This document shows positions 1-64,000 of a stretch of DNA of 64,000 bases, in pieces. Below the pieces are notes generated by a model. The model saw nothing but the letters and a program-made list of their open reading frames with translations. It had not been told where the DNA came from and did not search any database. The stretch's first letter is position 1. Every line of letters begins with the position of its first letter. Origin of the DNA: Undaria pinnatifida (taxonomy: Eukaryota; Sar; Phaeophyceae; Laminariales; Alariaceae); contig JABAKD010000030.1 of NCBI GenBank assembly GCA_012845835.1, positions 15,703,210 through 15,767,209 on the forward strand. The letters are read 5' to 3'. The position numbers and the translations under genes are program-made.

Positions 1-377
1 GTACACGTCGGTCGTAATAGTGTTGATAGCAGCAGTAATAGAGTAGTACCGAACAATATATACAGCAGGTACTGTCTCTTACCCTTCATTGTCGGTATTC
101 CGCCGGTAGGCCTTATATAGCAATATACCGGGGCTTACGCTTACCAGTTGCGACTGTGAATCCCGTTCGTTCCTGTCCCAGTGGTGGTTTCATAGGTGTT
201 AGCAACGTTGTGGTACCAGGCAGGGCTTTGCCCATAAACGACCGCTTTTATTACAACAGCAGTGTTAAATTGTACGACTTCCTTTCCAACTTTGGAAATC
301 GACGACAGCTACGTGGCCTTACTATTTTGAACATTCACTGAACGCAAGGTATTCCCATCCGTTGTTGTCGTTTGCAG

Positions 378-1304
378 AATCCCTGTGAAGCAGCCGCCGA
401 GGGCCGCCAAGTCGGCGAGGACATAAACACGAAGTGCACCGGCGACATCAAGGTCGGTGACCTCCTGAAGAAGGCAGGCGACCACTTGCTCGATATACAT
501 CCCGCATTCCATTCCCACGGTGCCACGAGGGCGTTCGACATCGAGGTACGTTCTACTCTTATCTTGCGTCCTGTGTGTCACGAGTCGAGACATCCATGTC
601 TCTTGCTCAAGACTAGGGGATGGCGTGCGGATATAGTCTATGAAGTGCGGCTCTTTTTCCAAGTACCAAGAGCAAGTACAACAATACCACAACAATTACT
701 AACAGCGTAAGGAGCTCCAATAATTTGGATGGTTACGACGTCTGCTGGAGAGAAGTACGAATACTTTTTTACACATACTTATGTTATAAGGCTTAGTTTG
801 GGTAAACTATTGGTTAACCTGTGCAAGCGGTCAAACGGACTTCGTAAAAGTACCCCACTAATACCTTAACAAATGGCGTCGTCGACAGACCATGGGTTTT
901 TGGGTCGTGGGTTCGATCCCCACATCCACCATAATAAACTTTTTAAGATTTTCCCATGGCGAACTTGAAAAATACTCTCCCCGGCTTACCCAGGAAATGA
1001 AACGGCTTGGATAAATGACAGGTCCGCCCGTATATACGGCCGACCTTCTATCCCGCCGTTTAAGGGGGGGAGAGTGTTATAAGGCTTAGTTTGGGTAAGC
1101 TATTGGTTAACCTGTGCAAGTGGTCAAACGGACTAATACCCCACTAATTCCTTGACACTTATCGACGTTCTCCCGCCCTGCTTCAACGTTTGTGGACAGA
1201 TCCACAAGACCATCGACAAAAAACAAGAGTGCAAGGTGCTGGGTACCTCCGCTGAGGAGGAAGAGTCCAAGCAAGCCTGCATGCTCCTTCGGAAGCAATG
1301 TTGA
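378..1304 (+). CDS. Hypothetical spliced gene, last two exons (partial)
   Basis: I do not recognise this protein. Two coding blocks join in frame. The first, 378-545, follows a TTTGCAG acceptor and ends GAG|GTACGT. The second, 1200-1304, follows a pyrimidine tract ending GGACAG and closes with TGA. Both junctions are phase 0. Together they give about 90 residues rich in Lys and Glu with five Cys, three of them in the last exon (TIDKKQEC, ESKQACML, LRKQC-stop). No membrane segment is visible. The 5' exons were not located; a weak open stretch lies at 156-341. The 654-bp intron is mostly filled by the TRIM element at 782-1157. The exon structure is inferred from splice signals and reading-frame continuity only, so it could be coincidental. 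Confidence 0.4.
782..1157 (+). mobile_element. TRIM-like miniature LTR retrotransposon
   Basis: The element has short direct terminal repeats: 782-871 (90 bp) and 1075-1157 (83 bp). Both begin TGTTATAAGGCTTAG and end CCTT[A/G]ACA, so they have TG...CA ends. A polypurine tract (AAGGGGGGGAGAG, ending at 1074) lies directly 5' of the right repeat. A TGG-initial primer-binding-like sequence starts at 874, just inside the left repeat. CTTA flanks both sides (778-781 and 1158-1161), consistent with a 4-bp target duplication. There is no coding capacity. Length and layout fit a terminal-repeat retrotransposon in miniature. It sits inside the intron of the gene at 378-1304. The left repeat has about 8 extra bases (near 840-850), so the repeats have diverged. 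Confidence 0.75.
874..931 (+). other. tRNA-like sequence with Pol III box A/box B, inside the TRIM
   Basis: 907-923 reads GTGGGTTCGATCCCCAC, a perfect 5-bp T-stem with a TTCGATC loop. This matches the Pol III box B consensus GGTTCGANNCC. Eight bases later the sequence ends CCA (929-931). A box A-like TGGCGTCGTCGA starts at 874. TTTGGGT lies between them and resembles a tRNA-Pro anticodon loop, but the anticodon stem and variable region are too short for a working tRNA. It is best read as a degenerate tRNA-derived segment within the TRIM internal region. It overlaps the expected primer-binding position. Confidence 0.5.
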
Positions 1305-2029
1305 CAGCACGTTCTTTATAGAACGTTAAGTTGTGGTTTATTATACCAGCATCGTTTTTTGAGAACTATGCCTAAATGCGTGCTCTTCGTCTTTCAGGAA
1401 TACAAATGTACTTCACATGTTTGCGGTGTGTGCGTTCAAGTTCCTGCTTCCAGCATGTTTTTTTTGGCACTGCGCTCCTTTACATCTTAAGTTGTAGTTT
1501 TCCTGTCTCTATCCTTGACAAGCGCGTGCCTGGTGTTTATGCACTGCGATAATTTATTGTTGATGATCGACTTAGAGAGAGAGCTATTGAAGTGTACAGG
1601 ACCTACATAGGCGCTACCTGAGAGGTGGAAGGATATGCCAAGGAAGTCCTCCGACTTGCCCATCATGGATTGGGCGAATGGATGATAATAACAAACTCAT
1701 AATCATAATCGTCTCTATCCTGTACCGTTGTACTATATATGGACCTCTTGGCATTTTCAAGTCGCCAGTTGCGCCATTTGTGCTTCTTTTCCGCCTTTCT
1801 ACTGAATGTCTATTCCTCCTTCCGCAAGCGTAGCGGGCGGCGCCCAGCCGCCCGCGAGCGAAGCCCTTGTATGAATATACTTACTAACTTCTTTTTGCTG
1901 AGAGTGCTCGGTTGGTGCATCCCTGGCATCTCCGGGGTCGCACGGTCCAACGAACGGTCCCGCTTTTCTTTGGTTTCTTGCTCGGCCTTTATTGTTTTTG
2001 TTTCTGCTCGTTTAGCCAGTGTTTCTTGA
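1305..2029. other. No supported gene
   Basis: AT-rich sequence after the stop at 1304. It probably includes the 3' UTR of the upstream gene. Open frames here are short and lack convincing splice sites or family motifs. Confidence 0.4.
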
Positions 2030-2525
2030 TCTTTCAGCTTCCTGCAAATTTGGTTTTTATGCCAAAACGATTTTGAACCTCTTCGCGATTTTTTCTTCCT
2101 GCCGCTTATTTGCCGCCTTTCTTCAAATTCGGTTCTTGCCAATACTACTTTGAGCCTTTTCGCTATTTTTTTCTCATACGTTTTCGTTTACAAGTTGAAC
2201 CTTTTTCGAACTCGACCTCTAATTTGCCACCTGTCGGTGCGGATAGAGTCAGATATTACCCTAATTTGCCCCCTGTCGGTGCGGATAGAGTCAGATATTT
2301 TTTAGTTTGAAGTAGCGGGCAAGGTTTTTTTGTTGTAGCCAGCGTCTGTGCTGATAGAGTCAGTTATTTTTTAGTTTGAAGTAGCGGGCAAGATTTTTTT
2401 GTTGTAGCCAGTGCCTCGCGCGCACATTGTAATTTGGTTCTTGCCAATGCTACTTTGAGCCTTTTCGCTATTTTTTTCTTTTACATTTTCGTTTACAAGT
2501 TGAACCTTCTCCGAATTCGACCCTA
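2030..2525. repeat. Diverged local direct repeats
   Basis: Three related blocks start near 2045, 2133 and 2434. Each has the pattern TTGG/TTCTTGCCAA ... TTTGA[A/G]CCT[C/T]TTCGC[G/T]ATTTTTT. The last two continue into GTTTACAAGTTGAACC. Between them, CCTGTCGGTGCGGATAGAGT occurs twice (from about 2229 and 2273). A longer unit containing TTTGAAGTAGCGGGCAAG and TTTTTTTGTTGTAGCCAG also occurs twice (about 2303 and 2371). The minus-strand Lys/Arg-rich open frame over part of this region looks like a by-product of the repeats. Confidence 0.6.
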
Positions 2526-2854
2526 TATATTCTTCATGAGCTTACGTGTGTACGCACTGGCATGTATTACACGGTATGCTCGTAATGGCGCTCCATGTAT
2601 GTGACGCTGTATTAACGGAGTTAAGACCAACCTGATCCAGGAATTTTCTTTCGTTTCGTAGATGGGATAAAATACGAAGGATGGTGGTCGGGCGGGAGGC
2701 AACCGCAAACCCCGACCAGAACGCTAACCCTCTATCCCTACCCCGAACCCTATGGGGTGGCCGGTGCTCGGATGCTTGGGGTCGTGAAATGCGGCCGTCC
2801 TGAATGCTGTGTTTTGGCCGTCGTGGATGCTGCTGTGCTTCGAAAAGACTCACC

Positions 2855-3357
2855 ACCGATAGGATGTCGTCGTCTAAAACCCGTTAACATGAAATTCTCC
2901 ACGTCCCACGTCTCCTCACGCATGTACACCAGCACAGCAACAACTTCACCAGCGTGCACATCAGCAGCGTTCAGTATTAACTCACAGGTACAATACTGCA
3001 GCAGTATGTACAATACTGCAGCAGTATGCTACAGCATTTGAGAAATTGGCAGATAAGAGTTTTAGGCTCGAGCTTTACTAACAGACGAAAATGAGAACAT
3101 GGCCTCTTTTTCGTACTGAAAATAGGACACACCCGGCCTTACAACGTGTTTCAGTCTGGTCAGATAAGATATTCTTAACTGGTGTCGCAGACTACATATT
3201 ACTGCTGTGTGTACTTCTGTTCTAGCCATGCTTACCGCCTTGCCCAGTGCCTCGACAACATGGTTGATAGTGGAAAATACTGCTTCTGCAAGTTCTTTGC
3301 AGCCTCTGGGGTAGTTCCATGTTTCCACCATCCTCGTCAACATTGAACATATAACTG
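2855..3357 (-). CDS. Possible two-exon hypothetical gene (partial)
   Basis: Unrecognised. Read on the minus strand, a block from about 3357 to 3237 follows a TCTTCAG acceptor and ends GGCG|GTAAGCATGG, a strong donor. It encodes a helix-like stretch containing GCKELAEAVFSTINHVVEAL. A second block, 2995-2855, follows a CTGCTGCAG acceptor and ends before GTGAGTC; it encodes AADVHAGEVVAVLVYMREET. Neither block has stops in the chosen frame. Phase continuity between the two was not secured, so they could belong to different genes or be chance frames. No start or stop exon was identified. Confidence 0.25.
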
Positions 3358-3694
3358 AACTGAAGATCTTGTTGGGCATTGCACATTCAAGACGATTCCA
3401 AGTATGTCTGGTACACAATTGCAGACACTCTGAACTCTGACGCCAAACAAGCAAACCCTCAATCGCGACGGCCGCCAAGGGGCGATTAACGTCGACGAGG
3501 GGCTATTAATAAGACTCTTCAACAGCCGAGAACTCGACTGGAGCGCCCCATAAAACAAAAACTTACAGGTATGCACCCCCCCTGGACCCTCTCCTTCGGC
3601 ATATTCTCCCACCTCTCAGCCAACCTCAGCTCTCAACTTCCGACGGAAAAATGGTTTTTTGGGATCGATCCGTGTGCGAACGGATCTTGGGTAT

Positions 3695-3764
3695 TAGACT
3701 ATGGTCAGATGGTCAAGCCGACAGGCTTCAGTTTGCGGACGTGCGTTCGAGCCTCGCAGTCAGG
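3695..3764 (+). other. Degenerate tRNA-like sequence
   Basis: Box A-like TGGTCAGATGG at 3702-3712 lies about 35 bases before a box B-like GTTCGAGCC (3745-3753) within GTGCGTTCGAGCCTCGC. The T-stem has one mismatch and the acceptor strands pair poorly, so this is not a functional tRNA gene. It could be the head of a tRNA-derived SINE. Confidence 0.25.
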
Positions 3765-6115
3765 CATTGGTGGAAAACAAAAATAACGTTGGTGATATCA
3801 TATGACCACAATATATCCCAGGGGACAAGCAGAGAGCGCAACATAGAACATCAGCAGCGAACTACAAAAGCGATGCAGCTGCCAGCGAAGTTCGGGCTCA
3901 TTTAGCGTCGCAAAACTATGATAACCTTGATAATTCATACCTCATACCACATGTCGGAAACGCGTGTTTTCTCCGCTCTTCAAGGACATCAGACATCATA
4001 TATGCACTCGTATACCTGGTGGTCACTGCTGTAGTCTGCTGAGCGACAAAAGTGACTTGCACTGACTGGTACACGGCTGTTGGTGTATGGATTCTGGAAT
4101 GCGTCAAGTAACAAGAACACGACCGAGCTACCCCCCCCGCCCCCCCCCCCCCCCCCACCCCCCGGAGGGCCGAAGAAATGCTTTTCCTTCTTCCTGCTCA
4201 CACATTGTCCAAGGGATTTTCCTCTCTCAATTTTGGTCTCAATGCCAAGGCTTGCGTGCGTGGGTGTACTACACGTGGACGTTGTACATACACCATTAGA
4301 TAGGTTGAGATGCATAGGAGTACTGGTAACAATCTACCTGTTATGATGATGGTTGGCGACGTCTGCGTAAGCATGATGCTTGGGGACAACTCCCCCCAAG
4401 TTGCCTCAAAACCAAGAACAAAGACCTTGCTTCTCGAGCGCTCTTGCTTCTTGCTTGCTTCTCAAAGCTTGTGCGACAAGTCTACGACAACCTTGGGTGA
4501 TCGTCTGAGTGCGACTCGTCTCACTCGTCTGACCCCCCCTTCTGCTGTGAGACCTTACGGCGTGCTATGGAGGATGTTGGCACCCTTACTCTTTCTTCTG
4601 TTGTGAGACCTTCCGGAGTGCTACCGGGCCCCCGACAGCCCTATCCTCAGCCTTTCGCAGCTTTTTCGCCACCGCCGCCATTACTGCCTCGTTTTTCAAA
4701 GCTGTCGTTGAATCTCACACAGTCTTGGGACTTGTTTTGCTCACAGCCAGCGACGCGGCATACCTCCTTTCTACATTGTGGGACATGGAGTGCTTCCACA
4801 CCCACTCTGTACTTGCAGGGTTGCAAAATAAGCACGACAGGGGTACGTCGGTGCAGCATGGTGTAGATGACGTACGTCATGCTCTTCGACGCCGCTTTCA
4901 GGCCTAAAGCAATGACACTTTCTTGCGAGTCCCACTCGGGCGCGAGAGGACAGGTGTAATGCTTCTGAGGTGCAGCTTTTCCGGTACGGATTGGGTTTTA
5001 CAACCCACGTCTTGGCCTTTCCCTCCTCCTTTCCTGAACCAGCGCCGAAATTGTGTCGGCAGCAGCAAATAAATGAACTCCGAGCCATCCGTTTGCTTTC
5101 GGCAGACGCCTCCTAGCCAAGCCGTCCTTTCGAAGGGGGTCGGTACGAGGGCTCCCCTCCCCGCGGAGACTGTGCTTATGGTGACCACTCTGTATCTCTT
5201 CTTGTCTCTTCTGCGGTACGCAGGGCGTCGCAGTCCACGATCACGTCGACCTCAGGGGCGCTACGTGGATTGCAGTAACCCCTGCCCCCGTGATTATATA
5301 GGATTTAGAATAGGGTTGCGAAATTGTGTGGTACCTGGTAGGGTTGTTTCATATAGGAAATTGGGTGGCGTTGGGGGGGATGGGGGCCTTGTACCCCCCC
5401 CCCCCGAGCCGTCCAAAAAAAGTTTTGGGGGTGTGGTGTCGGGAAATATATTTTCTGTGCGCGCCTAGGGACATTTGGTAAAAAATAATTCTCACACAAC
5501 GTGTGGAATACCCCAAACCCCGGAATAGCCAGCTCACCGTAGCTCACCGGCGAGCTGTATGAGCTTCGTACATGAGCAAGACATGTTTCCCGGCTTGAGC
5601 TCTGCCTGGTAGGACGTGGACGTAGCTCATCTGCACATGTTTTTGAAGCTTGAGCTATAAAATATAAAGGATGAACTATGATATAAGGAGCTGCATGGGC
5701 TACATATATTCTCTGGCTTGAGCTATACCAGTAGGAGATAGCTGATACTTCGAAGTATGCACATATATCGGCACTGAAGGAATGGGCTTCATAAACGACA
5801 GATGAGCAGCAGCAGCAGTACCTCAGTGTGTGTGCACATGTATCTGCACACGTTTTGAAGGCATGAGCAAACGAAGCTCAATTACTTGTACTCGTGGTGT
5901 ATTTTCATTTAGTACCTTATATACCTATTCATACCAGGTATTAAATAGCATACCTGGTAGGCTTTTACCAACGATCGGCCGCTATAAAAACACCGCCACC
6001 GGAGGGACTATCAGCTACTTCGAAGTACTGCTGTACTAATTAGACTAATAATATGAAAACGTTGAACAGCAGCTGAAACTGGTACAACTGAAGAAGAAAA
6101 AAACACGTATCATAC
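3765..6115. other. Low-complexity and repeat-rich DNA, no firm gene
   Basis: Contains a near-pure C tract (about 4131-4161) and a second C run at 5394-5405. A duplicated phrase CTGTGAGACCTT[A/C]CGG occurs near 4544 and 4600. A recurring GGTACC[T/A]GG[T/C]AGGG[T/C]TT motif at about 5331 also appears near 211 and in altered form near 5937. Several CTTGAGCTATA words lie between 5650 and 5730. Open frames over the C tracts are proline runs without domain features. Confidence 0.4.
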
Positions 6116-7201
6116 CTCAGCACCAGCCTTGAAAACTTCCGGCTTGATCTTCCTGAGGAACGGCAGGAAGGGAACCAAAGCCACCGAGAACCTCAAAGCA
6201 GCCGCCAGGCTCATGGGCACAGTCTCCTCCAGCAGCTTCACGCACCCGAAGTTCGTCCCGTACAACATGGCCGCACCGGCTAGCATCCCCCTGGAAGCCC
6301 ACACGTCGACCCCACTATCAGCCGCCATCTCCTCCGGCGTCAGCGTGGCCCCCTTGATGCCCACTGCGGCTTCTCCCTCCCCGACCGAGCGGGTTTTCGC
6401 AGCCTCGCGGAGCTCGGCTGGGGGGGTCGTCATGTCCAACAGTCGTTGTCGCTCTGCCCCAGTCGCGGTCGTTGTTTCGTCGGCAACGTGGCCAGCTTGT
6501 GCTCTTGTATTTGTTGATTGCTCTGATACAGAAGAAGAAAATTCAGGACTGGACCGGGGTTGCCTGCTGCTGCGGTTGCTTGTGCGTCCATCGCATTCTG
6601 CAGGGGTTCTCGTCAATGTTGGTACGTCCTCTTGCAAGCTGTTCAGGCGAGGGGAGGGATCGGAGTCTTGAAGGCTGACGTTGCTGTTGGAACTGCTGCT
6701 GCGGCCAGCATCCTCAGAGCTATAGCCCGATGATGGCGGGAATCTTGCCCCGCTTGCTCGCCTCGCAGCTACCTCCGCCTCGAACTGTTGGCTCGTTGTC
6801 CACTGCGGAGACCTGTCGATAGTGGCAGAGCTGCTAGTTCTGCTAGACGTCCCCTTCGTCGACGAGAGACGGGTCTTTCGTCGAGATTTCTGCTGCTGGC
6901 GCCGGGTGGAGTCGGAGGATCCGGGGGTAGTACCCGCGGACATCGACAATAATCGGTCGAAATTTGATTTTCGGCCGTCACCGCCGATGCTGCTCCTGCT
7001 GTTGCTGCTGCTGTCGCCTTTTTCGGAGGAGGGTCGCCTTGCGTGGAGCCTTGCGCATGGTGGGTGGTGCGACGACGTGCGCGATCGTGTGTTCGATGGT
7101 CTCGGGGGACCTACGTGGGGGACGGATGTGAAGCATAGAACCCCCGTTGCTGCGCACGCGATGCACGCGCCTGGTGTCGAGGAGTGGACGAGCGGCGACA
7201 T
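6116..7201 (-). pseudogene. EamA/DMT transporter paralogue: first exon only
   Basis: The exon runs from an ATG at 7201 to a donor (GAG|GTATG) after 6116 and encodes 362 residues. Residues 1-300 are Ser/Arg/Thr-rich and disordered. The N-terminus has a short hydrophobic stretch ending GVLCF-TSVP; Phe after a small-residue site recalls the ochrophyte plastid signal cleavage motif, which is speculative. The last 58 residues form the first two membrane helices of an EamA (drug/metabolite transporter) domain: GMLAGAAMLYGTNFGCVKL and AALRFSVALVPFLPFL. They differ from the complete paralogue at 58.7-61.4 kb at about 11 of 58 positions, and the exon ends at the same codon and phase. I found no counterpart of exons 2 and 3 between 6116 and the window edge. 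It is therefore a partial duplicate, or a gene with an intron longer than 6 kb. Confidence 0.7.
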
Positions 7202-9080
7202 ACACGGAGCATTGCAAGCAGTATTGAGTCGTCGTCAGGAACATACAGTGGGGCCCATAAAGTGCCGATTGGATAGTACCTACTTCTGGTATAGTGCCGG
7301 TCAAATCGCTTGGGATCACTGGAACATGCTGGATTAGTATCAAACCTGCCATGAATAACCTAGTGCCGGTGTCCCGTATACTGCCGGTACTTTTGTCTGG
7401 CACATAGCGGCACCATGGGGAGACCCCACAAAAGGCTTATATAAGGGACCAGATGGTGTGTTCACGTGTTCAACGAATCGTTGGAGTGGTGTGTTGGGGC
7501 AAAAAAAACGTGAAAGTACAACAACGCGAGGAACAATCATTGTCGTATATACGCCGTCGAGGCGACATTAGACTAGGCCAGCCCCGGCAGCAAACATCAC
7601 TCGATGCTACACGGTGGGTTACATAAGTAGGAGATCAGCGTGCATCGATGTGGGCTGGGGCGTGTGCACGAGCACTATGGGGATGTGATGCGCGCGCGTT
7701 CACTAGCCAAACATATATCGCATCAACTGCATCACCAAACAGAGCAGCACCCACGACCAGTGGAACAGCGCCAGCCAACTCACCGAACAAGACTGGTGTT
7801 GCGCCCGTGCTCCTCATTGCCTCAGTTGCCGCGGAACGGTCGTCCCTAGACTTCGAGGGCCGGCTACTGCTGTGATACGCTACTTCTGCTGGGATGAGGG
7901 GGCTTGTCTATTTTCTACCATGTATCACACATGTGTGGTGGATGACGAGGTCCTTGTGTCCCGCCGGCCAAGCGAAGAGCCTGGACGGAAGAATCGTCAG
8001 ACCCCTCTAAAGATGTGAAAAAGTTAATATTGTTTACGTGGTATGGAGGCTTTTTCCATTTGGGAAACAACGTACCCGCCCAACAGATGATAACGCAATC
8101 TTGTGAGTTGCGGTTGAATATTGAAGTTGCTGTTGTCCGACTGACCAGTCTAGATGTCTATTAATAGACAGCTGGCCGCTAGGACAGCTGCGACACTTAT
8201 ATATTTATTCGATATGTTTCGCTTTTATTTACAGCTTTTTGCAAGTCGTGATGGTTATTGCTCCCCTGCGCAGCGGAAGGCGAACTTGCACCTTCTGCTT
8301 GCACCACCTTGCATGCGGACGCAGCAGATTCTCTCGTCGGCTCTTGAATCGTCATCATGCTTTCGGAGCATCCATGATGATACCGGTACGACTACAACAA
8401 CACACACAGCAGCATTTTATATCAGTGCGGAGAATGATTATTATGGAAATTCGTCCTGTTGACCCCGACCACACCCAGGGGAGTCACCGACCTATACGTA
8501 TCATGATCAAACCTATAAAAACACGCGCGAACGACCTTCAGTAAGTTTTGTGCAACTACTACTGTGTGTGTGTTCTTCACATTAAACCGTTCTTCTACTC
8601 GTCGACATCCAGCACACCCAGTGTCCGTACTGATTCTTCACCCTACCTAGAAAGATCAGCTCTGTGGTCACAAGCTACGACACAGAGATAATGCATCGTA
8701 ATGCATTCGACAACGCAATGTCATGCCCTAGTACTGGGTACGACAGGCACAACATACATACGTCAGCAACAGAAATACATTGGAAGAGAGAATACGAAAT
8801 AAACAAAAACAAAAACAAGAACAAAATAATAATAAGAAAACATATAAAAACAAAGATAAAATAAAACAAAAATGAAACAAACAAAATGAAGGGGAAATCG
8901 AAGAAACAACCCAACCGGAAAGGAGAGCCAAAGCTCGGAAAAGAAACACGATAAAAATAAAATAAAATAAAGTAAAGTAAAACCAAAATAAGATAATCCG
9001 AACACGAGCCAAAGACCTTGACACGCAAGGAGGGAACAAAGGGGAAAAAAATACCCCAGAAAAAGAAGAAAAGTGCTACG
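7202..9080. other. No firm gene; one weak minus-strand exon candidate
   Basis: A minus-strand open block at about 7865-7635 encodes an apolar stretch (LFGELAGAVPLVVGAALFGD) after a CCCTAG acceptor; I do not recognise it. A TATA-like CTTATATAAGG sits at 7436 and CTATAAAAACACG at 8514, both of which may belong to LTR-like debris. 8800-8990 is A-rich simple sequence. Confidence 0.3.
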
Positions 9081-9800
9081 TACCTACTAGTCGGCCTGGT
9101 ACCTTGCTACCCTGTCTGCCATCTCCTTCCTGCCTTCGTCCACCGCGGTCTCCCTTCTATTCCTCCTGTTGCCCCCCCTGCCCCCACTCCCTTGGACGGC
9201 TTTCCTTCTACTCCTCCTGTTTCCCCCCCTCCCCCCTTTGTGTTCTTCTCATTAAACCAAAATACCTTGTAAAAGAGAGAAACAACAAAAGAAACCAAGA
9301 CAAAACAAATAAATAAATAAATAAATTAAAAGGGGAGCCAAAGCTCGGGAGATAGAAACATACCCCGAGCATGAGCCAAAATGGACATGCAAGGGGGAAA
9401 GAAAGGGAAAAAAATACCCCGGAAAAAAGGAAACAAGTAAAAGAAGGAAGACTGGGAGGGCCAAATAAAACAGGCTCGTCACCTACCCACCATGCAAGAC
9501 TCCCTTCATAAGGATAAGAAGGGGAGAGAAAAAAAGAAAGAAAATAAATAAATTCACGGAAAAATCAAAGTACCAAGACATTACATTCCGAGCAGCCGCA
9601 GCAGTTGGCGGTACGAGTGGCATAGATAGAAAGGTTCCACCTACTAGTCGGCCTGGTACCTTGCTACCCTGTCTGCGGTCTCCTTCCTACTTTCATCTAC
9701 CGCGGTTTCCCTTCTACTCCTCCTGTCCCCCCCCCTGCCCCCATACCCTTGTGCGGTGTTCCTTCTACCCCTCCTGCTGCCCCCCCACCCCCCGTTCCCT
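9081..9800 (-). repeat. Direct repeat of the LINE tail region
   Basis: 9081-9240 and 9638-9800 share ACCTACTAGTCGGCCTGGTA and the following 150 bp. They include repeated CTTCTACTCCTCCTG-type pyrimidine phrases and C runs. The right copy encodes, on the minus strand, the Gly/Arg-rich end of the LINE protein at 9644-10369. The left copy is a duplicate lying beyond its stop codon. Between the copies is purine-rich DNA with two versions of a phrase containing GGGAGCCAAAGCTCGG / GGAGAGCCAAAGCTCGG. Confidence 0.65.
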
Positions 9801-10369
9801 TCGACACCAACCACGGCGGATGCGCGGCGCTGTCTACTCAGCTTTGCCTCATCCTCGTGCCACCTGCCCATGAACCGTGCAGCTGCTTCGAGGACCCCCC
9901 GGTACCACTTGCCCGCCTTTTTTGCTGCAGTGGGCCACAGCGCGGTCCCAACTCCAAAAACTAAGGGGGAGTGTTCCGTTGATCCCTCGTTGGCTTTGAA
10001 CACCCTAAGGTCCTCAGCTATGGCTCTAGGCCAAGTCTTGAGTTGTCCGCCTGGTTTCGGGTTCTCCCCACCAGCGATCGTCCCGAACATCAACCGACGG
10101 GGCAATCGCCCCTTGTGTTGTCGCACCAGGGCCCCGGCAAAGAAGAGCCGCCGTTTACGGATGGTCGTTTCGATGCTCTCGCATCGTGTCATCCTGAGGG
10201 CCTTCGCGTACGAGAGGGTGGTGTGGTCGGTGCGTAATCGGCGCTGGAAGCCAATGACTCGCAAAAGGACTTCGTGGTGGGCTGATCGGAGCTTGGCGAA
10301 GTGGTCCGCATTGAGGGTCCACGTCACACACCCGTACAGCAGGGTCTCAATGACCTCGGCCTTCAGCAT
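9644..10369 (-). pseudogene. LINE ORF2 C-terminal part, 5'-truncated
   Basis: A 241-residue open frame on the minus strand corresponds to the region after the reverse transcriptase palm in non-LTR retrotransposons. It contains LKAEVIETLLYGCVTWTLN, RTDHTTLSYAKALRMTRCES and LPRRLMFGTIAGGENP. The same series (LKAEVIETLLYGGMTW, DDHTLLYAGALAKTASESIE) appears in the longer LINE at 21.5-24.4 kb, so the two are related. The palm, endonuclease and upstream parts are absent; the match stops near 10369, typical of 5' truncation during target-primed insertion. The protein tail is Gly/Arg-rich (GGWGGSRRGRRN). No poly(A) tail was identified downstream. Confidence 0.8.
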
Positions 10370-10391
10370 GCGGACTACTACTGTATATTAG

Positions 10392-10599
10392 TGAAACATA
10401 GATGTACCACACAGCTTGGAAAGTTGAGTTTCAACCGTTCAATCGGTTGTACTTACAGCTGATTTTTCAAAAATTTATTTATGATGCGAATGGTGTTCGT
10501 GAGTTGGAATTTGTCAGCTGTGAGTACAACCGATTGAACGGTTGAAACTCAACTTCGCAAGCTGTGTGTGTGGTACATTTAATTTAGGTCTGTGTTTCA
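10392..10599. repeat. Foldback element with about 70-bp inverted arms
   Basis: The left arm (10392-10462) and right arm (10514-10599) are inverted copies, apart from a small gap near the outer end. Each contains TTGAGTTTCAACCGTTCAAT or its complement, flanked by CAGCTG on the loop side and CCACACAGC on the outer side. The 51-bp loop is AT-rich. Transcribed, it would form a long hairpin. The right arm is related to the R1 repeat (CAGCTGTGAG ... GAAACTCA ... GCAAGCTGTGTGTG). Confidence 0.75.
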
Positions 10600-10753
10600 T
10601 TTTTATGATAAATTGTACCTGGCATGGTGTTTGTAAATCAAACCTGGTTGTTAATACACAGCTTCACATTTTTTACGGAAGGTGGTTCGCGCGTGCTCTA
10701 TATCTTGTCCTCATGGAGGATATAAATTTAAACTTACATATAATGCTCTAGAC

Positions 10754-11020
10754 CTACGGTAGGGGGGGTACCCCCGTTTTCACTGGTGTGTTTGAGTTAC
10801 TCGCACGACGAGTGGCTCTGTACCTAACGGATGAAAATGGTTTAGGCAGTTGTTTTGGAGGAGTTTAGATTACCTTTGCATTGCGGATCGATTTCGTCAA
10901 TATATAACATACATGAAGAAAACGTAAAATCGCAAAATAACAAAGAAAGGGGTTACTCGCGCGAGTGACCCCTAGCCACTGAAATTCAAGGCCCAAAAAG
11001 GGACCCCCCTACCACCGTAG
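10754..11020. mobile_element. MITE with CTACGGTAG ends
   Basis: The left end reads CTACGGTAGGGGGGGTACCC. The right end, reverse-complemented, reads CTACGGTGGTAGGGGGGTCC. Inside are further mirrored segments (GAGTTACTCGCACGACGAGT near the left, GGTTACTCGCGCGAGTGACC near the right). There is no coding capacity. It lies in a local repeat containing AATGCTCTAGACCT, which recurs at 11100, and TCTAGAC borders both sides. A diverged relative lies in the opposite orientation at about 61423-61665. Confidence 0.65.
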
Positions 11021-11029
11021 TCTGGGTCT

Positions 11030-11180
11030 AGACTAATTTTTGTCCTCACCAAGAAGAATATAAATTCAAGTTTTTTACATATATATATATTACAAAAATA
11101 ATGCTCTAGACCTGCATTTTGTCCTCATTCATGAAGAATATAAATAAATATAAATTTACCTGTAATATAAAAATAAAAAT
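11030..11180. repeat. AT-rich local direct repeats
   Basis: Units of the form TTTGTCCTCA ... GAATATAAAT ... TAATGCTCTAGACCT occur near 10707 (left of the MITE), 11040 and 11113. This suggests the MITE landed inside a short tandem array. Confidence 0.5.
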
Positions 11181-11840
11181 ACACTCCAACCAGCTGTGAG
11201 ATCGAATATTTTGTCGAAACTCATCTTTGCAAGCTGTGTGTGATACTATGATCGCGCGTATTACGGGTTGTGTGTCCTCATTAAGGATATAGGTCGGCGA
11301 CTCCCCTTGCAACTACATACAGTGTAGCTATCAGGGTCACCAGGGTAATAATGCTAGTCAGTCTGTCCGCGGAAACTATAAAAACCGTTTCTGAGGGGAC
11401 ATAATCTGACAGCTGTGGAATGAAATGCATCTCATTCAGTTTATCAAGTGAATCCTGTAAGTCGAATAACCGGTGAGGGGAGGGCGGAGTTTTCAAGGGC
11501 GTGGGGGCCTGGTTTTGATCAAAAGGGAGCGGGGGTGGGGGGGGGGGAGGGGGGGGGGGGACGGATGGGGCAGCTCAATTTGTGCGCCGTGGAAACTATA
11601 AATCCTTCAAGGGGATAAATCTGACGGTTGTGGAAATAATGCACCAGTTTATCACAAGGGGGGCGGGGGGCGGGACGGACGGGGCAGCTCAATCAATCTA
11701 TGCATGCGTGGAAACTACACACCCTTGAAGGGGATAAATGTGACGGTTTTGGAAAGAATGCACCAGTTTACCATGTATATTATCCTGTACGTCGTACAAC
11801 CAGTGAGTAGAGGGCGGAGTGTTCGAGGGGGTGGGGGTGG
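11181..11840 (-). repeat. R1 dispersed repeat, copy A (with duplicated end module)
   Basis: R1 is a family defined here. Its hallmarks on the plus strand are ACACTCC...AGCTGTGAGATCGA, GTCGAAACTCATCTTTGCAA, AAGGATATAGGTCGGCGACT, GAAACTATAAA, GGAAATGCA and long G runs. In copy A the module with GAAACTATAAATCCTT and GACGGTTGTGGAA is repeated near 11589 and 11710. On the minus strand a recurring open frame includes SHTACKDEFRQN and DRLTSIITLVT, shared with other copies. I do not recognise the family. Confidence 0.65.
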
Positions 11841-11904
11841 GGTGGGGGGTGGGGAGGTGGGGGGTGGGGGTGAGGGGGTGGGGGGGGTGGGGGGGGGGGC
11901 GAAA

Positions 11905-12480
11905 GGGCTTTAGGTCGCATAGATGTAGGGGTTTGCTATACGCGTGGTGCTAGGTCTAGGCGATGGTGCGGGTGGTGGGGAAGGAGGGGGCGTTGGGGGC
12001 GCGGGGTGGGTGGGAATTGCAGCAGCGGCATGGATGGTTCTAGAAAGATAATGAGGTGATATCCAGTGCGTGGAAGTGTTTATTACTCTCGCGGATTTCG
12101 AAATTAGGTGGGGCGTTTTGAGCAAGGGAGAGCGGGAAAAAAGGAAAGAAAAGGGGAGGTGGGGGGGGAGAAGGGTTTTCAAGACAAGAGGTTTAGGTCG
12201 CATAATATTAAAATACACTCCAGCTGGGGGATCAGATATTTGGTCGAAACTCATCTTTGCAAGATTGTGTGTGATACTCCGATCGCACGTATTAATCATA
12301 TATGTAGGGGCTTGCTATACGCGTGGTGCTAGGTCTAGGCGATCGTGCGGGTGGTGGGGAAGGAGGGGGCGTTGGAGGGGGGGGGGGGGATGATTGAAAG
12401 CTACGTCATGGATGGCTAGGAAGATAATTACGTGGTATCAATTGCGTAGAAGTGTTTATTACTCTGGCCGATTTTGATTG
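11905..12480 (-). repeat. R1-associated block, copy B (tandem)
   Basis: Two tandem versions of a unit (about 11910-12190 and 12290-12480). They carry TATACGCGTGGTGCTAGGTC, GGTGCGGGTGGTGGGGAAGG, long G runs, AAGATAAT[G/T]A and GTGTTTATTACTCT. A degenerate R1 core (ACACTCCAGCTGGGGGATCA) at 12214-12295 separates them. The same unit occurs at 32880-33250. Confidence 0.6.
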
Positions 12481-13097
12481 TAAGTGGGGCGTTTGAACAA
12501 CGGGTTAAAGCTTCATAATTTGTTATTGTACATGGATCGAAAGAGAGAATACGTCAATCGATAGGTACAATCATGTAGTTGACCTTATTTTCTGGCATCG
12601 CTAATTATTAGAAGAAAGAGTTACATATAATTATTGCCAAATGCAACAGGCGAGGCGATGTGGTAATGTAATGTCACAGCCATTGATCACTAGAGGGAGA
12701 AATGCGAATCGTCAGTGTTTGGAAAGGAACGCTTGGTGTACACGCGCGCAATTACGTTACTTCGTCAGTCATACTTCGCTTGGCATAGGTTGGGAGGCGA
12801 TCATGCAGACGGTAAGTACGAAATACCCTACTACGTAATAGGTTGGTAGTAGTGTGGTTCACCACAATTTTAACATATCTGCCTGTAGTTCCTTTTCGCA
12901 TTATTATTGTCTCAAATGTACGATTTTACGCCCATGATTTTCACCGTGCCGATGTGGGGCTCTGAGGTCGCCAAATTCTAAGACGGAGATATATCTTACA
13001 AATACAGCAACTGAGGTGACGTGGACATGCGATGTCACCACTATTGAACGCGAGGGTGACTTTACTTCGTTAGGCATAGTCTATGCAATATAAAATA
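12481..13097. other. No supported gene
   Basis: Unique-looking sequence. A short phrase containing GGCGATGTGGTAATGTAATGTCAC (12655 region) is loosely echoed near 13017 (GACATGCGATGTCACCACTA). No family motif was seen. Confidence 0.3.
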
Positions 13098-13103
13098 ATT
13101 AAA

Positions 13104-13390
13104 TACACTCCAGCTGTGAGATCGAAGATTTTGTCGAAACTCATCTTTGCAAGCTGTGTGTGATACTCCGACCGTGCGTATTACTCGGTGTGTGTCCTCA
13201 TCATAGGGATAGTCTATAGGTCGGCGACTCCCCTTGGAACTACAAGTACAGTGCAGTAGCTTGTACCAGGGTCGACAGGTGATGTTAGTCAGTCTGTGCG
13301 TGGAAACTATAAAAAAGCCCGTTTTTGAGGGGGACAAAATCTGACAGCTGTATGTAGAAAGGGAAATGCATCAGTTCATGAAGTACAGTA
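13104..13390 (-). repeat. R1 dispersed repeat, copy C
   Basis: Carries the R1 series from ACACTCCAGCTGTGAGATCG through GTCGAAACTCATCTTTGCAA, GGTCGGCGACTCCCCTTG and GAAACTATAAA to GGGAAATGCATCAGTT. The minus-strand frame again contains SHTACKDEFRQNLRSHSW and HRLTNIT. It lacks the terminal G-rich run of copies A, D and E. Confidence 0.65.
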
Positions 13391-14082
13391 TGTGAGGGTT
13401 TGGGGTAACCCAGGTTCGACTCGCAACTTGGAACTACTTCTCTTATTGTCTTTCGTAGCGTGGAGGACACGCCAGGTTGGGGCAAGGTTCGACGGCGAAC
13501 TAAGTGACGGTAACGATAGAAGTGCCTCGAGGCAACGAGAGGTGCTTCGTAGGCGAGACAGAGAGTCGACAGTGATTACTTGTCAGCGGGAAGCGTGATT
13601 ACCCACCTCTCTGTCATCATTGATTCAGAATCGGCGGAGACTCCACGCCGACCACTATTAGTACAACAAGACACGATATCCCATACCTCTGGAACCGTTC
13701 ATACAAACCTTCACGAGGAGATCTGCCTACGTAACGGTAAAAAGTGTGTCTGCGACCCATATTTCCCCCCAATGTTTAAAAGCTACATACTGGAGAACTC
13801 AACACAGCTTTCGAACATTTAAAGAGGAGACAGGTTTTCAGGTTCTCTAACAAATCAGAGTATTGTGTTGTACTGTGTATGTTTGCACTTGTTCGTTTTT
13901 TGATCATGTCATCCCCTGCGCAGTTAGAACCACGGGCTTGTATGAGCATATTATAATTTTCTAAAATATGTCAGTCACACACTATGAACTACCAGTCTCA
14001 GTGGTGGTATGTACTTTCATTCTTCATTCACCAGAACGGTTATCCGGTCCCGAAATCACCTACTCAACGATCATAAGAGCCA

Positions 14083-14324
14083 TTCTACGGTAGCCCCCCC
14101 AACTTTTCTTGAACAAAATCGCCGGTTTTGAACCCAGCCCACGGCCGTATCTCCCGAAATACGGTGCCCTTTGCCACCTCGACGTCATCGGTCGATAGCC
14201 CTTCGCGAAACAGAGAATATGTGGAGAGATACTTTTCATAGCACCCTTCTTCGTATCGAGCAGCCACGAAGCGTCCGTTAAAAGAGAACCGCTGGTTTTT
14301 GGGGGGGGCTATCGTGGAAAGAAT
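14083..14324 (-). mobile_element. Short TIR element with an open reading frame (copy 1)
   Basis: The ends are inverted: TTCTACGGTAGCCCCCCC on the left and GGGGGGGCTATCGTGGAA on the right. Between them a minus-strand frame of about 80 residues (14327-14085) is open throughout. It includes FNGRFVAARYEEGCYEKYLS and GFKTGDFVQEKLGG. A second element at 63051-63291, in the opposite orientation, has similar ends and a homologous open frame. ATCATAA occurs on both flanks (14070 and 14323), a possible 7-bp target duplication whose exact edges are uncertain. The frame matches no family I know. Confidence 0.6.
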
Positions 14325-14327
14325 CAT

Positions 14328-15780
14328 AACAATCTTTCACAACGGACGATGGTACTTTACACAAGGCAATAATAATCACGACATTCCTCACCATAATAAA
14401 CGATGTGTGTATTCATGAGACGATTTGATGGCAAGGCTTGGCACACACTTACTTGATGGATAGTATACAAATGTGCTGCACAACGACCTACCAGAAAACG
14501 ATGCATGCAGAGTATGCAACACGGTAAACGATTGATCGATCAAAACGGTAAGAGTCTGCATGACTTGACGATAGTGTGGATGTAACGATGACGGCGCAGT
14601 ATGACGGACTGCGGGTGCATGGTTGACGATAATAAGGTGGTATGTCTCGAGTATTGAAAAAGGCACAATCGACAGAACGGCGAGATCATGACCACGGGTC
14701 ATCAAACGATGGTGGCTGAACAAACGTAATCAGTACACAGATAAATCTGCAAAATGACGAGACTTCCTGCCAGTCAATCAACGGTTGACTGTGTGCAGGT
14801 CGCACGGTAATACGTAATACGGCAGGGGAATATTCCACATATATGTGGATTTCTGTTTTAGGAGTATACAGCTCACGCGCTCGACTGTATGTGTAACTCT
14901 CCAGTCAATCCAACGAAACGATTCTGACACTGGAGAATGCATTACAAAAATGCACCCAGGAGCCTCCAATATCTCGTACAGAACAAACGATGTCCATGAA
15001 TTGATTATTCTCACTGTGGCCAATGCATACTTCAAGTATATGCACACTGTACACAGCTACAATTTATCAACTAACCCACCAATGACGCCCGAGTGTATAC
15101 TGCTTGTACATGCACACCCTTGCGTAACTACTGATTGAACGCCCCGCACACTAACACTTACTACCCCAATGTGTGGCAGTGTCTCTGAACTGTGTACACC
15201 TCTAATTCTACAGACTAGCCCTTTTCACGAGAAAATGGCTTTCTTTTCGTGTGAGGTATTTCCAATCGAAGAAACGAACGGAAACAAACATCCACTTTTG
15301 GTATGAAACCAGGACCTCAGCTGTTGGGCAGCAGCAATCGAGTATCCAACCATGACTCGATACGTGGGCACTACTCCACGAAATACGTCCAAGCAACCAC
15401 CAAAGAAAGGACTCGTGAGTGTTGCGACTCATGTGTCAACGACGCAGTATTGACGAACGAAACCCTGCCGGGAAAAAACAAAAATAGTGGGGGTGGTGCA
15501 ACGATACAGATGACAAGGGACTCCCAGAAGGACGGAGGGTGGTACTGGGGCTTGTTTCAGGACGACTGAGCAACTCGTTTACTCTTTGTACTTTTGGGAG
15601 GATCAAATACGTGTGGATCTTCAGCTAGAATCCTTGAACGATACGCCCTGATCATCTCATGGCATTGAGGCACAACGTTGACGTGTCTCCAAATAAATGC
15701 CTAAATTGGACGAATTATCTTTAGCGAGGAAATGACATTGAAAATTCGTCAGTGAGGAATAACCAGGCCCACGCTTGCGA
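14328..15780. other. No supported gene
   Basis: Several short open frames on both strands, none with motifs or clear splice context. The right end (15600-15780) probably contains the 3' end of the gypsy element. No terminal repeat matching the 20-20.4 kb side was found. Confidence 0.35.
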
Positions 15781-15862
15781 CCTTCGATAGCTCCAATAGA
15801 ATAGGGGCCGATGTGCACGGTAAGCACAGAGCCGTCTAGATCAGATACCGGTAACGTTGTTC

Positions 15863-16980
15863 CTAGAAAAAATCATCGAGTGCGGTAAAATCCGGTACGG
15901 AACTAGTCACGTCATTATGGTATGCCTTGATACGACCTAAATGGACAGATGTTTCCGCAAGTTCACCATCTCTCGCAACACGACAAATTACTGGTGCTAA
16001 CTGTGAAAGCACAGTAAAGGGGCCACTCCAGGGACTAATTAGTTTGGGGTTAGGTCCATCAGCAACGGTATAGGGACAGTGTACTAGCACTTGATCCCCA
16101 GGCTGATGTTGCGGAATCGACAATTTCTTGTTAGATTCTGACTGCTTGTCGGCACGCTCCTGTGATTGCGAAGAGCAAATTCGTACGCGAGTTGCAGATT
16201 TTCAACGGTGCGACGGGAATAATCCAGTCGGGTTCCAGAACCAGACGTACACGGGACGCCGATAATTATGTCAACGGGTAACGAAGCTCTACGGCCGGAC
16301 ATTAAATACCGAGGGGTTTCCTCGAGCGTCTTGTTGTAAGCGGTATTATGGGCAAGCTGAATAAATGGTAATAATTCTTCCCAATTGTCGTATTTGACGT
16401 TCGCGTACATCACCAACATATTATGCGTTGTACTATGCACACGCTCTAACACTGAATTGCCTTGTGGGCGATACGCTGACGTGCGCGTCTTCTTGAACCC
16501 AAATACGGATTGCAATTCTTTAACGAGCTCGTTTTCGAACTCGCTTCCTAAATCGCTGTGTAAGGTTTCAGGAGCTGAGAAAACGGAGAAAGCACGTTCT
16601 ATAAGAACGCGGGCGATTGTAGCAGCTGACTTGTCATTAATCGCAACTAAAACAGGAAAATGAGTCAGGTGATTTATCACGGATATTACATACTTCGAGT
16701 TATTCGACGACGACTTGTACTCTACTAAACCGATAGCCACACGTTGAAACGGACGGGAAACGGGACGATGACCAACAGGTAATTTCGGAGGACAGTGTGA
16801 CGTCTTACGATGTTGGCATGACGAACAGCATTTAATGTGCTTTGCTACGTCTTTCGACATAGTAGGCCACCAATAACGATCTCGGATTTTATCGAACGTA
16901 GCTTTAAAAGCTAGATGACCTCCAAACACCGGTAGATCATAACACGAGTGGACGATTAATTTCCGTGAAGCGGTGGGCAC
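15863..16980 (-). pseudogene. Ty3/gypsy integrase, degenerate
   Basis: 16980-16084 contains the H2C2 zinc-binding segment (HSCYDLPVFGGHLAFKATFD ... CCSSCQHRKT) and the core domain. The first catalytic Asp is replaced by Gly (FQRVAIGLVEY). The second is kept in LHSDLGSEFENEL and the Glu in QGNSVLERVHST. After a frame shift, 16123-15863 holds the C-terminal module (PGDQVLVHC, KLISPWSGPFTVL, VHLGRIKAYH), which fits the GPY/F-type tail. Loss of the first Asp would abolish strand transfer even without the frameshift. The segment at 17393-16956 upstream is the linker after RNase H. Confidence 0.85.
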
Positions 16981-17239
16981 GGCGAGTTGGTCTGGAACGA
17001 ACTGCGTTTACGCAGATTACCCCGTAAATACGACCGGAATAATATTTCTTCGTTAAAAGAATAATGACTCAAGCTGTTCCTGGTTTCGCCATCTGGGACG
17101 GGTACGGTAACAGGTGCTCTCACGTATTCGATATACGGACCGAACTCAGCACGTTGTTCTTCCAGTAATTGTTCTGGGTCAAGCAACGGAAACAGAGACA
17201 CTGCACTAGCAAACAATTCGCTATCCTTCTGTACAAGGT

Positions 17240-18691
17240 CTACGTCTTCGAGGTTTTGTGAAGATAGTTGGAAATCGCGAGGCCCAGGTGCACGATACGG
17301 TCCATCGCTCGGAACGTTTGGGTAGATAGATGCAAGGGCTGGCTCCTGCGGTAACGGTTCTTCTTCCACTTCACCAAGCAATCGAGACAGCACGTCACTA
17401 CGTTTGATTTTCCCGTGACATGTTTAACGGTACAATCAAAGTTTTGCAACGCAATAGCCCAACGAGTAAGCGTAATGGACGTATCCTGCATGTAGATGGG
17501 TCAATGGTTGATGATCAGTGATCACCGTGAAGTGTTCCCAAATTAATACCGTCTCCAGTGAGCGAGTGTAAGTACGACTCCACAACACTCTTTCATTGTC
17601 GCCGAGTAATGGCGTTGCCCATGTTTGAATCGTTGACTAAAATACGCGATCATGTCAAGATCAGACTTCGAGTCGTCATTTTTCGACGGCTGAGCAAGAA
17701 AAGCGCCAACTCCTATCTCATTGGCATCTACATGCACAATGAATTCACGCTCAAAATCAGAGAATTCCAAGACTGGGGCTGACATCAGTAAACGTTTAAT
17801 GTGAGCAAACGCGGTTTCTTGCGTTTTTCCCCAGGCTTTCTTAAAGCGTGATCTAGTTGCAAATTCTTTATGGGTGAGATCAACAAGTGGTGCGGTTACT
17901 TCGGCGAGATTCGGCACGAAACGACGTACAAAATTCATCACCCCTAAAACGGAACGAAGATCTTTGATGAAGGTGGGAATAGGTAGCTCTTTGCCACGAT
18001 CTTTCCCAACTGCAACCCCTTCAGCAGAAATAACATGGCCTAAATATGCAACCGATTTAGGACCGAACGCTAGTTTAGACGACTTCAGGGTGAGACCAGT
18101 TGCTTGCAACGCTGCAAGCATGTTTTCTAACGATTTCAAATGATTCTCCCAGGTTGTGGACAAAACGCAGAGATCGTCCATGTGAATAAGCAACTCGGGA
18201 AAATGGCCCAACGTTTTATGAGCCATTTCTGTGAAAAGCCACGGGGCATTACAAACACCACATGGCATACGTTTATAACAGTACTTGCCAGAATTAGTGA
18301 CAGATGCTGAAGTCTCGACATGATCAGGGTGAACGGAAATCTGCCAATAAGCGCTTTGGACGTCAGCGACACTGATAAATTTGGCGCCTCCGACCATGCC
18401 AATGTTGTCCTCAAGAATAGCCATCGGCCAGGTCTTGCGGATAAAGTGTTTGTTTGTTGTACTTCAATAATCAACACAGAAACGAGGTTGACCATCCTTG
18501 CGAGCTACGATGGTAACGGGAGATCCCCACGGGCTAAAGCGCTCCTCTATTATATCATCGTTGAGCATATCCTGAACACACTTATTGATCACGGCTTCAG
18601 TGGGCGGGTTAGCTCTATACGGACGACGGCTCACAGGTTTGGTATGAGCGGGAAGGGGAAACGTTGCTTCGGCAGTGTTGCACTTACCCAA
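17240..18691 (-). pseudogene. Ty3/gypsy reverse transcriptase and RNase H, degenerate
   Basis: 18691-18464 carries the RT entry segment (INKCVQDMLNDDIIEERFSP, SPVTIVARKDGQPRFCVDY) and ends at a stop. After a shift, 18424-17543 carries ISVADVQSAYWQI (motif A), YKRMPCGVCNAPWLF and LLIHMDDLCVL (active site at about 18171-18183). The box reads HMDD rather than the usual F/YxDD. Then come YLGHVISAEGV and the RNase H region (REFIVHVDANEIGVGAFLAQ, IAYFSQRF, YSATMKECCGVVLTLAHWRR). The end of RNase H continues in a third frame at 17491-17240 (ALQNFDCTVKHVTGKSNVV). At least three breaks separate the parts. Confidence 0.85.
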
Positions 18692-19025
18692 CGCCGCTCG
18701 TGATAACGATAAAACAGGACGGTATTTTGCACATAAATCCAGTATTGCTGACTGCCGTTCAACGGGGAAAGTAGTCTACAAATGCTCTGGATAGTGGCGA
18801 AATAATTTCAGCACGTGCTGCTGCAATTAATTTCGGTCGGGGTATTAGGTGTTGCGGCTACAACATGCACATGCAGCTGAGTAGGAGACACGACGGCAGC
18901 ACAAGACAATTTTCCAAATTCTAATCCTGCGTGGAGGGCAAGAGACTCGGAAGATGGGTCAGCTATTTGAACGGCAATTGATCAATCTGCTGCTAGCCAC
19001 GTGGTGAGGATGCGAGCTACGATAA

Positions 19026-19626
19026 CTAGCTCAAATTCGGCCGGTCGCAAGACATCTCATTTTTCGAGAGTATCCGCGGTTCAATAATAACTTCCGTGTC
19101 TTGGAGTGGTTTGATGTCTGTAAAAGCAGGGATGACGGCACTGTGACGGGGGCGTAAATCGATACGATTGCACAATGTTACAGCGTGTACCTCGGAATCT
19201 TTGTGCACCGCGGCTACGGAACGCAATACAGTGCATGAGGTCACCTGGGAACGAGCATCAGGCGACCTATGGGTAGCTGGAATAGTGACAGTATTAGACG
19301 AGAAAGTCAAACGTTGACTTTTCCAGTCGAGTATAGCCCCAAAACGAGACATGACATCATTATCAAGCAATGTCTGGTCAGGCCCTAACGATGGGATAAC
19401 GAGTGCATCAATACGACGTGTGTTGTCACCCAGGGTAAGAGACGACTTAACAAATCTCAAGATCTCGAGCGACGAGCCGTTGGCTGCACTCAGAGACATG
19501 CACAATGGTGGGACGTATTCAACCCGGGCCTTACACAAGGTTGGACGTCGTTTAAAAATAATGGCGAAACACATGTAATGTCGCTTGCTGAGTCAACAGT
19601 CGAGCCAGAAACAGCAAAACCATTAG
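19026..19626 (-). pseudogene. Ty3/gypsy aspartic protease, degenerate
   Basis: The amino end (19626-19565) has VSGSTVDSASDIT, which aligns with the catalytic DSGA-type loop, but Gly is replaced by Ala. A frameshift near 19570 moves the remainder into the 19574-19026 frame. There, the region with VIPSLGPDQTLLDNDVMSRF and AILDWKSQRL matches the C-terminal half of retroviral-type proteases (a hydrophobic-hydrophobic-Gly/Leu-Asp block followed by a strand with DW). The following 80 residues lead towards the reverse transcriptase. Broken and unlikely to be active. Confidence 0.65.
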
Positions 19627-20279
19627 TCTAACTATCCCGCGGATACGAATCCGCCAAAGGGAAAAAGAGAGGGAACCAGATGATTCTTTCGAGAGAGCGA
19701 AGGGCTGAACCACGAATTGTTTTTGTTATTGGTATTGTAAGGGCATCCGCTATTTACTGTTGTATTACAATCGACCGCACGGCGTTTCGATCTTGCACCT
19801 ACTGGAACAGCAGTACTACTAGCGGTGTCCCTCGTCTGACCACGACGAGGTTCAGAAGGAGAGCTACTATCGGTAATCGAATTACACCCACAAGACAAAT
19901 TCGCAGCACTCACGGGGTGCTGTTTTGACAACCTACTATCCGGTACACTCTCACAATCACCCGCAGCAAACAAAATCACAGCAGACACGGGTTGCCGTGT
20001 TGATGAGCTACGATCCATGGCGGTACTCTTTTTTCTGGTGTGCAAGCGGCGCAAATATTTTTTATGCAAAAGCTGAGGTTTTTCAATTTTTATATAAAAA
20101 ATAAAAATAAAGGACGAAACGGAATCAGGGTTGTTGTTGTTGTTCTCACATTAACTCGCATAATCAAGTCCGTGGTCACAGGACAGACTCCAGTCACTCT
20201 GTCTGGAGCTGAAGAATATCCCAGGGAAAAACACAAACAAACCAAAGGTGGTACACGCATATATCACAACTGACGCAAT

Positions 20280-20700
20280 TCATGCCTCCACCAGAAACAT
20301 ATAAAAGTGAAATCGGGAGTCAGCCTACGATGTGCCAGGTCCATACCGGTGCATGCGTCTCATTACTCACGCCTGGAGAAACGGATTATACCGCTTGCCA
20401 CCCAAGAAAGACTACCACGTATATATTGCACGTAGTACTTATCACTACGCATACGCACGACAGACGCAAGTCAATTGGAAAAAAAGATTCAAAGAAAAGA
20501 AAAGAAGATAAAGGAAAGGAAAGAAACGACAAAAAAACGAAAAAACGAAAAAGGAAAGGATAGGAAAGAAAAGACAACAAAAGCAAGACAGGACGAGGCA
20601 AGAAGAGGAGGCAAGGAAAGGAAAAGAGAAAAAAATGTCATACTAGCAGACCCTAGGAACTGGCTAAAGACGGTATTGGGCTCATAGAGGGTATCAAGTG
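20280..20700. other. Purine-rich simple sequence downstream of the LINE
   Basis: 20475-20635 is almost pure A/G (GAAAAGAAAAGAAG-type repeats). It lies on the 3' side of the minus-strand LINE. A comparable A/G-rich stretch lies beyond the other LINE fragment at 8800-9560. Confidence 0.5.
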
Positions 20701-20835
20701 CATCGTCAATGGCACTGGGGAGAGAACGCAACATGGCGAAGAAGTCAGTGCGGTCTTACGCTATCTTGTGACGGCCATTGGAAGGCCCATAAATTTCAAG
20801 ACGATGATGGCCAGACCCAGACTTCAGTCGCTTGG

Positions 20836-21166
20836 GCAGGACGCCCCCCCTTCCCCTCCCCTCCCTTCCCCCCTTCCCCCCCCCCCCCCTTCACCCCCTT
20901 CGCCCCCCCCCCTTCCCCCCCCCCTCCCTTCCCCCCTCCCCTTCCCCCCCCCCCTTCCCCCCCCCCCTCCTCCCCCCTTCCCCCCCCCCCTTCCCCCTCC
21001 TCCCTTCCCCTCCCCCCCTCCCCCCCCCCCCCTCCCTTCCCCTCCCCCCCTTCCCCCCCCCCTTCCCCCCTCCCCTCCCCCCCCCCCCCTCCTCCCCCCC
21101 CCTTCCCCCCCCCCCTTCCCCCCTCCCCTCCCCTCCCCCCTCCCCCCCCCCTTCCCCCTAAACCCC
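20836..21166. repeat. Polypyrimidine/polypurine tract of about 330 bp
   Basis: The plus strand is essentially only C and T, with C runs broken by TT or T. On the minus strand this gives AAGGGGGGG-type purine DNA. It sits where the LINE protein has its Gly/Arg-rich tail (compare GGWGGSRRGRRN in the 9.6-10.4 kb copy), so it is probably an expansion of that coding repeat. The proline- and glycine-rich open frames across it are composition artefacts. Confidence 0.9.
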
Positions 21167-21505
21167 CCCTCCCCCCGGCCGCTTAGAGATGCCGACGGTG
21201 GGTGGCGCTGCCACAGCCTATGCGCGTCGCTCTGCAGCTTTGCGTCTCCCCGTTTCATGCCAATTCCGCATGAACAACTCGGCTCCCTCCTTTACTCGTC
21301 GAAACCATCTGCCGGCCTTCTGAGCAGCCTTTCGCCACCCTTCGAATTTCATTCCAAAGACCGACATATCCTCCTTCAGATGAACCATCCAGTCCTTGTC
21401 TTACCCCCCTGAGTAGCCCTTACCCCCAACAAGCTCCCTACACATCACCCTTTGTGGCAGACGCTCCTCCCCCATACGTGCTACGAATCCCGCAAACAAT
21501 ATCCT

Positions 21506-23243
21506 TTATTTGCGCACTATCGCCTCTATGCTCTCGGAAGCTGTCTTGGCAAGCGCGCCGGCGTACAAAAGGGTGTGGTCGTCGCGATTCCGTTTCCGCC
21601 CTCCAAGGCATCGGAGGAGCATGGAGTGGTGAACCTGTCGTAGCCTGTCATAGTCAGGCTTCCTCGGGCTCCACGTCATGCCACCGTAAAGCAGTGTCTC
21701 GATCACCTCAGCTTTCAGCAACCGCACCTTCAACCGTAAGCGCGCACCCGGGCGATCATAGATTTCCATCTTGTACCGCTGGAAGCACGCCCAGGCCCTC
21801 TGAAGACGCCGCGTTATTTCGATGTTAAGGTCTCTGTCTGCGGTGATAGCCCCGCCCAAGTGCACAAACTCGATTGTTTGTTTGTAAACCTGGCCGGCTG
21901 CGTTGATTGTGAAGGACACGTTTCCCCCGCCTTTGGTTTGCAGGCACATAATCTCTGTTTTTGCCTCGGAGACCGTAGGGAGACCGTAGGCCCGAACGAC
22001 GAGCACGCAGTCACGATCACCGTCATCATCCTCTCCAGCCCTTCTGATGATCGCGATACGATGCCCGCATCGTCCGCGTACAGCATACCCCACAATCTCT
22101 GCACCTCCTCCCCCTCCTTCCCCCTCCGCCCGTCGACTTCGCCTGTGCGTGAAGTGCCATTTTTCTCGCCTTTCTCCTTTCGTTGGAGCTGCACCATGTT
22201 GTCCGTGATGGCTGCATCAGCGAGGAAGCGTTTTTCGGCCACACGCAGTACCGCCGTGAAAAACATATTGAACAGCAGTGGTGCGAGCACGCATCCTTGC
22301 CTGAGATCTTGCCCCATGTCGAACTTATCCGAGCACTCTCCATCATCCAACCGCACGCATGCTTGCATGCCGTCGTGGAGTTGGCGGATGACGGCGAGCA
22401 TTCAAGGTGGCACGCCAAAACGAGCAAGAACATCCCACAGAAGGGTTCGGTCGACGGAGTCATATGATTTGGTGAGGTCGATAAAGCGTAAGTACAAGGG
22501 GATGTCCTTCTCCCGCGCCAGTTGCTGCAGTCGTCGTACTACGAACATCATGTCAACCGTCTAGCGTTGGGGTCTGAACCCACACTGTTCCTCCGGCAGA
22601 ATGTTCTCGCGTTCGCAATAGCCACTCAGGCGACCTGCGATGACTTTGAGGAGCACTTTGCCGGCGTGAACCACGAGGGAGATGCCACGACAATTGCTAC
22701 ACTCAGTCCGATCTTTCTTCTTGTGAAGCACCTTAGTCGTTGCATCTTTCCATTGTTGTGGCACGTCACCTCCCCTCCACACAGCGACGACGATATCGTG
22801 GAAGTTTCAGAGATTGTTCAATTCTCCTTTGTCGGTCAAAACCTTCAAGAGATCGGCCGGGAGACCATCGGGCCCTACCGCCTTTCTGGTCGCCAACGCA
22901 CGGATCGCCTCCTCTACTTCGTACCTAGACGGGACATCGTCCAGTGGTCTGCACGGGGGCCACTGCTTAAGCTCGTCCACAATGCTCCGGTCGAGGGTCG
23001 GCGACTTGGTGTTAAGCAGTTTGTGAAACCACCTCACCCACCGCTCGCGGATGAGGGCATTATCCCGCAGCAATCGACCTTCCTCGTCTTTGATGTACTG
23101 CGAGTTAAACGTCCTCTTCCCTTCCACATCCATCCCCTTGAGGTGTTTGTAGAAGTCAAATTGATCACCTTCTCGGATACGCCCTTCGAGTTGGCTAACG
23201 TAATCTTCGAAAAACCTTTGTACAGCTTCCGCCCGCGTGCGTT
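21506..23243 (-). pseudogene. LINE reverse transcriptase, frameshifted
   Basis: Segments in order on the minus strand: 23133-22807 (RKAVGPDGLPADLLKVL, RT entry); 22782-22561 ([45 protein letters not shown], then a stop). Next is a stretch with the LRFIDLTKSYDSVDR motif-A region, then 22401-21814 (DLRQGCVLAPLLFNMFF, and GMLYADDAGIV with the catalytic YADD at about 22069-22080). 22093-21506 covers the thumb and post-RT region (KTEIMCLQT, FVHLGGAI). At least three frame changes separate them. A Lys/Glu/Gly-rich insert precedes the YADD box. Confidence 0.9.
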
Positions 23244-24428
23244 TCAGCTGTTTGGTGGTCGCCTCAAGGCTCGCCGTAGGCCACGATCGTTTGGAGCAGA
23301 ACGGACCCGTTTCCTCGCGTCTTCCCTATCCTGCCATCGTGCGTTCAACTCCGCTTTCGTCTTCTTGGTCGCACACCAGCCCCTCGGTACTTGTTTGCGC
23401 CGAATAGGGGGCGCTATGTCGGCCACATTCGACAGTAGCGTCTCGTTCAGTAATGAGATCATGTCATCAACGCTTCCGGCATTAGTACCGGGTATTGGGG
23501 AGGCAAGCTGGCCTGCTATCGCGTTTTGGAAATTCATCCGGAGATGCGGGTTCGCCATTAATCTTGGAAGATCAATAGCTCGCCGGCTTTTGATGACTCT
23601 CTTTGGACGATTTGGTGCGATGCGGTCCAAAAGGCGAATAATTCCGTGTACGAGGTTGTGGTCCGACTCAGCGTTCTCCCTGGGTGGGGTCCGCGCAGTG
23701 ACATTACGTACCAATCGTCTCTCCACTTGCCGTGTCAGTATGCAGTCAAGCCTGTCCTGGGCCTTTTCTCGGTTAGGACTCTGAGATGTGTACGATATAC
23801 CACGAGCAGGTGTAGCATAGTACGTGTTGAGGAGGGCGAGTTTGTTATCAGTGGCGTGAATCAATAATCGCTCTCCGTTGTCGTTCAGCTCGTCACGTCC
23901 GTATGCACCCATTACCTTGCTGTCGGCCCACCCGATCCCTTTCATGCCTGTACGAGCATTTGCGTCCATCAGGACAAGGAGGTGGTCCCTTCTGGGTACC
24001 CCCTTGACCACCTCGTCAAGTGAACTCCAAAAGCAATCCTTTTCGCCGGTGCTCTTGTCGAGAGTATGAGAATAGCGTACAATGAAAGACACGCCGCTAG
24101 ATTTCCCTTTGTGTTGGATGCGAGCCTTCATCAATCTAGCGCTGATGCACTCAACCGCGACGTCGCCCTTGTCCATCCCTGCCACGATCGACTCTCTAAC
24201 AGCTAAGCCTACCCCGTGGTTCCCCTTCTTTTCGTGCTTTCCTTCGTCGGCTCCTGAGCAAAACACAACATACCCCGCCGCCGTAAAATCACTTTGTCCA
24301 TTGCGCCTCACCTCCTGCAATCCTATGATATCACAACCTGCGTCCTCGCAAGTCTTCAGTATCACCTCGGCGTGGCCTATGCCGTTCTTGCTCTTGAAAG
24401 CAAGTGCGCGAACGTTGTACGTATCCAC
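23244..24428 (-). CDS. LINE AP-like endonuclease domain
   Basis: This intact 394-residue frame is the exonuclease-endonuclease-phosphatase fold that nicks target DNA for LINE insertion. Landmarks in order are YNVRALAFK near the start, the metal-binding Glu in IIGLQEVRRNGQ (residue 39), HGVGLAVRESIV, LLVLMDANARTG (Asp and Asn of the active site), and SDHNLVHGII (the SDH catalytic signature). The C-terminal 130 residues are Arg/Lys-rich and lead to the RT. The frame opens at a GTG (VDTYNVRAL in the genomic sequence), so the true start is uncertain. This is the best-preserved part of the element. Confidence 0.85.
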   Translation of the reverse strand: MDTYNVRALAFKSKNGIGHAEVILKTCEDAGCDIIGLQEVRRNGQSDFTAAGYVVFCSGADEGKHEKKGNHGVGLAVRESIVAGMDKGDVAVECISARLMKARIQHKGKSSGVSFIVRYSHTLDKSTGEKDCFWSSLDEVVKGVPRRDHLLVLMDANARTGMKGIGWADSKVMGAYGRDELNDNGERLLIHATDNKLALLNTYYATPARGISYTSQSPNREKAQDRLDCILTRQVERRLVRNVTARTPPRENAESDHNLVHGIIRLLDRIAPNRPKRVIKSRRAIDLPRLMANPHLRMNFQNAIAGQLASPIPGTNAGSVDDMISLLNETLLSNVADIAPPIRRKQVPRGWCATKKTKAELNARWQDREDARKRVRSAPNDRGLRRALRRPPNS

Positions 24429-25975
24429 GATGAGTTCCCCTACTCTCGACCAAGACCTTGCATTTCAATTTTTTTTTTGGGGTGTTTTTTTGAAAGATTT
24501 CGGGTAATGTCGCTATGGGGGCAAAACGATTACTACAGTATTATTTTTTCTTTCTGGCTCCTTTTTTTGGCCATGCGGTCCAACAGGTCAATCTGTCTAT
24601 TTTTCATCAAGCCTCTGTGGTAATAAGTCATAAGTCAATTGATTTCATATCTGAATTTCAACATTTCTGGGAGGGAAAATCAACGTCACACTTTCCCGCT
24701 AAACAACCCATGTCCGAGTTCACGCCGGGCCTCATGCCAGACGCACATACCCCGGCATTGCTTTCATTGACACGGGTTCCCCACAGCAGTATTTTGTACA
24801 AGTACGTTCTCTCATAGTGGAGCCCGCCCGAAGAATTGACTGACGCACGTAAATGTCAATTGCTTTTTCCCCCATTACTTTTTACCAGCAATCAGCAGTT
24901 ACTACTATGTTGTGCGTCTCAATACGCTGTGTTGTTTTTGGTCCAAACGTCTCTGGCCTAGAAAACGTTTTTCAGCAACGATGAGCGCAGTTTGATCATT
25001 GCGTGCCGAGCCCACTACAATCCACAGACCCGCCTGTTGGATAATTGGTAGCTCATCGGTTCCTGACACCATCATTCACGTCGGTCAGGTGTAGCCAAAG
25101 AAGTACGGTAGGATAAGGATTTCGGTTACCGTCACACCACTATTACAACGCTTCGATTGATGCTCGTGCAACAATGTCACCCGCGGGCATTAGTCGAACG
25201 ATATTTTTGGTAGACGGGTATCAGCGAGAGTTAAATCAGAATAGTGGATATGCCGAAGTATAGTACTGCGTCAAGCCGCGAGACGTTGCGCGCGAAAAAA
25301 ACCCGTTGTTATGCCGCTGAGTCCCTCCCGATGCCATTTTAGTTGGGGGAGAGTATCGTTCGACTTTCCACATCCGTTGCTGCAGGAAATAATGAACTAG
25401 CTCATGTATTATTATCGTATATAGATTACCGGGTTTTGGAGTCCGAGACGAATATAAGTCACTGTGAGATTGTCAGATAATCTTTCGTTTTTGGTTTGCG
25501 AAGCTGTAACATCACCCACATAGGATCCGATAACAGGTGTTCCCGAACGCACCAACGCCTTGTCACCCAGCGTGCAGAACATCGGGGGCCTAGCACTGTT
25601 TTGCTGCTTGACAGGTTACGTCCTTACCCCAGGGCATCAGAAACCGGCAAGGCACGTTTGACGAAAGGCGTGAAGAAGCTCGCACTCATGGTGGATACTG
25701 GAGGACGACGGTTCGGACACGTCCCCAGCGCCTCGTTGGAATGGTACACCAGATCACCTTACGCCGCCATTTTTTTTGTTTTGTGTTGTTTTGTTTATGG
25801 TTGTGTTTTTTTTTATGGGGCGTTGAAAGTAAGAAAAATAAATGGTAGACAGGCATGGGCGCAGCGCCGTCGTTTCGAAGATTATCAGTTATCCGGTGTT
25901 TTCTTTGAGAGAAAAATGTCTAAAGATACATATTTTCTTTCGAAGAAGGACGGGTTTGTGCTTGGGTAGGCCTCT
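24429..25975. other. No supported gene
   Basis: T-rich sequence directly right of the LINE (24470-24630) may be its 5' region. AATAAGTCATAAGTCAATTGAT (24622-24643) is echoed at 26627 (AATACGTCATGAGTCAATTGAT), so the two sites share a small repeat. An open frame at 25496-25969 contains an apolar segment (AAIFFVLCCFVYGCVFFYG) but starts at a non-ATG codon and has no other support. Confidence 0.35.
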
Positions 25976-26236
25976 ATGAAGTTACTTGAATCGCGAAGAT
26001 GGGTTGTATCCTGGGTGGGCCGGAGGCATAGTAACGATAGTATTGAAACGGTTGCATCCACACCCTCCGATTTCGTTGAGGCTGCCGTTCGGGGAAGGAT
26101 TGGGGACATGGAATCGCTTGCATCAACGCCCTCATATTTCGGTGAGGCTGCTGTTCGAGGAAACATTGGGGATTTGGAATGGCTCGCATCAACGCCCCCA
26201 GGTTTCGTTGAGGGTGTCGTTTCGGAAAAAGAGTAG
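25976..26236 (+). CDS. Small ORF with 22-residue repeats
   Basis: ATG at 25976, 86 codons, unrecognised. Three consecutive 66-bp units encode the pattern ASTPSxFxEAAVRGxIGDxE plus two residues; the third is cut short and ends EGVVSEKE-stop. Units begin near 26055, 26121 and 26187. Differences between units are mostly at variable positions of the repeat, and all three keep the frame. The N-terminal 25 residues are basic and Trp-containing. No signal peptide or membrane helix is evident. It could be one exon of a larger repeat protein; AAVRGNIGDLEWL has a faint ankyrin-like look, but I would not assign it. Confidence 0.4.
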   Translation: MKLLESRRWVVSWVGRRHSNDSIETVASTPSDFVEAAVRGRIGDMESLASTPSYFGEAAVRGNIGDLEWLASTPPGFVEGVVSEKE

Positions 26237-27088
26237 GACTGAATTCGGGTTTCTTCGTCGCATTGAGGGATTGACTATGCTGGAGTATCGAGGAAAGTTC
26301 TCAGCTTGCCAGCTTGCCACACCACGCTACTTTGAGGGGCATGGGTGAGTAGGGCAAAGCCTGGATTATACCCTGTGCTTCGGTTAGCGCTGAGAGCGAG
26401 ACTGTTCTGTCGTTCTATCTTGATCGATTCTTCAGTCTGAGTGGTCAATTAAGTTTCTGTTCGGGTCGCGTTGAGTTCATTGAACGTCTCAGTGATGCGC
26501 ACGTATGTTTGCCATCAAATCAATCGCGTGGGATTACTGTGATGACTTGTTACCTTGCGGTAATTGCTTTTGAGTGGCAAAGTGTTTGGTTTGCTAATAA
26601 AAAGCAGGGTGGGCCAATGTGGTAATACGTCATGAGTCAATTGATAATTTTAATAAAGATGAGCCAAAATTTTATAACGTAAGTTGATAGTTCAGGTTCG
26701 GAATAGATCCAAGGAAAAGGTTAAGACACCTACATACGCGTACCTGGTGTTGGAGTTGACCTACGCTCGTAGTCGTGGGTAGATCTTGGAGTAGGATATG
26801 AATCTATCTGGGTAGCTGAAATAATCACGTTTTTTTGGTAGGTGGGAAGGTCGTCGTTGGGTACTACGTAGATTCGAGGAAGAAGTTGAGAAGAATATGA
26901 AGTCGTGGTGCAGAACTGATTGCCAGCAAGTAGTTGTAAGGTCGGTAAGTTTTGAGAGCAGATTTCCCGGGGTTTGTCGTGGTTGCTCTTTCATGTCAGA
27001 AGCTCGCTGGGTGTCGCTTGGAGCCGTCTCGAGCCGATGCACGATATGGCAAGCCACCGGGGTCGGGTGAGACTGATGTAAGCGAGTA
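26237..27088. other. No supported gene
   Basis: AT-rich sequence with short frames only. It contains the AATACGTCATGAGTCAATTGAT echo of 24622. Confidence 0.3.
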
Positions 27089-27487
27089 TCAGGCGAAAGC
27101 AGTCAGTATGTGACGGATTGGTAGGCGGACAACAGCAGTGAAGAAGGATAAAGGATGCTCAACTACACACGATCCATCAATCATATTCCTTGACCAGTTC
27201 TCGAAGCCAGAACAAGCATATATTTCGTCAGATGGAAAAACCTGCAGATATTGTATGGAATGAGTTTGGACAGCTAGCGAGCATACAGCAGTCTCGCGAG
27301 TGAGATTCACCAGACCGCGTGAGCCGAGTCCAATTCTTATTACACCTCGATCAACATTGTCCAACAAGCACGATTGACCTTCGATATCGAGATAGAGACA
27401 ACCCATGGTCACTGTTCTTCGCTCCGAGGTCACATGAGTGTAGGTGACGGCGCTGAAGAGTTCAGCTCGATCCATGCCGTAGGGCAT
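27089..27487 (-). CDS. Hypothetical ORF, 132 residues
   Basis: ATG-initiated minus-strand frame. I do not recognise the protein. It has mixed, globular-looking composition (MGCLYLDIEGQSCLLD, RGVIRIGLGSRGLVNLTRET) with six Cys. No obvious splice sites or upstream element were found. It could be an exon or a chance frame. Confidence 0.25.
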   Translation of the reverse strand: MPYGMDRAELFSAVTYTHVTSERRTVTMGCLYLDIEGQSCLLDNVDRGVIRIGLGSRGLVNLTRETAVCSLAVQTHSIQYLQVFPSDEIYACSGFENWSRNMIDGSCVVEHPLSFFTAVVRLPIRHILTAFA

Positions 27488-28240
27488 GAAAGGCTGCTTG
27501 GGTTGTCCCGTGGTCTTCCGTCACATCCTCTCAAAATTCTGTTTTTCACCCGTTGGGAGACGATAGAGATTTTTTGTCTCAGTTTTCTACACACCAGCCG
27601 CTAATATGCGCTTTTAACAGAAGAAGCCTGATCGGCGCCCGCCACAAATCACCGGCTGTAGAGGGAGCGCTGTACACCAAGGGGGGGTCGGAGCCTCTAA
27701 CGAACTCGCCACGTTCAGAGTTCGCGACGCTCTCGTTGATTTCGTTGAACGAAGTGTGTGGAAAACACACAGTAACGGTGCGTCTAATCCACGACCTGCT
27801 TGAGACTTTCTCAAGCGGATGTCGGCCAAGATCGCCGCGAGAAAAACGATTTTGTCCTGAATTCTAGAAAGTTTCAAAAACAAAATTTACAGATTTGGGC
27901 CCATAGGCGACAGTCCAGGCAAAGTTTGGCTGGGATGTTCGCGAATATCAAAGTTTTTGCCTTGCATTGTTACCGGTCTGAGTACGACCGATCGCACATA
28001 TTGTACAAGTGTGTACGTATATACAGGTGCACGTCGCCAGTGCAAGCGTTATTTCTCTCATCATTGTGATGTACTGCTGTACCGCACACCTGCCAAACTA
28101 TTGATTTCGGACGAAACTCTTGGCATTTCTTTGAATTTCAATTTTCTGTTTGTGTCGGATGGAAAAATTGCAACTCCTTCCCTTCCCTACCCGAGGCATG
28201 GGTCGCCGGCACCCATGTTGGGCCCTTGTAAAACAAAAAT

Positions 28241-28690
28241 ACACTCCAGCTGTGAGATCGAAGATTTTGTCGAAACTCTTCTTTGCAAGCTGTTTGTATT
28301 GCTCCGATCGCGCGTATTACGGGTTGTGTGTCCTCATTAAGGATATAGGTCGGCGACTCCCCTCGCAACTACAGTGTAGCTTGTACCAGGGTCAACAGGG
28401 TGATGCTAGTCAGTCTGTGCGCGCAAACTATAAAACCCGTATTTGAGGGGAACAAACTCTGACACCTCCTGTGTGGAAGGAAATGCACCAGTTCGTCGAG
28501 CGTATCCTGTAAGAAGTCGTATAACCGGTGAGGGAAGGGCGGAGTTTTTAAGGGCGTGGGGGCCTGGGTTTGAACAAGAGGGAGCGCGGGGGGTGGGGCC
28601 GGCGGGGGCGGGCGGGGCAGCTCCATATGTGCGCGGAAACTATAGATCCTTTAAGGGGACAAATCTGACGCTTGTGAAAGGAATGCTATA
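28241..28690 (-). repeat. R1 dispersed repeat, copy D
   Basis: The fullest R1 copy. It contains ACACTCCAGCTGTGAGATCG, GTCGAAACTCTTCTTTGCAA, AAGGATATAGGTCGGCGACT, GCTTGTACCAGGGTCAACAG, GCAAACTATAAAACCCG, GGAAATGCACCAGTT, the GGTGAGGGAAGGGCGGAG block, a G-rich run, then GGAAACTATAGATCCTTTAA. The minus-strand frames hold SPTYILNEDTQPVIRAI and HRLTSITLLTLVQATL, as in copies A and C. An AT microsatellite (TATATATATATA) follows. Confidence 0.7.
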
Positions 28691-29059
28691 TATATATATA
28701 GAATTATTCTTTATTTTGACGGGACAGGAATTTGGTCAAGAGTTTTTTTCGTCTCAGCCTCAGTATGGGATTCTCCGAACTGGAATTTCTGGGTCAAACC
28801 GCTTCGTTCGAGCGCCGTCTTCGGGGGGGAGCTCCAACGCCCATCGACCTGCCTTACCTGTTCTGCACCTCGACGTGAACGCGAATAGACGCTGAGCGAG
28901 ACAACCGAGAAGTTGCAAAAATATTGTATTTTGAGGAGGTAATCTCGAGGCTTCGGTTGTATCTTGACGTCTGCAGCGTCTGAAGAGCGTGATGACTTCC
29001 CAAAATTGGCATCTTTTTCAAACGGTAGTTGCTACAGTTTGGAATTTTGCGGTGGTATA

Positions 29060-32010
29060 CTCTCGAGCGTTTGTTTTGTTTGACTGACGTCTGCAGGGCT
29101 TAAGCGTTTGTTTTGCTTGACGTCTGCAGGGCTTGAATGACTAAAACACGGGAAAGTTGTGAAGAATGCAATGCAAAAATATTAAAAAGGCTGCAAGACA
29201 AACAAGATACGTCCACAAGAACGCGTGTTATACTAGCAGTGGATCGCTCTAGTTCGTCTTTTTACATTGCATTTGATGCTGTTGATTGAAGCGTTTCTCA
29301 TTTTGAGCGTGCTTGGTCTGCACGTCAACCTGATATAGGCTCAAAATCGTTTTTTCGCGCGACCTATTATGCAAACAACGTTTGCAGAGCTTGAGCGAAT
29401 AAAACATGGAAAAATGTTTTTCAACTGCCGCTTTAAATGGCATAATTTCCAAATTGACGTAGTTTGCAAACTCCTCTCCCAGGCAACCTGATATAGGCTC
29501 AAAATCGTCTTTTTCGCGACGTATGATGCTAATAGCTAGCCAAATTGCGGCCGCGTAAATGATTGGGAGTTTAGTTAGGCTTTGACTCAATAGGGCTAAT
29601 GTTTTTCGGGCGACCTATTTGTAAGTAACTAGCCAAATTGCGGTTGTTTTGCTTGGCGTCTGCAGGGCTTTAGCAACTAAAACACGGGAAATTGGGAGTT
29701 GTGAAGAATGCGACGCAAGAAGATTTGAAAGGCTGCAAGACGTTCAAGACACGTCCACAAGAACGCGTGTTATACCAGTAGTAGATCGCTCTAATTTGTC
29801 TTGCTACATTGCGTCTGGTGCTGTTGAATAAGTATTTATGTTTTTGAGCGTGCTTGGTCTGCACGTCAACCTGGTATAGGCTCAAAACCGTTTTTTTTGC
29901 GCGACCTATTATGCAAATGACGTCTGCACAGCTTGAACGAATAAAACATGGGAACATTATTTCGTCAACTGGCGCTTTAAATGTCATAATTTCCAAATTG
30001 ACATGATTTGCAATCTCCTCTCCCAGGCAACCTGATATAGGCTCAAAATCGTTTTTTTGCGCGACGTATGATGCAAATAGCTAGCCAAATTGCGACCGTG
30101 TAAATATTTGCGATCCTAGTTAGGCTTTGACCCAATAGGCCAATGTTGTTTGGGCGACCTAATATGCAAGTATCTAGCCAAACTGCGACCGACCGCGTAA
30201 ATAATTGCGAGATCGTTAGTTAGGCTTTGACCCAATAGGCGAATGAATGGAATCGGGATTTCAGCCTCTTATTTCGGGGTCGCATAAGCGACCAGGAAGA
30301 AGAGGTGATAATGCGGACAAGAATCCATGGAACAGACATGAAAAGAAAAACAAACGATAGTAGTTGTGAATAATGTGTATAATTTCGGGTGAATACGCAC
30401 ACGAAAAAATAATATGTGATAAAAATACTAATAGTATACGCGCCAACAATGTACAACAACGACGGACGACTTACAAAAAGAAATAAACAAATAACGCGTG
30501 AGTGAGCGATGGCGTGCTTTTTGTACACGTACATGCATATACTACGACATCTGCGAAAGGTTCCCTACGGCCGGGAACGAACGCGGGGATACAATTTGAG
30601 GGTATAAAATTTCTAGACGGACACCCTTTATAAACAAATAAAAAAACCCTACGAGTAAATGTTGCCGCAAACGCGTACGCTGGGCAAGAGACATAATCGA
30701 TAATTGGCGGCGATTTCGGCTTTGGGATTACTCCGCAAATGTGTATCCGAGAACAGGCCGGCGCATGAGCGATTGCGTGTTCTTCATACATGTGTATCAC
30801 TATATATACGAATAAGGTATCTTCAAGGCTGTCTTCGACAATGTACCCCAGTCCGCCCCCCCCCCCCCCCTCAAATCACAACCACACCACCACCTTTCAC
30901 ACCCACATGTGTATCGCTCCCCCAAGCCTTTTCCCTACCGGTGTTATGTCAGCTCTGTCCCGACACTCTCCTGATAAAAGCAAAAATCCCGACAACCAAG
31001 AGTGGCGCACGGTGAGGGCGTTCAGACGACCGCAGACCGTGGGCAACCTATGTGATGAAATATCAATAGGATTTCAGCCTTTTTTAACGGGGTCGCATAA
31101 TAAGCGACCAAGAGGCGATTACTTTGAGCGTGCTTGGCCTGCACGTCAACCTGATATAGGCTCAAAATCGTTTTTCTGCGCGACCTATTATGCAAATAAC
31201 GTCTGCAGAGCTTAAACGAAAACATTATTTCGAGCGTGCTTGGTCTGCACGTCAACCTGATATAGGCTCAAAATCGTTTCTTTGCGTGACCTATTATGCA
31301 AATAACGTCTGCAGAGCTTTTACGAATGAAACATGACAACACGTTTTTTCAAATAAATAGCCTTTTACGTGACACCATTTCCAAATTGACGTAATTTGCA
31401 AACTCCTCTCCCAGGCAATCTGATATAGGCTCAAAATCGTTTTTTTTCGCGACGTATGATGCTAATAGCTAGCCAAACTGCGACCGCGTAAATGATTGCG
31501 AGCTTAGTTAGGCTTTGACCCAATAGGGGACAATGTTTTTCGCGCGACCTATTATGCAAGTAACTAGCCAAATTGCGGTTGTTTTGCTTGGCGTCTGCAG
31601 GGATTGAACGACTAAAACACGGGGAAATTGGGAGTTGTGAAGAATGCGATGCAAGAAGATTAGAAAGGCTGCAAGACGAACAAGACACGTCCACGAGAAC
31701 GCGTGTTATACCAGTCGCAGATCGCTCTAACTTGTCTTGTTACATTGGGTCTGGTGCTGTTGAAGTGCTTCTCATTTTGAGCGTGCTTGTTCTTCATGTC
31801 AACCTGGTATAGGCTCAAAATCGTTTTTTTTGCGCGACCTATTATGCAAACAACGTCTGCAGAGCTTGAACGAATAAAACATGAGAAAAGTTTTTTCAAC
31901 TGGCATTTTATATAACATTATTTCCAAATTGACATAATTTGCAATCTCCTCCCCCGGGCAACCTGATATAGGCTCAAAATAGTTTTTCATGTACCCTATC
32001 TACCAGATAG
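29060..32010. repeat. Satellite-like array, units of about 540 bp
   Basis: The landmark GAGCGTGCTTGG[T/C]CTGCACG occurs at about 29305, 29846, 31125 and 31232, with a degenerate form at 31779. The spacings 29305-29846 and 31232-31779 are 541 and 547 bp. Each full unit has GACGTCTGCAGGGCTT, AAGACACGTCCACAAGAACG, CCTGATATAGGCTCAAAATC (twice), GCGCGACCTATTATGCAAA and AGCTAGCCAAATTGCG. Units differ by substitutions and small indels. About 850 bp of other sequence splits the array at 30250-31110. No coding capacity is apparent. Confidence 0.8.
30250..31110. other. Insertion inside the satellite array
   Basis: Flanked by two similar segments: GGATTTCAGCCT...GGGGTCGCATAAGCGACCA... on the left (about 30259-30305) and GGATTTCAGCCTTTTT...GGGGTCGCATAATAAGCGACCA on the right (about 31070-31115). 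Inside, TGAGCGATGGCGTG (30503) and TGAGCGATTGCGTG (30768) start a second diverged direct repeat, each followed by a TACATG-rich stretch. There is a run of 17 C at 30857. No gene was recognised. Confidence 0.5.
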
Positions 32011-32520
32011 CAATAACAGGTAGCAGCACTATAATAGCGTTCGAGAAATAGAATGACGAAAGCAGTGACACCGTGTTTCACGCCTAGAATACCGTCAGCA
32101 AGTCTCTCCACGATCAGAATATACACACACAGACAGTGGCTCTGCGAGGCTCGGATCTAGACACTATCATGCATGGTGTAGCAGAAGCTGGCTCAGTGCG
32201 CGCCTCTCAGGGGCCACGTAGATAACATGCCGCATACATGACCACCCCCTTGCTGGCCCTGGATGCTAGTTGAATAAAAAAACATCTAGAAACACGCTCG
32301 AAACGTCTTTTCGTGGCCAGGCTAGAGGACCAGTCTGCGTGGGCTCGGAATCGGATTCACGAAAGAAACGGCAGAAGCAAGTAGTCCAGTGTTACTCTAT
32401 ATCGATTTCTTGGCATTACTTCACATTCTTCACGCGTAGACTATGTGTTGTGTGGTAATGGTAGTGAATCGAACACGTCGAAGTGTTGCCTTGCCCTACG
32501 CATGCGGAGCTCTTGTAAAA
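32011..32520. other. No supported gene
   Basis: Unique-looking sequence between the satellite and R1 copy E. Only short frames. Confidence 0.3.
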
Positions 32521-32528
32521 AGAAAAAT

Positions 32529-33380
32529 ATACTCCAGCTGTGAGATCGAAGCTTTTGTCGAAACTCATCTTTGCAAGCTGCGTGTGATACTACGATCGCG
32601 CGTATTACGGGTTGTGTGCCCTAATTAAGGATATAGGTCGGCGACTCTCCTTGGCTGTACAGTGTAGCTTGTACCAGGGTCAACAGGGTGGTGTTAGTCA
32701 CTCTGTGCGGGGAAACTATAAAACCCGTATTTGACGGGGGCAACATCTAACAGCTGTGGAAGGAAATGCATCAGTTTGTCGAGTGTATCCTGCAAGTAGT
32801 ACAACCAATGAGGAGAGAGCGGAGTGTTCGAAGGGGTGGGGGGGGGGTTGAGGGGGGCGGGGGGGGATTTCCAACAGCTTCAGGTCGCATAGATCTAGGG
32901 ACTTGCTATACACGTGGTGCTAGGTCTAGGCTATGGTGCGGGTGGTGAGGAAGGAGGGGGCGTTGGGAGGGGGGGGGAGGGGGGGGGATTAATTGGAGCT
33001 ACGGCGTGGATGACTAAAAATATCATGAGGTGATATCAACTGCCTGATAGTGTTTATAACTCTGGCACATTTTGATTTTAGGTGCGGCGTTTGAACAAGA
33101 GGGAGCGGGGAAAAAAAGGGCGGGCGGGTGGGGGGGGCGGAAATGAATTGGAGCTACGGCATGGATGGCTATAAAGATAATGAGGTGATATTAGCTGCCT
33201 GATAGTGATTCCTATTCTGGCATATTTTGATTTTAGGTGGGGCGTTTGAACAAGAAGAGGGATCGGGGGGGGGGGGAGACGGGCGGGATAACTCAACAAT
33301 ATGTGCGCAGAAACTATAAATAATTTAAGGGGACAAATCTGAGGTTGTAGAAGGGATGCATCAGTTTATATCCGAAATTT
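32529..33380 (-). repeat. R1 dispersed repeat, copy E, with tandem G-rich units
   Basis: 32529-32870 carries the R1 core (ACTCCAGCTGTGAGATCGAA, AAGGATATAGGTCGGCGACT, GAAACTATAAAACCCG). 32880-33250 holds two or three units with CGTGGTGCTAGGTCTAGGC or GGCATGGATGGCTA[T/A]AAA, AATGAGGTGATAT and TTTGATTTTAGGTG, separated by G runs. 33295-33370 repeats the GAAACTATAAATAATTTAAG module. The minus-strand frame conserved in other copies has a stop here (Glu to TAG). Confidence 0.65.
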
Positions 33381-35314
33381 TTTCCGTCAGAATATTGAAA
33401 ATCCTGCGGAAAAATTCGATGGTCACGCCTGTAAATGACCTTGTTGCTACGAAAGCCTCTGTCAGAAAATTAAAAAATCTGAGGAAAAAAAGTCAAATAT
33501 TACGACCGAAATTTGCCTTACCGTTTCAAAATCTCCATCAGATACTAGATACTTGGGGATCTGGGGAAAGAAATGGATTTGGGCCGGGAGCGTAGGAATC
33601 ACGAAGGGTGCATCCTATGCAGAAAACACTACCACAGTTAGTACCCTGAGGAGCGTTGTGCGTGTGCGCGACGCGGTCAAATATTGATGGGTGTGGGAAC
33701 GGGGAACGCACAGGCGACACATTTCTAGATCGCGGTGTTTCTGGCGGGGAAGCAGCAGGGTTAACCTGGTGTATCGCAGTCAGATGTACTCAAGGCGACA
33801 TGATCTACAAGATTTTTGGTAAGGAGGGTTTCTCTTCTGTGCATCGAATACTTGGTGCAACGCGTGCTATGCCTGCGTCAAATGGGCCTACTGGTGTGCG
33901 CGCGTATAGCGACAAGCTGTAGGCGTCCAGATCTGCTATTGTCTCGTAGGGGGGCGTCGACAACTTTTTTGTAAGTCTCTTCGGGTCAGCCCAGGGATTG
34001 TTCTCTTAATCTACATAGGCATCGGGCGAGAGTTCAAAAAGGAGATCATGCAGGAGCATTGTGTCCACATCATGGTCGAGCAACATCATCCTAAAGGGAT
34101 TCAACCAGTGTGTGTCCCACAGAGGTCGCGGTGCTACGCGCGCGCGTCGTCTACTACGTAGTCGCGCAAAGCGAAGAGAGCGCACGCGAGCATATACACG
34201 AGGGGACGTAGGAAGGGAGGAGCGGAGGCAAAAGTAATGCACTCTAAAAACACTATGAAAAAATTGAATGCACTCTAAAAACACTATGAAAAGATTGACT
34301 CAGGTATAAGACCAAACAAAAAAGGGAAAACAAGGATGCTTACACGTAGGGACGGAGAAGAAAGGAGCTGGGATGAACGAGTAGCTGGCTGGTGGCTGCC
34401 TCAACAAGAAGAAAATAACTGCCGACGACGTCAAATATTAAGGTTTTTGCCTTGCGGGGTCCTTGTCGATATATGATCCTCAGAAGGGACAGGTGTGTCT
34501 ATCGCGAGACCACAACTGACAGCAGATTAAAATCCAGGTAGGTAGTAGATTCTCTTATTGTTGTCGAGCAAGGCTTGCTGATTTAGGTCAGGATACAAGA
34601 GTGATCTAGAGGGGGGGGGGAAGGAGGGGGGGGGTGGAAGCTTAACTCTGGCCAAGCTCCAAATACCGGTTCTCGTACTGGCAAGGGATCCAAAGCGTCA
34701 TGCCAAACGTCACCCCTGACGTAACTCCTGAGCGCAAGCTGCTATCCGCCTACGAAGGACACTTCTACAAGTTCACGCTGACGTGCTGCATACTTTAAAT
34801 AGAAGTAAAGACCCACCCCTAACACAGCCAATCGCATCGAGTCTCAGTGCTCTTCTAAGAGCCATCCTGCCCATAAATGCGGGCACGCAGTTGGGTTGTC
34901 TGGACCAAGCAGCGCGGGGCGTGGCTCAAGGCAGGATGATACTATTGTTATACTCGTACTGAGCAGATTCCCTGACTCATTATAGTGTCGTGCTATACCA
35001 TTCCTAGATCACACGACAGTGTTTCTAAATCGCACCACCATTCCGAATCACACGATTGTTGAATAGCAGAAATCAGACCTTATTAGATGGGCGGTTGATC
35101 TATTGCTCATTTATCAAAATGGTACATACAGAGTAGCACACTACTGTAACAAATGTTCGATGAACCCCTAACGCAAAAATGTCGATGCCGTGCAATACCT
35201 CCGTGACAGTTTTTCCCGGAAATAATCACGGTCATATGATTTAGCCTAATATGCTGGGAACACTATTATTACATGTATATACCCGGAGATGCCCCCACCG
35301 AAATATTTTTCAAG
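33381..35314. other. Mixed intergenic sequence with small repeats
   Basis: 34237-34297 is a near-perfect tandem duplication of a 31-bp unit containing ATGCACTCTAAAAACACTAT. Two related phrases CGTCAGAATATTGAAAATCC and TGTCAGAAAATTAAAAAATC lie near 33386 and 33460. A minus-strand frame ending at 34006 (PLWDTHWLNPFRMMLLDHD) and a 32-codon plus frame at 34700-34798 look protein-like but are too short to assign. A G-rich run lies at 34610-34635. Confidence 0.35.
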
Positions 35315-35710
35315 AAATAGGCAGTATGTACATAGCCTATTGAGTCAATGCTTCGTAAGTTGCGGTTAAACTAATTACATCGCATTATAAGTAACGGGAT
35401 ATTTAGGAGTTCTTTCAGCAGTTCTTGTAGCCGACGAGTTGCAGCGACAAGCCGTCAATAGACGTTGCTGTAACAGGCCATCAATATTGAGGATCTGGAG
35501 TGTTTGCACACTCTCCACGTTTACTTGTCGAACTGCATCTGAACTTATCACAGTTCATCGTCCTAAGCCTTTGTTGCCCTCAAGCGGCCTTTTTCAAGAA
35601 TCATCCATCTTCACATCCTCGACACACAGCGTGTCTGCTCAATCAGCATAACAACTGACAGCGCCAATCCTTGCGGCCTACGGCAGGAGTATAATCGAAT
35701 ATTCTCAACA
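35315..35710 (+). repeat. 5' LTR of the copia element
   Basis: Begins AAATAGGCAGTATGTACATA and ends ATATTCTCAACA. It matches 40204-40601 over its whole length with scattered substitutions. The outermost bases differ between the two LTRs, so the exact start is uncertain by up to about 10 bp. Confidence 0.85.
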
Positions 35711-37207
35711 GGTTATAAGCCTCGGACACGCCACGCAGGACTGCGCAATCCTGAAGAAGGAACACCGGCGTGGGCCCAATCCGGGGCTCAGCAACATCAG
35801 CGAAAACAGCACTTTCCTCGCCACGGAAAAGCAGGATGAGGAGGCGCGAGGAGAGGGCGAGATAGAAATCAGTGGTGCTCTTTGCATAAGAGTACTACGC
35901 ATAGCGATGCGGACTGCCGCACCCAGCATGGTGTCGGCAATGCAATTGTGTCGGCAGTGCAAATGCCAGTAACGCCAACTATGCCGCTAAATGCATGGAC
36001 AACCCGATCTCGTTCACCGTAGTGGAAGCGCCGACGGAGCAGGAAGCATTTTGGCCATTTGGCCCCACGCATGAACCCGTCGACACCAGCGGGCTGTTCG
36101 AATCTTTCGGCGGCGTCAGCGGAGAAGATACTGACGATTCGCTCTTCATGGTCGAGGAAGAACCGGCCCAGCAACTGGGATTCCGAGAGCACATCGTCGG
36201 GGGGTTGACGGCTATGGCCCGTGCTATGATGGTGGCTATTTTCCACTATCTGTGGCTCTCGTTTGGCAACTCACTTTATGCCCGCATGATCAAGAATACC
36301 TATGGACAGCACAAAGTCTTTTGGGGGCAGCACCAGTACGGGAGACGGGTCGGCTCTCACGATCGGTCCCACCGCGAGGCCGCGGACAGACTTCAGCAAC
36401 GACTCCGTAAATGTGCTGATGGGCAGTGGCCCATTGGGGGATTATTTCGACGACGCCATCATACCCGGAATTCGGGACAGACTGGAAGCGTACAAAGTCT
36501 TGGACGTGCCACGAAAAATCTCAACCGCCGGCGGGGGGGCGAATGAATGGCACTGCGCAGGGAGTGCTCCGAGGCCACGTCGTCGACGACAACGGAGTGC
36601 GACGGTTGATTCAAATTTCGTGTCTGACTGGGCCTGGCATAGGGCGTAACCCGTTCTCTGTCAAGCAAGCTGTGCGTAACAGTGTGGTGTCTATCTTTGA
36701 CATGACTAACTCAAGGCCGGAAACACACAACCACACATTTCCGCTCCAACAGCTGGGGCGCGATCTTTTTTATTTCTTGCTGGACCTCGCCGGCGATGGC
36801 AACGGGTCGGAGCTGGCAATGCAGGCTGCGGCAAACGCCAACATGTGGCATCCGCGACTAGGACACCTCAACCGCAAGAGCTTAAGCCTTCCTAAAAACC
36901 TTTGTAACAACGGGGTGAGTTTCGACAGACCTGTGACTGCGATTTGTGAACCGTGGGCAAGAGTCACCAGCTGTCTCATCCCAAGATCGCCAATCACAAG
37001 GTTAAACTCCCTTTCCATCTCGTTTTCGCAGATTTGATGGAACCTTTAACCCCAGAGGCCCTCGGGGGCTACGAGTATATCACAAATATTTCCGAAGAGT
37101 ACACCAAGTGGACCGAGCCATATTTGCTGAAGCCCAAGCACGACGATCTCAGCTCATTTCACGTATTCGTACAATCTGTGGTGATTCCAAGTAGTTTTCG
37201 CGTGTAG
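35711..37207 (+). pseudogene. Copia gag remnant, protease-linked and pre-integrase region
   Basis: Immediately after the LTR, SLGHATQDCAIL resembles the second half of a CCHC zinc knuckle. This implies that nearly all of gag and the primer-binding site are deleted. 35995-36546 and its alternative frame cover a protease-like region in which no DSG triad is visible in frame. 36426-37037 holds the sequence leading to the pre-integrase motif (MWHPRLGHLNRKSL; H-x-GH). 36953-37207 continues in another frame with GKSHQLSHPKIANHKV and the first integrase Asp (LVFADLMEPLTPEALGGYEY). Three frames are needed, so the region is inactive. Confidence 0.75.
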
Positions 37208-38441
37208 CGGTTGAGGGTGGACAAAGGAGGTGAATTCATCTGCAAGGACTTCCAGGACTACAGCCTTCAAACGGGGGTGTAGCTCGACTACGCCAGCACC
37301 AACATGCCGCAGCAAAAAAAGCATGTTCGAACGCGTTAGAAGAACTCTTGGGGCAATGGTTTGGTGTATGCATGCCGACAGCCGACTGCCCAAGTTTCTG
37401 TGGGGAGAATTGATGTTCACTTCGGCGTTTCTGGGCAACAAGGCGCCGTACTCTGCGATCGGCATGCAGTCTCCGTACAAAATGCTATACGGAGCGGAGC
37501 CGGATCTGAGACTTCTTCGAATCATCGGTGCCCGGGCCTTCGTGCATGCTGAGACGTACTCCAAAACGCTTGAACATAAGGCGGTGAAAGGACGACTGGT
37601 TGGGTACAGCAACAACAGCAAGAGCCATCGAGTGTACAACCCGGCAGCCCGGCCAATTATGGAGAGCCGGAAGGCCATCTTCATCGATACACCACCGCGC
37701 CTATTCCCGTCACCGTTGGAAGAAACTTCGCAGCAGGTTTATCCGCCAAGAAACGGTATGGACGACCACAACTACGTCACAGACGACGACCTTCTAGGCG
37801 ATCTTCGCGATATCACGTCCGTGTTGGAACCGACTCCCGGTGCTTTTGCTGATCACATCGCCGTGGGCGGGCTCCCAGACAATCCACAGGTGGCTGAGCT
37901 CTTGGAGCGCATACGCAAGGTCACTAAGAGGGACACGCTGGACGGAGGAGCTGCAGGACCACCGCAAGAAGGGACGGCGCTCGTGGGAACGCCTACAGAT
38001 GGAGATTCGCAGGATGTTGTCCTCGAACCACAGGAGCAGGCGGTGTCACCCGCGGGAGCGTCCCTGGAAACACCACTGGCTGGATCACAGCCGCTTCAAC
38101 GGCGGGGGCATTCGCGTCCAGAAGCAACCCCTGCGGTTACGCGTGCCGGCACTGGAGCGAAATCGTTTGCGAGGCGTGACGCTCACAACAATTCAGGTTC
38201 TGCTCACCTAGCGGCGATCGCCACCGGGCCCGCGCTGTCTAAGCTCCGAGGGCTAAGGCTCTATACCAAGGAAACCCTGCCGGTTGTCGCGCATGAGACG
38301 TATGGAGCAGATTACAATCTGGAGTGTTGGCAGCTAGACTACAACACCGCGTTTCTGAACGCCAATGTCACAGAGGAAGTTCTCGTCAAGATGGCACACC
38401 CGGATACGAGCAATTCAACAAAAATGGAGTCCCGCTGGTAA
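37208..38441 (+). pseudogene. Copia integrase core end and linker to RT
   Basis: After a stop at 37205-37207 the core continues in pieces: LRVDKGGEF (second catalytic Asp) and then the long frame 37230-38441. That frame has the integrase C-terminal landmarks VRRTLGAMVWCMHADSRLP, KFLWGELMFTSAFLGNKAP and RLVGYSNNSKSHRVYNP. An acidic, proline-rich linker follows (TDDDLLGDLRDITSVLEP). Near 38310 it passes straight into ECWQLDYNTAFLNANV, the RT motif-A segment. The RT fingers expected before this are missing, so an internal deletion is likely. Confidence 0.8.
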
Positions 38442-39810
38442 TGAGGCTTTTGAAAAGCCAATGCGGCATCCGCCAGAACCCGGCTAAGTGATGGGACACG
38501 ATTGACAAACGTCTGGTGGAAATTGGCTTTAAAACTCTCAAGTCGGACCCGTGCGTCTACACCTACTCGGAGTGCGGCGCCATTTATTATATCCTGACCC
38601 TGTATGTCGACGACGTTCTCTTGCTCAGAAAATAAGTCCTGGTGCTAAGGCGGATCAAGCACGAGCTCATGAGTCGTTTCTTAACGACGGACATGGGCGG
38701 TGTGTCACTCGTGCTCGGGATGGGTGTTACCCGTGACCGCGAGAAGGAGGCGGTGACCGACGCGTGCTACGATAGAGGTACCCCTTTTCGTGCGAAACGG
38801 TTTCTGAATGACGGGGCTCCTTAACCCAAAGTCGTCGGAAATACGCCATTTTTTTTGCGTGCTTCTCGTTGTGTGCCCAGGCCGTGGTATTTTTTCATCC
38901 GGTAGCAGTGTTATTTTTCTCCAAATCAGTTTTTGGGAGAGGTCTTAAGCTTCCAAATCAAGGAACCTCAGAAAAAAATGGTGCACCTCTATCGTAGCAC
39001 GCGTCCACCATCACCCAGGAGAAATACACCAAGTCCTTGCTGGAGCGGTACGGCATAGCAAGCTGCAGTTCAACGTACACGCCTGGTGTGGGAAAAGAGC
39101 TGTCGCTGGACCAGCCGGAGGAGAGGCTTCTAAGTAAGGAGGAGAAACAGCGTTTCTAGGCCATCACGGGCGGCGTAATGTACCCTGGACGGGTGACTCG
39201 TTGTGACATCTTATACGCCGTCAACAAACAGGCAAGAGCGATGTCTAAACCGTCGAAAGCTCACATGGCAGCAGCCAAACATCTACTTCGCTCCTTGGCC
39301 GGAACGGTGGATTTCGCCATCACGTACAGGCAAAGTGGCTTCAAGTTGACTGCATTTTCCGATGCAAACTGGGGCAACAACCCGGACAACGGCAAGTCTG
39401 TGTCCTCACGTATTGTCTCCCTGGCGAACGCCCCGGTTAGCTTCAAGGTGGGGCTGCAAGGGCTGACAGCGTAATCCACTATGGAGGCAGAACTCGTGGC
39501 CGCAACGCTAGCGATAAAGGAGGCGGTGCTCTGCTCTAATGTGATGAAGGAACTGGGATTCGGCATGCCCTTCAACAGCGTACCACTATATATCGACAAC
39601 ACCTCGGCTCTGCACGTCGCCTGAAATCGGAGCTACAGTTCGCGAGTTAAGCACGTGGCTCTACGGTACTTTTTCATCCAGGAGCTAGTCAAGGGGGGCA
39701 GAATCACCGGCAGATATGTGGAGACAGCTGACATTGGCACCAAAGATCTCAGCAAGCAAAGGCGGCGCTATCTCCTCAAGTTGATCCGCGAATTTAGGGC
39801 CTGCAACTGA
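38300..39810 (+). pseudogene. Copia reverse transcriptase and RNase H, interrupted
   Basis: The RT palm has QLDYNTAFLNANVTEEVLVK, then in a new frame PLVMRLLKSQCGIRQNPAK, and ILTLYVDDVLLL with the YVDD active site near 38608-38619. The frame is broken by a stop after VLLLRK. At 38759 a 247-bp MITE splits the RT after REKEAVT. RT resumes at 39006 (EKYTKSLLERYGIAS). RNase H follows at 39178-39810: YPGRVTRCDILYAVNKQARA, LTAFSDANWGNNPDNGKSVS, then a stop, STMEAELVAATLAIKEAV (catalytic Glu), YIDNTSALHVA and RVKHVALRYFFIQELV. Confidence 0.85.
38759..39005. mobile_element. MITE nested in the copia RT
   Basis: Perfect 21-bp terminal inverted repeats starting GACGCGTGCTACGATAGAGG on the left and complemented at the right end (ACCTCTATCGTAGCACGCGT). 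Total length is 247 bp. The interior is AT-rich with TTTTTTTT runs and has no open frame. It cleanly interrupts the RT reading frame, so its extent is defined by both the TIRs and the protein break. ACC lies next to each end (ACC|GACGCG and GCGTC|CACC), so a 3-bp target duplication is possible but off by one base. Confidence 0.85.
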
Positions 39811-40203
39811 AACGTTTAGACGACCAAACCGTAGCAGTTCCTTTGTCGTTATTTATCTTTACTTTCTAGTCTATTACGCGTGAATGAGGGAGTTACACTG
39901 CACAAGCTATATGGTTTTGTTAACATTATCAGCGTTCTAGTGAAGTAGCGTTGATTTCAACAAATGTTGGTGGTCGTTACCCATGATCTGTACCTATAGT
40001 AATGTTTCTATCGCTTCCAACAAGTGCTGATGGTCGTAATCCATGATCGGTGCTAAATTAATGCAAATGTTTTTATCGCTTCCTACATACACGACTTTAA
40101 TTGATGGTGATCGTTAGCCATGATCCGGATGTTAGTCATGTTTTATCGCCCTGGGCTACTCATCGTTTATGCATTGCGACTTGCGTTGAGGGGGAGTACT
40201 AAT

Positions 40204-40601
40204 AAATAGGCAGTATGTACATAGCCTATTAAGTCTATGCTTCGTAAGTTGCGGTTGAACTAATCACACCGCATTATAAGTAACGGGATATTTAGGAGCC
40301 CTTTCAGCAGTTCTTGTAGCCGACGAGTTGCAGCGACAAGCCGTCAATAGACGTTGCCGTAAGAAGCCATCAATATCGAGGAACTGGATTGTTTGCACAC
40401 TCTTCACATTCATTCGTCGAACTGCATCTGAACTTATCACAGTTCATCGTCCTAAGCCTTTGTTGCCCTCAAGCGGCCTTTTTCAAGAGTCATCCATTCT
40501 TCACATCCTCGACACACAGCGTGTCTGCTCAGTCAGCTTAACAACTGACAGCGCCAATCTTTGCGGCCTACTGCAGGGGTATCATCGAATATGCTCAACC
40601 A
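40204..40601 (+). repeat. 3' LTR of the copia element
   Basis: Begins AAATAGGCAGTATGTACATA and ends ATATGCTCAACCA. It is preceded by the polypurine tract at 40185-40197. Conserved blocks shared with the 5' LTR include GTAACGGGATATTTAGGAG, CAGTTCTTGTAGCCGACGAG and CATCGTCCTAAGCCTTTGTT. Confidence 0.85.
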
Positions 40602-40759
40602 AAAATTGTTCCGTCAGATACATGTACGAGAAAAAAAACGGGGAGGGTGTCATAGATGTTTCAGAGTTATATGCTACAAACACTGAGAGCTATATCAAAA
40701 CAACTATCCTCCCATCCACCGCATAGTTCTTCTTGGAAATATTGGGCATCTGCATTTAA

Positions 40760-41560
40760 CACGCAGGTAGAATATTAATATGCTGCTTGCATCCAGATCA
40801 CCGTCTCTCCCCTCCCAACCCCCCCACCCACCATACCCCCCCCCCCCCCCCCGCCGCCCCACCGAAAAATCACCCCCCCCCCCATGTGATTGCAGGGAAC
40901 CCTCTTGTTGGTCGCCGGGCACGTACCACACGGACGACACCTTCCAACTACGTACGAACGACACTGCTCTTCGGAGCACACGCCTCGTCTCGGCTTTTGA
41001 TCGCATCAGTTCCCCGCCAGCTGTGTCACATAGACCACTCCGCAGCAGAACTGCCCAATCCCCACCCATCAGACTTGTTTGCTCCGCGCTCAGCCAGCAT
41101 GTTGCGCTGCACATCTCCGCGAGCTGCTAGCACAAGCCCCAAGATCGCCCGTCGATCTGTACTTTTTGTTTGCGCTTCGGGGCTGAGGCATATGGACGAC
41201 GCGCCACGAACAAGCATCCTGGAATCAACCCTTCGAAGGACCAGCGACGTGGACTTCGCTTGCTGAAAGAGCCCATCGCCCTGCAAACACCTTTGCTGGC
41301 GGAGCCAGACCGACCTTCGCGGGACCCCCTTGGACTGCGGGCACCGTGCTCTAGGGGTTCATGTCGGGGCTTCTTCATTCAGGTCCTCCCTGGGAAGGAA
41401 CAGGCAGTGCTCGTGAAATGTTTGGGCTTTCTCGTTTGGCGATTTTTTCCAGTACACGCGTTATCGTATGGGTTTCAGTACATACGTCGATCCGTCTTGC
41501 GCGTTGGACAAACTGCTGTGCTCCCTTTCTGATGAAAATAGTACAGCTACTAATTTGACG
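40760..41560 (+). repeat. Dispersed repeat R2, copy 1
   Basis: Shares several blocks in the same order, but in opposite orientation, with 54490-55330: TTGTTGGTCGCCG[G/T]GCAC, CAGACTTGTT[T/C]GCTC[C/T]GCGC followed by TCAGCCAGCATGTTG, ACC[G/A]..CTTCGCGGGACC[C/T]CC, and a region near 41455-41530 with CGTTGGACAAACTG. C runs lie at 40837-40881. No coding frame is convincing; the plus-strand frames are proline-rich at the C runs and otherwise unremarkable. Confidence 0.6.
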
Positions 41561-41977
41561 CAACCCGGACCCCTCCCCAATATTTCGCGACCAACAGCGT
41601 TCCACTGCATCACGTAGCTTCAACCACCATCATCTTCGCAGCGCTACCAACTGCAGTGCAGCTAAATGGCCTCGCTGTCAATACATACATGCCATATACC
41701 GCCGGATTCTTTGCTGTAGAAGTTACTGTACAGCAGCCGAGCCACCTACTTTGCTCCTGCCCACCCACCACATAGCTCGACCGTTTACTGCCCCAGCGTC
41801 CACAGTTACAGCATTGCAGCTCTAACACCCTCCGCTGCTGTGCGAGTGCGCCTTGCAAGTTCGATTCGAGACGTTTTTTGTCTTGGCCCCCCCGTGACTT
41901 GAACTTGAATTTAGTGAACGCTGAAACTCTGTGCTGGCTTTTTTGGGCAAGGCTGTCGGCGTGCGCGATGCCCTATC
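41561..41977. other. No supported gene
   Basis: Sequence between repeats R2 and R1. Only short frames. Confidence 0.3.
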
Positions 41978-42091
41978 GCCGACCTATATCCTTAATGAAG
42001 ACACACAACTCGTAATGCGCGCGATCGGAGTATCACACACAGCTTGCAAAGATGAGTTTCGACGAAATCTTCGATCTCACAGCTGGAGTGT
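41978..42091 (+). repeat. R1 dispersed repeat, copy F (opposite orientation)
   Basis: Reverse complement of the R1 core: CGCCGACCTATATCCTTAAT, ACTCGTAATGCGCGCGATCG, AGCTTGCAAAGATGAGTTTC, ATCTTCGATCTCACAGCTGG, AGTGTATTTTAATTTTTATA. The frame conserved in copies A, C and D (TACKDEF, RSHSWSVF) is open here on the plus strand. Only the core module is present; the G-rich modules are absent. Confidence 0.7.
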
Positions 42092-42129
42092 ATTTTAATT
42101 TTTATAATATTCCACCATTCATAGGTACG

Positions 42130-44060
42130 CGGGGGCTAATACCACTTTCTGTACTGGCACAGCTGCGATAGTGCGGCACTCTGCACTGCTGTCGGCGTAC
42201 TGTCACTTCATAGTGCGGTCGGTGTGGGTGCGGAATTGTTTCAGCTGTCCAGGCGTTAGGCCGTCTTCCTACTGCGGTACATGTGCTGCCGCCCTTCCAC
42301 AATAATGCTAGGATAGTGCTGCAATTTTGTTTTGCAGCTGTCACGACGGATACTGTCCGTTGTTTACAGTTGGCGGAGACGCTGAGCACTATACTTTGGC
42401 GCAAACGCTGCCTTTCTGCTGCTGTTAGTACATGTGCTGCCGTTCACGATGCTGCTAGGGTTTATGCTGACATTTTTTTTCTCTGCACATGATCGGACAG
42501 CTACTGCCCGTCACAGAGCGTTTACTACAGTTCGCGGAGATACTGCACTTTACAGCTTTTAATATAGTGCAAGTGGAGATCAGCCCGTTTGATGCGGTAC
42601 TTGGGGGCAAACAGCCTTTTTTTTTTTTTTTCTCACACTTTTTCTTTCCAGCTTCTGGACAAGCCGTGGTCACGGGTGTCGTCCCTTTCTTCCCCCCGGT
42701 TCTTGCCTTCAATTTTTATCGCGCATAGGGTTCAGCAATCCCACTGCTCGTCGACTATTCTTTCTATTGGGCTGCGGGCGTGCACACCTTTTCTACAGCT
42801 GGTCTTGATAAAATACCACCTTTTTTAAGGCGGTTGGTGTAGTTGTCACCCGTGGTCACAGGAGCAATCTAGCAGCAATCAGCACTACTGTAGGCTCGAC
42901 CGTCCCTCTATAGTGCGGTCGGTGGGGGAAATGCCTTGTTCGGACGCTATACTACCCATCTTGGTGCGGTTGGAATTGCCGTTACCTGTTACCACAGCAG
43001 CGATACTACAGCAATCAACACTACTGTAGGCGCGATCATCCCCCTATAGTGCTTACGATAGCGAAACCACCTTGCTCGGAGGTTATACTGCCCGTTTTCG
43101 TGCGGTTGGTATTGTCGGTACCTATGGGCACAGCAACGGTAATGCAGCGAGCAGCACTACTGTAGGCGCGACCGTCCCCCTATAGTGCGGTCGGTGGGGA
43201 AACTACTTTGTTTGAACGTTGTACTGACCTTAACCTCTGGTTGGCACATGTACAACCCTCTACTGTGCTACCCCCCTCTACACTACTGTTGGTTGGGGCG
43301 GATGCTGCCCGCTTTGTTTTATACGGTTGGCGGCGCGATCCTCAACTGTGCTACCGCCCCCCACAGAACTGTTGGGGCGGATGCTGCCCGTTTTGGTTTT
43401 CATACGGCTGGTTGCGCAATCCTCTACTGTGCAACCCCCCCTACACTACTGTTGCGCGGCCTTTCACTGTGCTACCCCCCTACACTGCACCTAGGTTAAA
43501 TGCTGCTTCTTTTGGTGCGACGAGCGTCAGCGTGTAGACCCTTCACTGTGCTACCCCGTACACTACACCTAGGATAAATGCTGCCTGTTTTGGTGCGATG
43601 AGCGTCGGCGTGCTGGGCGAACCTTTACTGTGCTTCCCCCCTACACTGCGCACGGGATGGACGCTGCCTGTTTTGGTGCGATGGGCGTGGGCTTCTTGTG
43701 CAACCCTTTACTGCGCTACCCCCCCCTGCACTGTACCTTGGTTAAATGTTGCCTTTTTTGGTGCAATGGGCGTGGGCGTTTTGGGCGACGCTTTACTGTG
43801 CTACCCCCCTCGCCTAGGTGAAATGCTGCCTGTTTAAGTGCGATGGGTGCAGACGTACCTTTTACTGTGTTGCACACCCTGCACTGCGGTTAGGGTCAGT
43901 GCTGCCTATTTTTGGCCGCTTTTACTGCGGTCTGTGCGGGCGTTTCCCGTATGACCCTACGGTCAGACTGGGCGCTGCTCTTATGTGGCGGTTTGGTGAA
44001 TGGCACCCTTCTTACCGCTGTCCTCCTTTTATACGGCTAGTTGGCGTGGCTGCTACCATC
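42130..44060. repeat. Diverged tandem repeats, units of about 100 bp
   Basis: The right half (43240-43950) repeats TTTACTGTGCTACCCCCCTA ... GG[T/A]TAAATGCTGCCTGTTTTG ... GTGCGATGGGCGTGGGC at about 90-100 bp spacing, for seven or more units. The left half has a longer unit containing ACTACTGTAGGCGCGACCGT, CCCCTATAGTGCGGTCGGTG and GTTGTCGGTACC-like phrases near 42885, 43015 and 43155. Earlier still are looser copies with GTACATGTGCTGCCG (42278, 42429). No stop-free frame spans the array. It ends just before the gypsy gag start. Confidence 0.7.
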
Positions 44061-44247
44061 ACTGATGCTGGACGGAGTCGAGGCCCATATCTTCCTGTTT
44101 GGTGAAACACAGTATACCTCTACTTGCAGCAAGGACACAACAACAATATATCTGCCTCCATAGCTTCTTTACGCGTCGTTCCCATCCCACCACCTTCCTC
44201 CACCCCCCCTCCTTCCGCTGCCCTCCCTACAGACAGCAAGCAACAAT

Positions 44248-46036
44248 ATGTTTATCAGTGAGGAAGCGGGCTACTCGGGGCAGGCCGAGGTCTTCCACGC
44301 GCCCCAACCTGGATGCCCACGAGACAGGGAGAGCTCGCTTGAGATCCTGCGACTCGAGACGGGGGGAATCACCGGAGGCGGGTTCCGGTGACGAGACAGA
44401 AGACGGACCACCATACCTTCACCCGGACCCACCAACCCAGAGGGTCGACTCGCCGGTTCGCGCTGAGAACAAGACGGACCAACCTTCACCGGACTCCGGG
44501 GCGTCTCGACGCCAGCTTTCACCAGCCCCGGGGGAGCGCCGCCAGCTGCCCCCCCCCCGCTCTCGACAGGGCACCACCGCGGGCACCTGGGCTCTCCGTA
44601 CTCGTCAGAGCGCCACCCCCAGGGCATCCTGGACCTGGGCGCACATGCCGGCCCCTTGGACTTGGCATATGCGACAGCGCGGGCCCAGCGGGCGCTCGAC
44701 GACGCTAACCAGATGATTTTCCGTCGTGAAGCACGCCGACGTCGGTTTGACGAAGATATCGAGCAGGCGAAGACCGCTGCGCGGGAGGCGTCTCTGGTAG
44801 TGGAGAGGGCGCAACAAGCTCTCGCTCAATCAGTTGCGTCGGCTGCGGCAAGAACTACCGCGCCCCCCTCGCTTTTGACGCGCCCGCAGGGCGTCGCATC
44901 CCAGCGACCCCGACCCTAGGACGCCGCCTTTTTCAAGAGCAGCGTCGCGTGCATGGCGTCTGCACCGAGGGTAGAGTTCTCCCCAGCGTTGGCGCCCGCG
45001 GTGGTGGAAACAGCCTCCGCCCTCCTCACGTCAGAGAGGCCGGCGTTGTGGCAAGTGGACGCCCTTTCAGCGGAAGCGGCCTGGACTCGCGTGTATGGTA
45101 CGCCCTATACCTGACAGACGAGAGCCGCCCCGACCCTTGCCCTTGTCAAGGCCCGAATGATGGCCCACGACGAGGCCCCCGACCCCGTCTTCTGGCCGAA
45201 CCCCGGAGGAAACGTTGGCGGAACACAACCGGGGGAAACAGCGACGCAGCGGCAGTCGCGACCGCGGGGACCGCAACCGTGGGGGTGGCAGCAAAAGTGG
45301 TGGGGGTGGCGACCACCACCACCGCCGCGGGGATGACAGCGGTGGTGGAGGCGGGGGAGGCGCATCGGGTGCTGGTGTGGCCGAGGCCTCCGCCGAGGGG
45401 GCAACTTTGGTCCAACAAACGGGGCAGTTGGCCGTAGCTCTGGCGGAGGCAACGGAGGGCGGAGGAACGGCGGTGGGGCAGAGGGCGCCGCCGAGGTGGC
45501 AATTTTGGTCCAACAACCGGGGCAGTTGGTCGCAGCTCTGGCGGAGGCAACGGAGGGCGGAGAAACGGCGCGAGAGGACGTTCAGCGTGGGACGGCTCGT
45601 CAACCTCCTCCCGATCGTCTTCGTTCTCGAGCACGGACGACCACCGCGAGGTGGCCGTGGTAGCAGGCAAGAGGTGTCGAGAGTCATGGCAGGAGGAGCA
45701 TCTGGGCCTGAGGCTTTTACCCTCCTGGTGCGTTTGCTGATGACGCACTTCGGCGGGGTGGACACGGAGGAGGGCTACACTAAGTTGCACACTTTTGAAA
45801 TATGTAACGGCATGCCTTTTTCTGATTTCAGTCGGGAGTTTCGCGTACTTGTGCCGACCGCTACGGGGACTGAGCGTGTTTTGTTTCTGGGGATGGATGT
45901 GGTGTTGGAGATGGTTCGGGTGGCGGTAAATGAGCAATTCTCGGCTCTCATGCCTGCGTTGTACCCTTATTCGAAGGCAACGAACCCGCGGCCATACGCC
46001 TCGTTGGATGCTATATGGCGGGCGTTTAGTGACTAA
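44248..46036 (+). pseudogene. Gypsy gag, frameshifted
   Basis: ATG at 44248 opens a frame beginning MFISEEAGYSGQAEVFHAPQ that stops near 44390. Its continuation uses other frames. 44656-44919 encodes a coiled-coil-like stretch (ARAQRALDDANQMIFRREAR, EDIEQAKTAAREASLVVERA). 45215-46036 encodes a Gly/His/Arg-rich region followed by a capsid-like part: EAFTLLVRLLMTHFGG, EICNGMPFSDFSREFRVLVP, VLEMVRVAVNEQFSALMPAL and YASLDAIWRAFSD-stop. The last block has the spacing of a retrotransposon gag capsid domain. Gly-rich DNA at 45330-45370 and two copies of a CAATTTTGGTCCAACAACCG-like phrase (about 45400 and 45500) may have driven the frameshifts. Confidence 0.65.
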
Positions 46037-47939
46037 GCGCATAATAAGACACCTGCCGTCAACGGCGAATATTTTTTTCTCTGCCTGTTTCTTCGACGGG
46101 AGAGCGGTGATCCGCCCCGTCGGGACCCCGACCCGCCGATCGTGGGCGCGGCCAGGGCCGAGTGCCCTCCCAGTCGCGTTCGTGGCAGACGGAATCGAGC
46201 CATCATTCAACTGTCATGCCCGTCGACGGTTCATCTGACCCTTGGCTTGGCCACAAATCGAACTGCTGGCCACTAGAAGAGCATCATTATGCAAAAGGTT
46301 TCGCCGTTATTGCCTTGTTTAAGACAGACGACCCTCCCCTTTGGAGCGGCCTCCTTCCATCTCGTGCTGATGCCCTCCGAGAAAATCGAGGGCTTTGCTC
46401 AACTGCCACGACGACAACCATTCCTTCAAGCACTTTTACGCATCTTTTCATTACTGCGAGTGGCTGCTTGAACCCTGAACTTGGCCAACTTGGCGACGAT
46501 GACGCACACCGACGTTAACAAACACGCATGGCCTGCTATCGCCGAGACGATAAATCTTATCGCTCGAACAACAAGAAAAATCGTCGCCATCTTGTAGGTC
46601 AATCGCGAGGGTACGATAAATCTTATCGCTCGAACAACATGAAAAATCGTCGCCATTTTTTATGTCAATCGCGAGGGTACCACCAGGATTAGGGCCAGGT
46701 AACCTGTCACAACGATACCACATACACGTCGGATCACGATGGTGGTATCTCACGCTTGCCCGCCTCTTCTGCCCCCGCTCCTGCCCCTCGAATGCGCTTT
46801 GGAGCCGCCCACAACCCGGGTGGAAATACTCTCGCGCGCCAGCCTGGCACATTCCGTAACGGCAATCGACAGCTCGACGGTGGTACGGCACCGTCGACAA
46901 CACTGTCGGGGGGCACCCCGTTTGATTTCAGAAGATGCTCGTGTTCTGTTACTAACCTGTCCAATAACGCAGCACAGATTGCCTCTGTTATGAGCCCACG
47001 GGCTCCTACGCCGTTTACAGACGATCTCACGGCGTAGTACCTGCGGCGGAAACTAGCGCTTCCAGCATGATTTCCTCCAGCCAGTTTTGTTTTTTTTCGA
47101 CGGCGAGAACGCGCGCTTCCAGCGACGTTCCCCTCGGTCATGGTCTGAGTTCGGCGACGGGAACCGCGCTTCCAGCACCGTTTCCCTCAGCCGCGGCAAA
47201 AACTCGGCCATGGGGGTACGCGCTTCAAACGCCGCCCTCATTAGCCATATACGGGAGCCTGCGCTTTGAATGCTCCCCCCCAGGCACGCGTCGCGCAGCA
47301 ATATAGCTGCGGTGACGGCGCGTCGCCGTTTTACGCGAACGTGTTCATTCCCCCTTTTACCTGACCAGGCGGTGATGGTCGGGTTGAGGTGTGGGACGGT
47401 CGACCCTCGAACACATTTTCTGACCACGAGGGGGCGGTCGGTTTGAGGTGTGGGACGGCCAACACTAAAACACCAAGACCTTTTGCGAGGCGCGATCAGG
47501 TGTTTGCTCGCGATAACAGCGGGCGTTCTGTCCTTTTTCCCATCAAGGAGGAGTCGACAAGATTAGCTACGTCGTCCCCCTTCTCCAACAGGCATAACGA
47601 GAAAGAGCCTCCTCGGGTTAATATATGATTGCCACCTGCCCAAGCCCTGCTCCAGAAAACGCCCACAGGGTCTACGGACCCTGCTTCGTTATTGTGCACG
47701 TGAACCCACGTGTTTCAGGCTACGTCTGCCCCAGTGGCACAGAAAGGAGATCTGACACTGCGCGACGGGCCAGCGGTGACGCCACGGCCTCCAGCTTGAT
47801 CAGCTGGACGCTATTCCCGTAAATTTACGGAAGAATCGCGCCTCTCGTCAAGCAAAAACAGCTCAGAGCCCCTGCCCCTTCGGGCGCAGTTAGAGCAATT
47901 TTCTTGCGATTATACGCCACGGAGAGAAGAGGCCACGAC
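46037..47939 (+). other. Gypsy post-gag linker with small tandem repeats
   Basis: No domain recognised. 46547-46680 is a tandem duplication of a unit of about 65 bp with GATAAATCTTATCGCTCGAA and GTCAATCGCGAGGGTAC. 47055-47230 has four loose copies of CGCGCTTCCAGCA..GTTTCC. 47368-47465 repeats GGTTGAGGTGTGGGACGG. 46740-47037 encodes a Ser/Thr/Ala-rich stretch (FGAAHNPGGNTLARQPGTFR). Composition and position fit an unstructured gag-pol linker. Confidence 0.45.
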
Positions 47940-48480
47940 GCGAGAAACTGTGGGTTTGAACTCGCGTCGTGCTCCCGAGGCCTGGTGTTCCTGAGGGGGA
48001 CACTGCAGGCCCAAAGTGCCGAGAGTTGGTGTTCCCAGAGGGGGACAATGCAGACCCAAATGTCAACGAGGCTACCGACGGTTCGGCACCGTCGGTGTCG
48101 GACTCTTTTCGGGTGTAGTGAGGGCGGCTTCTCACGAGTTTCCCCCAGTGTGTGAGGAGGACCCGAGGCGAGGAACCGTGGGTTTGGACTCGCGTTGTGC
48201 TTCCGAGGCCTGGTTTTCCTGAGGGGGACACTACAGGCCCAAAGTGCCGAGGACTGGTGTTCCCAGAAGGGGACATTACAGACCCACAGATGTCCAACGA
48301 GGCTACCGACGGGTTGGCACCGTCGGTTTTACCCATTTTTTGGGCGCAGTTAAAGCCGATTCTCGCGTTTTCCCGCCGACGAACGAAGAAGACCCGAGGC
48401 GAGAAACCACGGGTTCGGATTCGCGTCGTGCTATCGAGGCCTGGTGCTCCCGGGCGGGGACATTGCAGACCCAAAGTCAA
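47940..48480 (+). repeat. Tandem repeat of about 230 bp abutting the NADAR domain
   Basis: Units start near 47940, 48170 and 48402 with GCGAG[A/G]AAC[T/C]. Each contains TCGCGT[C/T]GTGCT, CGAGGCCTGGT, and GGGGACA[T/C/A]T-type phrases; the first two also contain AACGAGGCTACCGACGG. In one frame the units encode LVFPEGDxxDPxxxNEATDG-like peptides: VFPEGDNADPNVNEATDGSA in unit 1 and VFPEGDITDPQMSNEATDGL in unit 2. Unit 3 is shorter and reads LVLPGGDIADPK, running in frame into the NADAR segment. Stops between units show decay. Confidence 0.75.
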
Positions 48481-48482
48481 AC

Positions 48483-49000
48483 ATGGCTTTTGACCCTTCT
48501 CTCGAAAACTCCACGGACAAAGTGGTGTTATTCTGGCAGCCCCCATCCTATTTTCCACCGTGGTCTCCTTCGTCGTTTGCCGTGGACGACGTACCATACT
48601 CTTGCGCGGAGCAGCACATGATGGCCGGAAAGAGCAGGCTTTTTAAAACCATCGAGTAGTGTAGCTCATCATGTCGTCGCCTAGTCCAAGCACACGCAAA
48701 CGCATCGGTCGAAGCGTGCGCAACTTTGTCTCCGGTGTTGGAGACAGGGACAAGCAAAACGCCGTATTATCTGGCACCTACGCCAAATTCACGCAGAATC
48801 CAGCCATAAAAGAATTCCCTTTTGAGCTCTGACAACAGGCTTCTGGCTGAATCCAGCCCTCTGGACCCAGTGTGGGGCATTGGTCTCCGGGCGGATGATA
48901 CCAGGGCCAACAACCCATGCCAGTGGAGAGGAAAAAATTGCTCGATGAGGCCCTTTCTGCCGTTTGCGAAGCTATTCGCGACAGTGAGACCGGTTCGGCG
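48483..49000 (+). pseudogene. NADAR (YbiA-like) domain inside a gypsy element
   Basis: Family features appear in order across three frames. 48483-48659: VLFWQPPSYFPPWSPSSF, then VPYSCAEQHMMAGKSRLF (the F-W, W-P-F and E-Q-x-M-M-x-K-x-x-x-F pattern of NADAR), then a stop. 48668-48831: RIGRSVRNFV and VLSGTYAKFTQNPAIKEF, then a stop. 48822-48950: NRLLAESSPLDPVWGIGLRA with the SPxDxxWGIG signature, then NNPCQWRGKN. A final shift gives LLDEALSAVCEAIRD. Known NADAR proteins are N-glycosidases (YbiA acts on riboflavin intermediates; others reverse DNA ADP-ribosylation by DarT). It lies between gag and the pre-protease stretch, in the same orientation, so it belongs to the element and not to the host. 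This copy is broken by at least three lesions. Confidence 0.85.
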
Positions 49001-49104
49001 CCCCCGGCCTCCCCTAGTCGGTTCTGCACCTACACTGCGAATGCAAGAACCAAGAAATCTCGTCCGCGCCGCGGCCGGGCCGTTAACAGCGGCCAGCGTT
49101 CGCA

Positions 49105-49620
49105 ATGCTTCTCCTTCGGAGTTTCCGACCTATTTCTCGGGCGCATTGGCCAACTAAAAGCCGTGAAGTTTTAGAGATTGCATCTGGCGTCGGCCCTGAC
49201 CTTGCGCTGTCAGAACACTGCCCCTGTTTCGTCGGAGATGCTGTGACGCTGGACGACGTTTCGCTCACTATGAAAATCGCGTACATCAGTCGAGCAACGC
49301 TCGACTCGGAGAGGCACTGGACCCCTCTAGATTTGGGGACCGGCAGCATTGTTTGGGATCCTGAACGCCTCCGAGGGTACAGTGGGAAACAAAGTTCCGC
49401 ATATCCTCCGGCCACAAGACACAGGAGAGCATTGGCAAAGTGGGGACTTTCAATGCACGAGTCCAGCGATAGCTTGAGTTCGTCACCGCGTTCGATTGCA
49501 CGCTCGAGTACCGCAAAGGCAGCACCAACGGCATCGCCGATTTTTCTGGCCCCCTTGCCAGAGCCTGCTACGGAATACGACTACAGTGCCTTGACAAACT
49601 TCAACCCCGTGGGGTTGACA
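49105..49620 (+). pseudogene. Pre-protease stretch joined directly to RNase H
   Basis: 49105-49270 encodes VLEIASGVGPDLALSEHCPC and ends DDVSLTMKIA. Without a gap this becomes YISRATLDSERHWTPLDLGT, an RNase H motif of Ty3/gypsy elements (compare IAYFSQRF in the 17-18 kb element). After a frame shift come QESIGKVGTFNARVQ, a stop, and LEFVTAFDCTLEYRKGSTNG, the end of RNase H (compare ALQNFDCTVKHVTGKSN at 17.4 kb). The protease core and all RT motifs that should lie between are missing. The junction is at about 49270-49285. Confidence 0.7.
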
Positions 49621-50439
49621 AGCCCCAACCCTGTCGGAGATAGCGATATCTACCTCCTACGGACCGGCGAGCTGCGCGCCTCCTATTCGCCGATCCCAGG
49701 GGTCGGTTTGAGGGGACTAGTGGCCCGCACCAAAAGCCCTGCTTCGGGTGGGCTCGTGCCCCGCACTGAACATGCTGCCTTGGGTGGGTTCCCTCTCACC
49801 TCTACCGCATTTTACTATTTGCGCACACACGAGGCACGTATAAGGATTGACGGCCTTTGTGCTTCCCCGGAGAGATTAGTCGCTCGTGTTTCTGCCTCCG
49901 TCGCCACTGCCGATGGCTGTACCGGCCGCGGGTCAATTTCGCGTACCGCTGACACCGGTTTCGCATCTGTTTCTGCCATACCCATCGAGGGCGGCACGGG
50001 CTCCGCAGAAGCCCTGGCTACAGCAGCGTCCATCGCACAGCCGACTTCTCCATCAAGGAATCCTACACAGGAGACGCCCCCCGCCGCGACCACCGGTTCG
50101 ACTGTGTCCGTTTTCGCCTTACTTGGCACTCCAGCTCCTCCGCCGTCGACGACACGCTGATGAACAGCGACAGCAACGGGTAATGCACCCCGGCTGCAGA
50201 TTATGGATTCGGGCCCGGCGGGCCCCCTCGGCCATCTTCCAGACGAGGTACAACCCCGCAGCGTGTCCCACGGCCGAGGCCGGCTCCGCCCGCCGCCGCG
50301 ACCCCTGCTCTTGCCGACTAACCGGTCCGCACGGTGTCACTACCGTCCGACCGCGACCACGCAGAGCCTATATGGGAAGTCCTATCTTACGGGTCACGCC
50401 TTCTCCTGGTGACACGCCGACTGCACATACAAGGTCGGA
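49621..50439 (+). other. Gypsy RNase H-integrase linker
   Basis: Ala/Pro/Thr/Ser-rich coding-like sequence across several frames. A local direct repeat (GGTGGGCTCGTGCCCCGCAC type, 49700-49790) encodes G-GLV-RTKSPASGG and G-LVPRTEHAALGG. No domain recognised. Confidence 0.45.
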
Positions 50440-51651
50440 CGCCCTCGGCGACGCTGCTGAATTGCGCTTAGCTGATTCCGTGGCGCGTTATTCACATGCC
50501 GATTGGAAGCGAGAGCAGCACGCGGAGCCGACTTGCCACGCCATGATGCGTTACGTCTCTATCGGCCGGCCATCGGTCCTGCCGCCCGACTTGTTGACGT
50601 GCTACCCCTCGCATAAGCGTCCATCCCTCTCAGACAACAAGGAGCTGGCGGGTAAGGGTCGACTACGTACAACCGACGACAACATCGTCCTACTCGTCCG
50701 TAACCCGACACTGCCGCCAACAAGGTCTGACAAACCCAAATCTGTGCGGCGAGCTGCTTGCCTGCTAAACGACGAGCCAGTTCGCATTTACGTTCCCTGC
50801 TCATGCACCCTTGGAATAGGCAAGCTTGTCACTCGACGACGACGACGGCCTCTTGTCACCTCGGCACCACGCGCACGTTGCGTATGCTGGAGCGGTTTTA
50901 TTGGTGGGTTGGCATGAATGTGTGCACCTGGTGATGGCTTCGCCACTGCTTGAAGTTCCAAGCGCGGAAAACCCCACGGCTGACTGTCCACTGGCCCATC
51001 ATCTCAATGTTTTTACCGGAAGGTCCAGGTGGCGCCGTCAGTGTTGACTACGGCCCCCTTCCGGTCACACCACGAGGCAACACCTACATCTTGCTGTTCA
51101 CCGATCGCTTCAGTCGTCGGGGCGACACGTTCCTCGTCACTGCCGCTGAGTTCACCTTGGAGGGTGCAGCCAAAATCCTGGTGAACCAATACATCCCCTT
51201 GTGGGGGTGCCCGCGCACCATACTCTCGGACAACGGATTGCAGTTCTGCTCCAAGCTTTCGCAAGCTGTATATCAGCTATTGGGCGTGCACAAACTTGCT
51301 ACAAGCTCCTATCATCCCAACTGTAACGGGGGCATTGAGCAGGTAAACCAAGCTATGGCCCAAATGCTGGCTATGGTCGTCAACGAGCGACAAGACGATT
51401 GGGACTTGCATCTGCCCCACGTCGAATCCGCTTACAACAATTCCGTCAGCGCAGCGACAGGTCTGGCGCCCAACGAGGTCCACATGGGCAGACTCCCACG
51501 GTTCCCCCTGACGGTTTTCGACCGCACTGGTGTCGTGGGACACCAGAGTCTGACCCGTGACCACCTAGCCTATTGCGACTTGGCCACCGACCGGCAAGCG
51601 CGCGAACGACATTGTCCGCGCACACCACGCCCTCGCCGTTTCTCGTATTAA
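50440..51651 (+). pseudogene. Gypsy integrase
   Basis: The upstream part (50440-50800) encodes ADSVARYSHADWKREQHAEP and GKGRLRTTDDNIVLLVRNP, typical of the segment before the integrase zinc finger. The H2C2 finger spans about 50800-50980 across two frames; the last Cys appears as Phe in HCLKFQARKT. The core (50950-51651) has the DDE triad: VSVDYGPLPVTP (first Asp), TILSDNGLQFCSK (second Asp) and NCNGGIEQVNQAM (Glu). It continues with HVESAYNNSVSAATGLAPNE. The triad residues are intact, so this is the best-preserved enzyme domain of the element, although the finger and the 3' continuation are frameshifted. Confidence 0.85.
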
Positions 51652-52695
51652 CCGCAGAAACTCCGCCCTCGCCGACGCGCTGCGTCCATCACCTAAGTTC
51701 GCTACGGGTGGTTGGGCATGGGTGTACCATTCTGCCTCTACCATCCGCCAGGGTGTGGAGGCGAACACCGACGCCAAGGTACTCAAGGTCAAGCTGGCGC
51801 TTAACCGGACTGGCCCGTACAAGATTCTGGCAGTCGGTCCCTGATCCGCCGCCGAGACCCCGGACGGTTCGCAGCTCGAGAACAACCTCCTCTATTTGAA
51901 TCTTCCTTCCGACCTGCCTGGTGCGGACGCTCGTCGGTGTGTGGCCATCGAGCGCTGCAAGTCCTGCGTCAACCCCCACGACAGTGGGGACATGCCCAAA
52001 TACCTACTGGTGGGGCTGACGCAGTACGTACTCAACATTTTTTCCAAGAAGTCCCCGCCGTACCACGTCACTCAAGACGACGTTTCGACCACCCTCCAAC
52101 GGCTGGAGGTGGAGCAGATCACGGGTCCTTAGTCAGTACGGGGGCGAGGTGGAGTCATCGCGGTGCTATACAAAACGCATTGGGCGGGACTCTCCGAAAC
52201 TTCCGGGAGCGGGAAATGGACCTTCACCTCTCCAGCTCCCACATCTTGCGTTATTGGGCCCGAACCCCGGACCAGCGCCGCCAACCCAACCGCCTCTACC
52301 GCCGAATGCGGATCGGGGTGGCACAGCAAGAGCTCTCCCGCAACAACGGGGAACATTTCCTAGCGCCGGACTACGCCTATGGTCCCCGCGCCGATTGGCT
52401 CCGTCGCTACCACGACACAGTACTTCCCGAGGGAGCCCACTTTTGGTACAAGGGAGACGATGGGTTATGATGGCTTGGAAAAATCAGCGCGAGAACTATC
52501 GACCACAAGATATACCTGGTCTGCTTTCTGGACGGCCCGGGACCGATTAAACTTCATCCTCCCCCAGCGCGCTACACGACTTCGACGGGAGCCGTACGAG
52601 GCTCTTGGTGCCAGCACGTTCACATCGCCAGTGCGTTTCCTCGGGGAATCCAACGTAATGTAGACGAATCTCGAGGCGCGGCCGTGGCCAGTTGA
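51652..52695 (+). pseudogene. Gypsy integrase tail: GPY/F-like module and chromodomain-like region
   Basis: 51660-51842 carries GGWAWVYHSASTIRQG and LKVKLALNRTGPYKILAVGP, the GPY/F-type module, then a stop. 51896-52132 continues (PSDLPGADARRCVAIERCKS, GLTQYVLNIFSKKSPPYHVT). Near 52160-52260, YKTHWAGLSE in one frame and REREMDLHLSSSHILRYWAR in another form a chromodomain-like pattern (aromatic-K-x-H-W ... E-x-D-L ... LRYW). 52380-52470 has AHFWYKGDDGL, then a stop, and the tail ends at TGA 52693-52695 after GPGPIKLHPPPARYTTSTGA. Chromodomains in gypsy integrases guide insertion to marked chromatin in known cases; here that is inference. Confidence 0.65.
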
Positions 52696-53860
52696 CTTTC
52701 AAGCAGCCACCGCTCCTCGATAGTTCTCCATTTTTTGGGGTTATGAGGTATGAGTCTTTGCCTTTGGGCTGTTCGTAGTGTCCTGAGAGTCTTCCGGTTT
52801 TGGGGCGGTTTTTTCATTTTTTTTCTTTTCGTCCTGCCGAACGCCCTGCTCAGTACCAGGCCAAAATTCGGGTAAAATGCCGCTATCTGAGGCGCAGGGC
52901 TGTCGTTTTTTCGTCGTTGTTATTTTTTGCCCTGCCGACGCCCTCCTCAGCCCAGAGCCGGGCAACGACAAGGGTACCCTGTTCGCGCGTAACGAGGTAC
53001 AGGGCTGTGTACGGGTCTGTGTGTCATCTTTAATCTTTTTGTGTGCTCTATTTGTTCTACTTTGATTTTTCGGTTAAACCCTTTCCCCCCTCGCCGGGCT
53101 GTAGGTGTTGCCACCTTCCATCCCGGGTATTTGTCGTTTCCTCGCCTAACCCCCCGCCATGCCGATGGCCCGCGGGAGGGGTTTCGCATGACTTCTCCCT
53201 TGTGTTAGCGCCTGTGTTCCCCTCCATATCGACGAGGGCTCGCCTCGCCATAGTACCTTTTCTGTGGTTGGTTTACCGTAGAGCCTTTCCTGCCCCCCCC
53301 CGCCACACCGGCGGTATGCGGTAGGTTCTAGAGCCTTTTCTGCTCCCCCCGCCACACCGGCTGCACGCGGCAGGTTTTTGATGGGTGACCTTCGCCTCGT
53401 TGTAGGGTCTGCGTTTCCTTCAACTGCTTTTCTTCGGGTGTTCCTGGCTCTATAGCCAGACCGTTAGAGGTGTGGGAGTGGGTTTTGAGGAGCCGCATCT
53501 TCGACTCATGGTCTAGTTTGTAGAACCGGAGTTTCCCCGAATCTCCCATATTTCTGCATATGCGGCTCATCAGGGTGGGCTAGTGTTAAGGTACGGCCTC
53601 GAAAGGCCTGTAAGTATCCGAATTTGAGATAATTTGGATGAGTTTCGTATGATAAGGTTGGCGCTTTTTATTCGTGAAAGTTAGAAAATAGATCGGAGGC
53701 ACGTGCCTCCAATCTCAGAAAGCCATCCGGGGCTCTGGTGGCATCGAATAAAGCTACGACTACGAAGGCTACGAAAATGAGTACTCTCCGAGGACCTGCT
53801 CAATTAGCAGACCTGCAGGGGACACTCCGTGTCTCCGCCCAATAACCTTACGATAGGTTA
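52696..53860. other. Possible 3' LTR/UTR of the gypsy element; no gene
   Basis: T/C/G-rich sequence with internal duplications. A unit of about 50 bp with TAGAGCCTTT[C/T]CTGC...CCCGCCACACCGGC occurs twice (53280 and 53329). A CCTGCCGA[A/C]CGCC or GCCCTGC-type phrase is repeated near 52832 and 52930. No matching copy exists left of 44248, so LTR status is unproven. 53580-53860 is AT-rich and leads into the LINE tail. Confidence 0.4.
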
Positions 53861-54325
53861 ATGCTAAGAAATAAGGTGAACGACGAGCAACACGTAGATA
53901 TATACGGGGAGTTGAGGGAAGATAATGGAATGAAAACGTATTTGCATGGCCCCATGGATTACACGAAAAAGCTGAAACTGCGATATCGTGTAGGGGACCT
54001 GGGCCTACCAGAAAGAAGAAAGAGATATACCAGTAATCGGGAATAGGAGGGCATTGGTGCACATATATGCCCGAGTGGCACAGCAATAGAGAGTAGGACT
54101 CACATAGTAGGAGAATGTGAAATATACAAGAAGGAACAGGATGTGCTAGAGGCGGAGATGAGGGGATTAGACGAATGTGACATGGAAGAGTTTGGTAGAC
54201 TAGAGAGTAGCGAGAAAACGGTCGCTATCCTAGGAGATAGATGGTGGCCACAGACGGCAAATCAGGACGGGATAGGATAAGCAAACAGTTTATATTTAAT
54301 ATGTGGAAAAAGCGTTATGAGCTCC
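53861..54325 (+). pseudogene. Third LINE: ORF2 C-terminal fragment
   Basis: The plus-strand frame MLRNKVNDEQHVDIYGELRE, then LKLRYRVGDLGLPERRKRYT, hits a stop (54046) and resumes with GAHICPSGTAIESRTHIVGE, CEIYKKEQDVLEAEM, ESSEKTVAILGDRWWPQTAN and, after a shift, SKQFIFNMWKKR. The C-x..-H-x..-C arrangement (CPSGTAIESRTHIVGEC) followed by a charged helix and W-W matches the terminal region of some non-LTR retrotransposon ORF2 proteins. It is unlike the tail of the other two LINEs here, so it is a different family. RT and endonuclease are missing. Confidence 0.6.
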
Positions 54326-54374
54326 TATACGTTGGTGGTGTCTCTATTAGGAGTAGGTACGGTGCTCCGTCTCA

Positions 54375-54450
54375 AACTCCCCTCCTCCTCCCCCCCCCCT
54401 CCCCCCCCCCTCCACCCCCCTCCACCCCCCTCCACCCCCCCCCCCCCTCT
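54375..54450. repeat. C-rich microsatellite (CCCCCCTCCA)
   Basis: Runs of C separated by T or TCCA, including three consecutive CCCCCCTCCA units. Located just 3' of the LINE fragment. Confidence 0.8.
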
Positions 54451-54489
54451 TTCGTTGGGTCTGGAAGGTGCTGAACTCGTGATACGGAG

Positions 54490-55330
54490 TCCTGTGCTAC
54501 AATCAGTAGACAATGAACCGCAATCTGTCCGACGCTCGAAGTAGTACCAGAAAAATCGACGCTTGTACTGAGACCCATATCAACCTTCTGTACGCTTGTA
54601 CTGGAAAAAACAATCACGAACACAAAAATGAATGCCTAACGAGAGCTGCCTGTTTTCGCGAGGAAGGGGCAGAACGGAGCAGTCCAGGCACGGGCTCCGG
54701 CAGCCGAGCAGAAACGTCATCCGGGCCTAGTGCGAGCAGTCCAACGGAGGTCCCGCGAAGATCAGCCTGGCTCCTTCGGCAATTTTGTACCAGGTCCGAT
54801 TATGCTCTCGGCAAACAGGGGTTATCCGTCGCTGGATATCCAAAGTGTTGACTCCACTACATGCTTGCCCTGCTTGTGCGTATCTCGGGAGACCGAAAGC
54901 ACACAATAAAAGAACGAGGTTAAAGGCGATGGCTAGGCTTGCGCTGGTCGCTCGCGGAGCGTGCTGGTAAATTCAGAGCGCGAGGCTGGCAAATTTTCAA
55001 CATGCTGGCTGAGCGCAGAGCGAACAAGTCTGGCGGTTGAGGCTTGGGCCGGCTCTTCTTCGCAGTTGCTTGGCAACTGGCGGAAAGAGGGACCAGTAAG
55101 TCTGTCCTCTCGTCTCGGGCGTACTAGCTCAGGGCACCCCAAGTCCGAGGAGCGTTGCTCCGGGATGCCGCGCCTTCTACACAAAGTTCTAGGTTGTTGT
55201 CGTCCATGTGCCATGTGCACGGCGACCAACATGAGGCCCCTGCCGTCTTACTGTAGGACTCGCCGTTGGAGGAGCAGAGAACTCTCTCCGTTGAGATGCC
55301 ATCCGAGGGGGGGAAAGAGGGGTGTTGGCT
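54490..55330 (-). repeat. Dispersed repeat R2, copy 2 (inverted relative to copy 1)
   Basis: Reverse complement shares the block order of 40760-41560, including AGACTTGTTCGCTCTGCGCT next to CAGCCAGCATGTTG, GTTGGTCGCCGTGCACATGG and GATCTTCGCGGGACCTCCGT. About 14 kb separates the copies, with the NADAR gypsy element between them. Confidence 0.6.
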
Positions 55331-57851
55331 CGATGGGAAGCGAAGCAACGCTGTAAAAGGTCGGAGAGATTCAAGCAAGACTGTAAAATAGCAACAAGCA
55401 CATGCCAACAACGCCATATGAAAAGTGATTGGGCTGAGACACAGAGCATCCCCCTGGCAGGTCTGCCTATTAATCTCTAGTCTTTAGAAATTACTCATTT
55501 CCTTAGCCTCTATTGATGTAGTAAAGAAGCAGCTCTATTAGTTCCACAGAGCGCCGGAATATCTGAGCTGTGGAGCTCCGTCCGTCTCATTTTATGATTA
55601 TCCTGAATACAGAACGCCATCCTACCAAGTACAAAAACTTCCAATTACCTCGAGGTAATTACCGGCCTTTCAGTTCCGTACCATACCGATAAGCTGACAT
55701 AGACACCAGCATAAATAAAACATATTTTTAATTCGTATAGACTATTGTTGTGCTTATACTAGTACTTCTGTACGAGCATAAAAAATACTTACTTGGTGTA
55801 TCATAGACTATACTTACGAGAGAAGCAAGTTTCTTATTCACGGCGGGGGCAACAAAATAGGGAGTCCTTTCCACCCTCGTGTGGCCGACTCTCCGTGTTC
55901 CGCCCGACACCCAGATCTCCCGAAAACAACAAACCGAGGAACGTCCAAAGTTTCGCTACCCAAAACACCATTCTTGGGAACGACAGCAGCATCACTTACT
56001 ACTACTACTAGTAGTGCTGTTTTTCAGCTTCAGCAGCAGCAGAGCCATGGTAACAACGCTCCGCACAATTGCACGTAGTTGGCGACGGTCATAATATCTG
56101 CCAGGGCGAGTTCCTATTTATTTTAGAGAAGTACCTGGTGTCTTCTTCTATCATCCTCTATATATTCTTCGCATGTACTCTTGCACATACTATGTAACGG
56201 TAAGTAAACCTAGAGTTGAGCCTATTTCACCTTCTCGGTTTTTACACATGACAGGTCAATAATATGTCATTGGCTGCTAGTGAAAGCTCGCCCAAAGAAA
56301 GGGTTTCGATTTTCCTATTCGGTATGGCAGCAATCCACAAGACCAAGCACGTTGAAACGTTTGATTGTACCTCCGTACATATACACTGCATTGCAAACGG
56401 ATCGCGTTTGCTGACAGTTGAATTTCTGCATCGTGCCGCAGCGACCTGTCTAGATATACCCGTAGCAACCAACTAAGCTCCTGTGAGAGTGTGTGCAACA
56501 CCCATTGTATGCGTAAAATTGTGAAACATTCCCGCATCACACACGTCGCACTGAAGGGCATCCTGACGTCTTGATCATCCAGTTTGTCGCTCGCATGCTT
56601 GCCCTTGCTTTGTTAAGAACATTGCACAAGGTAGTTGCTCTGATTATCTTCGTACACACTTGTCAGTGACTGCGATCAAGGTCTACGACACTGGTCTCTA
56701 CCATCTCGTGGTTTAGCATTACTCCCAACAGGTCAAGCGCATCGATCTAGGCACGGCGGACGACCTGTTTTGCGAAGGAACTACAGTACAATACTGTCCT
56801 GCGATACGACGCAAGCCATTCAGACCATTGCCAGAAGATGACCAGTCGGGACTGCTGTAACAATCCCCAAACAACTTGGAATCGAGGCAACAGGAACCTC
56901 GAACGTATGAAGACATACCATGGAATAATGGAAGAGTCCGCTAACATTAAGATGCTCAACAGAGGGGCCCCGACGTCTGATGGAAGCCCCAAAAATCTAT
57001 CAAGGCTGGAATTGCTCGACGTGTGCGATGCTACAGTTATCCAGGCCAGGATTGATCTACATTCATGATATTCAATAGGTCCCAAGCAATCTCACACTTG
57101 CACCGCTGGACATGACATACCCAGTTTTGCAGCCAAAAGGCAGCCGCCAACGGGTCAACTCCCGTTTGGGGGTACCTCACAGGGCACCAGGAACTCTATG
57201 CCGTTTACAGAAGTGGGCACTTAAACAGTCCAGGCAAACGCAAATTTCGCGAACAATCAGCACGAAAACGGATGCTCATACACAGCATCCGTCTAATGGG
57301 CGTCGCTGTTTCATTTGCTTGCACCTATAAGCACCATGGAATACAAACGACTAGCGGAAACAACGGTATGCATGAAGTAAACGCACCGCCGTCAAACTCT
57401 ACTTGGTGATCTCAAGCTCGACGCATTCGACAAGTCGAAACCGGAAACGATTCGACGCCAACACTCACAGGCGTGTCCACACATGAGTGTTCAGCACGGA
57501 TCTAACATCTACAGATGCGTAAGTGACCCTGCGTATATCCAATCGATGATCGACAGACTAACGTGCAACGGCGATACCACTCCCCCCATGCGTTCTCAAC
57601 AACTCAATGGTGACATTATTAACTTCGCAAGGTGCTGGTGGAGCTTATCCAAACACGTGCGAGCTGAAGAGCCATGCAGCACACGCGAAAGAACAAGAAG
57701 CATGGAGGGCCAGCGAGCCATCTCTAGCTTCTGCCTGTTTGTACAATCAATTATCTAGAGCAGAAACGGGGCAATATACGAAAACATTTCGATCTCCTAG
57801 AACACAACACACACAACACCGGTTTCGGTACCATATACACACTAGTGCGGG
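55331..57851. other. No firm gene; scattered small ORFs
   Basis: 56264-56476 is an ATG-initiated 70-codon frame and 56838-57068 a 76-codon frame; both have mixed composition but match nothing I know and lack splice context. No repeat family of this window was noticed here, so this is one of the longer single-copy-looking stretches. Confidence 0.3.
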
Positions 57852-58094
57852 TTGTGTGAATGCCGAGGCAAGGCAGGAGCACGCGCCTATCCTGCCACTA
57901 CTCTCTCGCCATCTTCCTCTACACTTCGTCTTGTGAACAATGTCAACGTACTATTCGACACTGAATGTGACATTCACCTTCAGCATCAAGACCTGCCTGA
58001 GCTGGCGATCAGCGAACTTGAGACTATTTTCGACCGAATCGACCCGCGGATTCCACATGTCGACACCGACATCTCAAAGCGCGAAGAGGTTTAA
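57852..58094 (+). CDS. Possible exon, unrecognised acidic peptide
   Basis: Open frame of 80 codons with a non-ATG first codon. The second half (NNVNVLFDTECDIHLQHQDL, PELAISELETIFDRIDPRIP) is acidic, protein-like and ends SKREEV-stop. No family recognised. It could be the last exon of a gene or chance. Confidence 0.2.
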   Translation: MCECRGKAGARAYPATTLSPSSSTLRLVNNVNVLFDTECDIHLQHQDLPELAISELETIFDRIDPRIPHVDTDISKREEV

Positions 58095-58710
58095 CAACTG
58101 TTCGTCTTCCCAAAAGCCAGGGCCACGGAATCGGAGACACCTTACCGCTGCCAGGATATAGCTGTATGGGACCGCTCCTCGAACGTGATGATAGGGATAA
58201 CCAGGCCGACGAAGGCTACGCATGTTCCACGCACGTGTCTGATTCATCACGTTCAGCCTTAGGGAGTTGACGTTCCCGGTACGGTAGCCAGCAGAATTGG
58301 AACTATCTCCCACAAAATGAACCTGGAGAAGGAAGAAACGAAAATGGGGAGCATCAACGATGTTCCCACACAACCATAGCTGGGAATCAAGAACAACCGA
58401 AGCGTTACGTGGACATAGATATGTGCACAATTAGCACGGTTCCAGTACGTGACACCCTAACGTCCAGTAGTGGTGTTGCCTTCTCATGTTTACCCATGGG
58501 GCATACTATCCAAACTCCGCCAATCACCGGTCTTAAGCGAGAGTACGAACTAGGATACGAGGTCATCGCGGTGACAAGAGCCAATGTTTTGTTATCATAG
58601 ACAAATTCATCATCACATCGCGACAAGCACACGGGACAGGAGCTCGATGATAGTGTAACAAAGGAAAACCCACTCGAGTGCCTTTAATATCTGCTACACT
58701 TTTTTTATCA

Positions 58711-61381
58711 CTATAACGGTGGAGCCAAATTTATGACACTTTGACGTCGATCCACCTGCAGGGTCTCGATCGAGTCGTCGTCGTCTAGATTAACCCAGCC
58801 GTTTATTCCTCCCGTTCCCACCGCAGCCATGAAGGACAACACCTTGCTTTGAATCGTGAAGCCCACGGAGCTCCAGCTGCACGCCAATACGATCAGTATG
58901 GCCGCTATCCCCGTGTTCCATCCGATCGCCTCCCCCAGCAGCACCGCGGCAAACGCGGTGCCCCAGATCGGCTCGGACGAAAAGATTACGGCCGACTCTG
59001 CCGCCGAAACCTTCTCCATAGCCAGAGTCTCGAAGAACACAGTCATCGATGTGGTCACAAGCCCCACCCAGAGGAGTGACAAGGGAACGGCCAGCGATGC
59101 GGAAGGCTGTAAAACGGTCTCGTGGAGCCTTTCGAAGGACACCGGGAACTGCCCGGCTTGGGCGCACCAGCCGATCGCCAGGACCGCCACCGTCAGCAAA
59201 TGCGCCGCCACAATACCGAGCGTATCCCCGGGATGTTTCCGAGTGCTCCGCTCGGTCAGCCAGAAGACGACGCCAAAACTGTTACAGTATCGGGAGTAGA
59301 ACAGTAATATCACATTCGGGGGTAGGGTTTGGCGGGGACGTGGTTAAATCGATGACTGTTGTGGAACCTTGCGAACATCATGTAAGGGGGAGAGCTGGGG
59401 TATGAAATTCTGGTGAAAGGTAGGTCCTTGCAACCAAGAGCAAACTCAAAACACTCGTAAGGTACGCATCATAGGATGCAGCGTTGTGCGTCCTGTCTCC
59501 CTCCTTCTATCCCTTTCTCGAGTGATCACCCAAACACCTGAATTCACATAACGCGAAACACAACAAATCGAAAACCAGCAGCAACACACCCAAGGGGGCC
59601 GTAGAATCTTAGCTTAAACTTACGGCCACCTCCTCGCCGTGCGGCACGGCGTATAACCCCTTTCCAAGCCCAAACTCACCACACCGGCTGCGCCAGGGCC
59701 CACGCATCCCCCGTGCTTGGCCGTGACTCCACCCCGATAAGTTCTAGACACGCCACCCCCGCCACCGCCAGTAGAGCCGGAAACCAGGGGCCGTTGAGAG
59801 TGGCAAGCACCACCCCCTGGCACTTCCTGTCCGCCACTTCAGTTGCCTTAGCTTTCTTCTCCGTCTCCTCGTCTGCAGCACCGAAAATTGCGTCCATGAT
59901 AGGGACGACGATCACGGACAGACTGCAGATGAAGGCAGCTGTTGAAGCTGCCGTGGTCGTGAGTGATTTTGACTGTGCCCAGAAGCCAACGGCGTCAAAC
60001 AAGCCGATCTGGGTAGAGGAGACATATGAGGAGTGGCGACGTTAGCCGCATGAAAATGGCGGTGCCACCAGGAGCAGGAATGTATAAACATATTCAGGCA
60101 CATCGGTAGCTGAGGTGATATGTTGTGGGCGTTGTCTTGTTGGGGAGTCTCATGGGCTTTGCGCTTGGCCAGGGTTCCTAATCGTCTCAAGCGAGTAACA
60201 TTTCAAACGTTCCGTCAAACACATAGGTTTCGAAACCGCCCCCCCGCAAAGCCCGTGGTGATTAGAACTCGTACACAGCCCGTGGGAGGTTATACCCTCA
60301 ACTGTCTACTGAGCAAGCCATGTTTATCGTTGTCTTCCCTGCCACCCCTCGGTGCTATCCCTAACGTTTATCGTACACAGATTCAGGTCGCCGTTGGCTC
60401 GTCGCTAATCGTTTTTGCCGACTAGCTCTTTCGCACCCTCGACGAAACAGCTACAAAACTGTGACAGTCTACTGTTAGCATAAGTCCCACAATAATCGCC
60501 ATAGACGTGCCGTGTCATAAACGTGCCGTGTCAAAACATACTTTTCCTCGACACAAAAGACACTTTACCTCGACACCTGCTCGGAAGACTCCGGGATTTA
60601 TCTTCATCAGGAACGGCAGGAACGGGATCACCGCTACCGTGAATCTTAACGCTGTCGCCAGACTCATGGGAACGGTCTCCTCTATTAACTTTACGCACCC
60701 GAAGTTGGTTCCGTACAGCATGGCCGCGCCTGCAAGCAACCCTCTCGAAGCCCACAAACCTGCGCCGCTACTCACCGCCTTCATCTCTGCCTGCTCTTCC
60801 TCCTGCCCCGCCTTCTCCCTGCCACGTTCCGCCTCCATGGCATCGACATTCCTCTCTCCTTCATCGACTGACCATGGTTCAGCAGAGAAGAGATGGGTTT
60901 TCTGCAGTGACGTTTTCGACTGGTGGTCGGCGGAACCGTAGGAGGTGGGAGTGGCAGCAGTTTTGGAAAATAATCGGTTGGAGTTTGGTTTCCATCCGTC
61001 GCTGCTGCTACTGCTGCGGTCGTCGCACATTTCGGATGAGGATCGCGTTGCACGAAACCTCGTGTAGGGCCGCTGCAACGTGCGAGGAGACGGCCCAGCT
61101 GCTATCGATGGATCTGCGTGAGCGAGAGCGGTGATGCGCCGCCTATCTGTCGCTGCGTACGCGAGCCATGACCCTGGTGCGAGGCGGAGAAGATTTGGGG
61201 AAATCGTGCCGTGGTTGGGAGATTTAAGCATCACGTCATGTTTCACGTCTGTCGTTACCTTCACGGTTTCGGGTGAAAATGGCGATAAGAAGTGAGATAC
61301 ATCATTGTTCATTCCAGCGGGACTCAACAAGACGTGACAACAAGCAAGAGCCGATTGAAGAGCTGTATATTGCTTGCACAT
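58711..61381 (-). CDS. EamA/DMT-type membrane transporter, three exons
   Basis: Minus-strand gene: exon 1 61381-60569 (813 nt), intron 560 bp, exon 2 60008-59680 (329 nt), intron 401 bp, exon 3 59278-58711 (568 nt). The total of 1710 nt codes for 569 residues and a stop. Junctions are GAG|GTAAAG, CCCAG|ATC, GTG|GTGAGT and AACAG|TTT; they join in frame. Residues 1-210 are polar and Ser-rich. Then come ten or so hydrophobic segments: GLLAGAAMLYGTNFGCVKLI, ATALRFTVAVIPFLPFL, STAAFICSLSVIVVPIMDAI, PALLAVAGVACLELIGV, AVPLSLLWVGLVTTSMTVFF, and the EamA signature AESAVIFSSEPIWGTAFAAV with LLGEAIGWNTGIAAILIVLA. EamA proteins export or exchange small metabolites; the substrate cannot be told. The target membrane is unknown. 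A partial paralogue lies at 6.1-7.2 kb. Confidence 0.85.
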
Positions 61382-61422
61382 TGATCTATTGCGGGACTCG
61401 TACCTGTCACCAATGTCCTGAG

Positions 61423-61665
61423 AGGGGGGTCACTTTGAGGTCTCGTTTGGGGTGACTCGGGGGAACTCTCGCGAGTGACCTCCCTGATCCTTGCAGTCTT
61501 AAGCTTTTGTGCTGTAATTATTTTGCGATAATGATCCGCAACGGAATGGTAAGCCACGCTGCGCGAAAAAAGTAGCCTGCACTATTTCTTTGTCCAAGAG
61601 GTACAGTCACTCGTACGAGTGGCGAAAACCGAGCAGTGAAAATAAAGGCACCCCCGCTACCGTAG
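61423..61665. mobile_element. Degenerate MITE related to the 10.75 kb element
   Basis: Reverse complement of the right end reads CTACGGTAGCGGGGGTGCC and continues TTTTCACTGC, matching the left end of the element at 10754. Inside, CACTCGTACGAGTG..TGTACC, TTGCGGATCATTATCG and TCACTCGCGAGAGTTCCC align with CACGACGAGTGGCTCTGTACC, TTGCGGATCGATTTCG and TTACTCGCGCGAGTGACC there. The other terminus (near 61423, GGGGGGTCACTTTGAGG) has lost the CTACGGTAG core. Confidence 0.5.
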
Positions 61666-63050
61666 CCTTGGTTCCGTCCTTGTAGGCAATTACGCAAACG
61701 CATCGAGCATATTGCTTAACCATTCAAAAGGTTATGAGCCTCGTGTTTCCCCTGTATGGCGCCAGGTAGTCACGTGGTTGCCAATTATTCACCATGAATA
61801 CACCTAGAAGCGTTTTGATAACGTCCTCGTTGGGTTATACGGACCAAGACCTTCCCGTCGGCCGACTTTGTCAAAAGAGTTCGGGAGGTGCAAATCTCGT
61901 TCTATTGGATCAAATATGTCGCGTTAGTGTGTCAGATACAGTTTGAAAGTCTATCCGGGCGCCCTTCCTGAAAAACAGATCTGCAACGATACGACTTTTT
62001 CGAGAAAAGGTCGGTAGTCACACCAAATGTTAGACCCGGTTGGCATGAACATTGCGACTCTGCTGCACGAAAGCAACAAGGAGCGGCGTTGTCAAGATTT
62101 GTGATAAGTTTAACTCACAGACTGGTTCAAATTAAAGTCCCGAAATTTATTCCCCGGATATTTTCACGCCGTTTCTTGGATTCAGACCGTGAAATTTTGC
62201 ACACGTCTTCTATGTGCCGTTCGTTGCGAAGCTGTCACATACATGTCGTTGTTGTTTTGCTAGAGTTTTCCTCTGTTGAGTGTTGTTGAGAATTTGGACT
62301 ACCTTAGACCAACCATTGTCGGAAAAAAAAAAGAAAAAGCCACGAGGGTCAGGCCTCGGGATGAGCATGCAGAACACGTGCGTGCAAATTTTCAGAGTCT
62401 GTCTCTCAAAAAGGCGTGGACATTTTGACTTAAACGTGAGTTTGATAATTATTTTCATTCAAACGATTTAGTTTTGGTGCAGGATCCAGTTTTGCGATAG
62501 ATTCTGATTTATTTTGAACATAGGCAGGTCAAACGTTTGATTTTTTGAGCGAAAAATTCTACAGACATGCCTTGGAGTACCTCTAATCGGTTCGTGCAAG
62601 ATGAGGCGCAACCTTCTTTTTCTCCCCCGTTCGGAAAAAACCTGCATATAATTGAAAACATCACACGTCTGATATTGGTAGATACGAGTTTCGCTTCTAG
62701 AGACAGCCCGCGGCCGTTTTAAAAAATTGGCCATGTCACCCTCTTCCATTTGTCATGGGGGCCAGTATGATACCGATTATTCACCCTTTATTTGATCAAA
62801 TATCGCGAGCGGTGTTGCTTTTAACGTGATCCAGCCTGTACTTGTTGATATGTCCTATCTGAACGATGTCTCGCTTGTATTGCAGCTATCGCATAGGTGG
62901 ACATTTACGCGACAGAAGGACATCGGGTCAATTGCAGAAGGGCCACGCGTTTTTGCTTTTACAAACCTGGCATATGTGATGTGGTGTAATCTACAGTAAC
63001 TTTGTATCCCTACATTTCCTTCTCGGTGTAAGGTTACTTCTACAGACTGA
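61666..63050. other. No supported gene
   Basis: AT-rich sequence. Open frames are short and end in simple sequence (A run at 62323-62337). Confidence 0.3.
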
Positions 63051-63291
63051 TTCTACGATAGCCCCCCCCCGAAAAAATCGATTTTCTTTAACCGACGTTT
63101 CATGACTGCTCGACAAGAGGAAGGATGCTCTGAAAAGTACGTCTCCGTGTATTTCCTTGTTTGCGAAGGACGATCGACCGATGGAGTCGGGGTGGCGAAG
63201 GGCACCGAATTTCAGGAGACACGGCCGGGAGCTTGTTTCCAAACCGGCGATTTCGTTACAGAAAAGTTGGGGGGGGATGGCTACCGTAGAA
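63051..63291 (+). mobile_element. Short TIR element with an open reading frame (copy 2)
   Basis: Ends TTCTACGATAGCCCCCCCCC and (reverse-complemented right end) TTCTACGGTAGCCATCCCC. The plus-strand frame (63102 onward, also open upstream through FNRRFMTARQ) contains EEGCSEKYVSVYFLVCEGRS and CFQTGDFVTEKLGG, matching the frame in the 14.1 kb copy. GACTG occurs beside both ends (63045 and 63293), a possible target duplication. In this copy the frame continues past the right end to 63365. Confidence 0.6.
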
Positions 63292-64000
63292 CGACTGTAC
63301 ATACATGTACGTATGTGTCGAAGGCGATCGGCGATATAGACTTCGAAGACACTAACAATTGGTGATTTGCACTCTGAGGGTTGTCTTGCGAGCTGGAGTA
63401 TATCGACCTACACATACTTCAGTGATAGTAAAAGGCGGCCAGTCCCTTCCCTTGCATCTACTGGTGTAGAAAAAATCACGTTTTTCCAGTTTCTCCGGTA
63501 CATCTGTTCCCAGGATTGTCGATTATGCTAGCACGATCATACGACAGGACCAGTTGAGCCTTTGGACGTAAGGTGCTCTGAGGAGCTCGGACCGAGCATG
63601 ATTGTCGACTGCAGCGGAATTTGAGGAGGCTACAGTCGAAACGGAGGGGAACCAATATGCTGGGAAGGCTACTTAGTCTCTGAGGACCACAAGGTCGAGG
63701 CCCAACGTTTAACTGACAAGCGCATGGCTTGGTTTGCTGCACTGCAAGTACAGAAATAATCTTGCCAAGACAATCCTCCGCGGAGAGGAGCCGCCGCGGA
63801 ATGGACAGACGCCCAAGGGAACACTGCATTCTCGACGACTCAGGATTTCCTATAGGGAGTTATCCTAGATGTTGTCAGGCAGTTGAAATGGCAGCGAAAG
63901 CAAGGAGCAGCAAGAAGAGCCAATTGAAATAATAGCTTCAGTAGTAAATAGCGTGGATACCGGAGGAAAAACGACTGGAGGAAACTAACGCTAACCAACC
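63292..64000. other. No supported gene
   Basis: Short frames only. The plus-strand frame 63729-63932 has mixed composition and no motif. Confidence 0.3.

What the first reader, a model, noticed from the sequence alone, without database searches (positions are those of the whole stretch)
47940..49000. NADAR domain carried by a Ty3/gypsy retrotransposon
Seen: the complete ordered set of NADAR motifs (WSP-F, AEQHMMAGKSRLF, GRSVRNF, YAKFTQNPA, SPLDPVWGIG, W-GKN-LL) lies between gag and the pol remnant, on the same strand. Known: NADAR enzymes are N-glycosidases, including YbiA on riboflavin intermediates and the partners of DarT that reverse guanine ADP-ribosylation of DNA. Inference: the element may have captured the domain to counter host ADP-ribosylation of nucleic acid or to alter NAD-linked defence. 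This would be an anti-defence or self-protection module in a eukaryotic retroelement. It may already be noted in surveys of NADAR domains; I cannot check.
Basis: partly seen in the sequence, partly recalled or inferred. Interest (0 to 1): 0.88.

Follow-up and report, generated by a model that had tools for sequence, protein, structure and literature searches.

The report
NADAR enzyme inside a jumping gene
The stretch is a dead, shortened copy of a retrotransposon whose still-intact relatives in the same genome carry an enzyme domain that in other organisms strips ADP-ribose from DNA and RNA; this pairing was published for a brown alga in 2025, so the window adds a further case and some new detail.

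Summary
NADAR (PF08719) lies at window 48,489-49,009, + strand, in four frame-broken pieces, inside a Ty3/gypsy relic of about 13 kb (40,885-53,845). The relic lacks protease, reverse transcriptase and half of RNase H; 39 other scored copies share that deletion junction, so it belongs to an old non-autonomous subfamily.

The capture is not a one-off. The same 511-Mb genome holds two gypsy families (A, B) with NADAR inside the pol frame; 23 of 23 listed copies with frames of 2,000 aa or more carry it about 1.5 kb before RT. Most comparisons show purifying selection (dN/dS 0.15-0.35 in 8 of 12) and catalytic residues are kept. One in-frame UGA separates gag from pol, so NADAR is probably made within Gag-Pol.

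As a kind it is known: Dinatale et al. 2025 (PMC12477816) report NADAR near the N-terminus of Pol in an Ectocarpus gypsy lineage. Added here: the shared-deletion subfamily, the UGA arrangement, the selection test, and a weak hint that A and B carry different NADARs. The anti-defence role is plausible but untested.

The parts
40885..53845 (+). Ty3/gypsy relic colinear with family A of the same genome, 5' end truncated
   Evidence: blastn, matches of 67-84% identity along it; small unmatched gaps between the pieces
42813..43912 (+). tandem repeats upstream of gag (units about 136 and 83 nt), also present in family A
   Evidence: the repeat finder D1, D2; blastn to L031
44110..46896 (+). gag remnant, named by colinearity with the family A frame that precedes the UGA
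   Evidence: tblastx/blastn; no Pfam hit
47901..48458 (+). tandem repeat spacer (about 230 nt unit) before NADAR
   Evidence: the repeat finder D3, D4
48489..48647 (+). NADAR piece 1 (one frame)
   Evidence: 83% identity to family A in frame; Pfam E 2.5e-4
48629..48811 (+). NADAR piece 2 (other frame, two stops inside)
   Evidence: 69% identity; Pfam E 3e-6 for 48680-48832
48810..48938 (+). NADAR piece 3 (first frame again)
   Evidence: 67% identity; Pfam E 5e-8 for 48810-49157
48932..49009 (+). NADAR piece 4, C-terminal end (other frame)
   Evidence: 69% identity; no Pfam hit on its own in frame 48899-49174
49270..49276 (+). junction of the shared deletion of about 2.1 kb (protease, RT, first half of RNase H)
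   Evidence: L032:632-2718 has no counterpart; window plus 39 other copies match across it
49276..49544 (+). RNase H remnant (second half)
   Evidence: tblastx to L032 and L034
50842..51603 (+). integrase
   Evidence: rve E 5e-8 in frame 50935-51651; 86-90% to family A
51596..52668 (+). C-terminal part of Pol after integrase, frame-broken
   Evidence: tblastx 84-87% to L032
53584..53845 (+). 3' LTR
   Evidence: 86% to the 267-bp LTR of a family A copy; no 5' LTR found in the window

Best explanation
SHOWN: the window holds a dead member of an old subfamily that lacks RT, of a Ty3/gypsy lineage whose intact relatives in the same genome encode a YbiA-type NADAR domain with complete active site early in Pol, before protease and RT. 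INFERRED: since gag and pol share one frame split by a single UGA, NADAR is made only when that stop is read through, as part of Gag-Pol, and is packaged with protease, RT and integrase. INFERRED: in or near the particle it removes ADP-ribose from guanine bases of the element's RNA or cDNA, so that reverse transcription and integration are not blocked. The subfamily without RT would have used products of intact elements in trans.
For: NADAR in frame with RT, RNase H, H2C2 and rve; 23 of 23 frames of 2,000 aa or more carry it, 69 of 87 rows examined overall. dN/dS 0.15-0.35 in 8 of 12 comparisons, five bootstrapped with intervals below 1. E43, K50, E125 kept in 38 of 39 (A) and 13 of 13 (B). 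Related element NADAR folds as 8bau and YbiA. UGA between gag and pol: last stop before NADAR in 20 of 30 family A loci, and in the one family B copy read. Shared deletion: 39 other scored copies. NADARs tested by others remove ADP-ribose from guanosine in DNA and RNA (PMC11543638 section 12 and passages; PMC11833690 passages).
Against: No activity, expression or packaging data. D86 is not kept and R93 is K in A. NADAR changes faster than RT between A and B (pN 0.37 against 0.14). Two comparisons at low divergence gave dN/dS 0.61 and 1.43, two more were spoilt by gaps; shared variants of B give 0.56 from 3 variants. 18 of 87 rows have no listed NADAR. A host enzyme that ADP-ribosylates nucleic acid was not found; only one partial PARP match, others not answered.
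Confidence: 0.4

Rival explanations
1. The NADAR acts on small NAD-derived molecules (free ADP-ribose derivatives or signals made by the host) and so blunts a host defence, as proposed for phage NADARs.
For: Same active site would serve; the view is argued for phages in PMC9503650 (passages).
Against: The same passages argue that NADARs in polyproteins of eukaryotic RNA viruses mainly target macromolecular ADP-ribose. Placement in Gag-Pol favours a target inside the particle (inference).
Confidence: 0.25
2. The domain processes or repairs the element's RNA intermediate in some other way, as Dinatale et al. suggest, or serves as a nucleic-acid-binding module rather than as an ADP-ribose hydrolase.
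For: Suggestion of RNA processing in PMC12477816 (section 5).
Against: Conservation of E43, K50 and E125 points to catalysis on a ribosyl bond.
Confidence: 0.2
3. It works as a metabolic N-glycosidase on riboflavin intermediates, as E. coli YbiA was described, with no part in transposition.
For: YbiA-type residue E125; the YbiA role is cited in PMC11543638.
Against: Selection within retroelement copies at a constant place in Pol is hard to explain by a host metabolic role.
Confidence: 0.05
4. A host NADAR fragment was trapped by chance in this one copy.
For: Only the broken state of the window copy.
Against: All 80 NADAR loci compared have family A (56) or B (24) as best match; RT lies downstream in 27 of the 30 loci with enough flank; 23 of 23 long frames carry NADAR.
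Confidence: 0.01

Closest known systems
NADAR-bearing Gypsy lineage of Ectocarpus (Gypsy-12_Ec32 and others; Dinatale et al. 2025, PMC12477816)
   Same: [quoted passage not shown] Ectocarpus proteins P0123, P0130, P0144, P0192 carry NADAR with RT and/or RNase H
   Different: Other genome; RT of A and B 54-65% identical to three of those Ectocarpus proteins. Shared-deletion subfamily, UGA between gag and pol and selection test were not in the parts I read ('stop codon' and 'readthrough' do not occur in the main text)
Phytophthora nicotianae NADAR (PDB 8bau)
   Same: Fold and catalytic residues E43, K50, E125; nearest solved sequence, E 8e-15
   Different: Not described as part of a retroelement in the passages read; D86 and, in A, R93 differ
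DarT1-associated NADAR antitoxins (DarG1, BC4488 subfamily)
   Same: Same superfamily and E88/K95 equivalents
   Different: Position 125 is E here, D there
NADARs in Tx1 LINE ORF1 of oyster and in polyproteins of nidoviruses, hepe-like viruses and picornaviruses
   Same: NADAR carried with replication proteins of RNA-based elements
   Different: Other element classes; seen in paper passages only, sequences not compared here

Membership tests
NADAR superfamily, YbiA subfamily | Match to PF08719 over its length | tested here: met
   Intact relatives 167-177 bits, cut-off 35.1; window copy only in pieces
NADAR superfamily, YbiA subfamily | YbiA-like fold | tested here: met
   Model of related element protein P0124, NADAR part pLDDT about 95, top matches 8bau E 6e-12 and 2b3w E 2e-9; families A and B themselves were not modelled
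NADAR superfamily, YbiA subfamily | Glutamate at position 125 with E43 and K50 | tested here: met
   38 of 39 (A) and 13 of 13 (B) at each
NADAR superfamily, YbiA subfamily | Hydrolase activity | not testable with these tools
   needs a bench assay
DarG1 (BC4488) antitoxin | Aspartate at the position of E125 | tested here: not met
   E in 38 of 39 and 13 of 13
DarG1 (BC4488) antitoxin | Adjacent DarT gene | not tested
   PF14487 search did not complete
Ty3/gypsy (Metaviridae) | RT and RNase H before integrase | tested here: met
   Families A and B; in the window RT is deleted, RNase H half and integrase remain
Ty3/gypsy (Metaviridae) | Long terminal repeats | tested here: met
   One family A copy: 267 bp, 100% identical, TG...CA; no clear LTR pair seen for the one B copy
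Ty3/gypsy (Metaviridae) | RT placed with gypsy in a tree | not tested
   Pfam and order only
[quoted passage not shown]
   NADAR about 407 aa (A) or 318 aa (B) after the gag stop, before the protease DTG motif and RT
Ectocarpus NADAR gypsy lineage (Gypsy-12_Ec32) | RT in the same lineage | tested here: inconclusive
   54-65% identity to three Ectocarpus NADAR proteins; the paper's consensus sequences are not held here
Ectocarpus NADAR gypsy lineage (Gypsy-12_Ec32) | C-terminal chromodomain on integrase | tested here: inconclusive
   No Pfam hit in the C-terminal pieces of A and B; no more sensitive comparison tried

The most novel reading that the evidence does not exclude
A lineage of LTR retrotransposons packages its own nucleic-acid de-ADP-ribosylase by stop-codon readthrough, and has exchanged that enzyme at least once: families A and B share 81% of RT but only 49% of NADAR, and A's NADAR is nearer to several other elements' NADARs than to B's. 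That is what a race against a changing host ADP-ribosylation defence would leave.
Probability: 0.2. Interest if true: 0.78.

Novelty: new member of a known kind. Interest (0 to 1): 0.42.

Why it matters
If the domain works on nucleic acid, it would point to host ADP-ribosylation as an untested barrier to retrotransposons in these algae and to a eukaryotic parallel of the DarT-NADAR conflict of bacteria and phages. The association itself is in print (PMC12477816). Added here is evidence that the domain is kept in every listed copy with a full-length frame, mostly under selection, that it lies in the part of the polyprotein reached past a UGA, and that a subfamily spread after losing RT, in many copies with NADAR also broken. 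That makes the question testable in vitro.

Tried and rejected
Host gene trapped in one copy: rejected. Chance motif match: rejected. DarG1-type antitoxin: rejected by the residue at position 125.

Led nowhere or weak: the search for related loci in viral contigs with P0001 gave no relative. A third protein search, with family B NADAR, scored none of 351 candidates at E 0.001 or better; it also did not return NADAR proteins of fitting length known (P0137, P0144, P0192), so I give it no weight. In one search, L060 (0.77) and L067 (1.48) are spoilt by gaps; L084 (0.61, dS 0.06) and L086 (1.43, dS 0.04) are readable and go against strong constraint at low divergence. Domain exchange between A and B is weakly backed: p-AU 0.040 for A and B held together, 0.058 for all gypsy NADARs together, long branches present; fast evolution in B would look alike. 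Of the 150 scored RT matches (1,651 candidates), one search examined 87: the top 60 rows and 27 family-B-like rows that I picked by hand. The 63 rows left out all have frames under 1,000 aa; at least four of them have 94-97% RT identity. The NADAR lists are capped at 150 scored of 1,454 and of 1,679 candidates, so absence from them is weak evidence.

Full report
What is there. The window (G000:C38:15703210-15767209 of a 511,146,479-base assembly) holds a gypsy relic from about 40,885 to 53,845 on the + strand, colinear with an intact element elsewhere in the same genome in matches of 67-84% DNA identity. NADAR homology runs from 48,489 to 49,009 in four pieces that switch between two frames; Pfam finds NADAR in three of them. 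The window scores 114 bits against the intact domain, the best of 20 shuffled windows 25 bits.

What the relic has lost. Between 49,270 and 49,276 about 2.1 kb of the intact element is missing: protease, reverse transcriptase and the first half of RNase H. A 251-base probe across that junction finds 916 candidates, of which 40 were scored: the window and 39 others at 90-93% identity, all across the junction. The NADAR stretch finds 811 candidates, of which 40 were scored: the window and 39 others at 90-91%. So the deletion is inherited: a subfamily multiplied after losing RT, presumably with enzymes supplied by intact elements. Among the 120 listed proteins nearest to the window's NADAR (of 418 hits), 16 end at the same frame break as the window copy, while 64 read on to the WGIG-like motif. 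In 40 of the 84 with a readable motif the tryptophan W89 (Phytophthora numbering) is glycine, as in the window, and in 33 it is tryptophan. A second count, on 112 of the 120, gives glycine 55 and tryptophan 41.

Intact relatives. Family A: NADAR E 5e-52, followed in the same frame by RVT_1 (2e-27), RNase H (7e-31), integrase zinc domain (2e-12) and rve (4e-8). One copy has two 267-bp LTRs, 100% identical, TG...CA, spanning 15,460 bp, so it inserted recently. Family B: NADAR at 4e-49 with the same order. The 30 best-scoring loci hold 25 distinct NADAR sequences with a median of 4 differences in 450. In 30 further loci (L038-L067) RT lies downstream on the same strand in 27; L059 and L060 show neither RT nor RNase H, L064 RNase H only. 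Among RT matches, NADAR lies upstream in 23 of 23 with a pol frame of 2,000 aa or more (17 A, 6 B), mostly 1.52 kb (A) or 1.58 kb (B) away; in 26 of 36 with frames of 1,300-1,999 aa (A) or 1,000-1,999 aa (B); and in 69 of the 87 rows examined. The 18 without a listed NADAR may be deletions or lie outside the capped lists.

Where in the polyprotein. In family A the gag frame ends in a single TGA and pol goes on in the same frame. That TGA is the last stop before NADAR in 20 of 30 loci, in three nearly identical contexts; two more (L013, L024) keep a TGA there but have later stops; in the other eight the fixed position reads otherwise, through indels or other stops. The one family B copy read has the same arrangement and nearly the same peptide before the stop. 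NADAR begins about 407 aa (A) or 318 aa (B) after the stop. Readthrough and packaging as Gag-Pol are my inference; there are no expression data here.

Selection and chemistry. Of 12 comparisons of older copies with A or B, 8 give dN/dS 0.15-0.35, two at very low divergence give 0.61 and 1.43, and two are spoilt by gaps. Bootstrap intervals: L087-A 0.185 (0.11-0.33), L064-A 0.147 (0.08-0.27), L082-B 0.241 (0.10-0.57), L085-B 0.242 (0.11-0.50), L062-B 0.320 (0.14-0.71). The window pieces against A give 0.25. Among 39 intact-like A copies, shared variants have pN/pS 0.16 (4 non-synonymous, 7 synonymous), singletons 0.60 (54, 26); in 13 B copies 0.56 (2, 1) and 0.39 (14, 10). On the Phytophthora enzyme (numbering checked against PMC11543638 section 12), E43, K50 and E125 are kept in 38 of 39 A and 13 of 13 B, D130 and W133 in 39 of 39 and 13 of 13; D86 is not kept, Y84 is F, R93 is K in A. 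E125 places it in the YbiA subfamily. In a model of a related element protein (P0124) the NADAR part has pLDDT about 95 and the rest is low; it matches 8bau (E 6e-12) and YbiA (E 2e-9). Literature: NADARs tested, YbiA and T4 included, remove ADP-ribose from guanosine in RNA, and E. coli C7 NADAR was inactive on phosphate ends (PMC11833690, passages); the Phytophthora NADAR acts on guanine-linked ADP-ribose (PMC11543638, passages and section 12); YbiA-type NADARs keep activity but differ in protection (PMC11125620, abstract and passages).

Origin. In a tree of 92 NADAR domains, family A, Ectocarpus Pol and similar domains share a clade with five standalone NADARs, four of them named as brown-algal (31 rows, 98/85); next to it are P0094, P0108, P0114 and P0136, from unnamed sources. 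Family B falls outside, with one old copy, L066. RT disagrees: A and B are 81% identical and each 54-65% to three Ectocarpus proteins. Holding A and B together in the NADAR tree costs 12.4 log units, p-AU 0.040; all gypsy NADARs together 9.9 units, p-AU 0.058. This hints at exchange of the domain but does not prove it. A search with the standalone Ectocarpus protein P0104 found no match above 57% identity among 150 scored of 1,679 candidates, so no close ortholog was seen in this genome.

Known or new. Dinatale et al. 2025 (PMC12477816; outline with abstract, section 5 part 1 of 2, passages; [quoted passage not shown] they suggest bacterial origin and a role in RNA processing. In my searches for NADAR, YbiA or DUF1768 with retrotransposon terms (listings only, capped) no other listed title bears on the subject. 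The host is most likely a brown alga, inferred from the nearest named proteins (Pylaiella, Scytosiphon, Ectocarpus). So this is a further member of a known kind. In the parts of that paper I read I did not find the shared-deletion subfamily, the UGA between gag and pol, a selection test or the A/B discordance; supplements were not available.

How it most likely works. Shown: domain, active site, mostly purifying selection, constant place. Inferred: made as Gag-Pol by readthrough, packaged, and used to strip ADP-ribose from guanines of the element's RNA or cDNA. Host ADP-ribosyltransferases were hardly examined: one partial PARP match (33.6 bits); DarT and TRPT1 searches did not complete. I put the mechanism at about 0.4 and the identity of domain and element at about 0.97.

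Noticed in passing
window 16084-18463, - strand: Another gypsy pol: integrase (H2C2 7e-19, rve 1e-7) and RT/RNase H (2e-17, 2e-24).
   Followed up: partly
window 21506-24464, - strand: LINE-like remains: Exo_endo_phos E 2e-4 in frame 23244-24464; no Pfam hit for 21506-22216.
   Followed up: partly
window 37215-38441, + strand: Copia-like pol remnant: SH3_retrovirus domain E 4e-16.
   Followed up: partly
window 58711-61429 and 6110-7234, - strand: EamA-type transporter exons at 58711-59343 (E 2e-10) and 60515-61429 (E 1e-3); the frame at 6110-7234 shares a long similar stretch with the latter (seen) but gives no Pfam hit: a possible duplicated host gene.
   Followed up: partly
P0056, P0075, P0104, P0107: Standalone NADAR proteins of Pylaiella, Scytosiphon and Ectocarpus; an N-terminal Cys/His-rich stretch, perhaps metal-binding, is seen in them.
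   Followed up: partly
L033:368-517 and L034:7687-7836: A 150-bp, 99% identical inverted repeat lies about 15.3 kb apart around the family B copy; origin unknown.
   Followed up: no
P0136; P0137 and similar: NADAR with a WD40 domain in one protein, and with PARG-type, ADP-ribosylglycohydrolase and macro domains in others, by the precomputed Pfam column.
   Followed up: no
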